From contig NZ_CP014870.1 in assembly GCF_001661075.1 (NCBI RefSeq), positions 5,461,703-5,525,702 of the forward strand: 64,000 nucleotides of DNA, given 5' to 3'. Position 1 is the stretch's first letter, and every line of letters starts with the position of its first letter. This document shows positions 1 through 64,000 of this stretch, one piece after another. Both the position numbers and the translations under genes were made by a program. The notes beneath the pieces were generated by a model. The model was given only the letters and a program-made list of their open reading frames with translations, had not been told where the DNA came from and did not search any database. This DNA is from Pseudomonas silesiensis (GTDB taxonomy: Bacteria > Pseudomonadota > Gammaproteobacteria > Pseudomonadales > Pseudomonadaceae).

Positions 1-496
1 CGACGTGACGCAAGGCGGACTCGACCAGCGCGGCCGGGGTCGGCTCGCCGTATTTCTTTTGCAGGTCTTTTTCCAGGGAACCGGCGTTGACGCCGATACG
101 GATCGGAATCCCGCGATCGCGGGCCGCGTCGACCACCGCGCGCACACGGTCTTCGCGACCGATGTTGCCCGGGTTGATCCGCAGGCAGTCGACGCCCAGT
201 TCGGCTACGCGCAAAGCGATCTTGTAGTCGAAATGGATGTCGGCCACCAGGGGCACCTTGACCAACTGCTTGATCTTGCCGAACGCTTCGGCGGCGTCCA
301 TATCCGGTACGGAAATCCGCACGATATCGACGCCCGCGGCTTCCAGGCGGTTGATCTGGGCCACGGTGGCGGCCACGTCATTGGTGTCGCTGTTGGTCAT
401 GCTCTGCACAGCGATAGGCGCATCGCCGCCCACAGGCACGTTACCGACCCAGATCTTGCGGGATTCGCGACGTTTGATTGGAGATTCGCCGTGCAT
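1..496 (-). CDS. ispG: 4-hydroxy-3-methylbut-2-enyl diphosphate synthase (IspG), N-terminal part
   Basis: The gene reads leftward off the window, so only the first 165 of about 370 codons are present. IspG (GcpE) performs the penultimate MEP isoprenoid step, reducing methylerythritol cyclodiphosphate to HMBPP with a [4Fe-4S] cluster. The visible part carries the family's TIM-barrel N-terminus, with [17 protein letters not shown] and RINPGNIG. The cluster cysteines are C-terminal and not visible. The ATG lies three bases beyond the rodZ stop, so it is probably the last visible gene of the rlmN-pilW-rodZ-ispG run. Identity is very secure; the 3' end is unknown. Confidence 0.95.
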
Positions 497-499
497 GAC

Positions 500-1516
500 T
501 TATTGACCCAACTTCAGGCGAGCAGTCTCGCCACTGGTGAACGGAGCGGCATCGACCACCTGCCCGTTGTAACTGACCTGCGCGCCACGGGCATAGCCCA
601 GGCGCACGGTGAACGGCGGCTTGCCACTGACGGAAACGTTTTCGCCTTTGCGCTTGAGACCACTCAACAGCACCTTGCCGGTACCGTCGGTGACTTGGGT
701 CCAGCAATCGGCGGTGTAACGCAATTGAACCTGGCCCTGCCCGGCCACTGGAGCCGCGGCGGCTGGCGCCGGAACGGTCGGCGCCACCGGCGCGGTGACC
801 ACCGGTGCCGGCACCGCGGGAACAGCCGGCGCTGGCGTTGCCGGCGTAGCGACAACCGGCGCGGCGCTGCGTGCCGGTGCGGCAGGCGCTTGAGCAGCGG
901 GGGCGGTAGCTTCAGCGGCGGTCGAAGTGTCAGTCGACGTCTCGGCCTGCGGCAAGGCGAGCGCGGTGGCGCCTTCGGCCTGGCCCTGCGCGACGGCCTG
1001 GTCTTCCGGCTCGTCCAGCGGATGAATCTGGGTCGTGCCGTCGGCGCCTTCGACTTCCACGTGTTCCGGGCTCAGCGTGACCGGCTCCTTGGTGCGCGAG
1101 GACGTCTGATCCTGCCACCAGATGAAACCGCCACCGATCACCGCGATCAGCAACAGCAGGCTGACGATCCGCAAAATGGTGTGGGACACCCGAACCGGCT
1201 CTTCGATACGACCCAGGCTGTGGACGTCGCTGCCCCGGGAGTCGGAGCCGGTGGACTGGTCGAACTGTTGCACCAGCACGGTTTGATCCATGCCCAGCAA
1301 TTTGGCGTAGGCGCGGATGTAACCGCGGGCGAAGGTATGCCCCGGCAGCTTGTCGAACGCGCCGGCTTCCAGATTGCTCAGGGAATTGACGGTGAGGTTG
1401 AGCTTGAGGGCCACTTCGGCCAGCGACCAGCCATTGCTTTCGCGAGCCTGGCGCAATGTCTCACCGGGATTAACGCGATTCGCTGCTACAACTTCGGGAT
1501 GCGCCGCTTTCATCAT
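500..1516 (-). CDS. rodZ: RodZ cell-shape protein with N-terminal helix-turn-helix
   Basis: RodZ links MreB filaments to the elongation machinery at the inner membrane and supports rod shape. The 338-residue protein has the family order: a Cro/Xre-like HTH at about residues 17-80, one membrane helix near 115-135 (ILRIVSLLLLIAVIGGGF), a long Ala/Pro/Val-rich periplasmic linker at about 170-250, and a C-terminal DUF4115 beta domain containing the YTADCWTQVTDGTGKVL motif. Its start overlaps the pilW stop by 4 bases, indicating translational coupling. The low-complexity linker explains the long antisense open frames here, which are not genes. Confidence 0.95.
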   Translation of the reverse strand: MMKAAHPEVVAANRVNPGETLRQARESNGWSLAEVALKLNLTVNSLSNLEAGAFDKLPGHTFARGYIRAYAKLLGMDQTVLVQQFDQSTGSDSRGSDVHSLGRIEEPVRVSHTILRIVSLLLLIAVIGGGFIWWQDQTSSRTKEPVTLSPEHVEVEGADGTTQIHPLDEPEDQAVAQGQAEGATALALPQAETSTDTSTAAEATAPAAQAPAAPARSAAPVVATPATPAPAVPAVPAPVVTAPVAPTVPAPAAAAPVAGQGQVQLRYTADCWTQVTDGTGKVLLSGLKRKGENVSVSGKPPFTVRLGYARGAQVSYNGQVVDAAPFTSGETARLKLGQ

Positions 1517-2271
1517 TGCTCCGACAGGTATTGCTGATATTCCGGCGTACCGGGATAGAGTCGTTTTAGTTGCAGGCCAAAACTGGCAGCCTTGTCGCGA
1601 TCTTCGAACACTTTTGCCAGCCGGACGCCGAGCAATAGACTACGTGCATTTTGCTCGGTGAGCTGGCTGAAACGGTCGTAGTAGTCACGCGCGGGCACAT
1701 AATGCCTGTCTTCGTAAGACAACTCAGCCATTTCCAGCAAGGCACGTGGCTGTTGGCGGTTCAAGCGCAGGGCTTTTTCCAGTTGTTGCTGGGCCAGATC
1801 ACGCTGGCCAAGCTTGGAAGCGGTCATGCCCAGGTTTTCGAATACTCGCGAACGCTCAGGATACAGGGTATCGGCGGCGGCCTGCTCGAAGCGTTCGTAA
1901 GCCTCTTTGTAACGTTTCTGTTCGAAAAGAAAACTGCCGTAGTTATTGAGGATTCGCGCATCGTCGGGACGGCCGGACAGCGCCTTGCGAAAATGCTGGT
2001 CGGCCAGTTCCGGCTCCATCTCCGCCTGGAACACCAGACCCAGCGCCGCGTTGGCGTCGGGGTCCGAGCTGTCCAGCTCCAATGCCTTCTTCAATGGCAC
2101 CTTGGCGCGTTCGGTCATGCCCTGTTGCAGGTAGCCGAGCCCCAATTGCACGTAGGCGACCCGCGCTTCATCACGGCCCTTGCTGGTCTTCATCGGGTTG
2201 AAATCGCCCGACAGGACACAACCAGTACACAGACTGGCCAGCAGCAACAGCAGCGCTAAGCGCAGGGACAT
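1513..2271 (-). CDS. pilW: Type IV pilus biogenesis/stability lipoprotein PilW (PilF)
   Basis: This 252-residue outer-membrane pilotin lipoprotein helps PilQ secretin assembly in type IV pili. A short signal peptide ends in the lipobox LCTGC, with the lipidated Cys at residue 18. It is followed by about six TPR helices (for example around YVQLGLGYLQQGMTERA and ARILNNYGSFLFEQKRYKEAY). It sits in the conserved rlmN-pilW-rodZ-ispG order; the gene is called pilF in P. aeruginosa. It starts 12 bases after the rlmN stop and overlaps rodZ by 4 bases. The family match is strong. Confidence 0.93.
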   Translation of the reverse strand: MSLRLALLLLLASLCTGCVLSGDFNPMKTSKGRDEARVAYVQLGLGYLQQGMTERAKVPLKKALELDSSDPDANAALGLVFQAEMEPELADQHFRKALSGRPDDARILNNYGSFLFEQKRYKEAYERFEQAAADTLYPERSRVFENLGMTASKLGQRDLAQQQLEKALRLNRQQPRALLEMAELSYEDRHYVPARDYYDRFSQLTEQNARSLLLGVRLAKVFEDRDKAASFGLQLKRLYPGTPEYQQYLSEQ

Positions 2272-2283
2272 AGAGATCCTCTC

Positions 2284-3432
2284 TTAATTATTGTTCGCAG
2301 CGTTCTGTGCAATATCGTTTTCGGCGCTCAACTCGCGCACGGCGATATAACGTTCGCTACGACGGGTGCGATCCAGCACCTGCCCTACCAATTGGCCACA
2401 CGCGGCATCGATGTCTTCGCCGCGGGTGGTGCGCACGGTGACATTGAAGCCGGCATGGTGAAGCTGATCCTGGAAACGACGAATCGCGTTATTGCTCGGA
2501 CGCTCGTAACCGGAATGCGGGAACGGGTTGAACGGGATCAGGTTGATCTTGCACGGGATGTTCTTGAGCAGCTCGATCATTTCGACCGCGTGCTCGACCT
2601 TGTCGTTGATGTCCTTGAGCAAGGTGTACTCGATGGTCAGCACGCGCTTTTCGCCCAGGGACGACATGTAGCGCTGGCACGACTCAAGCAGCATCTTCAG
2701 CGGATACTTCTTGTTGATCGGCACCAACTGGTTACGCAATGCGTCATTCGGTGCGTGCAGGGACAACGCCAGGGAGACGTCGATGTGCTTGGACAGCTCA
2801 TCGATCATCGGCACCACGCCCGATGTGGACAGAGTCACGCGGCGCTTGGAGATGCCATAGCCCAGGTCATCCATCATCAAATGCATGGCGGCCACGACGT
2901 TGTCGAAGTTCAGCAGCGGCTCACCCATGCCCATCATCACCACGTTGGTGATGGCACGGTCGGCGGTCGCCGGGATGCTGCCGAACGATTTATTGGCAAT
3001 CCACACCTGGCCGATGACTTCGGCGGCGGTGAGGTTGCTGTTGAAACCTTGCTTGCCGGTGGAGCAGAAACTGCAATCCAGGGCACAGCCTGCCTGGGAC
3101 GAAACGCACAATGTGCCGCGCTTGCCCTGGGGAATGTACACGGTCTCGACGCAGCTGCCGGACGCCACGCGCACCACCCACTTACGGGTGCCGTCGGTGG
3201 AAATGTCCTCGCTGACGACTTCAGGACCGCGAACCTCGGCAATGACCTTGAGCTTGTCGCGCAAGGCCTTGCTGACGTTCGTCATGGCGTCGAAATCATC
3301 GACGCCAAGGTGGTGAATCCATTTCATTACCTGACCGGCACGGAAACGCTTCTCCCCGATCGAGTCGAAGAATTTTTCCATTTCCTGTTGAGTCAGACCC
3401 AGCAGGTTGGTTTTTACAGTCGATGTAGTCAT
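2284..3432 (-). CDS. rlmN: Dual-specificity 23S rRNA/tRNA adenine-C2 methyltransferase RlmN
   Basis: RlmN is a radical-SAM enzyme that methylates C2 of A2503 in 23S rRNA and A37 in some tRNAs. The 382-residue protein carries the CxxxCxxC cluster motif in [15 protein letters not shown], the SAM-contacting GGEP-like segment [11 protein letters not shown], and the C-terminal catalytic Cys region [14 protein letters not shown]. The start ATG is 29 bases after the ndk stop. It depends on a [4Fe-4S] cluster, which fits its position downstream of the isc genes. Identity is very secure. Confidence 0.97.
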
Positions 3433-3461
3433 GGATTCACCTTCACTCTTTAAGCCAATGC

Positions 3462-3887
3462 TTAGCGAGTGGTTACTTCAGTAGCTGCGAAGAAGTACGA
3501 GATTTCGCGAGCGGCAGCGGCTTCGGAGTCCGAACCGTGTACAGCGTTGGCGTCGATCGATTCAGCGAAGTCAGCACGGATGGTGCCGGCAGCAGCTTCT
3601 TTAGGGTTGGTAGCGCCCATCAGCTCACGGTTCAGAGCGATAGCGTTTTCGCCTTCCAGAACCTGAACGACTACTGGGCCGGAGATCATGAAAGCAACCA
3701 GATCGCCGAAGAAACCGCGCTCTTTGTGCTCAGCGTAGAAGCCTTCGGCTTCGGCTTTGGACAGTTGCTTCAGTTTCGAAGCTACAACGCGCAGGCCTGC
3801 TTTTTCGAAACGAGTGGTGATCTCGCCGATAACGTTTTTAGCAACAGCGTCAGGCTTGATGATGGAGAAAGTACGTTGAACAGCCAT
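3462..3887 (-). CDS. ndk: Nucleoside diphosphate kinase
   Basis: Ndk equilibrates nucleoside di- and triphosphates through a phosphohistidine intermediate. The 141-residue length is standard. The N-terminus reads [15 protein letters not shown] and the active-site segment NAVHGSDS holds the catalytic His near residue 117. It is preceded by a good ribosome binding site (TGGAGTTACACC before ATG). A terminator-like hairpin separates it from iscX, and a TATAAT sequence at 3932-3937 within that region could be its -10 element, although the matching -35 is weak. It may therefore have its own promoter rather than rely on isc read-through. Confidence 0.98.
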
Positions 3888-3918
3888 GGTGTAACTCCAG
3901 AAACGGTAATTTGTGAAA

Positions 3919-3947
3919 AATTAAACCCGCGAATTATACGCGGGTTC
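3919..3947 (-). terminator. Terminator-like hairpin after iscX
   Basis: Reading leftward, AACCCGCG and CGCGGGTT form an 8-bp stem around a 7-8 nt loop, followed by TAATTTTT. It probably ends or attenuates the isc transcript before ndk. The loop contains TATAAT, which may double as an ndk promoter -10 element. Confidence 0.7.
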
Positions 3948-3979
3948 TTGGGTATTGCCTAACTGCGTACGGTGCAGAA

Positions 3980-4180
3980 TCAATCTGCTTCTTCGATCCA
4001 GGCGGCCTGAATGGCTTCAAGCACCTTCTCGCCACCGCGTGTCGGATCATCGCTGAACTCCGGCAATGCCAGCACCCATTTGTGCAGATCGACGAAGTTC
4101 ACGTAACGCGGGTCCACATCCGGCTTGGATTCAGCCAGCTGGATCGCGATTTCCAGCACATCAACCCATTTCAGACTCAT
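3980..4180 (-). CDS. iscX: IscX (YfhJ) Fe-S assembly accessory protein
   Basis: This 66-residue acidic protein binds IscS and is thought to act as an iron-dependent regulator or iron donor in ISC assembly. The sequence starts MSLKWVDVLEIAIQLAE and has the family's DPRYVNFVDLHKWV and C-terminal AWIEEAD segments. It is the last gene of the isc operon, 15 bases beyond the fdx stop, and is followed by a terminator hairpin. Length and context match the family exactly. Confidence 0.96.
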   Translation of the reverse strand: MSLKWVDVLEIAIQLAESKPDVDPRYVNFVDLHKWVLALPEFSDDPTRGGEKVLEAIQAAWIEEAD

Positions 4181-4195
4181 GTCGGTTCCCTTGAA

Positions 4196-4537
4196 TCAGT
4201 GCGGCGCTTCGGCTGCATGGTTGAGCGAGTACTTCGGAATTTCGACCGTCAGGTCTTCAGTCCCGACGATCGCCTGACAGCCTAGACGCGATTGCGCTTC
4301 CAGGCCCCAGGCCCGATCGAGAAAGTCTTCTTCCAGTTCATCCGCCTCTTCCAGCGAGTCAAACCCTTCGCGGATGATGCAATGACAGGTGGTGCAGGCA
4401 CAGACGCCGCCACAGGCGCTTTCCATCTCGATATGGTGTTCATGGGCCAGCTCGAGAATGGAGATACCCGGCTCAGCCTCCACAACCATGCCGTCCGGGC
4501 AAAACTTCTCGTGAGGCAGAAAAATGACCTGCGGCAT
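4196..4537 (-). CDS. fdx: ISC-type [2Fe-2S] ferredoxin
   Basis: This 113-residue adrenodoxin-like ferredoxin supplies electrons during Fe-S cluster assembly. The cluster ligands are visible in ESACGGVCACTTCHC (CxxxxxCxxC) plus a distal Cys in SRLGCQAIV. The start codon overlaps the hscA stop by one base (TGATG), a coupling typical of this operon. The N-terminal [16 protein letters not shown] is characteristic of the family. Identity is secure. Confidence 0.97.
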   Translation of the reverse strand: MPQVIFLPHEKFCPDGMVVEAEPGISILELAHEHHIEMESACGGVCACTTCHCIIREGFDSLEEADELEEDFLDRAWGLEAQSRLGCQAIVGTEDLTVEIPKYSLNHAAEAPH

Positions 4538-6402
4538 CAGATATCCTCGATTTCATTCAGGTTGCGCCCCGACAGAGCGGCTTTCACCGTCAAATCCATG
4601 CGGCGGGCAGCAAAGGCATCGGTCACTTGCGACAGACGCTTGGTCTGCTGCTCGATGGCGTAGCCATCGGAACCTTTCATCAGTTCGGCCAGTTCCTGCA
4701 TCTGCAACTCGATGACCATGCGCTCTTCGGCGTCGAGCAGGCGCTCGCCGTCGACATCGAGGGCAGCCTGCACCGCTTCGATCAGGCGCTGGGCATCGAC
4801 CTGCTGTTCACGCAGGACACGGGCGACCTTGTCGTCATTGGCGTGCTGGAACGAATCCTTGAGCATCTTGGCGATTTCGCCGTCGGTCAGGCCGTAGGAC
4901 GGCTTGACCTGGATGCTCGCTTCAACGCCCGAACCCAGCTCACGGGCCGCGACACTGAGCAGACCGTCAGCATCGACCTGGAAGGTCACGCGAATCTTCG
5001 CCGCACCGGCCACCATCGCCGGAATGCCGCGCAATTCGAAACGTGCCAGGGAGCGGCAGTCGCTGATCAGCTCGCGCTCGCCCTGCAACACATGGATCGC
5101 CATGGCCGACTGGCCGTCTTTATAGGTGGTGAAGTCCTGGGCGCGGGCAACGGGGATGGTGGTGTTGCGCGGAATCACCTTCTCCATCAGGCCGCCCATG
5201 GTTTCCAGCCCCAGGGACAACGGGATCACGTCAAGCAGCAGCAATTCGTCACCGTCGCGCTTGTTGCCGGCGAGGGTATCGGCCTGGATCGCGGCACCAA
5301 TGGCCACCACTTGATCCGGATCGATTTCGGTCAGCGGTTGGCGACCGAAAGCTTCAGCGACGGCTTCGCGAACACGAGGTACGCGGGTCGAGCCGCCGAC
5401 CATGACCACCGCATGCACTTCTTCGAGCTCGATGCCGGAATCGCGCACGGCGCGGCGGCAGGCCTTCAGGCTGCGCGCAACCATCGGCTCGATCAGCGCA
5501 TTGAAGGCTTCGCGGGTCAATTCGGCTTTCCAGTCGCCATACGTCACTTCAACGGACGAGGCGTTAGTCAGGGCTTCCTTGGCCGCACAGGCGGTTTGCA
5601 ACAGATTGCGCTGCACACCCGGGTCCAGATCGTCCGACAGGCCAACGCCCTCGATGATCCAGCGAGCGATCGCGTGGTCGAAATCATCGCCACCCAGGGC
5701 GCTGTCGCCACCGGTAGCCAGGACTTCGAACACACCGCCGGTCAGGCGCAGGATCGAAATATCGAAGGTGCCGCCACCCAGGTCGTAAATCGCCACCAGG
5801 CCTTCGGCATGCTGGTCCAGGCCATAAGCCACAGCGGCAGCGGTCGGCTCATTGAGCAGGCGCAGCACGTTCAGGCCGGCCAGCTTGGCCGCGTCCTTGG
5901 TGGCTTGCCGCTGGGCATCGTCGAAATAGGCCGGAACGGTGATCACCGCGCCGACCAGTTCGCCGCCCAGCGCAGCCTCCGCGCGCTGACGCAGCACCTT
6001 GAGGATATCGGCGGAAACTTCGACCGGGCTTTTCGGGCCTTGCACGGTGTCGATGAACGGCATGTGCGACTCGCCGCCGACAAAGCGGTACGGCAGTTGA
6101 TCGCCCAGCTGCTTGACGTCGGACAGACCACGACCCATCAAGCGCTTGACCGACAACACGGTGTTCAAGGGATCGGTGGCGGCAGCCAGTTTGGCCGACT
6201 CGCCCACTTCGACGCGATCAGCGTGGTAGCGCACGGCAGACGGCAGGATGACCTGCCCTTCTGCGTCGGCCAGAGGCTCGGAAAGACCACTGCGCAATGC
6301 AGCGACCAGCGAATTGGTAGTGCCCAAGTCGATCCCCACAGCCAGGCGACGCTGGTGCGGTTGAGGACTTTGGCCGGGTTCGGCGATCTGCAGTAGGGCC
6401 AT
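4537..6402 (-). CDS. hscA: Fe-S protein assembly chaperone HscA (Hsp70 family)
   Basis: HscA is the specialised Hsp70 that, with HscB, drives cluster release from IscU by recognising its LPPVK motif. The 621-residue protein has the Hsp70 phosphate loops [13 protein letters not shown] (about residues 23-35), [15 protein letters not shown] (about 205) and [14 protein letters not shown] (about 336), followed by the substrate-binding domain. It lies about 50 bases beyond the hscB stop and overlaps fdx by one base. The length is normal for the family. Long open frames on the other strand across this gene are compositional shadows. Confidence 0.97.
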
Positions 6403-6453
6403 CGTTATCAGGACTTATCTGTATATCAGGCGTGCGACCGGAGCGGCACTGGG

Positions 6454-6975
6454 TTAATCGTCGAGGCGCTCTTCTAACTGGCGCACTTCGTAGGTGAGCT
6501 TGTCGAGGAACTGCATGCGTCGCATCAGGCGTTCGGCCTGTTCACGCTGCACTGCATCATCCCAACAGGCTGCGAAGCTTTGGTTCAGTTCATCCTGAGC
6601 GGTTTTCAGGCGACGCTTGAACGCTGCAATACCGGCCATGTCGGCGCTGTCTTGCAGGTCTTCGAGCTCTTCGCGAAGTTCCATCTGCTGCAACAGGAAC
6701 TCCGGGTCATGCACCGTGACCTCCAGCGGCAACTCGCCACCATTCAAGGCGAGCAGGTAACGCGCGCGCTTGGGGGGACTCTTGAGCGTCTGGTAGGCCT
6801 CGTTGAGGCTCGCGGATTGCTCTAGCGCCAGCCGCTGCTCTCGCTCGGAAGCGTCGGCAAAGCGGTCTGGATGAACACCGCGCGCCAACTCACGGTAGCG
6901 CGTGGCCAGCTGGTCGAGGTCCAGATTGAAACTCGGCTGCAGCTCAAATAAAGCGTAATGACAAGGAGTACCCAC
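6454..6975 (-). CDS. hscB: Fe-S assembly co-chaperone HscB (J-domain protein)
   Basis: HscB is the J-protein partner of HscA and presents IscU to it. The 173-residue reading starts at GTG (6975), giving the family N-terminus [14 protein letters not shown]. An upstream in-frame start at 7014 would add 13 atypical residues inside iscA and was not used. The J-domain HPD motif is visible in [11 protein letters not shown] (about residue 32), and the C-terminal helical IscU-binding domain follows. The gene begins 8 bases after the iscA stop. Confidence 0.95.
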
Positions 6976-6983
6976 AAGAAGCC

Positions 6984-7307
6984 TCAGATATTGAAGCTTT
7001 CGCCGCAGCCACATTCACCGCGCACGTTGGGGTTGTTGAACTTGAAGCCTTCGTTCAACCCTTCCTTGACGAAATCGAGCTCGGTGCCGTCCAGGTAGGC
7101 CAGGCTTTTCGGGTCGATGATCACTTTCTCGCCGTGACTTTCGAACACCTGGTCCTCTGCAACCACCTCGTCGACGAACTCCAGCACGTAGGCAAGGCCG
7201 GAACAGCCTGTGGTGCGCACACCCAGACGAATCCCTTCACCTTTGCCGCGCCCGTTGAGGGAGCGTCGCACGTGTTGAGCTGCCGCTTCTGTCATGCTGA
7301 TAGCCAT
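6984..7307 (-). CDS. iscA: A-type Fe-S carrier IscA
   Basis: IscA delivers iron or clusters to apo-proteins. The three conserved cysteines are visible in [14 protein letters not shown] and the C-terminal GECGCGESF. The ATG at 7307 gives a 107-residue protein beginning [13 protein letters not shown], the usual family start; an in-frame upstream start at 7331 would add eight residues. It sits between iscU and hscB in the standard isc order. Confidence 0.96.
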
Positions 7308-7341
7308 CGGTGACTCCTTACTCGTCGCCAAAACTTGAAAG

Positions 7342-7728
7342 TCAGATCAAGCCTTTCTTCTGCTTGTAGTCGCGAACGGCCGCCTTGATGGCGTCTTCGG
7401 CAAGTACGGAGCAGTGGATTTTCACTGGCGGCAAGGCCAGTTCTTCGGCCAGCTGAGTGTTCTTGATCGTCTCTGCTTCATCCAGAGTCTTGCCTTTCAT
7501 CCACTCGGTCGCCAGGGAGCTGGAGGCGATGGCCGAACCGCAACCGTAGGTCTTGAACTTGGCATCTTCGATGATGCCGGCTTCGTTGACCTTGATTTGC
7601 AGACGCATCACGTCGCCGCACGCCGGAGCGCCGACCATGCCGGTGCCGACATCAGGATCTTCCGCGTCCATCTTGCCGACGTTGCGCGGGTTTTCGTAGT
7701 GGTCGATGACCTTTTCGCTGTAAGCCAT
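7342..7728 (-). CDS. iscU: Fe-S cluster scaffold protein IscU
   Basis: IscU is the scaffold on which IscS-derived sulfur and iron form [2Fe-2S] and [4Fe-4S] clusters. The 128-residue sequence holds the three ligand cysteines in [19 protein letters not shown] and [11 protein letters not shown], and the HscA-recognised motif LPPVK at about residue 99. It starts [18 protein letters not shown]. The gap to iscS is about 80 bases, the usual arrangement. Identity is certain. Confidence 0.98.
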
Positions 7729-7811
7729 GATTCTTAATCCTCACTCATCAGAGAGTCGCTCTTGAAGCCCTGTGCCCGAAGGTTGCAGGGCTGTTTTGCG
7801 GCGACTTGAAA

Positions 7812-9026
7812 TCAGTGTGCCGCCCACTCGATTTTCGAAATGTCGACACCGTCTTTGTACATGTCCCACAGCGGCGACAAGGTGCGCAGCTTGGTAACGG
7901 CCTCGCAGACTTTCTGCGCGGCGTAGTCGATTTCTTCTTCGGTGGTGAAACGGCCGAAGGTGAAGCGAATCGAGCTGTGTGCCAGTTCGTCGTTGCGGCC
8001 CAGGGCGCGCAGTACGTACGAAGGCTCAAGGGACGCCGAGGTGCAGGCCGAACCGGACGAAACCGCCAGATCCTTGAGCGCCATGATCAGCGACTCGCCT
8101 TCGACGTAGTTGAAGCTCAGGTTCAGGTTGTGCGGGACGCGGGCGGTCATGCTGCCGTTGACGTACAGCTCTTCCAGGTCTTCGACCTGCTTGAAGAAAC
8201 GGTCGCTCAGGGCTTTGATGCGCACGTTCTCGGCAGCCATGTCTTCCTTGGCTACACGGAAGGCTTCGCCCATGCCGACGATCTGGTGGGTCGCCAGGGT
8301 GCCGGAACGCATGCCACGTTCGTGACCGCCGCCGTGCATGGTCGCTTCGATGCGAACACGCGGCTTGCGGCTGACGTACAGCGCGCCGATGCCTTTGGGA
8401 CCGTAGGTCTTGTGGGCAGAGAACGACATCATGTCGACTTTCAGTTTCTGCAGGTCGATCTCGACCTTGCCGGTGGACTGAGCAGCGTCGACGTGGAACA
8501 GAATGCCCTTGGAACGGAGCAACTCGCCGATGGCGGCGATGTCGTTGATGGTGCCGATTTCGTTGTTCACATGCATGATCGAAACCAGGATGGTGTCGTC
8601 GCGCAGGGCGGCTTCGACCATCTCAGGCGTAACCAGACCATCGGTGCGAGGCTCGAGGTAGGTCACTTCGAAACCTTCACGCTCCAGTTGGCGCATGGTG
8701 TCCAGGACAGCCTTGTGCTCGATCTTGGTGGTGATCAGGTGCTTGCCTTTGGTGGCATAGAAATGTGCCGCACCCTTGATTGCCAGGTTGTCGGATTCGG
8801 TGGCACCGGAGGTCCAGACGATTTCACGCGGGTCGGCATTGACCAGGTCAGCGACCTGGCGACGGGCGTTTTCGACGGACTCTTCAGCTTTCCAGCCGAA
8901 CACGTGGGAACGGGACGCCGGGTTACCGAAGTTTCCGTCGACCAGCAGGCATTCACTCATCTTTTGCGCGACACGCGGATCAACCGGGGTGGTCGCAGAG
9001 TAATCAAGGTAAATCGGCAATTTCAT
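7812..9026 (-). CDS. iscS: Cysteine desulfurase IscS
   Basis: IscS is a PLP enzyme that removes sulfur from cysteine for Fe-S clusters and tRNA thiolation. The 404-residue sequence begins [19 protein letters not shown]. The PLP lysine is in [17 protein letters not shown], and the persulfide Cys is in the loop [16 protein letters not shown]. The C-terminus ISKIEWAAH is the IscU-interacting tail. It lies 50 bases after the iscR stop, and the leader AGGAGATAGTCC gives a strong ribosome binding site. Confidence 0.98.
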
Positions 9027-9076
9027 GGACTATCTCCTAAATCAGGCTGGCTGGCGTTCCGCTAGCTCTTTGGCTG

Positions 9077-9568
9077 TCATTCGACGGCGGACGCTTCAAT
9101 CTTGTCCAGGCGTGGCACCTTGCTGTTGCAACGGCGCTGATCCTGACGCTGGGCTACTTCTTGTACCTCACGGCGAGTGACAAGGTCAGCCAAGCTGATA
9201 CCGCTCAGAAATTCGTGAATCTGCAGGCTCAGGTCGCACCACAAATGGTGGGTCAGGCAGGTATCGCCGTGATGGCAATCGCCCTGGCCCTGGCACTTGG
9301 TGGCATCGACCGATTCGTTCACCGCATCGATCACCTGGGCGACCTGGATGCCCTGCATGTCGCGCGACAGCTGGTAGCCGCCGCCCGGACCGCGGACGCT
9401 GGAGACCAGGTTGCTGCGACGCAGCTTGGCAAACAGCTGCTCGAGGTAGGACAGGGAGATGCCTTGGCGCTCGGAGATATCGGCCAGGGACACCGGCCCG
9501 TGCTGCGCGTGCAACGCCAGGTCAAGCATGGCGGTCACGGCGTATCGGCCTTTTGTAGTCAGTCGCAT
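9077..9568 (-). CDS. iscR: Fe-S cluster-sensing transcriptional regulator IscR
   Basis: IscR is an Rrf2-family repressor that binds a [2Fe-2S] cluster and represses the isc operon when clusters are plentiful. The N-terminal winged helix starts [19 protein letters not shown], and the three cluster cysteines are in [20 protein letters not shown]. The ATG at 9568 gives 163 residues; a TTG two codons upstream is less likely. It is the first gene of the isc operon, and a site matching the type-1 IscR box overlaps its promoter. Confidence 0.97.
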
Positions 9569-9599
9569 GGACAATTACCACGGAGTTCGGAATGGGGCG

Positions 9600-9632
9600 A
9601 GTATGCAATTCCCGAGTATTTAAGTCAACTAT
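9600..9632 (-). promoter_or_regulatory. isc operon promoter overlapped by a type-1 IscR box
   Basis: Reading leftward, TTGACT (9628-9623), a 17-base spacer and CATACT (9605-9600) form a sigma70-type promoter 31 bases upstream of the iscR ATG. The 25-base segment 9632-9608 begins ATAGTTGACT and ends ACTCGGGAAT, which matches my memory of the type-1 IscR-binding site. Autorepression is therefore expected. Confidence 0.82.
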
Positions 9633-9657
9633 AAGACCTAGTGATTTACTCGGGATT
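9633..9657. promoter_or_regulatory. Possible second, weaker IscR box
   Basis: Adjacent to the first site and in opposite orientation, this segment carries the same half-site TTTACTCGGGATT, while its other half (AAGACCTAG) is degenerate. Two boxes upstream of iscR are common in proteobacteria; this one is assigned by similarity only. Confidence 0.5.
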
Positions 9658-9726
9658 ACCCGCGAAAGAGCGGCCGCATCATAGCAAAGGCTGGCGGCGT
9701 ACAGCCAGTAGTACCGCGTTATCGTT

Positions 9727-9774
9727 CTTCGCGGGCAAGCCTCGCTCCTACAGGAGCGAGGCTTGCCCGCGAAG
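9727..9774. repeat. REP doublet: perfect 48-base palindrome
   Basis: Two 23-base arms (starting CTTCGCGGGCAAGCC) are perfect complements around a 2-base AC loop. It is the Pseudomonas REP sequence in head-to-head form with almost no spacer. It lies between the divergent isc promoter region and the cysE 3' end, and could also end cysE transcription. Confidence 0.9.
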
Positions 9775-9787
9775 GCGTCGGCACGGT

Positions 9788-10564
9788 CTAGCTGGCCTGA
9801 CTCTGATCCTTATCCTTCACACACGCAAAATCCTCCTCGCGCAGCTCAGGCAGATCCTTGGCACAGTAATTACTGCCCAGATCCTTCAACGCCCCGCACA
9901 TCCCCTCCAGACGCCCATCGACTGCCTGCAGGTGATCGAGCAACTGGTTGATGGCGCGCGCCACCGGGTCCGGCATGTCTTCGCCGACGCCATAGGCATC
10001 AAAACCGATCTTCTCGGCCATGGCCTTGCGCTTGGCGTCCTGCTCTTCGTCGGACTTGACGATGATCCGCCCAGGAATGCCGACCACAGTCGCCCCGGCA
10101 GGCACCGCCTTGGTCACCACGGCATTGGAACCGACCTTGGCCCCCGCCCCCACCGTGAACGGGCCGAGCACCTTGGCGCCCGCGCCGACCACCACACCAT
10201 CTTCCAGTGTCGGGTGACGCTTGCCTTTATTCCAGCTGGTGCCGCCGAGCGTCACACCTTGATAAAGGGTGACGTCGTCGCCGATCTCGGCCGTTTCACC
10301 GATGACAATGCCCATGCCATGGTCAATGAAAAACCGTCGACCCACCTTGGCCCCCGGATGAATCTCGATCCCGGTCAACCAGCGACCGAAGTTCGACACC
10401 AGCCGCGCCAGCCATTTCAGCTCGGCGCGCCATAAGGCCGCCGACAGCCGATGGATCCAGATCGCGTGCATCCCGGGGTAGCAGGTCAGCACTTCAAAGG
10501 CATTACGTGCCGCCGGGTCTCGGTGGAAAACGCTCTGGATATCTTCACGCAAACGCTCGAACAT
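9788..10564 (-). CDS. cysE: Serine O-acetyltransferase
   Basis: CysE acetylates serine with acetyl-CoA, the first committed step of cysteine synthesis, and so precedes sulfur delivery by IscS. The protein is 258 residues. An N-terminal helical domain ([20 protein letters not shown]) is followed by left-handed hexapeptide repeats around [21 protein letters not shown] and [10 protein letters not shown]. The ATG at 10564 has the best spacing to GGAAGG; an ATG at 10567 overlaps the trmJ stop. It is co-directional and coupled with trmJ, as in many pseudomonads. Confidence 0.96.
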
Positions 10565-10566
10565 CA

Positions 10567-11337
10567 TCAATCCTTCCGATTTAGAAGCTCGCCACGGGCC
10601 GCTTTCTGGGTTTCCGTGAGGATGCCACGCAATATATTCATTTCCGCCCGGCTGACCGAGCTGCGTCCGTACAACCGGCGCAGGCGCGCCATCAAGTGCC
10701 GCGGTTTTTCCGGATCGAGGAATTCGATGGCCACCAGGGTCTGCTCCAGGTGCTCATAGAATCGCTCCAGCTCATCCATGGTCGCCAGTTCACCACTTTT
10801 GGTGGACGCCACTTCATCCTTCTCGACCTTGCTCGGCTGGCCTTGAGCCGCGAGCCAGGACATGCGCACTTCATAACTCAACACCTGCACCGCCGCCCCC
10901 AGGTTCAGCGAACTGAACTCGGGGTCTGAGGGGATGTGCACGTGATAATGACATCGCTGCAGCTCGTCATTGGTCAAGCCGGAATCTTCACGACCGAACA
11001 CCAGGGCAATCTCGGTGCCTTGCGCGGCCTCCTCGACCACCCTCGTCCCGCATTCGCGCGGATCGAGCAATGGCCAGGGAATCCGCCGATCGCGGGCGCT
11101 GGTGCCCAACACCAGCGTGCAGCCCACCAGGGCATCTTCCAGGGTGGCGACGACTTGCGCGTTTTCAAGGATGTCACCGGCACCGGAAGCACGGGCATCG
11201 GCCTCGTGGTGCGGGAACAACCGCGGTTCGACCAGTACCAGCCGCGACAGGCCCATGTTCTTCATGGCACGCGCAGCCCCGCCGATATTCCCGGGGTGGC
11301 TGGTATTGACCAGGACGACACGAATGTTTTGCAGCAA
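10567..11337 (-). CDS. trmJ: tRNA (cytidine/uridine-2'-O-)-methyltransferase TrmJ
   Basis: TrmJ is a SPOUT (knotted) methyltransferase that 2'-O-methylates position 32 of tRNAs. The sequence shows [20 protein letters not shown] near the N-terminus and the SAM-binding knot at [16 protein letters not shown] and [18 protein letters not shown] chose the TTG at 11337 (product [12 protein letters not shown], 256 residues), which lies 8 bases after GAGAG. GTG or TTG codons further upstream are possible but add residues not typical of the family. It overlaps the start region of cysE. Confidence 0.93.
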
Positions 11338-11418
11338 GGGAGGCACTCTCGAACACGTCAAAGGGGAGCAAATCTTACAGTTCCTCCTACCGTTAAGCTA
11401 TGAAAGCGCACACTGTCC

Positions 11419-11446
11419 TTCACCTGCAGAAACTTTCTGATAGAAT
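11419..11446 (+). promoter_or_regulatory. Candidate suhB promoter
   Basis: TTCACC (11419-11424), a 16-base spacer and TAGAAT (11441-11446) lie 37 bases upstream of the suhB ATG. The -10 element is good and the -35 is moderate. Assigned by inspection only. Confidence 0.45.
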
Positions 11447-11482
11447 GCCCGGCTTTCTTTAACAACCTTAGGTGACACATCC

Positions 11483-12301
11483 ATGCAGCCCATGCTGAAT
11501 ATCGCGCTGCGCGCCGCCCGCAGCGCCAGTGAATTGATCTTCCGCTCCATCGAGCGCCTGGATACCATCAAGGTCGACGAAAAAGACGCCAAGGATTACG
11601 TATCCGAGGTGGATCGCGCCGCCGAGCAGAAAATCATCGACGCGCTGCGCAAGGCCTACCCGAACCACTCGATCATGGGTGAAGAAACCGGCATGCACGC
11701 CGGCAACGGGATCGAAGGCGAAGAATACCTGTGGATCATCGATCCGCTGGACGGCACCACCAACTTCCTGCGCGGCATTCCTCACTTCGCGGTCAGCATC
11801 GCTTGCAAATACCGCGGTCGCCTGGAGCACGCAGTGGTTCTGGACCCGGTTCGCCAGGAAGAATTCACCGCCAGCCGTGGTCGCGGCGCTCAACTGAACG
11901 GTCGTCGCCTGCGCGTCAGCGGTCGCACCAGCCTGGACGGCGCCCTGCTGGGTACCGGCTTCCCGTTCCGTGACGACCAGATGGACAACCTCGACAACTA
12001 CCTGGGCATGTTCCGCGCCTTGGTGGGCCAGACCGCCGGCATCCGCCGCGCCGGTTCGGCGAGCCTGGACCTGGCCTACGTGGCTGCCGGCCGTTTCGAT
12101 GCATTCTGGGAGTCGGGCCTGTCCGAGTGGGACATGGCCGCAGGCGCCCTGCTGATCCAGGAAGCAGGCGGCTTGGTGAGCGATTTCACCGGCGGTCACG
12201 ACTTCCTTGAGAAAGGCCATATCGTTGCTGGTAACACCAAGTGCTTCAAGGCAGTGCTGACGGCGATCCAGCCGCACCTGCCGGCCTCGCTGAAGCGCTA
12301 A
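11483..12301 (+). CDS. suhB: Inositol monophosphatase family protein SuhB
   Basis: SuhB hydrolyses inositol-1-phosphate in vitro and in bacteria also acts in rRNA transcription antitermination. The 272-residue protein has the metal-binding motifs GEETG (about residue 68), IDPLDGTTNFLRG (about 86-98) and WDMAAGALLIQEAGG (about 217). It is transcribed divergently from trmJ and followed at once by an intrinsic terminator, so it is probably monocistronic. The family assignment is secure. Confidence 0.96.
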   Translation: MQPMLNIALRAARSASELIFRSIERLDTIKVDEKDAKDYVSEVDRAAEQKIIDALRKAYPNHSIMGEETGMHAGNGIEGEEYLWIIDPLDGTTNFLRGIPHFAVSIACKYRGRLEHAVVLDPVRQEEFTASRGRGAQLNGRRLRVSGRTSLDGALLGTGFPFRDDQMDNLDNYLGMFRALVGQTAGIRRAGSASLDLAYVAAGRFDAFWESGLSEWDMAAGALLIQEAGGLVSDFTGGHDFLEKGHIVAGNTKCFKAVLTAIQPHLPASLKR

Positions 12302-12320
12302 GCGAGCCGCCACAGAAAAA

Positions 12321-12344
12321 AGCACCCTCCGGGGTGCTTTTTTT
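12321..12344 (+). terminator. Intrinsic terminator of suhB
   Basis: AGCACCC and GGGTGCT form a stem around a short loop, followed by a run of seven T, 20 bases after the suhB stop. Confidence 0.9.
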
Positions 12345-12378
12345 ATGCCTGGAATACGGGTTCGAACTCACCACAAGA

Positions 12379-12474
12379 CCCTGTGGGAACGGGCTTGCCC
12401 GCGATGGCGTCATCACCCGCACCATCAATGGAGACTGATACACCGCTATCGCGGGCAAGCCCACTCCCACAGGG
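12379..12474. repeat. REPIN: inverted REP pair
   Basis: CCCTGTGGGAACGGGCTTGC at the left and its near-complement at the right (GCAAGCCCACTCCCACAGGG) enclose about 35 bases. Both contain the GCGGGCAAGC-type core that recurs elsewhere in the window. Confidence 0.9.
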
Positions 12475-12507
12475 TGATGTGGTGATTTGAGGAAGTGGGT
12501 TTCAGGC

Positions 12508-12533
12508 ATAAAAAAAACACCCCGCAGGGTGCT
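12508..12533 (-). terminator. Terminator of the glycine-zipper gene
   Basis: Reading leftward, GCACCCTGCGGGGTG forms a hairpin followed by eight T. It lies just past the 3' end of the leftward gene at 12559. Confidence 0.85.
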
Positions 12534-12558
12534 TCTTTTGGAATTTGAATGTCAGCTC

Positions 12559-13107
12559 TTACTGAGCCGGCTCATTCTGCGACAGGATCAACTTGCCTTC
12601 CTTGTCCACCGGAATCTGATTACCCGGATCCCGATCCATCCGCACTTTACCTTCCTTGCCATCCAGCGAATAACGCACGTCGTACCCTACGACCTTGTCA
12701 CTGATGTCATTCACCGTGTTACAGCGGGTCTGGGTCGTGGTGTAGGTATCGCGATTCTGCATACCTTCCTGCACCTTGTTGCCCGCGTAACCGCCACCGA
12801 CCGCACCGGCCACCGTGGCAATTTTCTTGCCCGTGCCGCCGCCGACCTGGTTACCGAGCAAACCACCCGCAACGGCACCGATGGCGGTACCGAGAATCTG
12901 GTGTTGATCTTTGACCGGCGCCTGCCGGGTCACCGCTACATCCTTGCAAACTTCACGTGGCGTCTTGATTTGTGTCTTGACCGGTTCAACGGCCAGTACT
13001 TGCGCATATTCAGGGCCGCTTTTAACCAGCTTGTAGGTGGCCACAGCACCCCCGGCAGTCACACCGACAGCACCCAATACCGCACCAACCAGCATCGACT
13101 TGTTCAC
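12559..13107 (-). CDS. Glycine zipper 2TM domain-containing envelope protein
   Basis: This 182-residue protein of unknown exact role belongs to the Rickettsia 17 kDa surface antigen/glycine-zipper group. An N-terminal hydrophobic Gly/Ala-rich segment (MLVGAVLGAVGVTAGGAVA) may be a signal anchor. A central glycine zipper (GTAIGAVAGGLLGNQVGGG, then AGAVGGGYAGNKVQ) spans about residues 93-130. The C-terminus (GYDVRYSLDGKEGKVRMD) is the conserved soluble part. A strong AGGAGG site precedes the ATG, and terminators lie on both sides, indicating a single-gene unit. Confidence 0.88.
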   Translation of the reverse strand: MNKSMLVGAVLGAVGVTAGGAVATYKLVKSGPEYAQVLAVEPVKTQIKTPREVCKDVAVTRQAPVKDQHQILGTAIGAVAGGLLGNQVGGGTGKKIATVAGAVGGGYAGNKVQEGMQNRDTYTTTQTRCNTVNDISDKVVGYDVRYSLDGKEGKVRMDRDPGNQIPVDKEGKLILSQNEPAQ

Positions 13108-13165
13108 ATGAACCTCCTGACCATCACATGCGGGACACGCCCGCGCTTCTCCCAGCCTTGGAGCA

Positions 13166-13199
13166 TAAAAAAAGGCGCGAGTTCAACTCGCGCCTTTTT
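13166..13199. terminator. Terminator hairpin between secF and the glycine-zipper gene
   Basis: AGGCGCGAGT/ACTCGCGCCT is a near-perfect stem with A-rich sequence on the left and T-rich on the right, so it could work in both directions. Its position implies it ends the leftward yajC-secD-secF transcript. Confidence 0.85.
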
Positions 13200-13242
13200 G
13201 GCTGACATCACTGGAGGACTGCCGTGGAATCGAGAGCCCCCT

Positions 13243-14157
13243 TCAAGGACGGTCGTCGATTTCCTTGTCGGTAGCTACCGGCGGAATCAGGTCTTCGGTA
13301 CTCAGGTTCAGCCAGATCAACACCACGTTGGCGATGTAGATCGACGAATAAGTACCCGCCATCACCCCGACGAACAGCGCGATGGAGAAGCCCCACAGGT
13401 TGTCGCCACCGAAGATCAACAGCGCGCCGATCGCCAGCAAGGTGGAGATCGAAGTGGCCATGGTCCGCAGCAGGGTTTGCGTGGTCGAGATGTTGATGTT
13501 GTCGATCAGGGTCGCCTTGCGCAGCACCCGGAAGTTCTCGCGAACCCGGTCGAATACCACGATGGTGTCGTTCAACGAGTAACCGATGATCGCCAATACC
13601 GCGGCCAACACCGTCAAATCGAAGGTGATCTGGAAGAACGAGAGGATCCCCAGGGTCACGACCACGTCGTGGATCAGCGAAACGATGGCACCGACCGCAA
13701 ACTTCCACTGAAAGCGGAACGCCAGGTAGAGCATGATGCCGCCCAGCGCCATCAGCATGCCGAGGCCGCCCTGGTCGCGCAGCTCTTCACCGACCTGCGG
13801 GCCGACGAATTCGACGCGCTTGACCACGGCCGGGTTGTCGCCACCGGCCTTCTGCAAGGCTTCAGCCACCTGGTGACCCAGTTGCGGGTCTTCGCCAGGC
13901 ATGCGCACCAGCAGATCGGTGGTCGCGCCAAAGCTCTGCACGATGGCGTCGTTGTAACCCGACGTCGCCAGCTGCTCACGCACCTTGGTGACATCGGCCG
14001 GACGCTCGTAGGTCAGCTCGATGAGCGTACCGCCGGTGAAGTCCAGGCCGTAGTTCAGGCCCTTGCTGAACCAGCTGAACAACGCCAGAACCGTAAGGAG
14101 CAATGTGACGCCGAACGCAACGTTGCGAACGCCCATGAAGTTGATTGTACGTAACAT
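13243..14157 (-). CDS. secF: Protein translocase subunit SecF
   Basis: SecF, with SecD and YajC, uses the proton gradient to assist SecYEG-dependent export. The 304-residue protein starts MLRTINFMGVRNVAFGV and has six predicted membrane helices. It carries the family's LDFTGGTLIEL segment in the first periplasmic domain and GYSLNDTIVVFDRVREN in the export-SD2 domain. It lies nine bases downstream of secD, so it is certainly co-transcribed, and a terminator follows. Confidence 0.97.
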   Translation of the reverse strand: MLRTINFMGVRNVAFGVTLLLTVLALFSWFSKGLNYGLDFTGGTLIELTYERPADVTKVREQLATSGYNDAIVQSFGATTDLLVRMPGEDPQLGHQVAEALQKAGGDNPAVVKRVEFVGPQVGEELRDQGGLGMLMALGGIMLYLAFRFQWKFAVGAIVSLIHDVVVTLGILSFFQITFDLTVLAAVLAIIGYSLNDTIVVFDRVRENFRVLRKATLIDNINISTTQTLLRTMATSISTLLAIGALLIFGGDNLWGFSIALFVGVMAGTYSSIYIANVVLIWLNLSTEDLIPPVATDKEIDDRP

Positions 14158-14166
14158 GGCAGCCCC

Positions 14167-16035
14167 TTAAATCCACAACTTCTTGAAGTCACGACCGCCG
14201 AAGATCAGGTTGACCATCGCGCGGGTCACCATGATGGCCGTGAACATCGAGGTAAAGATCCCGAGGGACATGGTCACTGCGAAGCCCTTCACCGGGCCTG
14301 TGCCCATGGCGAAGAGAATCCCGCCGACCAGCAAGGTGGTCAGGTTGGAGTCGAGAATCGCGGTGAAAGCCCGGCCGAAGCCTTCGTTGATTGCCCGTTG
14401 CACGGTCATGCCCGCGGCAATCTCTTCGCGTATCCGCGAGAAGATCAGCACGTTGGCGTCGACCGCCATGCCCATGGTCAAGACGATACCGGCAATACCC
14501 GGCAGGGTCAGCGTGGCACCCAGCAGCGACATCAAGGCCAGCAGCAACACCATGTTCACCGCCAGCGCGACGGTGGCGATGATGCCGAAGAAGCGGTAGA
14601 TGGCGATGATGAACAGCGAGACGAACAGCATGCCCCACAGCGATGCATCCACGCCCTTGACGATGTTGTCGGCACCCAGGCTCGGGCCAATGGTGCGCTC
14701 TTCAGCGAAGTACATCGGCGCCGCCAGACCGCCGGCACGCAGCAGCAGCGCCAGCTCGGACGACTCGCCCTGGCCGTTCAGGCCGGTGATACGGAATTGA
14801 GCACCCAGGGGCGACTGAATGGTCGCCAGGCTGATGATCTTCTTCTCTTCCTTGAACGTCTGAACCGGTACGTCTTTTTCGACGCCGTTGACCACTTGTT
14901 TGACGTAAGTGGTCACCGGGCGCTGCTCGATGAAGATCACCGCCATGCTGCGACCGACGTTGCTGCGAGTCGCGCGACTCATCAGCTCGCCACCATGGCC
15001 ATCCAGGCGGATGTTCACTTCCGGCGTGCCCTGCTCGCCGAAACCAGCCTTGGCGTCGGTCACCTGGTCACCGGTGATGATCAGGCCACGCTCGATCTGC
15101 GCCGGAGGACGATTGCCTTCGCGGAACTCGAAGGACTCGGAAGTGGCTTTCGAAGCACCCGGCTCGGCGGCCAGGCGGAACTCGAGGTTGGCCGTCTTGC
15201 CGAGGATACGCTTGGCTTCTGCGGTGTCCTGCACGCCCGGCAGCTCAACCACGATGCGGTTGGCGCCCTGGCGCTGAACGATAGGCTCGGCAACACCCAG
15301 CTCGTTGACGCGGTTACGGACCGTGGTCAAGTTCTGCTTGATGGAGTATTCGCGGATTTCCGCCAGCTTGGCCGGGGTCATCGCCAGACGCAGCACCGGC
15401 TGGCCATTGAGGTCGGCCGGAACAATGTCGAAATCGTTGAAGTTCTTGCGAATCAGGGTGCGGGCTTGCTCGCGGGCGGCTTCATCGGTGAAGCCCAGCT
15501 GAATGGAACCTTCGAATTGCGGCAGGCTGCGATAGCGCAGTTTCTCTTTACGCAACAGGCTCTTGACGTCGCCTTCGTAGACTTTCAGGCGTGCATCGAG
15601 GGCTTTGTCCATGTCCACTTCCAGCAGGAAGTGCACACCACCGGACAAGTCCAGACCCAGCTTCATCGGGTGCGCGCCAAGGCTGCGCAGCCATTGCGGG
15701 GTGGTTTGCGCCAGGTTCAGTGCAACGACATAGTCATCACCCAATGCCTTGCGCACAACGTCCTTGGCCGGCAACTGGTCTTCAGCCTTGGTCAGGCGCA
15801 GCAGACCGCCCTTGCCGTTTTCCGCCAGCGTGGCCGCCTTGACGTTGATCCCGGATTCCTTGAGCGCTGCGCTCACGCGATCCAGATCAGCCTGAGTGAC
15901 CTGCAGCGAAGTGCTTGCACCGCTGATCTGAATAGCCGGGTCATCAGGGTATAAATTGGGAGCGGAATACACCAGACCGATCGCCAGCACCGCCAGGATC
16001 AGAATGTATTTCCACAGAGGGTATTTGTTCAGCAT
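14167..16035 (-). CDS. secD: Protein translocase subunit SecD
   Basis: SecD is the large partner of SecF, with an extended P1 periplasmic domain. The 622-residue protein begins MLNKYPLWKYILILAVLA and includes LGLDLSGGVHFLLEVDMD (about residues 126-143) and the conserved helix region GIVLTMGMAVDANVLIFSRI. The second of two adjacent ATGs was chosen as the family start. The gene follows yajC in the usual leftward order tgt-yajC-secD-secF. Confidence 0.97.
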   Translation of the reverse strand: MLNKYPLWKYILILAVLAIGLVYSAPNLYPDDPAIQISGASTSLQVTQADLDRVSAALKESGINVKAATLAENGKGGLLRLTKAEDQLPAKDVVRKALGDDYVVALNLAQTTPQWLRSLGAHPMKLGLDLSGGVHFLLEVDMDKALDARLKVYEGDVKSLLRKEKLRYRSLPQFEGSIQLGFTDEAAREQARTLIRKNFNDFDIVPADLNGQPVLRLAMTPAKLAEIREYSIKQNLTTVRNRVNELGVAEPIVQRQGANRIVVELPGVQDTAEAKRILGKTANLEFRLAAEPGASKATSESFEFREGNRPPAQIERGLIITGDQVTDAKAGFGEQGTPEVNIRLDGHGGELMSRATRSNVGRSMAVIFIEQRPVTTYVKQVVNGVEKDVPVQTFKEEKKIISLATIQSPLGAQFRITGLNGQGESSELALLLRAGGLAAPMYFAEERTIGPSLGADNIVKGVDASLWGMLFVSLFIIAIYRFFGIIATVALAVNMVLLLALMSLLGATLTLPGIAGIVLTMGMAVDANVLIFSRIREEIAAGMTVQRAINEGFGRAFTAILDSNLTTLLVGGILFAMGTGPVKGFAVTMSLGIFTSMFTAIMVTRAMVNLIFGGRDFKKLWI

Positions 16036-16098
16036 CACGCCGCCCGCTTATGACGCGGGGCGCCTTGCGCGCCCCGTCGATTGAGTAGAAGTTGAAAC

Positions 16099-16434
16099 TT
16101 AGATCGCTTTGAGCGTGCCTTTTGGCAGCGTGGCGGCGATGGCGCCTTTCTGGAATTTCATTTCGACGGTGTCGGAAACTTCCAGAACCACGAAGTCGTC
16201 GGCCACTTTGGTGATCTTGCCGGCGATACCACCGGTGGTCACCACTTCGTCGCCTTTTTGCAGGCTGCTCAGCAGGTTTTTCTGCTCTTTGGCGCGCTTG
16301 GCCTGTGGACGCCAGATCATCAGGTAGAAGATGACCAGGAAACCGACCAGGAAAATCCACTCAAAGCCGCCGCCCATAGGGCCTGCAGCAGGTGCAGCAG
16401 CATCAGCCATGGCGTTAGAGATAAAAAAGCTCAT
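16099..16434 (-). CDS. yajC: Preprotein translocase subunit YajC
   Basis: This small single-span inner-membrane protein associates with SecDF. The 111-residue sequence has one N-terminal helix (WIFLVGFLVIFYLMIWRPQAKR, roughly residues 25-45) and a C-terminal SH3-like domain with KGDEVVTTGGIAGKITK. It lies between tgt and secD in the usual order. Identity is secure. Confidence 0.96.
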   Translation of the reverse strand: MSFFISNAMADAAAPAAGPMGGGFEWIFLVGFLVIFYLMIWRPQAKRAKEQKNLLSSLQKGDEVVTTGGIAGKITKVADDFVVLEVSDTVEMKFQKGAIAATLPKGTLKAI

Positions 16435-16477
16435 TTAGCACTCCAGTTGCAAATGTTGAATCTTGGGGTCAGAAAAC

Positions 16478-18648
<2,171 letters not shown>

Positions 18649-18714
18649 GATGGGGTTCGTCTAGCAGGGCCGCAAAGTCTAGCGGAAACCTCAAAAATTT
18701 TCCATGAAAGCTGA

Positions 18715-18743
18715 TTGACCAACGGTAATCTCATCTCTATACT
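18715..18743 (+). promoter_or_regulatory. tRNA-Leu promoter
   Basis: TTGACC (18715-18720), a 17-base spacer and TATACT (18738-18743) are followed by a GC-rich discriminator and the tRNA 13 bases later, the pattern expected of a strong stable-RNA promoter. Confidence 0.82.
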
Positions 18744-18756
18744 TCGCCGCCATTGA

Positions 18757-18841
18757 GCCCTGATGGCGGAATTGGTAGACGCGGCGGATTCAAAATCCGT
18801 TTTCGCAAGAAGTGGGAGTTCGAGTCTCCCTCGGGGCACCA
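18757..18841 (+). tRNA. tRNA-Leu (anticodon CAA)
   Basis: The 85-base gene folds as a class II tRNA. The acceptor GCCCTGA pairs with TCGGGGC, the CCA is encoded, and the D arm reads TGGCGGAATTGGTAGACGC. The anticodon stem GCGGA/TCCGT holds the loop TTCAAAA, so the anticodon is CAA. There is a variable arm (TTTCGCAAGAA), and the T arm GGGAGTTCGAGTCTCCC is a 5-bp stem with the standard loop. It lies at the left border of an AT-richer accessory region. Confidence 0.96.
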
Positions 18842-18850
18842 AAATTAAGA

Positions 18851-18879
18851 AAGGTCTTGCTTTGCAAGGCCTTTTTTTT
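18851..18879 (+). terminator. Terminator of tRNA-Leu
   Basis: GGTCTTGC and GCAAGGCC form a stem with one G-U pair, followed by eight T, directly after the tRNA. Confidence 0.9.
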
Positions 18880-18912
18880 CGCCTGCGATAAAGTGGCTGA
18901 CACCCCGCCGAC

Positions 18913-18940
18913 CTGTAGGAGCCGGCTTGCTGGCGATGCT
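18913..18940. repeat. Single REP-like element
   Basis: The sequence TGTAGGAGCCGGCTTGCTGG is a diverged, unpaired copy of the REP element found elsewhere in the window. Confidence 0.6.
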
Positions 18941-18998
18941 TTTGATCCTGCTTTCCACACCACCCGCACCGCTGGAACATTTCACGAGGATTCCCCCT

Positions 18999-19328
18999 AT
19001 GGAATTGCTGCTGGAAACCGTTGCCCTGTTCTCACTCAAGCTTGCTTATGAGGCGGAAGATTCGAGTCCGATTCTGCGGGATGATTTGGTGATGAGTGAT
19101 TATGAGCGGGAGGTTTTTGGGTTGTTGGTGCGTCGGGGGGATGTTGAGGCGATTCAGGTGAAAGTGGATGAGTGTGTGGGGTTGGCGCTGGAAGCCGTTG
19201 GTGGTGGGGACAAGCCGCTGGGACGTGAATTGCAGAGACTCGCAGCCGAATTTGCCAGTAGCCAGACGATCGAGCAGCTTGATGCCCCGCTCATCGCGCT
19301 CAACGATTATCTAAAAGATATTCAATAA
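18999..19328 (+). CDS. Conserved hypothetical protein (109 aa)
   Basis: I do not recognise a named family. The protein is small, acidic, helical and without a signal peptide or membrane span. It starts MELLLETVALFSLKLAYEAE and has a charged middle part (SDYEREVFGLLVRRGDVEA). The ATG at 18999 follows CGAGGA at good spacing; an upstream in-frame start at 18927 would read through a REP element and was not used. Codon use at 19080-19200 (many TTG, GGG and GTG codons) differs from the core genes. It is the first gene after tRNA-Leu. Confidence 0.7.
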   Translation: MELLLETVALFSLKLAYEAEDSSPILRDDLVMSDYEREVFGLLVRRGDVEAIQVKVDECVGLALEAVGGGDKPLGRELQRLAAEFASSQTIEQLDAPLIALNDYLKDIQ

Positions 19329-19675
19329 ATGAAAGCGAGGAGCCTGAGAATGGTAGTGCCCGATAGCCAAACCGACGTTGGTCGCTCGTCTTAACCGATA
19401 AAAATTCTGTCCCCTTTTCCTTTTCCGCCCCCTTTTTCCACGTCTCCTTTCCCCAGTTTTTTACTGTCTACCAGCGTTTTCCAAGTCTACTTCCGGCCAG
19501 AAGCTGACGTCGGCTCATGACAAGCTAACGGCAAATAGTAGACATTTGGTCCACCAGCCAAGCCTAGGAAACCAACTGATGTTACTGGCTATTGTCCATA
19601 TCAAAAGTCAAAGCCATACTGCGGAAGATAAGGAGGCCTTAAAGTAGATGGCTTACCAGAAAAAAGGAGACTTCA
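19329..19675. other. Intergenic region at the left edge of the accessory segment
   Basis: No convincing gene is present. The stretch holds a pyrimidine-rich tract at about 19400-19440 (ATTCTGTCCCCTTTTCC followed by more C/T runs) that resembles, in one orientation, the arms of the inverted repeats at 22285 and 23125. The last 15 bases carry the AAAAAGGAGA ribosome binding site of the ATPase gene. No recognisable promoter stands out. Confidence 0.6.
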
Positions 19676-21055
19676 GTGCTGACCGAGCTACGGGTACAAA
19701 ATTTCAAAGCCTGGAATGATACAGGCAAAGTGCGTCTCGCCCCATTGACAGTTATTTTTGGAACTAACAGCTCGGGCAAGTCTAGTCTTGGACACTTGCT
19801 ATTAGCGCTTAAACAAACCGTGCAGATGGCCGATCGCAAACGAGCTTTTCAACTGGGCGATGATCATTCTTTAATTGACCTAGGTACTTTTGCCGATTGC
19901 TTGCATGGCCACGATTTATCGCGAGAACTGGGAGTTAGCCTAAGCTGGAAACTGCCCCGTGCCATTACTGTAAAAAATGCCTCAGTCCATGGAGAAATTT
20001 ATAGCGGAAATGAACTCTCGCTGTCTGCAGCGTTGGTAGCGGATCGCTCTGGTCAGCCGCGGACGAAAGAAATTCGCTATATCCTGACTCAAGATGGCGA
20101 AAAGACACTCGATGTTTTACACACAGGTACTGGTTCACGTGGGAATCTCGAATGCTCTCCAATGCGCTTGGTCCATGCGAGTGGCCGAAAGTGGCCAGCT
20201 GAACCACCTGAGAAATTTTATCGTTTTGCTGACCGCACACTTCTGCGTTATCAAAATGCTGATTTTCTAGCTGAATTTGCATTGGAAACAGAACGAGTCC
20301 TCGATGCACTGTATTATTTAGGCCCATTGCGCAGCCCGGCGAAAAGAGTTTATCAATGGTCAGGGGACACTCCACCGGACGTCGGAGCTCAAGGTGAATC
20401 GAGTATTGCCGCGCTTCTAGCAGCGACTGAGCAAAAAAGAGAACTTAACCGAGGTTACCGGAAACATCGACAGCGCTTTGATAGCTTTGTCGCTGGCTGG
20501 TTAGTTGATCTAGGAATTATAAAAGAATTTCGTGTAAAGGCCGTAGCTAGGGGCCGGAAAGAATACGAGGTGCTGGTGCGCACCTCTACGGACTCCCCCG
20601 AAGTGAAATTGACTGATGTGGGGTTTGGGGTGTCTCAAGTATTACCCGCACTTGTTCAAGCATTCTACTGCCCGCCAAATTCAACCCTATGGATGGAGCA
20701 ACCAGAAATACACTTGCATCCGATGGCGCAATCAAATCTAGCCGACGCCATGATAAGTGCAGTTCAGTCTTATGAAAACGGACAACCTCGCGGCACTCAA
20801 CTTATAATCGAAACACATTCAGAACACTTTCTCAATCGCCTACAACGACGAGTAGCCGAACGAATAATACCAGCCGAGGATATTGCGGTATATTTTGCCA
20901 AGAACAAAAAAGGAGGAGCTGAGCTTGAGGAGTTGAAGCTAGACAGTTCAGGTGAAATTCTTAACTGGCCTGATAACTTTTTTGGCGACGAAATGGGTGA
21001 CATCGTAGCTCGAACACTTGCGGCGATTCAGAACTCAGACACAGGAGTCCAATGA
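19676..21055 (+). CDS. AAA/ABC-type ATPase with DUF3696-like C-terminus
   Basis: This 459-residue soluble ATPase belongs to the OLD/RecF-like group common in phage-defence and DNA-repair systems. Visible motifs are Walker A FGTNSSGKSSL (residues 28-38), an ABC-signature-like DVGFGVSQVLPAL (314-326), Walker B TLWMEQPEIHLHP (337-349, catalytic Glu341) and the H-loop LIIETHSEHF (376-385). The C-terminus (FGDEMGDIVARTL) resembles DUF3696. The start is GTG, supported by AAAAAGGAGA seven bases upstream. Its stop abuts the next start codon, forming an operon with a PIN-like nuclease and a ligase. The exact role is unknown; defence is inferred. Confidence 0.85.
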   Translation: MLTELRVQNFKAWNDTGKVRLAPLTVIFGTNSSGKSSLGHLLLALKQTVQMADRKRAFQLGDDHSLIDLGTFADCLHGHDLSRELGVSLSWKLPRAITVKNASVHGEIYSGNELSLSAALVADRSGQPRTKEIRYILTQDGEKTLDVLHTGTGSRGNLECSPMRLVHASGRKWPAEPPEKFYRFADRTLLRYQNADFLAEFALETERVLDALYYLGPLRSPAKRVYQWSGDTPPDVGAQGESSIAALLAATEQKRELNRGYRKHRQRFDSFVAGWLVDLGIIKEFRVKAVARGRKEYEVLVRTSTDSPEVKLTDVGFGVSQVLPALVQAFYCPPNSTLWMEQPEIHLHPMAQSNLADAMISAVQSYENGQPRGTQLIIETHSEHFLNRLQRRVAERIIPAEDIAVYFAKNKKGGAELEELKLDSSGEILNWPDNFFGDEMGDIVARTLAAIQNSDTGVQ

Positions 21056-21589
21056 ATGCCCGCAACTGTAATTGATACAAATGTGTTGCTTGTCGCCAAC
21101 GGTAGTCATGCTGATGTTTCAAATGCTTGTCGAGTAGAATGCATTTCTCGATTGCAAGCACAGCAGCATGGTGTAACTGTAATTGATGACAAGGGTTTAA
21201 TACTTCGGGAATATCATAATAAAACACAACCTAACCAACCCAAGGGGGTCGGTGATGTTTTCCTAAAATGGTTATTGCGAAACCAACGAAATACTAAGTA
21301 TGTGCATCAAGTAAGTATAACCGAGCAAGCGGGCAACACTTTCGCTGAGTTCCCATGTGTTTCTTTGCAAGCTATATTTGATCCGCCTGACCGTAAGTTT
21401 GCTGCGGTCGCCAACGCACACCCTCAGAAACCCGTAATCTGGCAAGCTGCGGACTGTAAGTGGTTAGACTGGTGGAAGGAGTTAAGCAAGTCTGGTATAA
21501 AAGTTGAATTTTTATGTGCCGATGATGTATGTCGATTCTATAAAAATAAATTTCCAACGAAGAAACAGCCAGAACTACCAAAATCATGA
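21056..21589 (+). CDS. PIN-like ribonuclease domain protein
   Basis: This 177-residue protein has the acidic pattern of PIN nucleases: VIDTNVLLVANG (Asp7), REYH (Glu52), FDPPDRKFAAVA (Asp109 and Asp112) and QAADCKWLDWW (Asp133), with a beta strand at IKVEFL after the last acidic residue. PIN domains cleave RNA using metal ions. The ATG follows the ATPase TGA without a gap and the ligase start overlaps its end by 4 bases, so the three are very probably co-translated. It is not paired with a small antitoxin, unlike VapC. Codon use is AT-rich. The family call comes from motif spacing only. Confidence 0.72.
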   Translation: MPATVIDTNVLLVANGSHADVSNACRVECISRLQAQQHGVTVIDDKGLILREYHNKTQPNQPKGVGDVFLKWLLRNQRNTKYVHQVSITEQAGNTFAEFPCVSLQAIFDPPDRKFAAVANAHPQKPVIWQAADCKWLDWWKELSKSGIKVEFLCADDVCRFYKNKFPTKKQPELPKS

Positions 21590-22266
21590 GAGATTTTTTC
21601 AGATTTCCGCACACACCTCATTTAAAGTGGCTGGCTCCAGGGATCCCCCGTGGAGATAAGGTATTAAGTGATACTGCCCTCGACTTCTTGTTGGAAAAAA
21701 TCGTAATTATTGAGGAAAAGCTTGATGGGGCGAATTTAGGAATCTCCCTAGCGTCGGACGGTCAGTTTCAAATTCAAAACCGAGGTCAATATCTAGTGCC
21801 TCCCTACACCGGTCAATTCTCTCGACTGCCTGGCTGGCTGATGCAACACGGCGAAAAAATTCGAGATGCATTAAAGCCCGGCCAGATAATTTTTGGTGAG
21901 TGGTGCGCCGCTAGGCACTCTTTAGATTACACGAGACTACCAGATTGGTTTTTGGTTTTTGATATATTTGATAATTCGGCGAATCAATTCCAGAGCTGCG
22001 TTAAGCGCAATAACACGGCATCGAAAATTGGCTTGTATACTGTGCCTTGCTTATTTACTGGCCATGTTAATATTAAACAGCTTGAAAAGATTCTTATGAG
22101 TGAGAGGAGCAGATTCCGGCATGGAAAGGTCGAGGGCTTGATAGTTCGCCGAGATTCAGAGGAATGGTGCGAGGCTAAAGCGAAACTGGTACGACCTGAT
22201 TTTACTCAAGCCATAGAAGAACACTGGCGCACAAGGCCAATTGAATGGAATTCCATCTCCCGCTGA
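21586..22266 (+). CDS. RNA ligase family protein (nucleotidyltransferase superfamily)
   Basis: This 226-residue protein carries the covalent nucleotidyltransferase motifs of RNA/DNA ligases: motif I EEKLDGANLGI (nucleophile Lys45), NRGQYL (Ia, about 65-70), IIFGEWCAARHSLDY (III, 101-115), VFDIFDN (IIIa, 124-130), EGLIVRR (IV, 183-189) and KAKLVRPDF (V, 198-206). It is compact and lacks an OB-fold, as in T4 Rnl2-type or minimal ligases. It would seal nicked or cleaved RNA (less likely DNA) using ATP. Its ATG overlaps the PIN gene stop, which suggests a paired cutting and sealing function. Confidence 0.82.
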   Translation: MRDFFRFPHTPHLKWLAPGIPRGDKVLSDTALDFLLEKIVIIEEKLDGANLGISLASDGQFQIQNRGQYLVPPYTGQFSRLPGWLMQHGEKIRDALKPGQIIFGEWCAARHSLDYTRLPDWFLVFDIFDNSANQFQSCVKRNNTASKIGLYTVPCLFTGHVNIKQLEKILMSERSRFRHGKVEGLIVRRDSEEWCEAKAKLVRPDFTQAIEEHWRTRPIEWNSISR

Positions 22267-22284
22267 ATGAAGTGGACGTAGTTT

Positions 22285-22385
22285 TTGAGGGAGGGGGGAA
22301 GGAAGGGAAAAAGGGAAAAAGGGAAAAGGGACGGATTTATTTTCCGGACCACCCAATAAATCCGCCCCATCCCCCCCATAACAAC
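22285..22385. repeat. Inverted-repeat element with purine tract (left of membrane gene)
   Basis: A run of GGGAAAAA units (about 22290-22330) leads into CGGATTTATT (22332-22341), then AATAAATCCG (22355-22364), a perfect 10-bp inverted repeat with a 13-base loop, followed by a C-rich tract. A related element lies on the other side of the gene at 22402. I recall similar AAATAAATCTGTCCCC repeats being dispersed in gammaproteobacterial genomes, but no transposase is present here. Confidence 0.7.
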
Positions 22386-22401
22386 TAAGGACAAATTTTC
22401 G

Positions 22402-23115
22402 ATGCTGAGTACTGGAGTTTTTCTTTTCGCCATTTTCATATATGGAACGCTGGCGTACATCGTCAAACGTAGAATTTACAACTCTCTGAAAATTGAACGA
22501 TGCCAATCTTTCGACTGGGAACCTGGACATGAATGGGCTCTAATTTTAAGCCCCGATTTTTGGTGGGCTATTCGTTTCAAATCACGCATAAAATCCTTAT
22601 GCGCGGAATATTCGAAAGAAAAGCTTAAGACATTCGTCACACTCAGCAACACCTACAATTTTTGGTTTAGTCTAGCATTTGGGGTAGTAACCCTAATTTT
22701 TGCAAGTCACTTTCCCACTTCATATACCGCACACCTCCTATTATCACTGGCGGTCATACGCTTTGTATCTCGTAGCCTTGAAATCACCTATGCCTTTGTC
22801 ACAGATGCATTTCAAGACTCAGAATCGACTACTGGCCTTACCAGCAAAGAACGAATCATTTTGGCCATGAAGAGCTATGTAGAGATATATCTCTACTCTG
22901 CACCTGCCTACCTTATTTTCACGAAGTGCAATGATGCATGGGCAGCGATAAGCCTTTCAATGAACGTTGGCACATTAACAAACGTAGGCCAAGCATTTGG
23001 AATGGTTGGTATGGGTTTCGAAATTAACATGGTTTTCATCCAGATTTTTACAACATTGAGCCTAGTAATTCTTAGTCTAGCATCGTACCTATCCAGATCG
23101 GACAGAATTAAATAG
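22402..23115 (+). CDS. Hypothetical multi-spanning membrane protein (237 aa)
   Basis: No family is recognised. Hydrophobic stretches suggest four to five membrane helices: near the N-terminus (STGVFLFAIFIYGTLAYIV), then FWFSLAFGVVTLIFA, HLLLSLAVIRFVS, a weaker segment around YLYSAPAYLIF, and MVFIQIFTTLSLVILSLASY at the C-terminus. The ATG has only a distant AAGG upstream. The gene is AT-rich and stands alone between two related inverted-repeat elements, which suggests horizontal acquisition. It may or may not belong with the upstream ATPase/PIN/ligase operon; a 135-base gap separates them. Confidence 0.6.
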   Translation: MLSTGVFLFAIFIYGTLAYIVKRRIYNSLKIERCQSFDWEPGHEWALILSPDFWWAIRFKSRIKSLCAEYSKEKLKTFVTLSNTYNFWFSLAFGVVTLIFASHFPTSYTAHLLLSLAVIRFVSRSLEITYAFVTDAFQDSESTTGLTSKERIILAMKSYVEIYLYSAPAYLIFTKCNDAWAAISLSMNVGTLTNVGQAFGMVGMGFEINMVFIQIFTTLSLVILSLASYLSRSDRIK

Positions 23116-23117
23116 CA

Positions 23118-23235
23118 CCGTTAAAAAAAAGGAAAAAAAGGGAGACGGATTTATTGTAAAATTTACGGAATTTGAACGAAAAATAATAAATCTGCCCCAT
23201 TTCCAGCCCCCATTTCCACTCCCGTTTCTCCCCCA
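23118..23235. repeat. Inverted-repeat element (right of membrane gene)
   Basis: A/G-rich sequence (GGAAAAAAAGGGAGA) precedes CGGATTTATT (23146-23155), then AATAAATCTG (23185-23194) after about 29 bases, then a C-rich tract. The layout matches the element at 22285-22385, so the two bracket the membrane-protein gene. Confidence 0.65.
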
Positions 23236-23274
23236 AATGACTTTAGTGTCTGTAGCACTTGGACGGAGATGCGT

Positions 23275-24219
23275 TCACGAGGTGCTAACCTCCATGCTTG
23301 CAATCGCTTTGGGATCGCAGAAAGGGGCGATCTCATAGAAGCTCACCCATATCCTCTGCTCTCCTTCTGCATAGCAGGCAATCCTGTACTCCGGAAAGGT
23401 AAACGTGAGGCCGTGTTGCTCTATGTTGAACAGAGAAAAGTTTTCCAAAGTCGGTTCGGTTCCCGTGATCAGCCAGTCTGTCTTGTAGCGACCGGTGTCT
23501 GCCAATTTTTGGCGGATGTGGTCAGCTAGACTTGGTAGGCGGGTAATGTCGCCAAGCACATACTCCAAGGTGATTGGATTGAATGGCTTTAACAAATAGT
23601 TGAGTACTCGGGTACTTCGTCCTCCATGTGCTGCACCTGAGTAATAGTAGTCAATGGTGTACCGGATGCTGATAATCCGATCATCTCGGCGAATAACTTG
23701 ATAATGACCATCCAACAGGTTTTTTAAATGGGATAGCGGATAGTCAGCAGCTGACGCGTCGGAGTCATCACTCTCCTGAGCTTCTTGAAAGGAGGCGAGA
23801 AGCTCACACCCCCAAGCCTCAATGTTTCTTGAGACTATGCGCTCTACCACAGACGGAAAGTCAGGAAAGTCAAATTGAAAAGAAAAACCAGGAGTACCGT
23901 GGTTCTCCTCCTTCATTCGACGCCGGAGTTCGATAACACCTGCTTGAAAAGTACCGTTATCGTGTATACCAAACTCCTTGGCAAGATTTTCCTTGTAAAT
24001 CATTAGAGATTTGCGATCAATGTCCCCATTGTGAGCTCGACGATGGCAAATAGGGCAAAGCGCAATCAGGTTCAAGTATTCGTGGGTTTGGCAGGTTTCC
24101 CAAGGCACGATGTGGTGTATATCGAGTTCAGTCTGGTTGCATCGGGGTATGGCACAGCGGTGGCCACATTCGACTAAAACAGCGCGCCGGATTTCTGCGG
24201 GTATGGCGGGTCTAGCCAA
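23275..24219 (-). CDS. HNH endonuclease fused to a DUF3298-like domain
   Basis: The 314-residue protein has two parts. Residues 18-63 form a zinc-bound HNH nuclease with Cys at 18, 22 and 27, DIHHIVPW (33-40), Asn50, CPICH (55-59) and His63. The C-terminal half (about 190-300) resembles the DUF3298/RsiV-type fold, with YYYSGAAHGG and FPEYRIACYAEGEQRIWVSFYEI. I infer a DNA-cutting effector with a sensor or structural partner domain. The start is TTG, supported by GAGAGG six bases upstream and no in-frame ATG nearby. It stands alone and faces the preceding genes. Confidence 0.78.
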   Translation of the reverse strand: MARPAIPAEIRRAVLVECGHRCAIPRCNQTELDIHHIVPWETCQTHEYLNLIALCPICHRRAHNGDIDRKSLMIYKENLAKEFGIHDNGTFQAGVIELRRRMKEENHGTPGFSFQFDFPDFPSVVERIVSRNIEAWGCELLASFQEAQESDDSDASAADYPLSHLKNLLDGHYQVIRRDDRIISIRYTIDYYYSGAAHGGRSTRVLNYLLKPFNPITLEYVLGDITRLPSLADHIRQKLADTGRYKTDWLITGTEPTLENFSLFNIEQHGLTFTFPEYRIACYAEGEQRIWVSFYEIAPFCDPKAIASMEVSTS

Positions 24220-24743
24220 GGGATGCCTCTCTGAAAAAAGCGACGAAACATTGAATTGAGGGTACCGAAGGAAAATACGCCTTCCCTCAGAGGCTGTCGA
24301 GATCGGGCGATAGCTCTATAAAAAAGGTGGCAGACTACGTTTTCTGATCGTACAGATGATGAGAAGGTGGTCTATTCCCTTACTTCTGCCACATTCGCCA
24401 CTATGGACACCACACGAACCATTAGTGGAGAGCAACCTCTTTCATTGCATGCAGCATCGTTGGCTTTTCGAGCCTTCGCTGGATGCAGGACTAGTGGCAG
24501 AGAGGGAGAGGTCGAGCGATTCCGAAATAACGGTGGAGTTATTTTCTGCGATGCCCAAAGGAGGCGATTGTCAGCCGCAGAACTTGAACGTGGGGCTGCA
24601 AATGTTGCAGGAGCGGGATCTGCAAGATACTCTCCCACCGTCGCTGCCAATTCAGCGACCGGGTGTGGTAACCCGAGTTATTCAAGGCGCTACAGCGCCC
24701 CATCACGTCTGCCGGCGCTTTTTTTATGCCAGCGGCGTGAGTT
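24220..24743 (+). other. Long structured leader upstream of the C4-like RNA
   Basis: No protein gene is convincing here. It contains a TATAAA (24317-24322) that could be a -10 element, and GGTGGCAG (24326-24333). CTGCCACATTCG (24386-24397) is complementary at 11 of 12 positions to 24838-24849, just upstream of the small-ORF ribosome binding site. An attenuator-like set of GGCGC/GCGCC segments lies at 24686-24725. This is best read as the 5' leader of the transcript ending in the DUF3077 gene. Confidence 0.55.
24686..24725 (+). terminator. Attenuator-like terminator with alternative pairing
   Basis: AGCGCC (24694-24699) can pair with GGCGCT (24714-24719), followed by seven T as an intrinsic terminator. 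It can also pair with the upstream GGCGC (24686-24690), forming a small hairpin that would prevent termination. Confidence 0.6.
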
Positions 24744-24835
24744 ATGGCAGCTGTGCGTGGGACGCCTTCGGGCGTGCCGGTTTCCTTGATTCCCGGTTTA
24801 CCACCCTGCGCACAGCTGTCACCCATTCGTGTGGT
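24744..24835 (+). ncRNA. C4 antisense RNA-like structured element
   Basis: CAGCTGTGCG (24748-24757) pairs perfectly with CGCACAGCTG (24809-24818), enclosing a UUCG-tetraloop hairpin (24762-24775) and a CCGG/CCGG helix (24777-24780 with 24793-24796). Motifs such as GTGGGACGCCTTCGGGCGTG and GCCGGTTTCCTTGATT match my memory of the C4 antisense RNA class of phages P1/P7 and the related P4 CI RNA. In those phages the RNA blocks translation of a small downstream ORF coupled to a larger gene, the same layout as here. Open frames across it (sometimes annotated as ash-like proteins) are probably not real. A covariance-model search was not possible. Confidence 0.62.
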
Positions 24836-24849
24836 AACGAACGTGGCAG

Positions 24850-24866
24850 CTCCTCATATCAAGGAG
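24850..24866 (+). promoter_or_regulatory. Ribosome-binding-site-masking hairpin of the small ORF
   Basis: CTCCT (24850-24854) is complementary to AGGAG (24862-24866), the ribosome binding site seven bases before the ATG at 24874. The adjoining 24838-24849 is complementary to leader segment 24386-24397. Confidence 0.6.
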
Positions 24867-24873
24867 TCTGATA

Positions 24874-24990
24874 ATGCGCAGCATCAATCCGTACAAAATT
24901 TGGGTTTTCCCTCAACGCGACTTCCAGTTGCGTAACGCCCCACCATTCACCCTCACCCTCCGCCTCTCCGTTATCGGAGGTGGCCAATGA
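24874..24990 (+). CDS. 38-aa leader peptide/small protein upstream of the DUF3077 gene
   Basis: This short frame begins MRSINPYKIWVFPQRDF and ends LRLSVIGGGQ. It has an excellent AAGGAG site at seven bases, and its stop overlaps the DUF3077 start codon (ATGA at 24987-24990), so the two are translationally coupled. The start lies just after a hairpin that can hide the ribosome binding site. It occupies the place of the icd-like small ORF in C4-controlled phage operons. Whether the peptide itself has a function or only gates the next gene cannot be told from the sequence. Confidence 0.62.
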   Translation: MRSINPYKIWVFPQRDFQLRNAPPFTLTLRLSVIGGGQ

Positions 24991-25295
24991 CCGAACAATC
25001 AGAGCTGAAAACAATCGGCTTAACACCCGCCATCTACCGCTCCGATCAACCGCTATTCCATGTCACCCGCGGAGTTCCTCTAGCCGATGCATTATCCATG
25101 GCGTCCGATTTTCTATTCTTGGCCAAAACGCTCACCGAAGATGCCGCCTACGCCACAAACACTGACCGTCACGCCTGGGCTGCGCATTATTTGACGGCGA
25201 TGAGCAAGGCGCTGGTTGATGATGCGGTGAAGGTGCTTACGCGGGACCGGAATGTTGCGCCGATGTCCAAGCGTTCAGCGGAGGCTCAAGGCTAG
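24987..25295 (+). CDS. DUF3077 domain-containing protein
   Basis: The 102-residue protein matches the small Pseudomonas DUF3077 family, with LFHVTRGVPLADALSMASDFL and a helical second half including HAWAAHYLTAMSKALVDDA. Function is unknown. Members are small cytoplasmic helical proteins, often present in several copies in pseudomonads. The start overlaps the preceding 38-codon frame and has GGAGGTGGCC upstream. The C4-like leader suggests control by antisense RNA. Confidence 0.8.
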   Translation: MTEQSELKTIGLTPAIYRSDQPLFHVTRGVPLADALSMASDFLFLAKTLTEDAAYATNTDRHAWAAHYLTAMSKALVDDAVKVLTRDRNVAPMSKRSAEAQG

Positions 25296-25390
25296 CTTCC
25301 GGGGTTTAGGCGTCAGGTATAACGCTTGTTGGGACGGGTTTGGTCGCGGTGGGCTTGGGCATTCAGCGGAGTGGTGGTTGCCTTAGGTTT

Positions 25391-25418
25391 TTCGCGAGCA
25401 AGCTCGCTCCTACAGGGG
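25391..25418. repeat. REP element
   Basis: TTCGCGAGCAAGCTCGCTCC followed by TACAGGGG is the standard fluorescens-group REP with an internal hairpin (GAGCAAGCTC). Confidence 0.8.
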
Positions 25419-25472
25419 GTGGTTTGGAAGGTTTTGGAAGAGTTGGCTTGGGCTACTTCCATGTTCCATAAA

Positions 25473-25535
25473 CAAGAAGGCCCGAACGTAATGCCGGACT
25501 GAGCCAGCACCAGAGGATCGGGCGCGATTGGGGTA
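25473..25535 (-). repeat. Dispersed ~60-base repeat, copy 1
   Basis: Read leftward, this segment contains CCTCTGGTGCTGGCT, then AGTCCGGCA, then GTTCGGGCCTTCTT, which recur in the same order at 32918-32975 on the other strand. Both copies keep a frame reading PLVLAxSGxxFGPS. Confidence 0.7.
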
Positions 25536-25777
25536 AATCGCTGCCGAAGCCAAATGACCAAGTCAATGTGTACGGCACATAAAGCGCCGCGGTGACGGTG
25601 CTTACACGAGGCCACGCTTCTGCACCGACAGCTATGCGGGCGGCGGCGCAGTCTGAAGAGTAGTGGTTGGAAAATGGGGGATGGTTCTGATGCTGGTTGG
25701 TGAGGTATGACGCCTGGGGCAGCGGGTTGCTTGGGATGATCGCAGGGCTTTCATATTGATGTTGGCTGGTCTGGCGC

Positions 25778-25806
25778 TTTCGCTGGCAAGCCAGCTGCTA
25801 CAGGGG
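25778..25806. repeat. REP element, diverged
   Basis: TTTCGCTGGCAAGCCAGCTG followed by CTACAGGGG is a diverged REP with a GCTGGCAAGCCAGC hairpin. Confidence 0.75.
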
Positions 25807-25864
25807 TTGAGGTGAGCGACTGGTATTGTTTGCCCCGATTTTTCGGGGCTTTTGATCATTCGGT

Positions 25865-26233
25865 TCAGAGCACGTGCTGGGAAATCAGCTTCGATATTTC
25901 TACCATCGATGTCCTGCCGGTGAATTCGAATTTCACCTTGCCCAACGACGAAAAATAGATCTCCAGCTCGGAATCCAGGTCGAACGTCCCCGAGGTTTCC
26001 ACCGAGTAGGCCACGATGTTTTTGTACGGCAACGAGGTGAAGTCTTTCTTGCTGCCGGTGAGGCCCTGCAGGTTGACGGCGATGATGCGTTTGTTGGTAA
26101 ACACTACGCCGTCGCGCATGGATTTGTACGAGTCGATGACCTGTTCCCCGTCGAGCAATAGGGCGGAAACGCGTTCGGCGTATTCTTCGTTTTGCTTGAG
26201 CTTGAAGAATCCCTTGTTGTTGAAATCAATCAT
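25865..26233 (-). CDS. PH domain-containing protein (bacterial PH family)
   Basis: The 122-residue soluble protein matches the bacterial pleckstrin-homology-like group (bPH/DUF1696), with LLDGEQVIDSYKSMRDGVVFTNKRIIAVN and GRTSMVEISKLISQHVL. These form ring-like oligomers of unknown purpose. A strong CAGGAGCGGCAA site precedes the ATG. It is separated by about 50 bases from the end of the next leftward gene, so it may share its transcript. Confidence 0.85.
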   Translation of the reverse strand: MIDFNNKGFFKLKQNEEYAERVSALLLDGEQVIDSYKSMRDGVVFTNKRIIAVNLQGLTGSKKDFTSLPYKNIVAYSVETSGTFDLDSELEIYFSSLGKVKFEFTGRTSMVEISKLISQHVL

Positions 26234-26284
26234 TTGCCGCTCCTGGTTTTAAATGCACTTCAACGCTTAAAGACGCCTCAACGG

Positions 26285-26737
26285 CTACTCAATCTGAATC
26301 GGCCCCTTGGTCCCGGCATCGCTGTCCATCCAGTAGTCTTCATTCTGCAGTCGCCGATCGCCCTGAATGGTGAAGAGGACCTTGCCCTGGCGAAACTGCA
26401 GCGTGCCGTCGGTGCGCTTGGCGTCGACCCGTTGGCCGTTGACCCAGACTTGTTCCTTGGCATCGATGCGGATGGTGGCTACGGTGTCGCCTGAATCGCT
26501 CTTGGCCACCCACTGTCCGGCATAGGGGGTCTGGGTGGTTGCGCTGTCCGCGGCGGGATTGGTGAAGCCGGCCTTGGCGTTTTCCGCCTTGGTCTTGTGG
26601 ATATCGCAGCCTTGGGTTTCGCTGACCTGGGTGCAGCCGGATTGTTCGAGTTGCTGGCGGTATTTTTCGTTGATGGCGTACGCCGGGGACTGGGTCGCGA
26701 TCAAGATGGCCAGCGCCGGCAGGATGAGTCTATTCAT
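26285..26737 (-). CDS. Exported hypothetical protein (150 aa)
   Basis: The product begins MNRLILPALAILIATQSPAYA, a clear Sec signal peptide cleaved near residue 21. The mature part holds two cysteines (SGCTQVSETQGCDIHK), possibly a disulfide, and a beta-rich C-terminus (GTLQFRQGKVLFTIQGDRR). The ATG at 26737 follows AAAGGAGCCCAC; an upstream in-frame start lacks support. No family is recognised. It is probably periplasmic. Confidence 0.75.
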   Translation of the reverse strand: MNRLILPALAILIATQSPAYAINEKYRQQLEQSGCTQVSETQGCDIHKTKAENAKAGFTNPAADSATTQTPYAGQWVAKSDSGDTVATIRIDAKEQVWVNGQRVDAKRTDGTLQFRQGKVLFTIQGDRRLQNEDYWMDSDAGTKGPIQIE

Positions 26738-26870
26738 GTGGGCTCCTTTGCGATCTGTATCGAACGGCATCGCACGTTCACTGTAGCTGGCTGATCACGT
26801 CCTTCACAGCACCTGTGGATAACTCTACCAGCGCTGCGGCACGCCTTGCTCATCCGGACCAGGCATGACT

Positions 26871-27230
26871 TCACGCCGTCGGCTTATCCGACTCGTCCTG
26901 CCCCGCCGCCCGCACTGCTATCTCAATCGCCCGAACACTGATCGCCGCAAATATCGCTGTCATCAGCACCCCGTTGAACCCCAGAAAAATCGCCAGAACC
27001 CGCGAAACGCCAAGTTTCGGCACGAGTTCTCCATAACCAATGGTCAAACCGGTCACGAAGCCGAAATAGATGCCGTCAAAAGGATCCCATCCCTCCAAGT
27101 GGCTGATGATGAGGCCGATCAGCACGATCAGAAAAAGCAGTATGGAAAAGATCGGCCAGACAACGCGAAAGTAAAACCCGACTGCTTTGTAGAATTCTCG
27201 ACGGACGTGCGACGCATGACTGGGGTTCAT
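26871..27230 (-). CDS. Two-TM ion channel family protein (potassium-channel-like)
   Basis: The 119-residue form has two membrane helices (FRVVWPIFSILLFLIVLIGLI and VSRVLAIFLGFNGVLMTAIF) around a pore loop reading GLTIGYGELVP, whose TIGYGE resembles the K+ selectivity filter. There is no RCK regulatory domain, so it is a minimal Ion_trans_2-type subunit. I chose the ATG at 27230, with AGGAAG upstream. A longer frame starting at 27380 adds 50 residues that look unlike this family. Function as a channel is inferred from the filter motif. Confidence 0.75.
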   Translation of the reverse strand: MNPSHASHVRREFYKAVGFYFRVVWPIFSILLFLIVLIGLIISHLEGWDPFDGIYFGFVTGLTIGYGELVPKLGVSRVLAIFLGFNGVLMTAIFAAISVRAIEIAVRAAGQDESDKPTA

Positions 27231-27757
27231 GGCATGAGCTTCCTGAGGTTTGTCTGAGCGGCAGGCGTATTGACCCTCCATCAGCTTGGCACAAGCGCTG
27301 GAAACTGGTGGCCAACTGATCCACTCCCCGTCCGTCTTGTTCACATTCTTGATGCGGTCCTTGAATTTCACCCCTCCCATGGCGTCGGCCAGTCGGCGCG
27401 GTGCATCCGCAGCAGGTTTGGGGTGGTTCGAACTTTATTCGCGATAGCGCTGAACATAGCGCCCCGACCATTCAGGGACGACGCCTCGGGCCGCACTCTT
27501 CTAGACTCAATAGAAGGTCGTGGAAAGAACCGGGCACGTCGCTTTGGTGCAGATGAATTGAAAGCCCCGTGGCAAGCTGATTTATGCCCTTTAAGAGGTG
27601 CGGCAAAGACCGCGCCGGGCAATAAGATGCCCGCTCAGGGTGCCCTGGCCAACGGTCCGAGAATGCCACGATACCGTGACGTGGTGTGAATGCCGCAGCC
27701 GACACTTTCGGACGACCGACAACCGCCTGGTTTGTCCGTGACCGTGAGGATTGCTGA
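27231..27757. other. Intergenic region upstream of the formate dehydrogenase operon
   Basis: I see no convincing gene. Frames here on both strands lack ribosome binding sites and recognisable sequence. The region should hold the promoter of the fds operon, but no clear -35/-10 or sigma54 pair was found. Confidence 0.6.
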
Positions 27758-28234
27758 ATGCCTGATGAGACGTTGCACCTGCCGATGGTCAACAGCCTGT
27801 TGGAGCGCCACAAGGGCACTCCCGGCGCACTGTTGCCCATCCTTCATGATATTCAGGAACGCATCGGCTATATCCCCGATGCGGCCATCCCCGAGATTGC
27901 TCACGCGCTGAACCTGAGTCAGGCCGAGGTTCGCGGGGTGATCAGCTTTTACCATGATTTTCGTACCGCGCCGCCGGCGCGGCATATCCTGCGGCTGTGC
28001 CGGGCCGAGTCCTGCAAGAGTCGTGGCGCCGAGCAGTTGGCCGCCCAGTTGCGCGAGCGTCTGCAACTGGATGATCACGGCAGCAGCGCCGACGGCAGCA
28101 TCAGTTTGCGTCCGGTGTATTGCCTGGGTGCCTGCGCCTGTTCGCCCGCGCTGGAGCTGGACGGCCGGGTGCATGCGCGGCTCAGTGCCGAGCGCCTGGA
28201 TGCCTTGCTTGACGCTTGCCGGGAGGATGCATGA
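27758..28234 (+). CDS. fdsG: NAD-dependent formate dehydrogenase gamma subunit (NuoE-like)
   Basis: FdsG carries a [2Fe-2S] cluster in the diaphorase part of soluble formate dehydrogenase. The 158-residue protein has the NuoE fold, including DIQERIGYIPDAAIPEIA and GVISFYHDFR. The cluster cysteines are in LCRAESCKSRG and VYCLGACACSP. It is the first gene of fdsGBAD; the next start overlaps its stop region, with GGGAGGATGC upstream. Confidence 0.93.
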   Translation: MPDETLHLPMVNSLLERHKGTPGALLPILHDIQERIGYIPDAAIPEIAHALNLSQAEVRGVISFYHDFRTAPPARHILRLCRAESCKSRGAEQLAAQLRERLQLDDHGSSADGSISLRPVYCLGACACSPALELDGRVHARLSAERLDALLDACREDA

Positions 28235-29793
28235 TGTCGGCTCTCTATCTGCCCTGTGATTCGCTGGCCCGTGCCGTGGGGGCCGATGAGGTGGCGATGG
28301 CCCTGATCACTCAGGCCCGTGAGCGCAATCTGCCCCTGGAGCTGCAGCGCACCAGCTCGCGCGGCCTGTATTGGCTGGAACCGCTGCTGGAAGTGGACAG
28401 CCCCCAAGGCCGTATCGGTTTCGGCCCGCTGACCGCGGCCGATGTGCCATCCGTGCTCGAAGCGCTGCAAGGCGAGCCGTCCGCGCATCCACTGGCCCTG
28501 GGCCTGGTGGAAGAATTGCCGTATCTGAAGACTCAACAACGCCTGCTGTTCGCCCGGGCCGGTATTACCCGGCCGCTGTCGCTGGACGATTACCGGGAGC
28601 ACGGCGGTTTCGAGGGTTTAACAAGGGCCGTCAACATTGGCGGCGAGCAGACCGCGACGGAAGTGTTCGATTCCGGCCTGCGTGGCCGTGGCGGCGCGGC
28701 TTTCCCGGCCGGGATCAAATGGCGCACGGTGCGTGCCACCCAGGCGGCGCAGAAATACATCGTGTGCAACGCCGACGAAGGTGACTCCGGCACCTTTGCC
28801 GATCGCATGTTGATGGAAGGCGACCCCTTCCTGCTGATCGAAGGCATGGCCATTGCCGGCATCACCGTCGGCGCCAGTTACGGCTACATCTATGTGCGCT
28901 CGGAATATCCAGACGCCGTGGCCATTTTGCGCCAGGCGCTGAACATCGCCCGATCCGCCGGTTACCTGGGCGCCAATGTCGGCGGCAGCGGCCAGGCTTT
29001 CGATATGGAAGTGCGGGTCGGTGCCGGCGCGTACATCTGTGGTGAGGAAACCGCGCTGCTGGACTCCCTCGAAGGCAAGCGCGGCGTCGTTCGCGCCAAG
29101 CCGCCGATCCCTGCCTTGAAGGGCCTGTTCGGCCTGCCGACCCTGGTGCACAACGTGCTGACCCTGGCCTCGGTGCCGCTGATCCTGGCAAAAGGTGCGC
29201 AGTTCTATCGCGATTACGGCATGGGCCGCTCCCTGGGCACCATGCCCTTCCAGCTGGCGGGCAATATCCGTCACGGCGGCCTGGTGGAACGGGCCTTTGG
29301 CCTGACCCTGCGGGAACTGGTGGAAGACTACGGCGGAGGTACCGCCAGTGGCCGGCCGCTGAAGGCTGCGCAGATTGGCGGGCCTTTAGGCGCCTGGGTG
29401 CCGCCAAGTCAATTCGACACGCCGCTGGATTACGAAGCCTTCGCCGGCATCGGTGCGATGCTAGGTCACGGCGGTGTGGTGGTGGCTGACGACAGCCTGG
29501 ACATGGCCCATATGGCGCGCTTCGCCATGCAGTTCTGCGCCGAGGAATCCTGCGGCAAATGCACCCCATGCCGCATCGGTTCCACCCGTGGCGTGGAGGT
29601 GATCGACCGTCTGCTGGCCGCGCCGGACCAGAGCGGTCGCGATGAGCAGGTCATCATCCTCAAGGACCTGTGCGACACCCTGCAATACGGTTCGCTGTGC
29701 GCGTTGGGCGGCATGGTCTCGTTTCCGGTCGCCAGCGCCCTCAAGCACTTCCCCGCCGACTTCGGCTTGCAGCCCTCGGAGGCCGAGCAATGA
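28234..29793 (+). CDS. fdsB: NAD-dependent formate dehydrogenase beta subunit (NuoF-like)
   Basis: FdsB binds FMN and NAD+ and passes electrons from formate to NAD+. The protein is about 519 residues. An N-terminal thioredoxin-like part (MSALYLPCDSLARAVGADE) precedes the NuoF core, which has GLRGRGGAAFPAGIKW for FMN, ICGEETALLDSLEGKRG, and the [4Fe-4S] site ESCGKCTPCRIGS. Two ATGs (28231, 28234) overlap the fdsG stop; the second has better spacing to GGAGG. It overlaps fdsA by 4 bases, so the operon is tightly coupled. Confidence 0.94.
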   Translation: MSALYLPCDSLARAVGADEVAMALITQARERNLPLELQRTSSRGLYWLEPLLEVDSPQGRIGFGPLTAADVPSVLEALQGEPSAHPLALGLVEELPYLKTQQRLLFARAGITRPLSLDDYREHGGFEGLTRAVNIGGEQTATEVFDSGLRGRGGAAFPAGIKWRTVRATQAAQKYIVCNADEGDSGTFADRMLMEGDPFLLIEGMAIAGITVGASYGYIYVRSEYPDAVAILRQALNIARSAGYLGANVGGSGQAFDMEVRVGAGAYICGEETALLDSLEGKRGVVRAKPPIPALKGLFGLPTLVHNVLTLASVPLILAKGAQFYRDYGMGRSLGTMPFQLAGNIRHGGLVERAFGLTLRELVEDYGGGTASGRPLKAAQIGGPLGAWVPPSQFDTPLDYEAFAGIGAMLGHGGVVVADDSLDMAHMARFAMQFCAEESCGKCTPCRIGSTRGVEVIDRLLAAPDQSGRDEQVIILKDLCDTLQYGSLCALGGMVSFPVASALKHFPADFGLQPSEAEQ

Positions 29794-32672
29794 TCACCCT
29801 CTTCGACCCGAAAACAGACATCGACCTTGGAACGCCTGCCCGCGACAGCCAGGTGCAGGTCACCCTGAACATCGATGGCCGCAGCATCAGCGTGCCCGAA
29901 GGCACCTCGGTGATGCGCGCCGCCGCGCTGCTGGGCACCACCATTCCCAAACTCTGTGCCACCGACAGCCTGGAAGCCTTCGGCTCCTGCCGCATGTGCC
30001 TGGTGGAGATCGACGGGATGCGCGGCTACCCGGCGTCCTGCACCACGCCGGTCACCGAAGGCATGAGCGTGCACACCCAGACGCCCAAGCTCGCGACCCT
30101 GCGCCGCAACGTCATGGAACTGTACATCTCCGATCACCCGCTTGACTGCCTGACCTGCTCGGCCAACGGCAATTGCGAGTTGCAAACCGTCGCCGGCCAG
30201 GTCGGCCTGCGGGAGGTGCGTTACGGCTATGAAGGCGACAACCATCTGGCCGACGTCAAGGACACCTCCAACCCCTACTTCGACTTCGACCCGAGCAAGT
30301 GCATCGTCTGCAACCGCTGCGTGCGCGCCTGCGAAGAAACCCAGGGCACCTTTGCCCTGACCATTACCGGGCGCGGTTTCGAATCCCGGGTGGCCGCCGC
30401 CGGTGGCGATAACTTCCTCGAGTCGGAATGCGTGTCCTGCGGCGCCTGCGTGCAAGCCTGCCCCACCGCGACCCTGATGGAAAAAAGCGTGGTCGAACTG
30501 GGCCAGCCGGAACGCAGCGTGATCACCACCTGTGCCTATTGCGGCGTGGGCTGCTCGTTCCGCGCCGAGATGAAAGGCGACAAGCTGGTGCGCATGGTGC
30601 CGGACAAGAATGGCCAGGCCAACCACGGCCACTCCTGCGTCAAAGGTCGCTTTGCCTGGGGCTACGCCACCCACCCGGATCGCATCACCAAGCCGATGAT
30701 CCGCAAAAACATCAACGACCCGTGGCAGGAAGTCAGCTGGGATGAAGCGGTGACCTACGCCGCCAGCGAATTCCGTCGGCTGCAGCAGACATACGGCCGC
30801 GATTCCATTGGTGGCATCACCTCCAGCCGTTGCACCAACGAAGAAACCTACCTGGTGCAGAAACTGGTGCGCGCCGCCTTTGGCAACAACAACGTCGACA
30901 CCTGTGCGCGGGTCTGCCACTCGCCGACCGGCTATGGCCTGAAACAAACCCTGGGCGAGTCCGCCGGCACCCAGAGTTTCGACTCGGTGATGCAGGCCGA
31001 CGTGATCCTGGTGATGGGCGCCAACCCCAGCGACGCCCACCCGGTGTTCGCCTCGCAGCTCAAACGCCGCCTGCGTGAAGGCGCGCGGCTGATCGTCATC
31101 GACCCACGCCGCATCGATCTGGTGGACTCGGTGCACGCCCGCGCCGAAGTGCACCTGGCCCTGCGCCCGGGCACCAACGTCGCCATGCTCAACGCCCTGG
31201 CCCATGTCATTGTCACCGAGGGCCTGCTCGACCAGGCGTTTATCGACGCCCGTTGCGAGGGTAACGATTTCGCCCGCTGGAGCGAGTTCGTCAGCCGCGC
31301 AGAAAACTCACCGGAAGCCCTGGGCACCATCTGCGGCGTAGACCCTGCCGACATCCGCGCCGCTGCCCGCCTGTATGCCACCGGCGGCAACGCGGCGATC
31401 TACTATGGCCTGGGTGTCACCGAGCATAGCCAGGGCAGCACCGCGGTGATGGGCATAGCCAACCTGGCCATGGCCACCGGCAACATCGGTCGCGAAGGCG
31501 TGGGCGTTAACCCGCTGCGGGGGCAGAACAACGTTCAGGGCTCCTGCGACATGGGCTCCTTCCCCCACGAGCTGCCCGGCTACCGGCATATCTCCAACGA
31601 GGTGGTACGGACGCAGTTCGAACAGGCCTGGAACGTCACCTTGCAACCCGACCCGGGCCTACGCATTCCCAACATGTTCGAAGCGGCCCTGGGCGGCAGC
31701 TTCAAGGGCCTGTATTGCCAGGGCGAAGACATCGTCCAGAGCGACCCTAATACCCAACACGTCACCGCCGCGATGTCGGCCATGGAGTGCGTGGTGGTGC
31801 AGGACATTTTCCTCAACGAAACCGCCAAGTTCGCCCATGTATTCCTGCCAGGCTGCTCGTTCCTGGAAAAAGACGGCACCTTCACCAACGCCGAGCGACG
31901 CATCTCCCGGGTGCGCAAGGTCATGGAGCCACTGGGTGGCAAGGCCGACTGGGAAGGCACCATTGCACTGGCCAACGCCCTGGGTTACCCGATGAACTAC
32001 CGGCACCCATCGGAAATCATGGATGAAATCGCCCGCCTGACGCCGACCTTCACCAACGTCAGCTACGCCGAACTGGATCGCCACGGCAGCCTGCAATGGC
32101 CGTGCAACGCCGAGGCACCGGACGGCACGCCGACCATGCACATCGAGGAGTTCGTGCGCGGCAAGGGGCGCTTCATGCTCACCGGTTACGTGCCCACCGA
32201 GGAAAAGGTCAACAACCGCTATCCTCTTCTGCTGACCACCGGGCGCATCCTCAGCCAGTACAACGTCGGCGCCCAGACCCGGCGCACCGACAACGTCGCC
32301 TGGCACGCCGAAGACCGCCTGGAAATCCACCCGACCGACGCCGAGAGCCGTGGCATCAACGAAGGTGACTGGGTCGGCATCGGCAGCCGCTCCGGCCAGA
32401 CCGTACTGCGTGCGCGAATCACCGAACGGGTCGCCCCGGGCGTGGTGTACACCACCTTCCACTTCCCGGAATCGGGGGCCAACGTCATCACTACCGACAA
32501 CTCCGACTGGGCCACCAACTGTCCGGAATACAAGGTCACCGCCGTGGAAGTCAGCCGCGTCTACCACCCTTCGGAGTGGCAAAAACGCTACCAGAGCTTC
32601 AGCGAGGAACAGGACCGTCTGCTCAAGGAACGCCGTCAGGCCCGTGGCGCTCAAGTGGAGGTACGCCGATGA
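29790..32672 (+). CDS. fdsA: Formate dehydrogenase alpha subunit (Mo/W-bisPGD)
   Basis: This 960-residue catalytic subunit oxidises formate to CO2. In order it has a [2Fe-2S] domain (CRMCLVEIDG, about residues 67-76), a His/Cys [4Fe-4S] site (HPLDCLTCSANGNCELQ), two more clusters (CIVCNRCVRACEE and CVSCGACVQACP), the CAYCGVGCSFRAE cluster, and the molybdopterin domain. The probable Mo ligand is a cysteine in DTCARVCHSPTGYG, so it is not a selenoprotein. The start ATG overlaps the fdsB stop (ATGA). It is a cytoplasmic enzyme linked to NAD+ through FdsB and FdsG. Confidence 0.95.
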   Translation: MITLFDPKTDIDLGTPARDSQVQVTLNIDGRSISVPEGTSVMRAAALLGTTIPKLCATDSLEAFGSCRMCLVEIDGMRGYPASCTTPVTEGMSVHTQTPKLATLRRNVMELYISDHPLDCLTCSANGNCELQTVAGQVGLREVRYGYEGDNHLADVKDTSNPYFDFDPSKCIVCNRCVRACEETQGTFALTITGRGFESRVAAAGGDNFLESECVSCGACVQACPTATLMEKSVVELGQPERSVITTCAYCGVGCSFRAEMKGDKLVRMVPDKNGQANHGHSCVKGRFAWGYATHPDRITKPMIRKNINDPWQEVSWDEAVTYAASEFRRLQQTYGRDSIGGITSSRCTNEETYLVQKLVRAAFGNNNVDTCARVCHSPTGYGLKQTLGESAGTQSFDSVMQADVILVMGANPSDAHPVFASQLKRRLREGARLIVIDPRRIDLVDSVHARAEVHLALRPGTNVAMLNALAHVIVTEGLLDQAFIDARCEGNDFARWSEFVSRAENSPEALGTICGVDPADIRAAARLYATGGNAAIYYGLGVTEHSQGSTAVMGIANLAMATGNIGREGVGVNPLRGQNNVQGSCDMGSFPHELPGYRHISNEVVRTQFEQAWNVTLQPDPGLRIPNMFEAALGGSFKGLYCQGEDIVQSDPNTQHVTAAMSAMECVVVQDIFLNETAKFAHVFLPGCSFLEKDGTFTNAERRISRVRKVMEPLGGKADWEGTIALANALGYPMNYRHPSEIMDEIARLTPTFTNVSYAELDRHGSLQWPCNAEAPDGTPTMHIEEFVRGKGRFMLTGYVPTEEKVNNRYPLLLTTGRILSQYNVGAQTRRTDNVAWHAEDRLEIHPTDAESRGINEGDWVGIGSRSGQTVLRARITERVAPGVVYTTFHFPESGANVITTDNSDWATNCPEYKVTAVEVSRVYHPSEWQKRYQSFSEEQDRLLKERRQARGAQVEVRR

Positions 32673-32890
32673 GCACTGCCAACCTGATCAAAATGGCCAA
32701 CCAGATCGCCCAGTACTTCGCCAGCGAACCGGACGAGCAACTGGCGGTGCTCGGCGTGCGTAATCATCTGCAACTGTACTGGGCGCCGACCATGCGCAAG
32801 GAGTTGCTGGCCTGGCAGACCGAGCATCAGGGGGCCGACTTGCACCCGCTGGTGCAGGCGGCGGTCAGTGGGGCGGGTTGGGAGGCTTAG
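32669..32890 (+). CDS. fdsD: Formate dehydrogenase delta subunit
   Basis: This small subunit is needed for stable, active soluble formate dehydrogenase. The 73-residue protein starts MSTANLIKMANQIAQYFAS and has the family's LYWAPTMRKELLAW segment. Its ATG overlaps the fdsA stop, with GTGGAGG upstream. The sulfurtransferase gene fdsC (fdhD-like) that lies between fdsA and fdsD in other bacteria is absent here and must be encoded elsewhere. Confidence 0.92.
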   Translation: MSTANLIKMANQIAQYFASEPDEQLAVLGVRNHLQLYWAPTMRKELLAWQTEHQGADLHPLVQAAVSGAGWEA

Positions 32891-32917
32891 GTTCGCACGA
32901 GCGTGATAATTGCTGGG

Positions 32918-32975
32918 TAATCGCGCCTGAACCTCTGGTGCTGGCTTGGTCCGGCACTATGTTCGGGCCTTCTTT
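32918..32975 (+). repeat. Dispersed ~60-base repeat, copy 2
   Basis: AATCGCGCCTGAACCTCTGG, then GTGCTGGCTTGGTCCGGC, then TTCGGGCCTTCTTTT. This matches the reverse complement of 25473-25535 with a few differences. Confidence 0.7.
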
Positions 32976-33092
32976 TATCCGGTATTCGGACCGTTGCAAG
33001 ACAAGTGCAAGAACCCGACATAAGTCAGCAACGATTCATTTACACCAGCTGCGTTATCATCCGGCGTTTCTGCACCTCGAGTCTTGAAACGG

Positions 33093-35021
33093 ATGCCCAT
33101 GTCTTCACCCTTGTCTGACGCTGATCAATCCCTGCCCCCTGTCCTCGTCGGCCCGCTGTTGCGGCGTCTGGAGCCCACGCGGCTGGTGTTGTGGCTAGTG
33201 GGGTCGAGGGCGTTGTCGCTGACGTTGCGGCTGCAGGATGTCGGCGATATCCGCCTGGACGATACGCAGTGCACGGTGGTCCCGGTCGGCACTCACGCCT
33301 TCGTGCATTTGATCGATGTGCCACTGGACAGCCCCCTGCCCTGCGACACGCTGATCGACTACGACCTGTTGATCGATGACGATGGCACCGAGTCAGGCAT
33401 CGCCGACTGGGCCCCGCACTTGCTGTACGGCGAGGCCGGTTGCCCGAATTTCGTCCTGCGTTCACAAGTCGATCAACTGTTGCACGGTTCCTGCCGCAAG
33501 CCGCACTTCCCGGCGCCGGATGGTCTGCTCTGTGTCGATCGCTTGCTGGAGGCCGAGCCGGAGGCAGAGAAACGACCAGCGCTGTTGATGATGAGCGGCG
33601 ACCAGGTGTACGCGGACGATGTCGCGGGGCCGACGTTGCGGGCCATTCATGCCTTGATCGAGCGGCTGGGACTGTTCGAGGAGTACCTCGAAGGGGCGGT
33701 GGTCAGCGACAGCGCCAAGCTCTATAACCACCCGGCCAGTTACTATCATCGGGCGGATCTGTTGCCGGCGCTGCAAAGCAACGACACCCTGCGTGACCGG
33801 TTTTTCGGCGGCGCGCGCAAGCCGATTTTCACCAGCAGCAGCGCCGACAACCACCTGGTGACCTTCGCCGAGGTCATGGCCATGTACCTGCTGGTGTGGT
33901 CGCCGACGCCCTGGACCCTGATCGCGCCGAAACCGCCGAAATTGATCCCCGAACGGCGCGAGCGGTATGCGCTGGAGCAGACCCGGATCGATGGCTTCAA
34001 GGCCGGTCTCGGCAACGTGGCCCGAGCGCTGGCGCATCTGCCGAGCCTGATGATTTTCGACGATCACGACATTACCGATGACTGGAATCTTTCCGCGCAG
34101 TGGGAGGAAACGGCCTACGGCCATCCGTTCTCCAAGCGCATCATTGGCAATGCGCTGATTGCGTACATGCTGTGCCAAGGCTGGGGCAATAATCCGGATG
34201 CATTCGGCGAGGTGCTGGAAAAGACCCGATCGTTGAGTGCCACGGGGCAGGATCACTACCTCGACAGCGATGTCCAGGACGCGTTGATCGACGAGCTGTT
34301 GAGGTTCCAGAACTGGCATTTCGTGCTACCCACCACCCCGGCAATCGTGGTGCTCGACACCCGCACCCGGCGCTGGCGCAGCGAGATGACGCTCAAGCAG
34401 CCATCGGGTCTGCTGGATTGGGAAGCACTCAGCGAACTGCAACAGGAACTGCTGGATCATCCCTCGGCGATCATCGTTTCGCCGGCACCGATCTTCGGCG
34501 TCAAACTGATCGAAACCGTGCAGCGCGTCTTCAGCTGGTTCGGCTACCCCTTGCTGGTGGACGCGGAAAACTGGATGGCCCATCGCGGCGCGGCGCAGGT
34601 GATCCTGAACATTTTCCGACACTCGCGTACACCTGGTAACTACGTGGTGCTGTCGGGCGATGTGCATTATTCCTTCGTCTATGAAGTGCTGATCCGACAT
34701 CGCAAGGCGGGGCCGCGGATCTGGCAGATCACCAGCAGCGGCATCAAAAACGAATTTCCGCCGCGCCTGCTCGAGTGGTTCGACCGGCTCAACCGCTGGC
34801 TCTATTCGCCACGCTCGCCGTTGAACTGGCTGACCAAACGCCGGCAGATGCGCATTGTTCCGCACGTACCCGAGGATGCCGAAGCCGGTGAACGGCTGTG
34901 GAATTCGGCGGGGATCGGGCAGGTGTTCTTTAATGAAAAAGGACAGCCGCAGGAGATTTATCAGTTGAATGCGGATGGCGCGCCGAAGACGCGGATGGTG
35001 GCGCCTGAGGAGAGTGACTGA
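33093..35021 (+). CDS. PhoD-like phosphatase / alkaline phosphatase D family protein
   Basis: The protein is about 642 residues. The metallophosphatase motifs fit the PhoD-like group: MMSGDQVYADD (about residues 165-175), FDDHDITDDWNLS (about 325) and LSGDVHYSFVYE (about 525). No signal peptide or Tat motif is seen, so it may stay in the cytoplasm, unlike classical PhoD. An N-terminal beta domain precedes the catalytic part. The start is uncertain: ATGs at 33093 and 33099 are close and neither has a strong ribosome binding site. The substrate is unknown. It stands alone downstream of fdsD. Confidence 0.85.
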   Translation: MPMSSPLSDADQSLPPVLVGPLLRRLEPTRLVLWLVGSRALSLTLRLQDVGDIRLDDTQCTVVPVGTHAFVHLIDVPLDSPLPCDTLIDYDLLIDDDGTESGIADWAPHLLYGEAGCPNFVLRSQVDQLLHGSCRKPHFPAPDGLLCVDRLLEAEPEAEKRPALLMMSGDQVYADDVAGPTLRAIHALIERLGLFEEYLEGAVVSDSAKLYNHPASYYHRADLLPALQSNDTLRDRFFGGARKPIFTSSSADNHLVTFAEVMAMYLLVWSPTPWTLIAPKPPKLIPERRERYALEQTRIDGFKAGLGNVARALAHLPSLMIFDDHDITDDWNLSAQWEETAYGHPFSKRIIGNALIAYMLCQGWGNNPDAFGEVLEKTRSLSATGQDHYLDSDVQDALIDELLRFQNWHFVLPTTPAIVVLDTRTRRWRSEMTLKQPSGLLDWEALSELQQELLDHPSAIIVSPAPIFGVKLIETVQRVFSWFGYPLLVDAENWMAHRGAAQVILNIFRHSRTPGNYVVLSGDVHYSFVYEVLIRHRKAGPRIWQITSSGIKNEFPPRLLEWFDRLNRWLYSPRSPLNWLTKRRQMRIVPHVPEDAEAGERLWNSAGIGQVFFNEKGQPQEIYQLNADGAPKTRMVAPEESD

Positions 35022-35122
35022 CCGGGTGGGACAGAGTCGCCTGCTTCGTCGGAACACCGCCCGGCGCCGGCTCGCTCCTTCCGTTGAGATTGGCTCTGCG
35101 AAACGTTTGATCGGTGTCACTT

Positions 35123-35626
35123 ATGGACTTCACCAGAACCCTGATCATTGGCAATTCCGGTTCCGGCAAGAGCTGGCTGGCCGAGCGATTGGCCAGGCAT
35201 CTGCAAGTGCCGTGGGTTGATCTGGATTCGATTCACTGGTTATCCGACGAACACAGTATCGCGCGGCCCCGGGGCGAGGCATTGGCGATGGCGCGGATTG
35301 CGGCCAGTGAAGAGCGCTGGGTGATCGAGGGGGTTTACGGCTGGATGGCCAGCGAACTTGTCCACCGGGCCACGGCGCTGATCTGGCTGTGTATTGAAGA
35401 TGAGGAATGCCTCGTCAATATTCGCCAGCGAGAAGCCGGGCGCGATGATAAGGATGAGTTGTTGATCGCCCTGCTGGACTGGGCCGGCAGTTATCGGATG
35501 CGCGATGACTCCAGTGGATTTGCCGTGCATCAGCGACTGTTCGAGGGGTTTACCGGTTCGAAACTTCAAATGAAGGACCGCACTGAGGTGATGGCTTTCG
35601 CGAGTACGATGCGACGAACCAACTGA
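35123..35626 (+). CDS. P-loop NTPase, adenylate kinase/topology-modulation-like
   Basis: This 167-residue soluble protein has Walker A IIGNSGSGKSWLAERLA (about residues 8-24) and a VPWVDLDSIHW segment typical of kinase-like proteins often named DNA topology modulation protein FlaR-like. RWVIEGVYGWMASELVHRA and ALIWLCIEDEECL complete the core. The ATG at 35123 gives the compact family start; a GTG three codons upstream is possible. The substrate is unknown. It is co-directional with the PhoD-like gene, about 100 bases away. Confidence 0.8.
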   Translation: MDFTRTLIIGNSGSGKSWLAERLARHLQVPWVDLDSIHWLSDEHSIARPRGEALAMARIAASEERWVIEGVYGWMASELVHRATALIWLCIEDEECLVNIRQREAGRDDKDELLIALLDWAGSYRMRDDSSGFAVHQRLFEGFTGSKLQMKDRTEVMAFASTMRRTN

Positions 35627-35783
35627 TATCACCGCCCTTACCCTTTTATGGCCGGAGCTTGGCCAATATTTCGCACCTGCACTAATGTCCGGCGTTTAAA
35701 TCGGATCGGGATTACAACGTTCACGGAAAAGTCTTCTGGAAAACGGATCCATACTGCACGCCTATCGGAATGCGGAGAAGAGG

Positions 35784-35966
35784 ATGCGAACCATGAAACA
35801 ACCAGATAGCGACCACCTTGGAAAAGGCTCTGCGGCCAATTCCAAAGCATTTGATGAAACCGCATACCTCTTGAGTTCAAAAGCCAACGCGCATCGATTG
35901 CTCAAGTCGATCGCTAACCTACGGGCAGGAAAACTGACGACACTGAAGGAGACACCAATCCTGTAG
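35784..35966 (+). CDS. YefM-like antitoxin C-terminal fragment (60 aa, possible remnant)
   Basis: The second half, FDETAYLLSSKANAHRLLKS followed by IANLRAGK, closely resembles the toxin-binding C-terminus of YefM/Phd antitoxins (…EETAYLLRSPANARRL… in E. coli from memory). The DNA-binding N-terminal domain is missing: after MRTMKQPDSD only a short linker precedes the match. A GAGAAGAGG site precedes the ATG. No YoeB-type toxin gene follows. It may be a decayed TA locus or a free-standing partial antitoxin that neutralises a toxin encoded elsewhere. Confidence 0.5.
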   Translation: MRTMKQPDSDHLGKGSAANSKAFDETAYLLSSKANAHRLLKSIANLRAGKLTTLKETPIL

Positions 35967-36044
35967 ATACCGTCTTGAACCTCACCGGGCAAGCACTAAC
36001 CGGCCCGACAGGCCTTGAACCATGGGTGCCATGCCTCTGCCTGC

Positions 36045-36752
36045 TCACATCCCCGCCTTCACCAACACCGGTTTTTCCTGATACCGATCCGGATACAGCC
36101 GCTTCAACTGCGCCACCTTCGGCAGGTCGTTGATCACGATGTAGGGATAGGTCGGGTGCTCGGTCAGAAAGTCCTGATGCTCCTCCTCCGCCGGGTAGAA
36201 ACCGTTGTAGCTTTCCAGCCGGGTCACAATAGGTTTTTTGAAGGAGCCGGCGGCGTCGAGCTGGGCGATGTAGGCCTGAGCCACCCGCTGCTGCTCGCTG
36301 CTTTGCGGGAAAATCGCCGACCGATACTGGGTACCGGTGTCAGGCCCCTGACGATTGAGTTCGGTCGGGTCATGGGCCACCGAGAAGTAAATCTGCAGCA
36401 AGGTGCCATAGCTGACCTGGGTCGGATCGAAGGTCACTTCGACGGACTCCGCATGGCCGGTATCACCTTCGCCGACCCGCTCATATCGAGCCGTGTCGGC
36501 TGTACCGCCAGCGTAGCCGGAGACGGCCTGCTTCACGCCTTTGACATGCTGGAACACACCCTGCACGCCCCAGAAGCAGCCGCCGGCAAGGACTGCGGTT
36601 TCGCTACGGGCCTGGGTAGTTTCGTCCAGGGCCGGAGGAGGAATGAGCACCGCCTCTTCAGCGGCCCCGAAAGAGAACGCCGCGCATTGACCGATGACGC
36701 CAGCGGCGGCTAGCCCTAGCAAGGCGCGACGCCAGGTGAAGAGGATTTTCAT
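36045..36752 (-). CDS. msrA: Peptide-methionine (S)-S-oxide reductase MsrA, exported form
   Basis: MsrA repairs S-methionine sulfoxide. The 235-residue protein has an N-terminal hydrophobic signal region (RRALLGLAAAGVIGQCAAF), unlike cytosolic MsrA, then the catalytic motif AVLAGGCFWGVQGVFQ (nucleophile Cys near residue 59). The middle GTADTARYERVGEGDTGHAE and the glutamate/tyrosine residues of the active site are present. It is co-directional with exported msrB, about 55 bases apart, so the pair probably repairs oxidised envelope proteins. Confidence 0.93.
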   Translation of the reverse strand: MKILFTWRRALLGLAAAGVIGQCAAFSFGAAEEAVLIPPPALDETTQARSETAVLAGGCFWGVQGVFQHVKGVKQAVSGYAGGTADTARYERVGEGDTGHAESVEVTFDPTQVSYGTLLQIYFSVAHDPTELNRQGPDTGTQYRSAIFPQSSEQQRVAQAYIAQLDAAGSFKKPIVTRLESYNGFYPAEEEHQDFLTEHPTYPYIVINDLPKVAQLKRLYPDRYQEKPVLVKAGM

Positions 36753-36808
36753 GAGGCTGACTCCTGGGTGAATGGATGGCAGGCTGCACAGGCGGTTGAG
36801 AAAAAGAA

Positions 36809-37327
36809 TCAGGCCACCTGCGGCTTGAAGGTCAGCGCCAGACCGTTCATGCAGTAACGCAGGCCGGTGGGCTTGGGCCCGTCATCGAAGACATGGCCCA
36901 GGTGGCCGCCGCAGCGTCGACAGTGAACCTCTTCGCGCAGTACGCCGTAGGAGCGGTCCTGACGGGTGGCCACGGCTTTGTCCAGCGGCGCCCAGAAGCT
37001 CGGCCAGCCGGTGCGGCTGTCGAACTTGGTCGAGGAGGAAAACAACGGCAGATCGCAGCCGGCACAAACAAACATGCCGTCACGGTGTTCATTGTTCAGC
37101 GGGCTGCTGTAAGCCCGTTCGGTGCCTTCTTCACGCAGGATTTCGTACTGCTCGGCGCTGAGCATGGCGCGCCATTCGCTGTCGCTGTGGACCACCTCGA
37201 AGACCTGCGCCGCGCTGGCATCACTGATGATTGCGGAACTTGCGGCAAATTTTGGCAATACACCGATCACCAGGGCTGCAGCCCCCAGCCCGCCGCTCGC
37301 TACGAGAAACTGGCGCCGTGAAAACAT
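36809..37327 (-). CDS. msrB: Peptide-methionine (R)-S-oxide reductase MsrB, exported (Tat-like signal)
   Basis: MsrB reduces R-methionine sulfoxide. The 172-residue protein begins MFSRRQFLVASGGLGAAAL, a twin-arginine-like signal (SRRQFL). The zinc cysteines are in CAGCDLPLF and CRRCGGHLGHVF, and the catalytic Cys is in GLRYCMNGLAL. It is the first gene of a leftward msrB-msrA unit and divergent from a two-component system that may control it. Export is inferred from the signal. Confidence 0.93.
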   Translation of the reverse strand: MFSRRQFLVASGGLGAAALVIGVLPKFAASSAIISDASAAQVFEVVHSDSEWRAMLSAEQYEILREEGTERAYSSPLNNEHRDGMFVCAGCDLPLFSSSTKFDSRTGWPSFWAPLDKAVATRQDRSYGVLREEVHCRRCGGHLGHVFDDGPKPTGLRYCMNGLALTFKPQVA

Positions 37328-37478
37328 GATCTTCTCCGATTAATTCAGGTGCCTGACATGGAACACAGCGTAGGCTTGGTTTGATCGCCGAATCCTCACG
37401 CAGAGTTAAACAATTCGTGATAACTCCAGACGAGGAAAAACCGCACAATGCACCTATTGCGCCGAAGGGTTGAGATTG

Positions 37479-38186
37479 ATGGAACAAACCAAACGGGTCC
37501 TCGTGGTTGAGGATGACCTGCACATCGCCGACCTTATCTGCCTGCATCTGCGCGATGAGCAGTTCGAGGTGGTGCACTGCGCCGATGGCGACGAGGGCAT
37601 GCGCCTGCTGCAGCAAGGAAGCTGGGATGCGCTGATCCTCGACCTGATGCTGCCGGGAGTCGACGGCCTGGAAATCTGCCGCCGCGCCCGCGCCATGGCC
37701 CGCTATACACCGATCATCATCACCAGTGCGCGTTCGAGCGAAGTCCATCGGATTCTCGGCCTCGAACTCGGTGCCGACGACTATCTGGCCAAACCTTTTT
37801 CCATCCTTGAGCTGGTCGCCCGGGTCAAAGCCCTGCTGCGACGGGTCGACGCCATGGCCCGCAACCTGAAGATGGACGCCGGCAGCCTGCTTGTCGACGG
37901 CCTGGCCATCGACCCGATTACGCGCGAGGCGTCCCTTAAGGGCACCCGCCTGGACCTCACGCCACGGGAGTTCGACCTGTTGTATTTCTTCGCCCGCCAG
38001 CCCGGCAAAGTGTTCTCGCGCATGGAATTGCTCGACGCCGTATGGGGTTATAGCCACGAAGGCTACGAGCACACGGTCAACACGCACATCAACCGCCTGC
38101 GTGGGAAAATCGAGAAGGAGAATCAACCACCGGCACGCATCCTCACGGTGTGGGGTCGTGGCTACAAGTTCGCGGCGAAGGAGTAA
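37479..38186 (+). CDS. OmpR-family response regulator
   Basis: The 235-residue regulator has a receiver domain with the acidic pocket VVEDD (residues 9-13), phospho-acceptor Asp55 in LILDLMLPGVDG, and the conserved Lys in DDYLAKPFS. A winged-helix DNA-binding domain follows (RLDLTPREFDLLYFFARQPG and VNTHINRLRGKIE). The ATG at 37479 gives MEQTKRVLVVEDD; TTG codons upstream are less likely. The stop overlaps the start of the sensor kinase (TAATG). It is divergent from msrB, so methionine sulfoxide repair is a plausible target. Confidence 0.92.
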   Translation: MEQTKRVLVVEDDLHIADLICLHLRDEQFEVVHCADGDEGMRLLQQGSWDALILDLMLPGVDGLEICRRARAMARYTPIIITSARSSEVHRILGLELGADDYLAKPFSILELVARVKALLRRVDAMARNLKMDAGSLLVDGLAIDPITREASLKGTRLDLTPREFDLLYFFARQPGKVFSRMELLDAVWGYSHEGYEHTVNTHINRLRGKIEKENQPPARILTVWGRGYKFAAKE

Positions 38187-39715
38187 TGGCGCTCATGAGG
38201 CTGACCCTGACGCAACGCCTGTCCCTGGTGTTCGCCGTGCTGTTGATGCTGTGTTGCGGCACCTCGGCATGGCTGCAGGTGCGCTCCAGCCAGATGCATG
38301 AACTGGAGGTGGTGCAGGGTTTGTCGCGCAATCTGGCGCAGCATATTGCCCACGACACGGTGCTGATGGATGCGAATGGCCTGATGCCCGATGCCGTGCG
38401 CGAGCTTTTCGGCAAACTGATGCAAGTCAACCCTAGCGTCGAGGTCTATCTGCTGGACACCGAAGGCACGATTGTCGGCAGCGCGGCACCCGAGGGGCGG
38501 ATACGCCGGCAGCAGGTCGACCTGGCGCCGATCCAGCGTCTGCTCAGGGGAAATGCCTTGCCGATTCTCGGCGATGACCCGCGCAGCGCCGATGGCCGCA
38601 AGGTGTTCAGCGCCGCGCCGTTGCAGGTCAACGGTAAACCGGCCGGCTACCTGTATGTGGTGTTGCTCGGCGAAGAGCGCGACCGCCTTGCCGAACAGGG
38701 CGCCACCAGCGCAGCGCTCAATACCGCCCTGTTGTCCATCGCGCTGGTGGCGCTGCTATGCCTGATCGCCGGCCTCACGGCTTTCGCCCTGATCACCCGC
38801 CCCTTGCGACGTTTGACCGAGACAGTCAGCCAGTTCGACATCGACGCAGTACCGGTCTCACCAACCGCGCCCGCCCCGGTAGAAAAAGCTGCCAGCCACG
38901 ATGAAATCGCGGTCCTCGACGCCGCCTTCCGGCAGATGCAGGCACGCCTCAGCGAACAATGGCGCTCACTGACCCGCCAGGATCAGGAACGCCGCGAACT
39001 GGTGGCCAATATCTCCCACGACCTGCGCACGCCCTTGGCCTCGCTCCACGGCTACCTGGAAACCCTGTCGCTCAAGGATGCCACCCTGTCCCCCACCGAC
39101 CGTCGCCGCTACCTGGGCATCGCCCTGGATCAAAGCCGCAAGGTCGGCGGCCTGGCGCAGTCGCTACTGGAACTGGTGCGCCTGGAACACGGCTTCGTGC
39201 AACCGGTGCTGGAGTGTTTCTCCCTGACCGATCTGGTGCAGGATATTTTCCAGAAGTTCGAACTGACGGCCGAGGCGCGCCGGGTCGAACTCAAAGCCAG
39301 CTTTACCCCCAATGTGTCGACCGCCTGCGCCGACCTGGGGTTGATCGAACGAGTGCTCACCAACCTGTTCGACAACGCACTGCGACATACCCCACCCGGT
39401 GGAGAAATCGAACTCAGCCTGCGGCCTCACGGGTCCTTGGTCGAAGTCACCGTCAGCGATACCGGCCCCGGCATTGCACCTGAACTGCGCGAGGGCCTGT
39501 TCCTGCGTCCGTTCAATATGGGGGGCGCGCGGCGCGATGGCGGGCTTGGGTTGCGCATCGTCCATCGGATCCTGCAGTTGCACGGTCGCGACATTCAGCT
39601 GATCGACAGTCCCGGAAGAGGCGCGAGCTTTCGCTTTTCGCTGGCGATGGATGAGCGAACCGCGTCCGCCATGGCGGTGCACTCAATGAACCTGAATACA
39701 CCGGGACAAGCGTGA
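38186..39715 (+). CDS. Sensor histidine kinase, partner of the upstream regulator
   Basis: The 509-residue protein has two membrane helices (SLVFAVLLMLCCGTSAWL, about 13-30; and ALLSIALVALLCLIAGLTAFA, about 180-200) around a periplasmic sensor domain of roughly 145 residues, then HAMP. The H-box is ELVANISHDLRTPLASLHGY, followed by N-box LTNLFDNALRHTPPG and G boxes DTGPGIAPE and DGGLGLRI. The start overlaps the regulator stop, with AAGGAG upstream. The signal is unknown. The neighbouring exported Msr genes suggest an oxidative envelope cue. Confidence 0.92.
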   Translation: MALMRLTLTQRLSLVFAVLLMLCCGTSAWLQVRSSQMHELEVVQGLSRNLAQHIAHDTVLMDANGLMPDAVRELFGKLMQVNPSVEVYLLDTEGTIVGSAAPEGRIRRQQVDLAPIQRLLRGNALPILGDDPRSADGRKVFSAAPLQVNGKPAGYLYVVLLGEERDRLAEQGATSAALNTALLSIALVALLCLIAGLTAFALITRPLRRLTETVSQFDIDAVPVSPTAPAPVEKAASHDEIAVLDAAFRQMQARLSEQWRSLTRQDQERRELVANISHDLRTPLASLHGYLETLSLKDATLSPTDRRRYLGIALDQSRKVGGLAQSLLELVRLEHGFVQPVLECFSLTDLVQDIFQKFELTAEARRVELKASFTPNVSTACADLGLIERVLTNLFDNALRHTPPGGEIELSLRPHGSLVEVTVSDTGPGIAPELREGLFLRPFNMGGARRDGGLGLRIVHRILQLHGRDIQLIDSPGRGASFRFSLAMDERTASAMAVHSMNLNTPGQA

Positions 39716-39932
39716 AGGACCGTGGCGCCTGCATCGTTGTAATTTGAAAGAACGTGCCCCTCTTCAATCAAAAAAAATCCCTCAAACTGTCAACTTTGAC
39801 AGTATCACGCCCCTGAAAACCCACGTTCAATGGCAAGTGACAGCTGTGGCCCGATGAGGGCAGTAAGCACAACGCTTCGAACTGCCCCCATCCGCTTCGT
39901 TCTCTGCATCTCTTCCACAAGGAAGCGGCAAA

Positions 39933-40478
39933 ATGCTCAACACCCTGCAAAACACCCCGCTGTGGGTCTACGCAATATTTCTGCTGCTGTGTTACTTCGG
40001 CACCAGGGCCCTCTACCCAACCCGCGAAAGTAAAACATCGTTGTTGATCACTCCGCCGATTTTGCTCGGCTGGTCGCTGTATTCGCTGGGACTGACCATC
40101 AATCCGCTGCTATCGATCAGTTGCTGGATGGCCGCGGTGATGTTCGGCAGCATTGTCGCGCTGGTGATTTTTTCCCGCGAAGGGGTCGAGCTGGATAACA
40201 CGGGAACCGGGTTGATCCTGCCGGGCACACTCAATACCCTGGTGCTCTATCTGATGTTTTTTGCCGTCAGTTACTACTTTGGCTACGCAGCCGAGGTTGA
40301 CCCGGACCATGCGGCGACGCTTCCGATGGTGCTGCTCAAGGCCTGTGCGTCAGGCCTTGCCTGTGGTTTGTTTTGCGGACGTTCGGCGAGGTTCTATCAG
40401 ATTTTCCTGTCCCTGAAGACGGCTCCCCTTGCAGGAGCGAGCTCCGGACGGCGTTCCGACGAGGGTCGTCAACGATGA
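39933..40478 (+). CDS. Hypothetical membrane protein (181 aa)
   Basis: No named function is recognised. The protein appears to have about five membrane helices: LWVYAIFLLLCYFGTRALY, TPPILLGWSLYSLGL, CWMAAVMFGSIVALVIF, NTLVLYLMFFAVSYYFGY and MVLLKACASGLACGLFCGR. It is preceded by AAGGAAGCGGCAAA. The last 15-20 codons run into a REP element (APLAGASSGRR), suggesting the original C-terminus was extended or replaced when the REP inserted. It is monocistronic. Confidence 0.75.
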   Translation: MLNTLQNTPLWVYAIFLLLCYFGTRALYPTRESKTSLLITPPILLGWSLYSLGLTINPLLSISCWMAAVMFGSIVALVIFSREGVELDNTGTGLILPGTLNTLVLYLMFFAVSYYFGYAAEVDPDHAATLPMVLLKACASGLACGLFCGRSARFYQIFLSLKTAPLAGASSGRRSDEGRQR

Positions 40479-40543
40479 CGTTACAGGCCTGACACCCCGC
40501 GGTGTTCTCAGGTTTTTCGCGAACGAGCTCGCTCCTGCAGGGG
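40427..40543. repeat. REPIN overlapping the 3' end of a gene
   Basis: CCTTGCAGGAGCGAGCTCC (left) and GCGAACGAGCTCGCTCCTGC (right) are inverted REP copies about 60 bases apart. The left copy lies inside the coding end of the gene at 39933. Confidence 0.8.
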
Positions 40544-40659
40544 TATCCGCTCGCCTATTCATCCGTGACAACGCAGCGCAGGTCCAATAGATTAGGCGAC
40601 CTGAAAAGGCCCTGTGCTTTCTCGCCTCAACCCAAGTTAAAAGAAGTAGTGAAATTTCA

Positions 40660-41364
40660 ATGTCCGATTCCAACACCGCTGAATCCGTAGTCACCTTGTC
40701 GTCCAAAGCGGAATACGAAAACTCCATCAATCTTTCACAGCATGTACCCCAGGCCAAAACCATCAGCGAAATGGTCCTGGACGCGTTCCAGTCCACCCGG
40801 GAAAGCGACCAGATCCGCGAGCTGCGCGCCGCGATTCGCCAGGCTCACGACCGTTTCGACGACGACAAAGCCTACGAACTGATGGGCGAACTCAAGCAAC
40901 TCAAGGACGCCGAAGCCGCCGATATCGCGGCCCTGGAAGACCTGAGCAGCAAATTCCCGATCAGCCGGATTCTCTCCAGCTTCAAGGACGATCCGGCCTT
41001 CCAGGAAATCGTCTATGGCCTGGCGCTGAAGGTGCTGAACCAGACTCACCAGGCCATCAGCAACCCGACCAGTGGCAAGAGCAAGGCAGCCCGGGCCAAG
41101 AAAGAAGGCGAAGTGTTCACCATCAGCAAGGACGGCGTAAGCGTCACGCTGCCGTTGCGCACCCCGCGTTCGCGTCTGAACGTAGACCGTAAAGCCCTGG
41201 AGTTCCTGGGCCTGACCTTCGTCGGCGAAGGCGATGAGGCAGAGCTGGAAAACGAGACCTTCCTGGACAATGCCGGGGCCGAGCAAGCGGTCAACCGTAA
41301 AAACATCATCACCGCGCTTCAGCAGCAAACCGCGTTCGATGGTTACAGCATCGCCGCCCAGTAA
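40660..41364 (+). CDS. Conserved hypothetical protein (234 aa)
   Basis: No named family is recognised. The protein is soluble and has a charged helical N-terminal half with coiled-coil character (ELRAAIRQAHDRFDDDKAYE and ELMGELKQLKDAEAADIAAL), then a basic stretch KSKAARAKKEGEVFTI and a predicted beta-rich C-terminus (SVTLPLRTPRSRLNVDRKAL). The overall layout, with coiled coil, basic linker and small C-terminal domain, recalls nucleoid-associated proteins, but no specific match is claimed. Codon use is typical of well-expressed core genes. A strong terminator follows. Confidence 0.75.
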   Translation: MSDSNTAESVVTLSSKAEYENSINLSQHVPQAKTISEMVLDAFQSTRESDQIRELRAAIRQAHDRFDDDKAYELMGELKQLKDAEAADIAALEDLSSKFPISRILSSFKDDPAFQEIVYGLALKVLNQTHQAISNPTSGKSKAARAKKEGEVFTISKDGVSVTLPLRTPRSRLNVDRKALEFLGLTFVGEGDEAELENETFLDNAGAEQAVNRKNIITALQQQTAFDGYSIAAQ

Positions 41365-41417
41365 CACCCCCTGCCAGCGGCGCTTCAGACGCCGCCGAGC
41401 CAAGAGCCTCACCCAGG

Positions 41418-41444
41418 AGCCCCGCCCTAGAGCGGGGCTTTTTA
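41418..41444 (+). terminator. Intrinsic terminator
   Basis: AGCCCCGC and GCGGGGCT form a perfect 8-bp stem with a 6-base loop, followed by five T. It ends the transcript of the gene at 40660. Confidence 0.92.
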
Positions 41445-41598
41445 TTGCCCGCGACTCCAGCAAAAGCACGATTACTCTCTCAGTATCGACACCAGAAAAA
41501 ACACTTCCCTTAACCCTTGAACACCACGGGTCCGCCTGCGGGGAGCGTCAACTCACTTTCCAGCCCAAGACTTCAGTGGTGCGATTGCTGAGGTCATC

Positions 41599-43029
41599 AT
41601 GCACACGCCCCCCTTGTACCGTCAGTTAGCCGACCACTACCTCGATGCGATCCGCAGCGGCACCTTGAAAACCGGGGAACGGTTCCCCTCCATTCGGCTG
41701 ATGATGGAAAAACACGCCGTCAGCCTGTCGACCGCGGTTCAGGTCTGCCGGGAACTGGAGGACTGCGGCGTGCTGGAAGCCCGTCCGCGCTCCGGCAACT
41801 ACATTCGCCAGCCTGACGACTTGCCCAAGCCTGGCGCTCTCCCCCCTCCCGCGCCCGTCGACACCGATGTGTATGTCGGCATCCACGAAAAGGTGTCGTG
41901 GGTACTCAGGGCCAGCCAGCGTGCGACGATCAAGGTCAACTTCGCCAGTGCCTACTGCGCCCCGGAACTTTATCCGCTGAAGACGTTGCAGGACCATATG
42001 ATCAAGGCGCTGCGCCAGAATCAGCATCTGCTCGGCGCGCAAGGGCCGAACTGCGGTCACAGCGCATTGCGTAACATCCTTGCCCGCCGGGCGCTGACCG
42101 CCAAGGCCAACCTCCCCGCAGAGCGGATTGTCATCACCAACGGTGCGACCGAAGCGCTCAACCTGGCCTTGCGCGCAGTGACCCGACCCGGCGACACCGT
42201 GGCCGTGGAATCGCCGACCTTTTACGGCCTGTTGCAAATTCTCGAAAGCTTGAACCTGCGGGTGCTGGAGATCCCGGCGACGGCGCATGCCGGGATCAAT
42301 CTGCTGGCCCTCGAACAACTCTTGCAAGGCGCCGAGCGAATCCAGGCGCTGATCGTCACTCCCAACCTGCAAAACCCGTTGGGCAGCATCATGCCCGACG
42401 CCAACAAGTCCCGGCTGGTGCAGCTGTGTGCGCAGCACACTACCGTGCTGATCGAAGACGACACCTATGGCGACCTGGTGGATACCGAACAGCCGTTGTC
42501 CACGCTCAAACACTGGGACCGTACCGACAACGTGATCTATTGCGCGTCGCTGAACAAAACCCTGGCACCGGGCATGCGCCTGGGCTGGATCAGTGCGGGA
42601 AAATGGCACGAGCGCGTGGAAATGCTCAAGCACACCCAGTCCCGTGGTTGCGAAGCCTTGTCGCAACTGGCGGTCAGTGCGTTCATGAAGACTCCGTCCT
42701 ACGAACGTTACCTGCGCCGCTTGAGGAAAATCCTGACGCAACAACGCCAGCAGATGAGCGCGGGGATCGCCCGTTACTTTCCCCCGGGCACCTGCGTGAC
42801 CACCCCACAGGGCGGGACATTGCTGTGGGTGGAACTGCCCCGCCACCACTCGTCCCTGGCGCTTTTCCATGAAGGGCTGAAGGCAGGCATCCAGATTTCA
42901 CCTGGGGATATCTTTTCCAATACCAGACGCTTCGATCACTTTGTGCGCATTGGTTGCGGCGCGCCGTATTCACCCAAGATCGACGAAGCACTGGCGACCC
43001 TCGGCCAATTACTGAAAAACCAGGGCTAA
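41599..43029 (+). CDS. MocR-type GntR/aminotransferase regulator (PdxR-like group), copy 1
   Basis: The 476-residue protein joins an N-terminal GntR winged helix (YRQLADHYLDAIRSGTLKTG and RFPSIRLMMEKHAVS) to a fold-type I PLP aminotransferase domain. The probable PLP lysine is in CASLNKTLAPGMRLGW. MocR proteins sense PLP or amino-acid ligands. The ATG has GAGG five bases upstream. It faces the leftward biosynthetic cluster across a REPIN, so it may flank or regulate that cluster; the target is not shown by the sequence. Confidence 0.9.
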   Translation: MHTPPLYRQLADHYLDAIRSGTLKTGERFPSIRLMMEKHAVSLSTAVQVCRELEDCGVLEARPRSGNYIRQPDDLPKPGALPPPAPVDTDVYVGIHEKVSWVLRASQRATIKVNFASAYCAPELYPLKTLQDHMIKALRQNQHLLGAQGPNCGHSALRNILARRALTAKANLPAERIVITNGATEALNLALRAVTRPGDTVAVESPTFYGLLQILESLNLRVLEIPATAHAGINLLALEQLLQGAERIQALIVTPNLQNPLGSIMPDANKSRLVQLCAQHTTVLIEDDTYGDLVDTEQPLSTLKHWDRTDNVIYCASLNKTLAPGMRLGWISAGKWHERVEMLKHTQSRGCEALSQLAVSAFMKTPSYERYLRRLRKILTQQRQQMSAGIARYFPPGTCVTTPQGGTLLWVELPRHHSSLALFHEGLKAGIQISPGDIFSNTRRFDHFVRIGCGAPYSPKIDEALATLGQLLKNQG

Positions 43030-43030
43030 G

Positions 43031-43136
43031 CAATTCCTGTGGGAGCGTGGCTTGCCCGCGATGGCGGCGTATCAGATACATTAGTGCTGGATGTGCTGAC
43101 GTCATCGCGGGCAAGCCACGCTCCCACAGGGAATTG
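43031..43136. repeat. REPIN
   Basis: CAATTCCTGTGGGAGCGTGG and CCACGCTCCCACAGGGAATTG are near-perfect inverted ends about 65 bases apart, both with the TTGCCCGCGATG core. It lies between converging genes. Confidence 0.92.
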
Positions 43137-43183
43137 TCAGTGAACAAAAATCGGTGTTCGACCGCTCCCACCGGGGTGAATCG

Positions 43184-43984
43184 TCAAGCTGGGCGTTGGT
43201 GCAGACAGATGATGTGCGGATCATCACTCCAGCGTGGGAAACGTTCGGCGATCAGCGGGTCGTGGCCAGGAATGACGTGGTCTTCGCTGTCGGCCAGACG
43301 ATCGATTTCGATGAACGCTTCCAGCGTCTGCGACAGATCATCCAGGATCGGAAACGGACTGCGCTGGCGGATATTGGCCCACAAATGCGCAGCATCCGAA
43401 GCCAGGACAATCCATCCCCGTTCGGTGTTCACCCGCACCACCTGGCTACCCGGCGTATGCCCGCCCACCGGGTGCAAGGTCACCCCGGGAATCACCTCGA
43501 CAACACCGTTATGCAAACGCATCCGCCCTTCGAACAGCGGTGGCAGCGCCGACATCACATCATCGACCTCGTAGGTTTTGTTTACCGTGCGATGGGCCAT
43601 TTTCGGCCCGGTACAGAAGCGCAATTCCGCTTCCTGCAGATGCACGGTGGCCTTCGGAAACAGCCCGAGGTTACCGGCGTGGTCCCAATGCAAATGGGTG
43701 AGGATCAGGTTGTCCACATGCGCCGGATCGATGTCCAGCTGGCGCAGGGACTCTTCCGGCAGGCGATACATCTGACGGTTGCGCCGATCCGCCGTGGCCG
43801 GTTGAAAACAGGTGTCGACCACAATCACCTGCTGCGCGTTTCGGATGACCCAGAAGTAGTAATCCAGCGGCATGGATGCATCGGGATCACCGCAGCAGGC
43901 ATCGTAGAGAAAATTCTCCCGGGCGGTGCGCTGGGCATTGGCGCCGACACGGATGGCGAACACTTCGTACACGGGAACGGACAT
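43184..43984 (-). CDS. MBL-fold hydrolase (N-acyl homoserine lactonase-like family)
   Basis: The 266-residue metallo-beta-lactamase-fold protein has the zinc motif LTHLHWDHAGN (about residue 97), a further His in GGHTPGSQVV, Asp in VLASDAAH and the final His in VIPGHDPLI. The N-terminal MSVPVYEVFAIRVG resembles AHL-lactonase-like members, but the substrate cannot be told. The ATG at 43984 is fixed by TCAGGAGGTGAAT. It is the last gene of the leftward cluster, 14 bases after the AurF-like gene, and may hydrolyse a lactone, ester or thioester in that pathway. Confidence 0.85.
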   Translation of the reverse strand: MSVPVYEVFAIRVGANAQRTARENFLYDACCGDPDASMPLDYYFWVIRNAQQVIVVDTCFQPATADRRNRQMYRLPEESLRQLDIDPAHVDNLILTHLHWDHAGNLGLFPKATVHLQEAELRFCTGPKMAHRTVNKTYEVDDVMSALPPLFEGRMRLHNGVVEVIPGVTLHPVGGHTPGSQVVRVNTERGWIVLASDAAHLWANIRQRSPFPILDDLSQTLEAFIEIDRLADSEDHVIPGHDPLIAERFPRWSDDPHIICLHQRPA

Positions 43985-43998
43985 ATTCACCTCCTGAT

Positions 43999-44958
43999 TC
44001 AAGCCGCCGCGGGGGCGTTGAGAGTCGGACGAAAATCGAAATCGATCTCGTCGCTGATGCCCAGGTCCTGGGCCAGACGATGCAGGCCGCTGTAGTCACG
44101 CATGATCGTGGCGTTCTTGTTGCTCTCCCGGGTGTCGGCCATGATCAGCGCGGCGTCCTCGACCCCGAGCTGCGTCAGAATCGCCTCCCACATCGAGTAG
44201 TCCTGGGCGACAAAGGCACTCAGCGCTACCGACAAGGTCTGTGCGAAAAACGTCCGCTGAACCGGCTGCATGTTGGCGTACATGACCTTGGCCACTTCGG
44301 CGAGAATCTTGCTGTGGGCATACTCGTCGCGATTATGCAGTTCGGCCACCCGACGGTTTTGCGGCTGAATGCTCTGATCATCGGCCAGCAAATCCAGGTA
44401 GGCGTTGACGCTGATCTCGGCCACCACTGCAAAGGTGATCGCCGCCAGATCCCGTTGCCATTGCTCGGGCAGTTCTTCATGCAGGGCAAGCAGGCGCAGG
44501 TAGGTCACCGACGGCGGCAAGTCCAGATCCTGATCCAGTGCACGTTCCTCCCTGGTTCGCTCAATGGCCCGCAGGTGCATGAGCGTGTGGTAGTGCTCGT
44601 CGATCAGTGTCTGCTGCATGGCCTCGCGAAAATGCCAGTCGTTCTTGCCCAGGTATTGATTGGCAATGACGCTCAGCGCCGGGTTCACCACATGTTCTTC
44701 GGCGGTCACCGTGCGCAGGTTGTAGCCGATCCAGCCCCAGGTCACCACGGTGCTCTTGAGCTCATCGCTCAGGGCCTGGAACTTCGGATGATGGAAAAAC
44801 GGCACCATGGACTCGGGATAATCCGGACGCGTCGGATCGAACGCTTCGCTGGCCCCGGCCTTGTCCGGTGCACACACCGTGGCTCTTTTGGTCCAGGCCT
44901 GATTGAGCCGCACGACCAGTTGATGATCGACCTTGGCGATCTCGATTGCTGTTTGCAT
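43999..44958 (-). CDS. AurF-like diiron oxygenase
   Basis: The 319-residue all-helical protein resembles the p-aminobenzoate N-oxygenase AurF family, which uses a carboxylate/His-bridged diiron site to oxidise amines. Candidate ligand segments are NLRTVTAEEHVVNPA, TLIDEHYHTLMHLRA, VVAEISVNAYLDLL and LHNRDEYAHSKI. It sits in the cluster between the TauD-like and MBL genes. N-hydroxylation or nitro formation on a small amine is the likeliest role, but family members also perform other oxidations. The assignment is by motif pattern. Confidence 0.8.
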   Translation of the reverse strand: MQTAIEIAKVDHQLVVRLNQAWTKRATVCAPDKAGASEAFDPTRPDYPESMVPFFHHPKFQALSDELKSTVVTWGWIGYNLRTVTAEEHVVNPALSVIANQYLGKNDWHFREAMQQTLIDEHYHTLMHLRAIERTREERALDQDLDLPPSVTYLRLLALHEELPEQWQRDLAAITFAVVAEISVNAYLDLLADDQSIQPQNRRVAELHNRDEYAHSKILAEVAKVMYANMQPVQRTFFAQTLSVALSAFVAQDYSMWEAILTQLGVEDAALIMADTRESNKNATIMRDYSGLHRLAQDLGISDEIDFDFRPTLNAPAAA

Positions 44959-45025
44959 GACGCGATACCTGTAGGACGCGTACCCGCCAAGGGGTACGCA
45001 AAAGGAATAATGGGGGACGGATGAA

Positions 45026-45784
45026 TCAGGCCAGCCAGTAGCGGGTCAGGTTGCGCGCGGGGTCAGTGTATCGACTGCGGGCGTGGATCATTCGCCAGTT
45101 GTCCCAAATCAGCATGCACCCGTCGGGAATCAGCACCGGGGTGTTGTGCTGCACGAAATACGCTTCGCCCAGGATCGCGAACCTGGCCAGCGGCGAAGAA
45201 CTGTTCGCGACCTTCGATTGCTGCAGATCCTCCCTGGAAGGGTTCACGTCGCCGTAGTGGAACTGGTTGTAGCTGAAGCGGAAAATGTCCCCGTCTTCGG
45301 TAGGCGTCAGGATGTATTCCTTGACCCGCCGCTGTGCCGCCTCGCCGGGTTTGGCGGTGGCGACGAATTCGACAGGGGTGTCGTCGATCCACTCGCGCAG
45401 TTCGGGATCGGTACGTTCGAGGTGCGCCAGCAACTCGTATCCGTCCACCAACCCCGTATGCCCGCCACCGCACGTGGCCTGTCGATGACAATGCAACGCC
45501 AGGTAGCGCGGGGGCGGCCCATAGACCGGCGCTTCGGTGTGCGGGCCGATCCCGTTCATGCTCTGGGAATACGGCAAGTCTTCGTACCCCGGCTTGCGGG
45601 TGATGGCGAAGGCGGTCTGCCCATTGAATTGCGGAATGACCGGGCCGAACTCATGCAGCGTGCCGAGCACATCGTAGGCGAATTCGTCCGGCGTCAGCAC
45701 CGTCCAGCCGCGCGCAGACAACTCCTCATGGCGGTGGCCCAGTGAAACGTAAGGTGTAGACGCAACAATCCCTTGATCTGACAT
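45026..45784 (-). CDS. TauD/TfdA-family Fe(II)/2-oxoglutarate dioxygenase-like protein
   Basis: The 252-residue protein matches the TauD/TfdA fold with the metal triad written as GPHTEAP (His82-x-Glu84 rather than Asp) and a distal His in RMIHARSRY. The 2-oxoglutarate-binding Arg could be in the DPARNLTRYWL end. The Glu variant occurs in some members (CAS/clavaminate-like group). It lies between the aminotransferase and AurF-like genes. A hydroxylation or desaturation of the pathway intermediate is inferred. Confidence 0.83.
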   Translation of the reverse strand: MSDQGIVASTPYVSLGHRHEELSARGWTVLTPDEFAYDVLGTLHEFGPVIPQFNGQTAFAITRKPGYEDLPYSQSMNGIGPHTEAPVYGPPPRYLALHCHRQATCGGGHTGLVDGYELLAHLERTDPELREWIDDTPVEFVATAKPGEAAQRRVKEYILTPTEDGDIFRFSYNQFHYGDVNPSREDLQQSKVANSSSPLARFAILGEAYFVQHNTPVLIPDGCMLIWDNWRMIHARSRYTDPARNLTRYWLA

Positions 45785-45805
45785 GGTGAGGTTCCTGGTT
45801 GTTTA

Positions 45806-46678
45806 TCAGGCGTTGACGGTTGAGGTGTAAGCGGCAATGAAGTCGCGGCAGGCGCGGCCCGGTCGATAACGCTGCTGATCGATGCTTTGCACCGGGGTGA
45901 TTTCGGCGGCAGTACCGGTAAGAAAACACTCGTCGAAGTCACCAAGCTCCGTAGGAAGAATGGTGCGTTCGATGACCTGGTAATCCAGTGCCCGGGCCAG
46001 CTCGATGACGGTCTGGCGGGTGATGCCGTTGAGGAAGCAATCCGGCAGCGGTGTGTGCAGTGTCCGGTCTTTGACGAAGAACACATTGGCGCTGGTGGCC
46101 TCGGCGACGTGGCCCCGCCAGTCGAGCATCAGCGCATCGTGAAAGCCGTTGTTTTCCGCGTCGTGCTTGCTCAGTGTGGCAATCTGGTAATGCCCGGACG
46201 CCTTGGCTTCGAAGGGGCTGCAGCTCGGAGGTGGACGGCGCCACTCGGCGGTCTTCAAACGGATGCCGGCCATGTGCCCGGCCGGGTCGAAGTAGTTCGG
46301 CCACTGCCAGCAGGCAATCGCCACATGCACCCGATTGAAGCGCGCCGAGGTGGAAATCATTTCACTGCCGCGCCACGCCACCGGGCGCAAATAACCCTCG
46401 ACCACGCTGTTGCGTTGCAGCAGTTCGACACTGGCCGCTTCCAGCTCGGCCAGCTCATAGGGAATGACAAAATCCATCAATTGCGCCGAGCGGTACAACC
46501 GCTCGCTGTGTTCACGCAGTTTGAAAATCTTGCCGTTGTAGACGCGCTCGCCCTCATACACCGTGCTGGCGTAATGCAGACCGTGGGTCAGCACATGCAG
46601 CCGCGCCTGGGACCACTCGACGAACTCGCCGTCGAGCCAGATAAACCCTTCTCGCTGATCAAACGCAATACCGCTCAT
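45806..46678 (-). CDS. Branched-chain aminotransferase-like (IlvE family) protein
   Basis: The 290-residue fold-type IV PLP enzyme starts MSGIAFDQREGFIWLDGEFV and has HGLHYASTVYEGERVYNG. The PLP lysine is probably in FEAKASGHYQIATLSKHDAE, and VAEATSANVFFVKD and FLTGTAAEITPVQSI follow the IlvE pattern. Primary ilvE lies elsewhere in pseudomonads, so this copy is probably pathway-specific. It is 21 bases upstream of the TauD-like gene in the same leftward unit. Confidence 0.88.
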   Translation of the reverse strand: MSGIAFDQREGFIWLDGEFVEWSQARLHVLTHGLHYASTVYEGERVYNGKIFKLREHSERLYRSAQLMDFVIPYELAELEAASVELLQRNSVVEGYLRPVAWRGSEMISTSARFNRVHVAIACWQWPNYFDPAGHMAGIRLKTAEWRRPPPSCSPFEAKASGHYQIATLSKHDAENNGFHDALMLDWRGHVAEATSANVFFVKDRTLHTPLPDCFLNGITRQTVIELARALDYQVIERTILPTELGDFDECFLTGTAAEITPVQSIDQQRYRPGRACRDFIAAYTSTVNA

Positions 46679-46702
46679 ATCCCTATCTCCTGAAGAATCG
46701 TC

Positions 46703-48043
46703 CTACGCTGTCTCGAGCAGGACCGGTATCAATTCGGGCGCTGCCACAGGCTCCGGCTGAAAGAAGAACGAGCGCTCGCCAAACGCCGGCCTCAAGTCGT
46801 CGAACCAGGTCGCCTGCGCATCGAATCGCGCATAGAAGGTGCGCAACACCCATTGCGGGTTACGGGCCTGGAGGAACTGCAACACGAAGACCTTTTCCCC
46901 GGCCACGGTTTCGATGCCGTTGATCAACACCTTGCCGTAGAAGGTGCTCATGGACGGCCCGCGCACCGTGCGGGCCAGCCCGGAGACCGTGCGATAGGCC
47001 GCCTGGAAAATCTCGAACGCCCGGGCCAGCGGCATCGCGAAGTAATGGCTGGGCCCGGTGTCGCGCTCGACGAACATGTAATAAGGCACGGCCCCCAGCC
47101 GCACGCCTTCGGTCCAGAGCGCCGCCCAATCCGCAGGGTTCTCGTTGATGTGCCGGATCACCGGCGCCTGCATGCGCAGAGTGGCCCCGGTGGAGCGAAT
47201 GCGTTCGACGGCCTGGCGGGCAATCTCCTGGCGGATTTCCACCGGGTGGCTGTAATGCCCCATGATCGACAGGTTTTTCCCCGCCGCGACAATCCGTCTG
47301 AACAGTTCGAGCAGCTCGGGCGCATCCTTGTCGCTGACAAAGCGTTGCGGCCAATACGCCACGGACTTGGTGCCGATGCGAATGCTTTTCAGGGCAGGCA
47401 ATTGCAGCAACGGTTCGATGTAGCCGGCCAGCGAGCGCGTATTCATGATCATCGGATCGCCGCCGGTGATCAGCACATCGGTGACCTCGGGGTGCACCCG
47501 CAGGTAGCTCACCAGCTCCTGGGATTCACGGGCATTGAACTTGAGCTCTTCCTCACCGATGAACTGCGCCCAGCGGAAACAGAAGGTGCAGTACGCGTGA
47601 CACGTCTGACCGGCACCGGGGAAAAACAGCACGGTCTCGCGGTACTTGTGCTGAATGCCCGACAGGACTTTTCCGTCGAGGGTCACGCCGTTGTGTGTCA
47701 GTTGCCCGGCCGGATGGGGGTTCATGCGCAGCCAGATCGCCTCGATCCGGCGCTTGATGGCGACGGCGTCATCCTGCTCGATCAGTTGCTTGAGCGAGGC
47801 GTACTCGTCCGGCAACAACATGTCCTTGTGGGGAAAGGTCATGCGAAAAATCGGATCGTCAGGGATGTTGTTCCAGTCGATCAGCGTGCTCAGCACGTAT
47901 TCATTGGTGCGAAACGGCATGACCCTGGCGACCACGGTCATGGCCTCTTGCAGCGCTGGCGTCAGTTTCTGCCAGTACGGCGTGTCGCGGATGGTGCGTG
48001 AATTATAGGGTTTGTATCTTTCCTGCTCCGACAGTCCCTGCAT
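46703..48043 (-). CDS. KamA-like radical SAM aminomutase (lysine 2,3-aminomutase family)
   Basis: The 446-residue protein has the CxxxCxxC motif in QTCHAYCTFCFRWAQ (Cys148, 152, 155), the SAM segment VTDVLITGGDPMIMNTRSL, and a possible PLP lysine in TFYGKVLINGIE. The family moves the amino group from C2 to C3 of lysine, glutamate or other amino acids. It is longer than EpmB, so a role in EF-P modification is unlikely. It starts the run KamA-IlvE-TauD-AurF-MBL after the GST gene. The likely product is a beta-amino acid; the substrate is unknown. Confidence 0.85.
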   Translation of the reverse strand: MQGLSEQERYKPYNSRTIRDTPYWQKLTPALQEAMTVVARVMPFRTNEYVLSTLIDWNNIPDDPIFRMTFPHKDMLLPDEYASLKQLIEQDDAVAIKRRIEAIWLRMNPHPAGQLTHNGVTLDGKVLSGIQHKYRETVLFFPGAGQTCHAYCTFCFRWAQFIGEEELKFNARESQELVSYLRVHPEVTDVLITGGDPMIMNTRSLAGYIEPLLQLPALKSIRIGTKSVAYWPQRFVSDKDAPELLELFRRIVAAGKNLSIMGHYSHPVEIRQEIARQAVERIRSTGATLRMQAPVIRHINENPADWAALWTEGVRLGAVPYYMFVERDTGPSHYFAMPLARAFEIFQAAYRTVSGLARTVRGPSMSTFYGKVLINGIETVAGEKVFVLQFLQARNPQWVLRTFYARFDAQATWFDDLRPAFGERSFFFQPEPVAAPELIPVLLETA

Positions 48044-48085
48044 GGCAGCGCTCCTGGTGATTGCCTGGCGGTGGCTTTGGACATT

Positions 48086-48733
48086 TCAGGGTGCGATGGC
48101 CGGCGCTACGCGCGCCATGTCCATCCACGCCCGAACGCTGTCGCGATCCCATTGGCGGCGCACATACGCCGCGAGTCGCGCAGGCACCTGATCGCCATTG
48201 GCGAGCAGACGGTTGAGCATGATTGCCAGGTCGGTGTCGGCAATGCTCCAGTCGCCGAACAGGTGATCGGCGCCCTCTTCCAGCAACCGGTCAGCCACGA
48301 AGAACAATCTGCCGACAGCGGCCAGGGCCTCGTCGGACAGCGGGTTATCTTTTTTGCCGAAGTAGATGAGGTCCGCCGGACGCTCCTTGCGTATCACCAG
48401 CAGATCGCTGCGCAGCCAGGCCTGGAGTTGACGAGCGCGGGCGCGCTGCCTGATGTCCAGCGGGAATAATTTGTTATGCCCCGGTATAACTTCCTCCAGG
48501 TATTCGGCAATGGCCGAAGATTCCGACAGGGCAAAACCTTCGTGAACCAAGGTGGGAATCTTGCAAGTCAGCGATACATCACGATAACTGGCCTGATAGT
48601 TTTCTCGCGCCTTTAAATCCAGCGTGACAAGATCAAATGAAAGTTGCTTTTCTTTTAGCGCCACAAATGCCGACATTGCAAAAGCACTGACAAAATCCGC
48701 GCCAACATACAGTTTAAACCTGGTACTTTCCAT
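48086..48733 (-). CDS. Glutathione S-transferase family protein
   Basis: The 215-residue protein has an N-terminal thioredoxin fold (FKLYVGADFVSAFAMSAFVA and CKIPTLVHEGFALSESSAI, the latter with the cis-Pro and Ser of the glutathione site) and a helical C-terminal domain (LFGDWSIADTDLAIML). It is closest in pattern to YfcF-type GSTs. It heads the second half of the cluster, with a terminator upstream, so it may begin a separate transcript. It could detoxify or modify a reactive intermediate. Confidence 0.85.
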   Translation of the reverse strand: MESTRFKLYVGADFVSAFAMSAFVALKEKQLSFDLVTLDLKARENYQASYRDVSLTCKIPTLVHEGFALSESSAIAEYLEEVIPGHNKLFPLDIRQRARARQLQAWLRSDLLVIRKERPADLIYFGKKDNPLSDEALAAVGRLFFVADRLLEEGADHLFGDWSIADTDLAIMLNRLLANGDQVPARLAAYVRRQWDRDSVRAWMDMARVAPAIAP

Positions 48734-48894
48734 AGAACGCTCCCTTGCATCAAGCCCATTAATCCGTTGCCTTGGAAGTTATCCTAGTTAGTTGCCCAGG
48801 CGCTGAACAGATACAGAAATTCTCTGTTTCTATCGATACAGAAACTCGAAAATACGGATGACCGGGAGGATTCGGCTGGGGCAGCAAAAAAGAA

Positions 48895-48925
48895 AAAGGG
48901 AGTCAGCAAATGCGGACTCCCTTTT
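48895..48925 (-). terminator. Terminator after the cupin gene
   Basis: GGGAGTC and GACTCCC form a perfect stem with A-rich and T-rich flanks on both sides. Placed after the cupin stop, it ends or attenuates the MFS-to-cupin transcript before the GST gene. Confidence 0.88.
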
Positions 48926-48960
48926 TGTGAAGCAGAGGGAAAATGACGGCGGGCGGGTGA

Positions 48961-49422
48961 TCAGGCCATGGCTGAACCGGCGAGCAGTTCCATCTGCGGC
49001 ATGTTGCTCATGTTCAGCATGGCCAGCGGTTCGGTGGCGCTGGTGTTGACGAAGCCGTGGCGGGTCCAGGCCGGCACCAGCAACACGTCGCCGGTGCTGA
49101 CGCCCACTTCATCGGCCTCGCCCAGGGTCAACGCGCCGCTGCCGGACTGTATGATGAACAGGTGCCACCAGGCATGAACGTGGCCGTTCAACACCGTACC
49201 GGGTTTCAACCATTGCATGGACACCGCCATGCCCGGCGTGAGCTTGCAACCTTCGATAGTTCTTTCATGGGCCAGCGCGACAATATCGACTTCGCTGCTC
49301 TCGAGACTCTGGCGCACCCCTGCAAGTTCGGCCGCCTTCCATACCCGTGCACTGGCCGGCGGCTGGTGCAAACTCTGGCGAAAGTCCTTATATGAAAAAA
49401 ACGCACCTTGAACGTTATTCAT
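48961..49422 (-). CDS. Cupin domain-containing protein
   Basis: The 153-residue protein is a single-domain cupin with motif 1 NGHVHAWWHLFIIQSGSGAL and motif 2 GDVLLVPAWTRHGFVN; the metal ligands would be the two His of GHVHA, a further His and the RHG His. The usual Glu of motif 1 is not obvious, so metal binding may be reduced. It lies 80 bases from the RidA gene in the same direction. A role in a pathway oxidation or isomerisation step is possible. Confidence 0.82.
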   Translation of the reverse strand: MNNVQGAFFSYKDFRQSLHQPPASARVWKAAELAGVRQSLESSEVDIVALAHERTIEGCKLTPGMAVSMQWLKPGTVLNGHVHAWWHLFIIQSGSGALTLGEADEVGVSTGDVLLVPAWTRHGFVNTSATEPLAMLNMSNMPQMELLAGSAMA

Positions 49423-49506
49423 CCGCGAGTTCCAACTTGTTTGGTCGACTTGAATGACCGAACCTTAGGCCAACCCCTCAGGACTGTAAAGCCGCCGACC
49501 CCATAC

Positions 49507-50001
49507 TTATAACACCGAGGGTCTCAGGGCTGCGATCATGTCAACTTCCACCGCGGCATTCTTTGGCAATTGATAAACACCCACAGTCGTTCGAGTATGT
49601 TTACCGGCGTCCCCCAGGACATGGCTGAATACATCCGACGCACCGTTGGCCACTTCGCTCAGGTCTACAAAATCCGCCGTGGATTTCACATAGACCGTTA
49701 TCCGTATCAGCGACTTGATCTTATCCAGCGAACCAATGGCGTCGACTATCAGCGCCAGCCCGCGCATCGCGCTGATACTGGCGGCCGATTGCGCATCCGT
49801 CAGGCTGAGCTCCAGCCCGACTCTGCCCGGATACTGCATCTTTCCGTTCATGCGCGGCACCAGGCCACTGACGTACAGTTCGTCATGATGCCGAACCAGC
49901 GGAGCATAATGCCCACCGGCGGTGTTCTCGCCATAGATGTCGTAGCCGAGTTCTTTTGCCAGGGCGATGAAACGTTCATCACAGCTCATGTGCTCAATCA
50001 T
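49507..50001 (-). CDS. RidA (YjgF/YER057c/UK114) family protein
   Basis: The 164-residue protein has the RidA fold with YVSGLVPRMNGKMQYPGRVG, QSAASISAMRGLALI and the C-terminal GVYQLPKNAAVEVDMIAAL. RidA proteins hydrolyse reactive enamine/imine intermediates from PLP enzymes; biosynthetic homologues can catalyse specific deaminations or cyclisations. The catalytic Arg of RidA (usually in IRITVY-like segments, here SLIRITVYVKS) appears present. The pairing with aminotransferase and aminomutase genes in this cluster fits that role. Confidence 0.87.
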   Translation of the reverse strand: MIEHMSCDERFIALAKELGYDIYGENTAGGHYAPLVRHHDELYVSGLVPRMNGKMQYPGRVGLELSLTDAQSAASISAMRGLALIVDAIGSLDKIKSLIRITVYVKSTADFVDLSEVANGASDVFSHVLGDAGKHTRTTVGVYQLPKNAAVEVDMIAALRPSVL

Positions 50002-50049
50002 TTACCAACCCTCATGCTCAATAATGCAAACAACATCGATGCCGACGGC

Positions 50050-51330
50050 TCAGCCCACCGCTCTCGACGGCGCTGCCAGGCAGGTGACCTCGACGCGTGA
50101 CTCGATCGCTTCTGCCAAACGCAGCAGATTGGCACTGAGCTGCCCGTAGTCCTCGCTGAACAACACGATGTGGCCGATGAACGAGGTGTTGTCTTTCACC
50201 AATGCCGTTACCGAATCCGTGAGGCGCTTGGCGTACACCGCTTCCACCAGCTTGATATCGAGTTCCCGGGCCAGGGACTCGATGTCCGGCACGTAGCGCA
50301 ACAGACCGCCGGCCGGGGCGCGGAGCAGACGAATACCGCAAAAGCCCCGGGCGACGGGGTCGTGATGGTCGGTCTTGCCCTCCACCGCCCATCGAACCCA
50401 GCGCTCCCAGGGGTCGAAGTCGACAAAGGCCAGGCGGGCCAGGTCCCAGATGTGCATGCCGCCAGGGCGCATGTTGGTTTCCACCGCCGAGGTCAGGCCG
50501 TCGCTGCGCAGGAAAATTTCGTTGTGGTAAGCGCCGTTATCCAGCGAAACCAGGCCGGACATATGCTGGCCGGCTGCCGCCAGGCGCGCCTGCACCTCAG
50601 TCGTCAAGGGTGCGGGCACCACTTGCTGGATTTCCGCGCGATAGGCACCTTCGGTGGTAGTTTTCTCGGTCACCCAGGTGCTGCCGGCCACGTAGTCCCA
50701 GCTGTATTCCCGGGCGTTCTGGATCAGTTCTTCGAGGACGATGCCACCTTCGCGGTAGGGCTTGAGCGCCAGCCACGCCTCATCGCATTCGGACGGATGA
50801 CGGATGACCCGGCAGCCTCTGCTCGCGCCTTCGCAAGCAGGCTTGATGAAGGCTCGGCCGCCGAGCTCGACGACCCGCTGGCGCAATTCGCCCAGGCTTT
50901 CGATCCGGGCGGAAAACACCGGTCGGTAGTGATCTGGCGACGTACGCGCCGTCGCTTCCAGATGGCGAAAAATCTGTTTATCCAGCCCCGCCCGAGCCGC
51001 GCCGGGGGTGATGCCGGGCAAGCCGTAGTAGGTCGCCAGCGCCGCGCCCAGCAGCACGCCACGATCGGAAAAGGGCAGCACCCCGATCAACTTCCAGCGG
51101 TCTGCTGCCAGGCAGCCCGCCACCAGTTCGAGCGAGTCCGCCACATCGTCCGGCGCCAGGGAGGTGCAACACACGTGATCCGCCACCTGATCGTCATCCG
51201 GCTGAATCTGCTCGACCAGCAAAATCAACCGCGCGTTATAGCGCTTTCGGCAAAGGTCGCGCAGCTTCTGGATATCGTGAACCCGATTGCCGTTGTACCC
51301 GACCACTACCACGCAAGACGTCGTATTCAT
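50050..51330 (-). CDS. ATP-grasp domain ligase
   Basis: The 426-residue protein shows the ATP-grasp layout: an N-terminal Rossmann-like domain (SCVVVVGYNGNRVHDI), lysine-bearing strand GGRAFIKPACEGASRGCRVI, EEFL-like GGIVLEELIQNAREYSWDYV, and metal-binding VETNMRPGGMHIWDLA. Such enzymes form amide bonds by acyl-phosphate chemistry, often as NRPS-independent ligases in natural product clusters. It follows the MFS gene by 42 bases. It is the best candidate for the condensation step of this locus. Confidence 0.86.
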   Translation of the reverse strand: MNTTSCVVVVGYNGNRVHDIQKLRDLCRKRYNARLILLVEQIQPDDDQVADHVCCTSLAPDDVADSLELVAGCLAADRWKLIGVLPFSDRGVLLGAALATYYGLPGITPGAARAGLDKQIFRHLEATARTSPDHYRPVFSARIESLGELRQRVVELGGRAFIKPACEGASRGCRVIRHPSECDEAWLALKPYREGGIVLEELIQNAREYSWDYVAGSTWVTEKTTTEGAYRAEIQQVVPAPLTTEVQARLAAAGQHMSGLVSLDNGAYHNEIFLRSDGLTSAVETNMRPGGMHIWDLARLAFVDFDPWERWVRWAVEGKTDHHDPVARGFCGIRLLRAPAGGLLRYVPDIESLARELDIKLVEAVYAKRLTDSVTALVKDNTSFIGHIVLFSEDYGQLSANLLRLAEAIESRVEVTCLAAPSRAVG

Positions 51331-51372
51331 GAAACACCCGACCAGTGAAGAAAAAAACGGACACGCGATGAC

Positions 51373-52473
51373 TCAGTCCTGCAGCGACGCGTTGGATTTA
51401 CGGTTGAGCCAGTACCAGGCCAGAATCCCGCCCGCGCCGATGGCGGCCAGCACCAGGGCGTTGTACGGCGCCGGCACAACCCGCATGATCAGCACCGTCA
51501 GGCCGGCACCGACGCCCAGGGATACTTCCTTGACGAACATGTTGTTCTGCTTGACCGAGAAGTAATCGAGGTAGCTGAACGCACATTCGGCGACGGACAG
51601 CAGCGCCACCCAGATCAACGCGCCAACCAGGGTCTCGACGTGGAAGGCGGCCGGGGACGACAGCACGGCGAAGCCGCCGATGATGATCCCGATCACCGCC
51701 ACCACCTTGAAGCGCCCGGTGCGTTCGATCAGCTTCATCACCGGCACCTGGGCAAATACCACCACCGCGCTGTTGAGGATCAGCATCAAGCCGTACCAGG
51801 CCGGCAACTCACCGGTCTCGAGCAGGATCGCCTGGGGCAGGATCGAGAACACGCCAAACAGCTTGATCCCCATGATGATGCCGGCAATCGCCCATGGCAG
51901 TTTATTGCGCCAGCCACTGCCGTCGTGGGTTGCCGGACGGGCCACGGCCGATTCGGTGGTGAAGGTGGCGCCCATGGCGATGGGCAGGCACAGCAGGACG
52001 AAACTCGCGGCGCCAAGGAAAAACATGGTCGGAGTCAGCAGCGGCGACAGCAGGATCAGCCCCGCCAGCAGGCTGCCCATGTTCATGGCGACCCGGTTGT
52101 AGGCCGCACCTTCCTTGGTCTGGGCCGCTTCGCTCTTGATCAGGTAACCGGCGATGGCGATGCCATAGGCAAACAACGCCGCGGCGAACATCACCATGCC
52201 CTGATTGCTGGTCACCGCCAACAGCACCAGCCCGAGGGCGGCGCACAACAGCGTGACGCTCAGGGAGCGACGGCCGAGCACCAGCAACGTCAGGGGCAAA
52301 AGCAACAACAAGGCCCGATAACCGAGGGCGAGAATGCTGTTGGTGGCGGTGTCGAGCCACACGTTGGCCTTGCCCAGCACGGCAAACAGCGACACGGCGG
52401 TGATGATCCTGATCGTGAACAGGCGGATGTTGATCACCGGTTTGGCGACGGCGACCGTTGTTTGAACACTCAT
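51373..52473 (-). CDS. MFS-type transporter
   Basis: The 366-residue product has about 11-12 hydrophobic helices, including TIRIITAVSLFAVLGKANV, AVTSNQGMVMFAAALFAYGI and GIIMGIKLFGVFSILPQAI. The ATG at 52473 follows AGAGGTGTTGC; a longer frame upstream would cross the divergent promoter region and was not used. It is the first gene of the leftward cluster and probably exports the product or takes up a precursor. The substrate is unknown. Confidence 0.82.
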   Translation of the reverse strand: MSVQTTVAVAKPVINIRLFTIRIITAVSLFAVLGKANVWLDTATNSILALGYRALLLLLPLTLLVLGRRSLSVTLLCAALGLVLLAVTSNQGMVMFAAALFAYGIAIAGYLIKSEAAQTKEGAAYNRVAMNMGSLLAGLILLSPLLTPTMFFLGAASFVLLCLPIAMGATFTTESAVARPATHDGSGWRNKLPWAIAGIIMGIKLFGVFSILPQAILLETGELPAWYGLMLILNSAVVVFAQVPVMKLIERTGRFKVVAVIGIIIGGFAVLSSPAAFHVETLVGALIWVALLSVAECAFSYLDYFSVKQNNMFVKEVSLGVGAGLTVLIMRVVPAPYNALVLAAIGAGGILAWYWLNRKSNASLQD

Positions 52474-52575
52474 GCAACACCTCTGGAACCAGGCGATCGC
52501 CAGGGCCAAAAGGCGCCGACAATCCGGAAAGTCTGTAAGGTGATGGTAGAGATGAAGGCTTGTTCTGATCAGGGC

Positions 52576-52601
52576 AAGTTCGTATAGAATCAAACGAACT
52601 T
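52576..52601. promoter_or_regulatory. Inverted repeat in the divergent promoter region, candidate MocR operator
   Basis: AAGTTCG and CGAACTT are perfect 7-base complements 12 bases apart, enclosing TATAGAAT, a probable -10 for the rightward MocR gene. It lies between the MFS gene (leftward) and MocR copy 2 (rightward), where an autoregulator would bind. Confidence 0.6.
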
Positions 52602-52623
52602 TACTGTCGGAGAGACCAGTAAA

Positions 52624-54033
52624 ATGCAGGTTCAACGCGCAGTCATCGCCGCCATCGAATTCCAGCCCGGCGCACCGCTGGTGCAGCAGATCGTCGATCA
52701 ACTGACCGCTGCGATCAGCCAGGGCGGCCTGCCCCACGGCTCCAGGCTGCCGCCGATTCGCGAACTCTCCGATATGATGAACGTCGGCAAGTCCACGGTG
52801 GTCGATGCCCTGGACCGCTTGCGGGCCAAGGGATTGGTGGTGTCACGCCAGGGGTCGGGGCATTACGTGCACCGCTCCAGCATCCCGACCCAGACCGATG
52901 CCGGCCCCGACCTGCAACCTCAAGACACACTCAGCGTGGTCCGCCGCGCGGTGTTGCTGGACAATGGCGCGCTACGCCCTGGCGCCGGTTTCCTGCCTTC
53001 CTCGTGGTTGCCGGCCGACGAGTTGCTTAAAGCCGTGCGCGGCACCCTGCGCGCAGCCTCCCTGCGTATGGGCGAATATGGCGTTGCCGGCGGCTACCTG
53101 CCGCTGCGCGAGGCGTTGCGGGTGAAGCTGTCGACCCACGGCATCGAAGTCCCGGTGGACCAGATCATCACCACGGCCAACACCGTGCAGGCCATCGACA
53201 TGCTGATGCGCCTGCTGCTCAAGCCCGGCGACACGGTGCTGCTCGACGACCCCTGTTACTTCACCATGCACGCCAACCTGGCCTTGCACGGTGCCAAGGT
53301 CATCACCATTCCCCGGGATTGCGACGGCATGGACCTGGACGCCTTCGAGCAATTGCTGATCGCCCATCGTCCCGTTCTCTACATGACCAACAGTACCCTG
53401 CACAACCCGACCGGGCACTCATTCTCCCCCGCGCAGGTTTATCGCCTGCTGGAGTTGAGCCATCGTTACGGTTTCCACATCCTCGAAGACGACTTGTATT
53501 GCGACATGCAGCAACGCATGACGCCACGCCTGGCAGCGGGTGGCCTGGATAATGTCAGTTACGTGTCCGGTTTCTCCAAGACCCTGACGGCTAACAGTCG
53601 GGTCAGCTATGCGGTGCTTTCGCCACAACTGGCCGCACGGATGATCACCCTGAAAATGACCTGTGGCGGCATGACGTCGGAACTGGCGGAGCAGATTATC
53701 TGCACGATGCTCAGTGATGGCAGCTACGCCAAACATACCCGGCGCACGGTGGATCGGCTTTACGAGTCCAGCAGCCGGGTGACCAGCTGGCTGCTGGAGG
53801 CCGGTTGCTCGGTGTCATCGCTGCCCCATGAAGGGTTGTTTATCTGGACGCGTTTGCCGGAAGGGCATCATGCCGAAACTTTAGCGAGGAAAGGTCTGGA
53901 GATCGATCTGGTGCTCGCACCCGGCACGTTGCTCAGTAAGGCGCCGGATGCGAGCCACTACCTGCGCTTCAACGTCGCTCACAGCGATAACACCCAGGTG
54001 CGCGAGCGGTTCTTGCGATTGCTCGACAGCTGA
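52624..54033 (+). CDS. MocR-type GntR/aminotransferase regulator, copy 2
   Basis: The 469-residue protein has a GntR winged helix (IVDQLTAAISQGGLPHGSRL and MNVGKSTVVDALDRLRAKGL) followed by a fold-type I aminotransferase-like domain. The probable PLP lysine is in VSGFSKTLTANSRVSY, and TNSTLHNPTGHSFSP is the family's NPTG segment. It is divergent from the ten-gene leftward cluster and is the likely local regulator, sensing PLP or a pathway amino acid. An inverted repeat 23 bases upstream of its start may be its operator. Confidence 0.9.
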   Translation: MQVQRAVIAAIEFQPGAPLVQQIVDQLTAAISQGGLPHGSRLPPIRELSDMMNVGKSTVVDALDRLRAKGLVVSRQGSGHYVHRSSIPTQTDAGPDLQPQDTLSVVRRAVLLDNGALRPGAGFLPSSWLPADELLKAVRGTLRAASLRMGEYGVAGGYLPLREALRVKLSTHGIEVPVDQIITTANTVQAIDMLMRLLLKPGDTVLLDDPCYFTMHANLALHGAKVITIPRDCDGMDLDAFEQLLIAHRPVLYMTNSTLHNPTGHSFSPAQVYRLLELSHRYGFHILEDDLYCDMQQRMTPRLAAGGLDNVSYVSGFSKTLTANSRVSYAVLSPQLAARMITLKMTCGGMTSELAEQIICTMLSDGSYAKHTRRTVDRLYESSSRVTSWLLEAGCSVSSLPHEGLFIWTRLPEGHHAETLARKGLEIDLVLAPGTLLSKAPDASHYLRFNVAHSDNTQVRERFLRLLDS

Positions 54034-54048
54034 CACCCCCTGTCGACG

Positions 54049-54816
54049 CTAGAGATTGTCCAGATAGGCTGTTGGTGATTGCCCCAATATTCTACGAAAC
54101 ATTGTTGAAAACGCAGCAGGGCTTTCATACCCAAAATCAAGGGCTATCCGTGTAATGGACGCTCCGGCGGACAACCTTGCCAATGCAAGGACAACGCAGG
54201 CACGCTGACGCCACTGACCGAAGCTCATCGTAGTCTGCTCGCGGAACAGACGGCTGAACGAGCGCTCACTCATATATAGGTCACGCGCCCAGTCTTGCGG
54301 CGATTGATGAATGTCGGGCACCTGAAGAAATGCCTGGCAACGGGACAATAAACGCGGATCAATCGGTAGCGGGATATGAAAAGGTAATTCTGTGGCCCGG
54401 GCCAATTCATGTAGCAAAAGACTCATCAACGCGCCATCCCGGCCCTGTTCTTCATATTCAAGCGGCACGTCTACGGACTCCATCAGCAACTGGCGCAGCA
54501 ACGGTGAGACGCTGATGACCTGGCAGTCGGTTCTGGTTGAAGGAATGGAAGCGGGTTCAATATAGAGGCTTCTGGTACTCACCCCAAAGTACAGCACCTC
54601 ATGCGCAACCTGCGGCGGAATCCACACTGCACGCTGGGGTGGAACGATCCAGTTGCCACCCTTTGTCACGACCTTCATTACCCCTTTGGCGCCATAGAGG
54701 AGCTGTGCGCGCCGATGAGTATGGCTGGGGTGCAAAAATCCATCGGGATAGTCGGATCCGATGGCAACAACGGAGCGAGGGGTAGCATCCAGCACGTGGA
54801 TCGGAATGTTTCGCAT
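54049..54816 (-). CDS. AraC-family transcriptional regulator
   Basis: The 255-residue protein has an N-terminal cupin-like sensor part (HPSHTHRRAQLLYGAKGVMK) and a C-terminal pair of HTH motifs (SPQDWARDLYMSERSFSRLF and ITRIALDFGYESPAAFSTMF). This layout resembles the NimR/YeaM-like subgroup. The ATG at 54816 gives MRNIPIHVLDATP; a TTG eleven codons upstream is possible. It is convergent with MocR copy 2 and divergent from the TauE-type permease, its probable target, and could also influence the downstream locus. Confidence 0.9.
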   Translation of the reverse strand: MRNIPIHVLDATPRSVVAIGSDYPDGFLHPSHTHRRAQLLYGAKGVMKVVTKGGNWIVPPQRAVWIPPQVAHEVLYFGVSTRSLYIEPASIPSTRTDCQVISVSPLLRQLLMESVDVPLEYEEQGRDGALMSLLLHELARATELPFHIPLPIDPRLLSRCQAFLQVPDIHQSPQDWARDLYMSERSFSRLFREQTTMSFGQWRQRACVVLALARLSAGASITRIALDFGYESPAAFSTMFRRILGQSPTAYLDNL

Positions 54817-54928
54817 GGGATGTCTTATCAGAAAGTGGCCGAAACTCAAACATAGTTGGCTCGAATGCTCAAGCCGCTCGCAATCGAGTGACCTATCTTA
54901 CGCCGCGATTCTTATTGGATTAAGCGTA

Positions 54929-55744
54929 ATGAGCTATATTCTGCTGGGTTTTTTTGGTTGTTTTGCAGGCGTCACCACCGTTTTATTCGGATTTGGGGGC
55001 GGTTTTGTAATAGTGCCTGTCCTCTATCGGGTTTTGTTAGCCATGCATGGTGCCGATGACATGATCGCCCAGTCAGCAATGCATATTGCTGTGGCTACCT
55101 CTACCTGCGTCATGATCGTGAATGCATCCATCAGTACAAGAAAACATGCGCGTTCCGGTACTCTATTAATGCCCTATCTGTGGCCTCTTGCCGGGTACAT
55201 TGGTCTCGGGGCAATTGCCGGAGCTATTACCGCGGAACTGTTTGATAGCGAAATGTTACGCATGGCATTCGTTATATATTTAGCGATTACTATTGTTGAT
55301 TGCCTGTTTCGCCGCGGTTTCATTGAGCAAATAGCAAATAACCAACCCAAAGGGCTAAGCAAACTCGCCACGATACCGGGCGGCATGAGCATTGGAGCCA
55401 TTGCAACCGTCCTCGGGGTCGGCGGCAGTGTCATGACGGTTCCCTTGCTTCGGCGCTGCGGCTTGAGTATGACTCAGGCCACCTCAATGGCCAATCCACT
55501 TAGTTTACCGGTAGCGCTGGCAGGAACAGTGACATACATACTGGTAGCGGAAGTTGGAGGTTACGACTTTGGAGCCGGATACCTCGGGTATGTCGATCTT
55601 CTCGCGTTTGCTATATTAACGCTGGGGGCTGTGTTTGGCATCCGGCTGGCGACCCCATTGATCGGGAAGACGCCGGATCGAATTCACGCGATTGTGTATA
55701 TAAGTCTCCTCGTGCTTGTCCTGTTGAGCATGGTATTTAAGTAA
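54929..55744 (+). CDS. TauE/SafE-family sulfite/anion permease
   Basis: The 271-residue membrane protein has about eight helices and the TauE/SafE repeats (GFGGGFVIVPVLYRVL and GVGGSVMTVPLLRRCGLS). Members export sulfite, sulfoacetate or related anions. The ATG at 54929 starts MSYILLGFFGCFAGV; no strong ribosome binding site is seen. It is divergent from the AraC gene and separated by 140 bases from the acyl-CoA dehydrogenase gene, so membership in the following locus is uncertain. Confidence 0.85.
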   Translation: MSYILLGFFGCFAGVTTVLFGFGGGFVIVPVLYRVLLAMHGADDMIAQSAMHIAVATSTCVMIVNASISTRKHARSGTLLMPYLWPLAGYIGLGAIAGAITAELFDSEMLRMAFVIYLAITIVDCLFRRGFIEQIANNQPKGLSKLATIPGGMSIGAIATVLGVGGSVMTVPLLRRCGLSMTQATSMANPLSLPVALAGTVTYILVAEVGGYDFGAGYLGYVDLLAFAILTLGAVFGIRLATPLIGKTPDRIHAIVYISLLVLVLLSMVFK

Positions 55745-55884
55745 TGTAATTACACGCTCCGAACATTTAACGTCGAGCACAGCACTTGCTCGCAAAATTC
55801 ACGTGCGCGACAAACACGAAAATCAATTCTTGATGGAATTCCAAGTCTGGGGATCCACGCACATCATTGAAAAAGGCATAGAGC

Positions 55885-57042
55885 ATGAGCCACATCAGAC
55901 CTCAGATTTTACATCTACTGGATCAACTACAACAGTTGAACATCGCCCACCTTCCCATTGAAGAGCGGATTGGAAAACTGGTCGAACTAAAAATCCATTC
56001 GCTTCCCGTTACTTTTCACAATATGACGGCCGAAGAATACCTGGCTGTGATTGCGAATCTGGCGCAATTGGATGCATCGTCTGCCCTGAGCCTATCCATG
56101 CATCTTTATACGTTATGGGGCATCGCCACGCGCCAGGGAGAAACATTCTCCAGCGTCCTCGATGATGTATCAACTCATGGACATCTGATGGGCTCGCTAA
56201 ACGAGCCAGGTTTGTATTTTTTGACGCCTGGTCAGTTGAACATAGAAACGTACCCCATTAGGGCCAGAAAAGTCGAAGGCGGGTATCGAGTAACGGGGTT
56301 AAAGAAATTTGTATCGCTGGAGCCCTTTGTTTCTTACCTGCCAGTGTACTGCATGGTCGAAAACTACTCGGGGAACGACCTTGGTGTCATTGCGTTGATG
56401 TTAAGCAAAAATGGCGAGGGTGTTTCAGTTCTTGAGGACTGGAACAGCGTTGCCATGCAGGATACTCACAGCAATAGTGTGAAATTTGATAACGCATTTT
56501 GTCCTGATGCGTTTGTAATCTGTAACGAAAACACCCCTATATCCACGCTGGCCGTCCAAGGCTACCTGTTCCGTTTTAACGTGTGCTGCGTGTATCTCGG
56601 CATCTCGCGTCAAGTACTCGACTTGGCAATCAATACAGCCAGCACAAAACGCCCACCCAACGGAAACAATGTCCTGGCGAAGTACCCGGGCGTGCAATTC
56701 TCAATAGCGGAAATGCTGATTTCAATGGAAGTAATGGAGTCGCAGATGCGCTCCTTCTGTTCGGTGCTGGATGATTTCCTGGCCAGCAAGGAGGATGTAG
56801 ATTTAAACGTCAACAGAATCAGTCTCATTGCCAAGGAAGTCATCGCCCGCGAGTCAGAGCTGTTAGTTTCAAGCGCCATGAAAATAACCGGGATCAACAG
56901 CCTGTCAAATGAAAATCCATTATCAAGCATCTTCAAGGATATAAAAGCTGCGCAATTTCATCCACCACAACGCGATGTAACGTATGAAATCCTGGCCAAA
57001 GAAAAACTCGGCGTAATATCTTACAAACAACGGTGGATGTAA
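55885..57042 (+). CDS. Acyl-CoA dehydrogenase family protein
   Basis: The 385-residue flavoprotein-like sequence fits the acyl-CoA dehydrogenase fold: a helical N-terminal domain, a mid beta domain with GSLNEPGLYFL, VEGGYRVTGLKKFVS and MQDTHSNSVKFDNAF, and a C-terminal helical domain with FRFNVCCVYLGISRQVLDLA. In a carrier-protein cluster such enzymes often oxidise an aminoacyl- or acyl-S-carrier substrate. Several fatty-acid ACAD features (a clear catalytic Glu) could not be confirmed by eye. It begins a seven-gene rightward run and ends two bases before the ligase ATG. Composition is AT-richer than the core genes. Confidence 0.83.
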   Translation: MSHIRPQILHLLDQLQQLNIAHLPIEERIGKLVELKIHSLPVTFHNMTAEEYLAVIANLAQLDASSALSLSMHLYTLWGIATRQGETFSSVLDDVSTHGHLMGSLNEPGLYFLTPGQLNIETYPIRARKVEGGYRVTGLKKFVSLEPFVSYLPVYCMVENYSGNDLGVIALMLSKNGEGVSVLEDWNSVAMQDTHSNSVKFDNAFCPDAFVICNENTPISTLAVQGYLFRFNVCCVYLGISRQVLDLAINTASTKRPPNGNNVLAKYPGVQFSIAEMLISMEVMESQMRSFCSVLDDFLASKEDVDLNVNRISLIAKEVIARESELLVSSAMKITGINSLSNENPLSSIFKDIKAAQFHPPQRDVTYEILAKEKLGVISYKQRWM

Positions 57043-57044
57043 AA

Positions 57045-58196
57045 ATGAATATGTTTGCAAAGCAGATTTCAAGCAGCGACTTGAACCAAATAAAAGCGGC
57101 ATTACCCGCTAAAATCATGAATGGGCGACTGAGTGAGTTGCTGGAGCGCATTCCGTACATCAGCGAATCGGTGAAAAGTGTTAAATACCTCGAAGGTGAG
57201 CACGCCACACTAATCGATATTGACACTCAAGATCTGGCAGAACGGGACAAGATCAACGTTGATCTGGACGAACTCATCGACGCTTTGCTGGTTTCGAAAA
57301 TATCTGCTCAAAAAAAATTAAAAGTCCATGCGCGCCCGAATGGCCAATCCCAGGCAACATACCCTGACAACTCCGCAGCCTATTACGATGGAAATGATGT
57401 ACGCCTGATGGAGGCCATAGACAGGTTACTGCTTGAAGTAGCGGTTCGTCACGGCGCCCATGTGCGGGATTATGCATCGATTTATACAGCCGACATAATG
57501 GAAAGAAATGGCTACCATAAAAATTTCCCTCAGAACGTTTATGGCGTCACGCAAATACCCCATAACTACACCCTGATTAAAGAAATTCGCGAATCTCAGT
57601 CATCGACCATTCCTGCTAATTTATTCCAAAATCATGGCGCCTTCTTACAGCCATGTGTTTGCTACCACTGTTACGCAGAAATCCAGGAAACCGTGCAATC
57701 GGAAATCATGTTTACGTTGAAGGGGCGATGCTTTCGACATGAAATTCAGTGGCGACTCAACACCTTCCGTCGCAACGAGTTCACCATGCGTGAAATAGTG
57801 TTCATGGGCAGCCAAGCGTATGTGGAAAGCAAGCGACTGGGCATCATGGATGAAATTTGGGACCTTTTTTGCTCGCTTGGTCTTTATGGTCAGGTCGTGA
57901 CCGCTCGCGATCCCTTTTTTCATTATGACGACATGAAAACCAAAGGTGCGGTGCAATTAATGGCGGACGCAAAGTACGAACTGGAATTCATTTCTGCCAA
58001 CGGCAACGCGAGTTCCATAGCTTCGTTCAACAATTGCCAGGATACGTTATGTGAAAAATTTGAAGTCACGAATGATGAAAAAAGCTTTTTGCATTCTGGC
58101 TGCGTAGCTTTCGGAATTGATCGGTGGCGTGCAGCTTTGTATGAACAGTATGGTCCCGATAATCGTAACTGGCCTGAAAAACTAAAAAATGCGTAA
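57045..58196 (+). CDS. Amino acid:[carrier protein] ligase (SerRS-like class II synthetase homologue)
   Basis: The 383-residue protein resembles the atypical seryl-tRNA synthetase homologues that lack a tRNA-binding domain and instead load an amino acid onto a carrier protein (family first described in Bradyrhizobium, from memory). Visible features are the Cys-rich zinc segment PCVCYHCYAEI, motif-2-like GRCFRHEIQWRLNTFRRNEF, MREIVFMGS, and the C-terminal ATP-binding SGCVAFGIDRWRAAL. The adjacent gene encodes the expected free-standing carrier protein. The substrate may be a small amino acid such as glycine or alanine. The start is taken at 57045; a GTG at 57033 overlaps the preceding gene. 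Confidence 0.85.
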   Translation: MNMFAKQISSSDLNQIKAALPAKIMNGRLSELLERIPYISESVKSVKYLEGEHATLIDIDTQDLAERDKINVDLDELIDALLVSKISAQKKLKVHARPNGQSQATYPDNSAAYYDGNDVRLMEAIDRLLLEVAVRHGAHVRDYASIYTADIMERNGYHKNFPQNVYGVTQIPHNYTLIKEIRESQSSTIPANLFQNHGAFLQPCVCYHCYAEIQETVQSEIMFTLKGRCFRHEIQWRLNTFRRNEFTMREIVFMGSQAYVESKRLGIMDEIWDLFCSLGLYGQVVTARDPFFHYDDMKTKGAVQLMADAKYELEFISANGNASSIASFNNCQDTLCEKFEVTNDEKSFLHSGCVAFGIDRWRAALYEQYGPDNRNWPEKLKNA

Positions 58197-58222
58197 CGCC
58201 ATCTAAACAGGAACATCGTGCA

Positions 58223-58474
58223 ATGGACTTAATTCAAGAAACCGTATTCCGGGTCATCGGCAACGTTATAGGTTCTGAGCTGACGGTCGATATGGATTCG
58301 TCCCTATCCGAAATGCGGGTCAACTCTATAAAAATCATCCAAATCATTGCCATGCTGGAGAACGAACTCAACTTCGAACTCGACGAGGAGGATTTGCTCA
58401 TGAGCAATTTTGCTACACCTCGGCAAACAATCAACTTGCTTCGCGAAAAATACGGCTCGGTAGAATCAGCATGA
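58223..58474 (+). CDS. Acyl/aminoacyl carrier protein
   Basis: The 83-residue acidic helical protein matches the carrier-protein fold. The phosphopantetheine Ser is Ser35 in SEMRVNSIKIIQIIAML (the usual DSL motif written NSI), and ELNFELDEEDLL forms the following helix. It lies between the ligase and the formyltransferase and overlaps the latter by 4 bases. It should be activated by the phosphopantetheinyl transferase at the end of the run. Confidence 0.88.
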   Translation: MDLIQETVFRVIGNVIGSELTVDMDSSLSEMRVNSIKIIQIIAMLENELNFELDEEDLLMSNFATPRQTINLLREKYGSVESA

Positions 58475-59349
58475 CCTGTCGCATCGCCTACATATGCGGA
58501 GTACAGGGATTGTCATTGGTCCCCCTCTTACGGGGCATCACTGAGCCTGAAGACCTGATGGTTTTTGCCTCGCAATCTGCCTTTAACGAATGGGAGGGTG
58601 ATACCCAAAATATAGAGCCTATTGAGTGCGCCGAGATGTTAAGAGCGGCCTTAGTGACTTTCCGCCCTGACATAATTCTTGTAATGACTTATCTTTCGAA
58701 ATTAGATGTATCACTTTCGAAATCAAGCAAGTACGGCATGGTTAACATCCACCCTTCCCTGTTACCTGAATATCGCGGAGGAGCACCGATTTTTTATGCA
58801 CTGAAAAATGGAGAAGAACACGTAGGCGTGACTTATCATTTCATGACCGAGGTGTTTGACCAAGGCGATATTATTGAACAAGCATCCATAAAAGTAACCC
58901 CCACGGACTGTGCCAGCTCGGTGTGGTTAAAGGTGATAAAGAAGATATTCGCTGGCCTGCCAAAGATTATTGAAAATCGAAGCCAGTGGACTTCAATGGC
59001 AAGAAAGCAGGATGAAAACATTGCCACTTCGATAGGATTTCCTTCGCTGGGGGAACGAAGTTTAAGCAAACTAAAAACCGTATCAGAGAACCTTAGCATC
59101 ATCAGAGCGTGTGGGCGAGCTACGGGTGCACGTTTATCCCTGGAAGGCCATATAGTTTTTGTCACCGAAGCAAGTGTGGCGCCGGCAAACGCCGCATTGA
59201 ATGAAAGCCCAGAGAGCTGGATAGAAAATGAAAGTACGCTTCTATTCAAGGTGCTGGACGGCTGGCTGGAAATTAACGCAGCGAAGCTCGACGGAATAAC
59301 AATTTCTTCGTGGAGGTTTTTGATGGAAGCATTAGCCCATGGCGCTTAA
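58471..59349 (+). CDS. Formyltransferase family protein (Fmt-like N-terminal domain)
   Basis: The 292-residue protein has the 10-formyl-THF transferase signature: MVNIHPSLLPEYRGGAPIFY (Asn92, His94) and Asp130 in TEVFDQGDIIEQA, with the same 36-residue His-to-Asp spacing as methionyl-tRNA formyltransferase. The C-terminal part is unlike the tRNA-binding domain, so the acceptor is probably a small amine or carrier-bound group. It overlaps the carrier-protein gene by 4 bases and the next gene by 11. N-formylation of the pathway intermediate is inferred. Confidence 0.88.
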   Translation: MTCRIAYICGVQGLSLVPLLRGITEPEDLMVFASQSAFNEWEGDTQNIEPIECAEMLRAALVTFRPDIILVMTYLSKLDVSLSKSSKYGMVNIHPSLLPEYRGGAPIFYALKNGEEHVGVTYHFMTEVFDQGDIIEQASIKVTPTDCASSVWLKVIKKIFAGLPKIIENRSQWTSMARKQDENIATSIGFPSLGERSLSKLKTVSENLSIIRACGRATGARLSLEGHIVFVTEASVAPANAALNESPESWIENESTLLFKVLDGWLEINAAKLDGITISSWRFLMEALAHGA

Positions 59350-60313
59350 TCAGGACACATTGAACATCGAAAGTCAGCCATTCCCCTACGACACTGAACA
59401 TTATGACAGGCGTTTTCTGGATTGCTGGCGAAGGCAAGCCGTCGTATTTCTGGAGAAGTGTGGCGCCGACGTCGATCTGCTATTTTATAATTCACTTGCT
59501 TCGACAGACCGGATTTTTGAAGACCATATTCTGAATCACAAACCCAAGTATGCTTTTTTGACGCCCTCAATAGATAACGAGGGACTGTCTTTGACAGGCT
59601 GGCAACAAAGCCTGAAGACATACGAAACGTTCGAGTTGGCGGGCGACGACCTAAGTGAGCACTTGGAGAAGATTCCATTTGCCATCGTCATGGGCAGTGT
59701 ATTTTATTTACCACATTGCCCCGAATACCAAATGGAACATCTTAACCACTCGATTGTGCTATCCGGACAATGCGCTCACTCCGTTTGGGAGGTGATTGAT
59801 GATGACCCCTCCTCTATATTGAGAACGTATCGCTACGATCAAAGCTACATCGAGAGATATTTCAACAACAATGGCGCACGCCTGATCAGATATTTCAAGC
59901 CGATCGAGATCGACACAACTGAGAGCGGACGTGACATTGCCATACAAAAGTGTGCAACTTACTTATCCTCAATGGAGGACAGTTACAAACTGCTTACTGA
60001 AATAGAATGGATTGCGAACAACCCATACGAATCCGTTAGCATTCGCGCAAAAAAAATACATGAGGCATTTTCAATATACTCCGGCTCGCGAAGTTTGTTT
60101 TCAAGATTTGCCGAACGTGTCTTGGGCGATCAAGTCGCTGCTTCCCACTTAAATGACATCGCTGCTGAGGCAATGGTCATAAAATACGCCATGGCCAAGG
60201 CTGAAATCACACACCGCATAAATGTCGGATCAATCGTATCAAGATGCGAAAAGCTGGCAGTTCATGAACGCCGCACCCTTTCGCTGTTAAGAAAAAACCT
60301 GGGATGTTCCTAA
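59339..60313 (+). CDS. Putative papain-like acyltransferase (BtrH_N-like)
   Basis: The 324-residue protein is not well known, but its N-terminal half resembles BtrH_N/DUF4872-type cysteine acyltransferases. Cys29 (FLDCWRRQAVVFLEK) could be the nucleophile, His134 or His137 in MEHLNHSIVLSGQ the base, and VWEVIDDDPSS the Asp element; IVMGSVFYLPHCPEYQ matches the segment before the His in that family. BtrH moves an acyl group from a carrier protein in butirosin synthesis. Here it may release the product from the carrier protein. The C-terminal half is helical and unassigned. It overlaps the formyltransferase gene. Confidence 0.6.
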   Translation: MALNQDTLNIESQPFPYDTEHYDRRFLDCWRRQAVVFLEKCGADVDLLFYNSLASTDRIFEDHILNHKPKYAFLTPSIDNEGLSLTGWQQSLKTYETFELAGDDLSEHLEKIPFAIVMGSVFYLPHCPEYQMEHLNHSIVLSGQCAHSVWEVIDDDPSSILRTYRYDQSYIERYFNNNGARLIRYFKPIEIDTTESGRDIAIQKCATYLSSMEDSYKLLTEIEWIANNPYESVSIRAKKIHEAFSIYSGSRSLFSRFAERVLGDQVAASHLNDIAAEAMVIKYAMAKAEITHRINVGSIVSRCEKLAVHERRTLSLLRKNLGCS

Positions 60314-61582
60314 ATGGCTTTAGACATAGAACTGGAAACGGACGAGTTAAGTTACAGAAAGCTTCTTGGACAACCGAACTTCACAAGATTTTTTCTAAGC
60401 CAGGTCCTGGTAAGCGTTGGCGACGGCTTTTTTGGAGTGCTGGTAACATTTTTAGCGCTGTCGATGGGAGCGTCAGCAAGTACATTGGGTATCGTTGCGT
60501 TCTGTGTGACGTTTCCAAGAGGTATCTTGGGCATTTTAGGCGGCGCGGTTGCCGACCAATATGATCGCAGAAAACTGATGGTATTTTGTGATGTAGTCCG
60601 TGGGTCAGGTGTACTGATTCTAGCGTTGCTTTTGTTCATGAATGCTCTGGACATCTTCTTTCTTACGCTCATTGGCGCCGTTGTGACATCCACCTATGCG
60701 CTGTCGAAACCGGCGAGCAAAGCCTATGTTCCCAGTATTGTGGAAAAGAAAGAGTTAATACTCGCCAATGGGCTGGTGCAAAGTGTGCTTTGGCCTTGTT
60801 TTTTTCTGGGAGCTGGTTTAGTAGGCGTTTCAGGCGCGCTAAATGTAGCGCCGGCCAACGCCCTGATTGTCTGTGCGTTAATATTCTTTTTCTCGCAAAT
60901 GTCCCTGACGAGCATCAAGGGGCACGTGACGCGCACTGCCGCTCGAACTGCATTTTCCATGCTGCAACAGTTACGCAGTGGCTGGGAAGAGTTACTCACG
61001 CATCGAGCGTTAATGGTAAGAATCACCAGCTATTTTCTTTACACAGTGTCCTGGCGCGGCACCCTGCAAATAGCACTCCCACTGTATGCAGTCAATACAC
61101 TGAATCAACCCGCTACATTTTATAGCAGCCTGATGGTAGCTTGTGGGATTGGAGAGCTTATTAGTTCGTTGATAATAGGTAAATTGCGGATCTCGAATAA
61201 CTTGAGACTGGCGTTCTGCGGAGAAATCATTCTTGCTCTGGCACTTATCATTCTCGTCGTTAATTCTTTTACTGGTCTGCCTGCTTTGGTACTGGCGCTT
61301 ATTGCCAGCCTATTGATAGGGCTCTCAGCTACTGTCATTGACATACCCCTGATCACAGCCATTCAGCACGAAATAGACGACGACAAATCCGGAAAAATAT
61401 TTAGTTACTGGAGCGCGCTAGGTGCACTAGGAGGAAGCGTAGGCACCTTGATAGTCAGTGGACTCATCTATTTTATTGGTCTTCAAAATGCAATTATTTT
61501 CATGACGGCCTGGCTGACGCTCTCAGCAGTGGTCGCTTATGGAATTGCTTATACCAAGGTGCGCGGTGAGGGAAAGCAATAA
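60314..61582 (+). CDS. MFS transporter
   Basis: The 422-residue protein has about 12 membrane helices, beginning FLSQVLVSVGDGFFGVLVTFLA without a signal peptide. GAVADQYDRRKLMVFCD is the MFS loop 2-3 motif (GxxxDRxGRR-like). The ATG follows the preceding TAA without a gap. It is the probable exporter of the locus product. Composition is AT-rich, like its neighbours. Confidence 0.9.
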   Translation: MALDIELETDELSYRKLLGQPNFTRFFLSQVLVSVGDGFFGVLVTFLALSMGASASTLGIVAFCVTFPRGILGILGGAVADQYDRRKLMVFCDVVRGSGVLILALLLFMNALDIFFLTLIGAVVTSTYALSKPASKAYVPSIVEKKELILANGLVQSVLWPCFFLGAGLVGVSGALNVAPANALIVCALIFFFSQMSLTSIKGHVTRTAARTAFSMLQQLRSGWEELLTHRALMVRITSYFLYTVSWRGTLQIALPLYAVNTLNQPATFYSSLMVACGIGELISSLIIGKLRISNNLRLAFCGEIILALALIILVVNSFTGLPALVLALIASLLIGLSATVIDIPLITAIQHEIDDDKSGKIFSYWSALGALGGSVGTLIVSGLIYFIGLQNAIIFMTAWLTLSAVVAYGIAYTKVRGEGKQ

Positions 61583-62369
61583 ACTCACGCTTCCAGCGCG
61601 CGAACTACCGCTCATTTGGCATCAACCACTAAACACCTCTATGCCTGACCTGAATTTATTCGCAGTAGCCGCCCCCACTTTCAAGCTCAAGCACTGCGGC
61701 TTGCCCTCGCATCTGGAATCGCTTTTATCAGATGATGAGTTGCTTCGAGCCCATGGCATCAAAGACGAAACAAGCAAAACAGAATTCATGCTGGGAAGAG
61801 CCCTCCTTCGCAGTGTGATAGCCAGTTTACTCAGCTTGGTGCCGCGCCATTTACCCATTCTTATCGAACGAAATGGCAGGCCCTATTTAGATGGGTACAG
61901 CCTGGAGTTCAGCTTGAGTCATGCTTGTGGGTACGTCTGTGTTGCAGCGTCAAGGAACAGCAGGATTGGCGTCGATATCGAGGGCGGGGGTCTGTTGGAA
62001 GGGAGCGGTGTTTTGAGCAAGTATCTTCGCAAGACATTCCTTGACGACGAGGGCTCATGCCTGACCTCAGCCGACTGCGATATCGTAGGCCATTGGTGCA
62101 TGTGCGAAGCCTACGCCAAGTGTTCAGGCCAGGACATGCTTACCGCAATGCGTTCTCAAGAGTTACGTAAACTGATCCGGCAGCCACCCAGGTCTAATTG
62201 GCATGTCGGTTCGAATCACTCAATATGCCTGACGTCCGTTGCTAATGGCCAAATACCGCTCGCCCTGTGTGTGGATGCACTTCCAATGCCTTTCAGCGTT
62301 CTGGAAATTGACCTATCCGATGAGTTGTTCTTGAGCAAGCTACATCAGGAGTTGCACCAGACGGCGTAA
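61539..62369 (+). CDS. 4'-phosphopantetheinyl transferase (Sfp-type)
   Basis: The protein is up to 276 residues. Sfp-type motifs are visible: IERNGRPYLDG and LEFSLSHACGYVCVAAS (P1/P2 region), RIGVDIEGG with the metal-binding Asp-x-Glu, and the WCMCEAYAKCSG helix (the KEAxxK motif with Cys in place of the first Lys). It would convert the apo carrier protein at 58223 to its holo form. The start is uncertain: the ATG at 61539 overlaps the MFS gene by 44 bases, and GTG 61566 or ATG 61641 are alternatives. It is the last gene of the run. Confidence 0.87.
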   Translation: MELLIPRCAVRESNKLTLPARELPLIWHQPLNTSMPDLNLFAVAAPTFKLKHCGLPSHLESLLSDDELLRAHGIKDETSKTEFMLGRALLRSVIASLLSLVPRHLPILIERNGRPYLDGYSLEFSLSHACGYVCVAASRNSRIGVDIEGGGLLEGSGVLSKYLRKTFLDDEGSCLTSADCDIVGHWCMCEAYAKCSGQDMLTAMRSQELRKLIRQPPRSNWHVGSNHSICLTSVANGQIPLALCVDALPMPFSVLEIDLSDELFLSKLHQELHQTA

Positions 62370-62440
62370 TATTTATTCACAGTCCCACTGAACGAAAACG
62401 CGTCCCTCGCCATGCGCTTGTCCCACCAGCCTTTAGAAAT

Positions 62441-62476
62441 AAAAAAACCCGCACGTTTTTCGATGCGCGGTTTTTT
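62441..62476. terminator. Bidirectional terminator between the PPTase and Fic genes
   Basis: AACCCGCAC and TGCGCGGTT form a slightly imperfect stem with A-run and T-run flanks. It serves the converging genes on both sides. Confidence 0.82.
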
Positions 62477-62503
62477 AACGAACCCGAGCTATCAATTCAG
62501 CCA

Positions 62504-64000
62504 TTACAGATCAGCAATCTTGGCCCCTTCCTTTTCCTCTTTCTGATCCCGAAGCATGGTCTGCGTGACCTGCTCAATGTAATCAAACACTTCCTCCTGA
62601 ACCGAATACTTGTACTGCTTGCGCCGGTGCTTCGAGACCGTGCCATTTTGCGACAGACACATCATTACCAGATTGGCCAAGTCACTGCCTCGGACGTCGT
62701 AGCGCTCATCAACCGCCTTGACGATCTTGTCGTAATTTTGGAGAAAAACTGTCTCTTCACGAAGCTCCACTTCAAGAGCTCGCTTGGCCATCTCCAGAGT
62801 GAATCGCACACCTGGCGTGGCATCCCAGAAGCGGTATATTGCCGGATGCCCCGTGAAGTTGAAGGACATGTTTCCCTGGTCAATCCAGCGCACGTCCCAG
62901 AATTCACGCGCTGGCCGAGAGAACTCCTGCAGGGTTTCCAGATACAGACGCTCCTCGCGCTTCATTGCCACCGACACCGGAAGCAGCAAGCCATTTTCCA
63001 ATGCCCCCGCACGGCAAAGTGTCTGGTGTATGAGGAAGCGGGAAAGGCGACCATTCCCATCCATGAAAGGGTGAAGGAAGACGAATCCAAATGAAATGAT
63101 CCCGGCGGCGATCAGAGGGTCAATACGCTTTACCGCGTCATTCCCCAATGCCATCAGCTGTTCCATCAACTCCCGACATAAGTCCGGTGCAGGTGGGACA
63201 TACGTTACACCTGCGGCACCATGCAGACCGCTTGCCAAATGGTTCTGTTCATGGCGGAACGCAGCAGCCATATCGTATGGATTGGAGATCGTTGCATTCT
63301 GGAGGGTCACCAAGTAATCCTCACTCAATGGAATGCGTTCATGGGCCTGCCGGAGCAGCTGAATGAAACGCCGGGACTTGTCTTCGCTTGGCGACTCTTT
63401 CTCGATGGCGAATGAGTCCTGGGCTTCGCTCAGATAGGCCCAGTTGATTGCCCGATCCATCATTCCTGATGGCAGGTTCTGAATGAATTGCTGCGCACGC
63501 GCCAAGATATCGTGTTGTAGCAACACCATAATCTGAGGTGTTCGTTCAACGGTGGCGCAGTAAGCTAGTGTTCCAATACCATTGAACTCAATCCGCCAGC
63601 GGGAATTACGTTCCCCTGGCATCGTCAAGTACTGCTCCGGGTCAAACAAGGGGATGAAGCCTCCCTTCACGGGGGAGTGTTGGGTCAGCTCCTCACCATT
63701 GAATGCTTCGTAGAGAAAGCAGGCCTTGCGGATGTAGATCCCGTTTGGAGCTTTTCGCAATTCGGCTTCGAGCGCTTGTGCCGGAATTCGAGGTAACGCC
63801 TGAGCTAGAATGGTGAGATTGATCCCTTCATGCTTCAACGCGAAGAGGACATGCCCGAGCAGATCATCTGGCGCAGGTGCAATTGCAGGCGGGACTGCCA
63901 ATATGTCGCCGATTCTTTCAAGCCGTGTAACAGGCTGAACTCTGGCAGGTTGGCGCAGAGGAAACGCTGAAAGCTGCAGTGCATCTTGCAGACAGGCATA
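62504..64000 (-). CDS. Fic-family protein (probable AMP transferase), 5' end beyond the window
   Basis: The coding frame stays open to the right edge, and the upstream residues (LSAFPLRQPARVQPVTRLER) look like genuine protein, so the start is probably outside the window; a TTG at 63901 is the only start-like codon usually considered. The Fic active site is FLHPFMDGNGRLSRFLIHQT, and an N-terminal inhibitory-type motif reads DSFAIEKES (S-xxx-E, with Lys where Gly or Asn is usual). A C-terminal helical/winged part with VSKHRRKQYKYSVQEE may bind a partner. Fic enzymes AMPylate Tyr, Ser or Thr on target proteins. The target is unknown. Confidence 0.88.
   Translation of the reverse strand, partial: YACLQDALQLSAFPLRQPARVQPVTRLERIGDILAVPPAIAPAPDDLLGHVLFALKHEGINLTILAQALPRIPAQALEAELRKAPNGIYIRKACFLYEAFNGEELTQHSPVKGGFIPLFDPEQYLTMPGERNSRWRIEFNGIGTLAYCATVERTPQIMVLLQHDILARAQQFIQNLPSGMMDRAINWAYLSEAQDSFAIEKESPSEDKSRRFIQLLRQAHERIPLSEDYLVTLQNATISNPYDMAAAFRHEQNHLASGLHGAAGVTYVPPAPDLCRELMEQLMALGNDAVKRIDPLIAAGIISFGFVFLHPFMDGNGRLSRFLIHQTLCRAGALENGLLLPVSVAMKREERLYLETLQEFSRPAREFWDVRWIDQGNMSFNFTGHPAIYRFWDATPGVRFTLEMAKRALEVELREETVFLQNYDKIVKAVDERYDVRGSDLANLVMMCLSQNGTVSKHRRKQYKYSVQEEVFDYIEQVTQTMLRDQKEEKEGAKIADL

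Follow-up and report, generated by a model that had tools for sequence, protein, structure and literature searches.

The window, a 64,000-nucleotide stretch of the Pseudomonas silesiensis genome, carries at 55885-62369 on the + strand a cassette of seven genes, overlapping or abutting their neighbours, whose order is kept across two bacterial classes, as judged from the window and three further loci. The gene products are suggestive of a pathway in which an amino acid, loaded onto a carrier protein by a SerRS-like ligase, would be N-hydroxylated and N-formylated before its transfer to an amine (or water), with an exported formyl-hydroxamate as the product, a reading that we consider plausible if somewhat short of probable. 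The proposal of a formyl-hydroxamate follows from the presence in one operon of an N-oxygenase-like flavoenzyme and an N-formyltransferase; siderophores with formylated hydroxyornithine are an example of this chemical group.

Layout, conservation and spread of the cassette

A first-pass annotation of this DNA had named the seven genes, their place and their overlapping order, all of which are confirmed by open reading frames and family scans (Table 1). The intergenic gaps, read 5' to 3', are -10, +26, -4, -11, 0 and -44 bases, and homologues suggest that the ligase may start at 57045. For the predicted exporter, PF07690 scores 105.9 bits (cut-off 33.4) and TIGR00900 126.8 bits, the latter under its cut-off. 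The phosphopantetheinyl transferase (PPTase) carries a GVDIE motif in the alignment, and is matched by NF042922 (HetI) at 49.6 bits against a cut-off of 370 and by PF22624 at 24.0 bits against a cut-off of 27.

Table 1. Genes of the cassette and the permease gene upstream, in window coordinates
Feature	Coordinates	Strand	Basis
TSUP (TauE/SafE) permease	54929..55744	+	PF01925; upstream, probably outside pathway
ACAD-fold flavoenzyme, read as group D-type flavin monooxygenase	55885..57042	+	PF00441, PF08028, PDB relatives, AlphaFold, residue test
SerRS-like amino acid:carrier protein ligase	57033..58196	+	NF005479, PF00587, PDB Bll0957, Cys210/Glu254/Cys357
Stand-alone carrier protein	58223..58474	+	PF00550, Ser35
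10-formyl-THF-type formyltransferase	58471..59349	+	PF00551, PDB relatives, Asn92/His94/Asp130
Papain-like BtrH/CcbD/CtaG-fold acyltransferase, predicted	59339..60313	+	Cys29/His137/Asp154
MFS exporter, predicted	60314..61582	+	PF07690, TIGR00900
Sfp/HetI-type phosphopantetheinyl transferase	61539..62369	+	NF042922, GVDIE motif

The span of 54929-62369 originally claimed for the pathway does hold the seven genes, but its start is a gene that the claim did not list, for a TSUP permease (PF01925, 130.7 bits), which probably does not belong. This gene is divergent from an AraC regulator gene, and the two precede the cassette in all three Pseudomonas loci (the window, P. fluorescens and P. graminis). 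A TSUP homologue is present in 50 of 149 Pseudomonas genomes, the window's own included, and at each of the 11 other loci fetched (3.8 kb each) an AraC gene adjoins it with no ACAD or ligase match nearby. The permease was thus dropped as an eighth pathway gene, and is probably an older neighbour.

Relatives of the ligase were gathered with an alignment of 31 ligase sequences, which was scanned against GTDB genome contigs; 416 were confirmed and the best 80 kept. When the neighbourhoods of ligase loci were compared, as the first-pass annotation had proposed, all seven genes were found in identical order on one strand in three of these best 80 of 416 loci, namely in P. fluorescens PS645 (L009), P. 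graminis (L010) and Roseobacter sp. HKCCD6576-2 (L011). Because the same order recurs on one strand in three further loci, the gene set is more than a chance arrangement. Six of the window proteins are 39-84% identical to their counterparts at the three loci, and the PPTase 26-58%. The four cassette ligases form one clade (support 100/99) in a 41-row tree composed mostly of Paenibacillaceae sequences.

The cassette is conserved, rare and patchy, and probably mobile, given the small number of loci, the unshared flanks of L010 and L011, and the two phage-integrase genes upstream of the cassette in L011. For instance, the ligase is present in two of 298 Pseudomonas genomes, that of the window and one other (G201, at the same contig place as in P. 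fluorescens PS645), and in two of 369 genomes of the window's class, the second at 30% identity. L009 is collinear with the window over 46950-62322. Beyond the cassette, in the ~10 kb upstream of the ligase, L010 has only the AraC and TSUP genes in common with the window, and L011 has nothing. No relative of the formyltransferase was found in a plasmid collection at 1e-25. The GC content of the seven genes is 0.45-0.52, as compared with 0.625 in the regulator gene located at 52624-54033; horizontal spread, first suggested from AT-rich composition, is supported.

Predicted amino acid loading and acyl transfer

SerRS-like amino acid:carrier protein ligases have been known since 2010, and to our knowledge the purpose of the aminoacyl carrier proteins that they make is mostly open. 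The window ligase has a class II synthetase core (PF00587, 41.4 bits, cut-off 29.3) and matches NF005479, 'amino acid--[acyl-carrier-protein] ligase', at 105.9 bits (E 1.9e-30), under the cut-off of 357. SerRS models match it only from position 208-221 of 518, leaving it without the tRNA-binding domain of SerRS, and a separate full SerRS is encoded elsewhere in the genome (562.6 bits). The PDB relatives are Bll0957 of Bradyrhizobium (56 bits) and, with a weaker match of 27 bits, type-2 SerRS. The residues that we take to be the metal ligands of Bll0957 (C131, E176 and C279) correspond to Cys210, Glu254 and Cys357 in the printed alignment, assuming an inferred 20-residue tag, and these three are invariant in 31 of 31 aligned ligases.

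The window ligase thus resembles Bll0957 in its class II SerRS-like core, its Cys/Glu/Cys positions and its adjacent carrier protein, whereas it differs in its longer N-terminal part, its score below the NF005479 cut-off, and a similarity of 56 bits only. The gene neighbours also differ: for Bll0957-type ligases, the note added in proof of PMC2922099 describes a Rossmann redox enzyme together with a protein that is uncharacterised. The neighbour of the Rhizobium gallicum ligase is a DUF1839 gene, unlike the arrangement in the window cassette. Bll0957-type enzymes favour glycine and alanine. In the case of the cassette, the loaded substrate is likely to be a common amino acid, since there is no amino-acid-making gene among the seven. 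The carrier protein itself scores 33.3 bits with PF00550 (cut-off 20.8). The originally claimed pathway, carrying a single amino acid on a carrier protein and using a ligase derived from SerRS, is supported.

The transferase, a protein of 324 residues with 95% identity to one from P. fluorescens, has no Pfam or NCBIfam match at 0.001, BtrH_N (PF14399) included; among its relatives, the BtrH_N model scores 25.9 bits for L044 and 30.8 bits for L127, with a cut-off of 29.7. A PDB sequence search with the transferase or its profile returned nothing under E 0.5. A fold search, on the other hand, returned AziU3, CtaG and CcbD as whole-length matches, and a papain-like fold with a C-terminal helical part is present in the predicted structure. 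Cys29, His137 and Asp154 are found in every one of 13 close homologues; in a seven-sequence alignment His137 and Asp154 hold, and Cys29 is missing in the distant L111 and L112. The order and spacing of Cys, His and Asp are similar in CtaG (C11/H128/D144 variants), although identity of the window transferase with BtrH, CcbD, CtaG and AziU3 is 10-13%. The predicted fold and the triad that the transferase shares with the BtrH/CcbD/CtaG group are more secure than the proposals for oxidised atom, step order, acceptor and product. Of the complete set of functions first assigned to these genes, the formyltransferase, papain-like transferase, exporter and PPTase are supported, but 'release' would be more aptly called transfer, as the nearest folds belong to carrier-protein-based biosynthesis enzymes (CcbD with a PCP domain, CtaG and AziU3).

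Flavoenzyme and formyltransferase

The flavoenzyme matches PF00441 (39.1 bits) and PF08028 (34.7 bits), both over cut-off, and its AlphaFold model has a pLDDT of 92.6. In a single-sequence PDB search its nearest relatives are 5z8t/5gj7, followed by the nitrososynthases KijD3 and DnmZ. No paper on 5gj7/5z8t was found, and the two are known from molecule names and entry titles only, that of 5z8t being 'Flavin-containing monooxygenase'. The relatives of the flavoenzyme include flavin monooxygenases, N-oxygenases among these, yet dehydrogenases score close to monooxygenases in a fold search with the model, and the fold by itself does not decide between the two.

At the two positions that we take to hold the dehydrogenase base (MCAD-376 and IVD-254), the window flavoenzyme has Pro360 and Phe229, and none of 12 cluster homologues has an acidic residue at either of them (the ORF picker overlooked the first of the L020 ACAD copies), whereas an acidic base is present in all 10 ACADs taken for comparison from the window's genome, as Glu in eight and as Asp in two. 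The comparison enzymes come from 33 PF02770 places in the host genome, a single contig of 6.82 Mb, one of the places being the window's; 14 were read and 10 counted, with L101 and L106 left out for their length and L104 and L105 for wrong reading frames. As judged from these alignments, the lack of a dehydrogenase base is among the firmer statements about the cassette, and an ACAD fold lacking that base is a feature expected of a group D flavin monooxygenase.

In two loci the cassette is extended by a further gene: P. graminis adds a flavin reductase (best matches HpaC, StyB and HsaB, under their cut-offs), and Roseobacter adds a PPOX-type FMN flavoprotein. No such added gene is present in the cassettes of the window and P. 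fluorescens. The fold is common to KijD3 and DnmZ, but identity is 17-18%, and the invariant His359 of the flavoenzyme has no counterpart in KijD3 in the printed alignment. A further likeness is to AlnG/AlaD, annotated as an acyl-CoA dehydrogenase and proposed to N-hydroxylate diaminopropionate in alanosine biosynthesis in the available portions of two reviews, in one of which the diaminopropionate is PCP-bound (PMC7347517, PMC11705231). The likeness lies in the fold and in the proposed carrier-bound amino acid substrate, and is drawn from these reviews.

The formyltransferase (PF00551, 79.6 bits, cut-off 26.1) has Asn92, His94 and Asp130, whose context, NxHPSLLP...D, is the usual one and which all four cassettes retain; these residues and Ser35 of the carrier protein had been pointed out beforehand, and all are present in the alignment. 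Among solved structures, Fmt and sugar N-formyltransferases are the closest to it, and its PDB relatives also include LgrA, an enzyme that formylates an amino acid bound to a carrier.

Proposed route, alternatives and related loci

In the proposed route, the PPTase would arm the carrier protein, and the SerRS-like ligase would adenylate an amino acid and load it on the carrier protein as a thioester. The flavoenzyme, as a two-component flavin monooxygenase, would hydroxylate the loaded amino acid, most likely at the alpha-nitrogen, and the formyltransferase would then formylate that nitrogen, creating an N-formyl-N-hydroxy-aminoacyl thioester. The papain-like transferase would take the acyl group off the carrier protein and deliver it to an amine (or water), and the MFS protein would export the product. 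The gene set with its order and conservation, the catalytic residues and the predicted folds of two proteins are observed here, and from them we infer the identity of the amino acid, nitrogen as the oxidised atom, the order of the steps, the acceptor and the product. Formyl-hydroxamate groups occur in enzyme inhibitors, and hadacidin, N-formyl-N-hydroxyglycine, is a retro-hydroxamate. It is possible, though doubtful, that the cassette represents a bacterial carrier-bound route, free of NRPS modules, from one amino acid to an N-formyl-N-hydroxy amino acid or amide, a retro-hydroxamate; equally tentative is the suggestion that such a route would begin with loading by the SerRS-like ligase and continue with N-hydroxylation by the ACAD-fold enzyme, N-formylation and transfer by the papain-like protein. 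If N-hydroxylation and formylation do both occur, the cassette would be a minimal NRPS-free way to a metal-binding formyl-hydroxamate. Because it is short and has its own PPTase and exporter, each step is testable with a handful of purified proteins. The seven-gene combination is undescribed in the literature searched, outside which most subscription papers lie, and no hadacidin gene cluster was found in that literature.

An unlikely alternative is that the flavoenzyme hydroxylates a side-chain carbon or another heteroatom, with the formyl group capping or protecting the unmodified alpha-amine before transfer. Group D monooxygenases mostly act on aromatic carbon, some of them on carrier-bound substrates, according to the available portion of PMC6165268; DszC ranks beside KijD3 in a profile search with the flavoenzyme, and the relationship to LgrA is consistent with a formyl cap. 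However, an N-oxygenase-type flavoenzyme beside an N-formyltransferase fits one common nitrogen, and in a Vibrio locus (L127) a related transferase and MFS pair lies alongside a carrier protein and a Lys/Orn N-monooxygenase.

Desaturation of the aminoacyl thioester by an ACAD homologue, leading to an N-formyl dehydro-amino acid, was the reading of the first-pass annotation, and is quite unlikely. The ACAD fold would suit it, as would the matches of the flavoenzyme to models of the prolyl-carrier dehydrogenases RedW and PigA, and of its structural model to ColB1, AnaB and PigA, enzymes of carrier-bound amino acids. The missing base in all 12 cluster copies, set against the ten comparison ACADs, and the presence of flavin monooxygenases among the relatives argue the other way; in the single-sequence search, moreover, KijD3 and DnmZ outscore dehydrogenase-named chains except 5z8t/5gj7. 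It is very improbable that the cassette only modifies or shuttles an aminoacyl group for an NRPS/PKS or a cell-surface sugar elsewhere, for although SerRS-like ligase systems were proposed in 2010 to attach an amino acid, probably monooxygenated, to a surface sugar (note added in proof of PMC2922099), a proposal with which the cassette agrees on oxygenation, and although PP-binding domains occur in very large open frames elsewhere in the genome and some Firmicute ligase relatives adjoin polyketide-type genes, the cassette has no sugar or surface gene, and its own exporter and PPTase are kept in all four loci.

The formyl-hydroxamate route would make use of a gene triad that is also found outside the cassette. 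A strong ACAD profile match adjoins the ligase in nine of 84 loci scanned (L009-L012, L015, L017 and L019-L021), and for ten of 32 ACAD proteins (E<1e-60), counted by eye, the longest contig agrees in length with that of one of the 120 ligase matches listed, as would be seen if the two genes lie on shared contigs. Grouping of the ACAD-adjacent ligases as one clade was rejected, with three changes on the 41-row tree and long branches. In Paenibacillus (L012, L015, L017, L019, L020 and L021), the ACAD, ligase and carrier protein genes follow one another in the same order as in the window, but a second ACAD lies between ligase and carrier protein in L019-L021. None of these six loci has a formyltransferase or BtrH-fold profile match, and L012, L015 and L019 have instead ATP-grasp, aminotransferase, epimerase, decarboxylase or PEP-mutase/HMGL genes. 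From this recurrence with differing neighbour genes, the triad looks like a reusable module that would deliver an oxidised aminoacyl-carrier protein.

Carrier protein attachment site and ligase gene sets elsewhere

In the alignment, the residue preceding the attachment serine of the carrier protein is Asn, not Asp, in all four proteobacterial cassettes, and Asp in each of the five Paenibacillus carrier proteins aligned.

Ligase homologues are accompanied by other genes elsewhere. In Paenibacillus glacialis (L012:1494-11372), PEP-mutase, HMGL-like, aconitase and methyltransferase genes precede the triad of ACAD homologue, ligase and carrier protein, a set that perhaps represents a phosphonate or chain-elongation pathway. 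A Streptomyces decoyicus plasmid (L113:1-13221) has a ligase homologue (34%), a carrier protein and a P450, adjoined by dpgABC together with genes for glycine amidinotransferase and for a peptide ligase related to PGM1. An Alkalihalophilus plasmid (L111:8097-15796) groups a BtrH_N protein with ligase and carrier protein, adjoining genes of polyketide type and genes for 3-hydroxyacyl-CoA dehydrogenase, ACAD, HAD-IIIC and an acyltransferase.

Genes flanking the cassette

A second small operon, accompanied by a regulator gene, looks biosynthetic; synteny of operon and regulator is kept in P. fluorescens PS645, and no such operon was seen in the P. graminis or Roseobacter stretches compared. The PPTase gene of the cassette is directly followed by a Fic-domain gene on the opposite strand, with no matching ORF in the P. 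fluorescens stretch compared.

Candidate defence genes

From their sequence matches, three genes in an AT-rich patch, a short distance after a tRNA-Leu gene, constitute a candidate HEC-03 defence system inside an island, with the RNA_ligase-domain gene following the other two.

Features of the window
Feature	Position	Strand	Content or match
tRNA-Leu	18757
AAA ATPase	within 19676-22266		PADLOC HEC-03B, 2e-126
HEC-03A	within 19676-22266		PADLOC, 2e-29
RNA_ligase-domain protein	within 19676-22266
Second small operon	46703-52737		radical-SAM (weak match, 446 aa), GST, cupin, Rid/YjgF, ATP-grasp (weak match), unassigned 454-aa protein
GntR-aminotransferase (MocR-type) regulator	52624-54033
Carrier protein	58223-58474	+
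Fic-domain gene	62504-63901	-	PADLOC candidate PDC-S24, 2e-172
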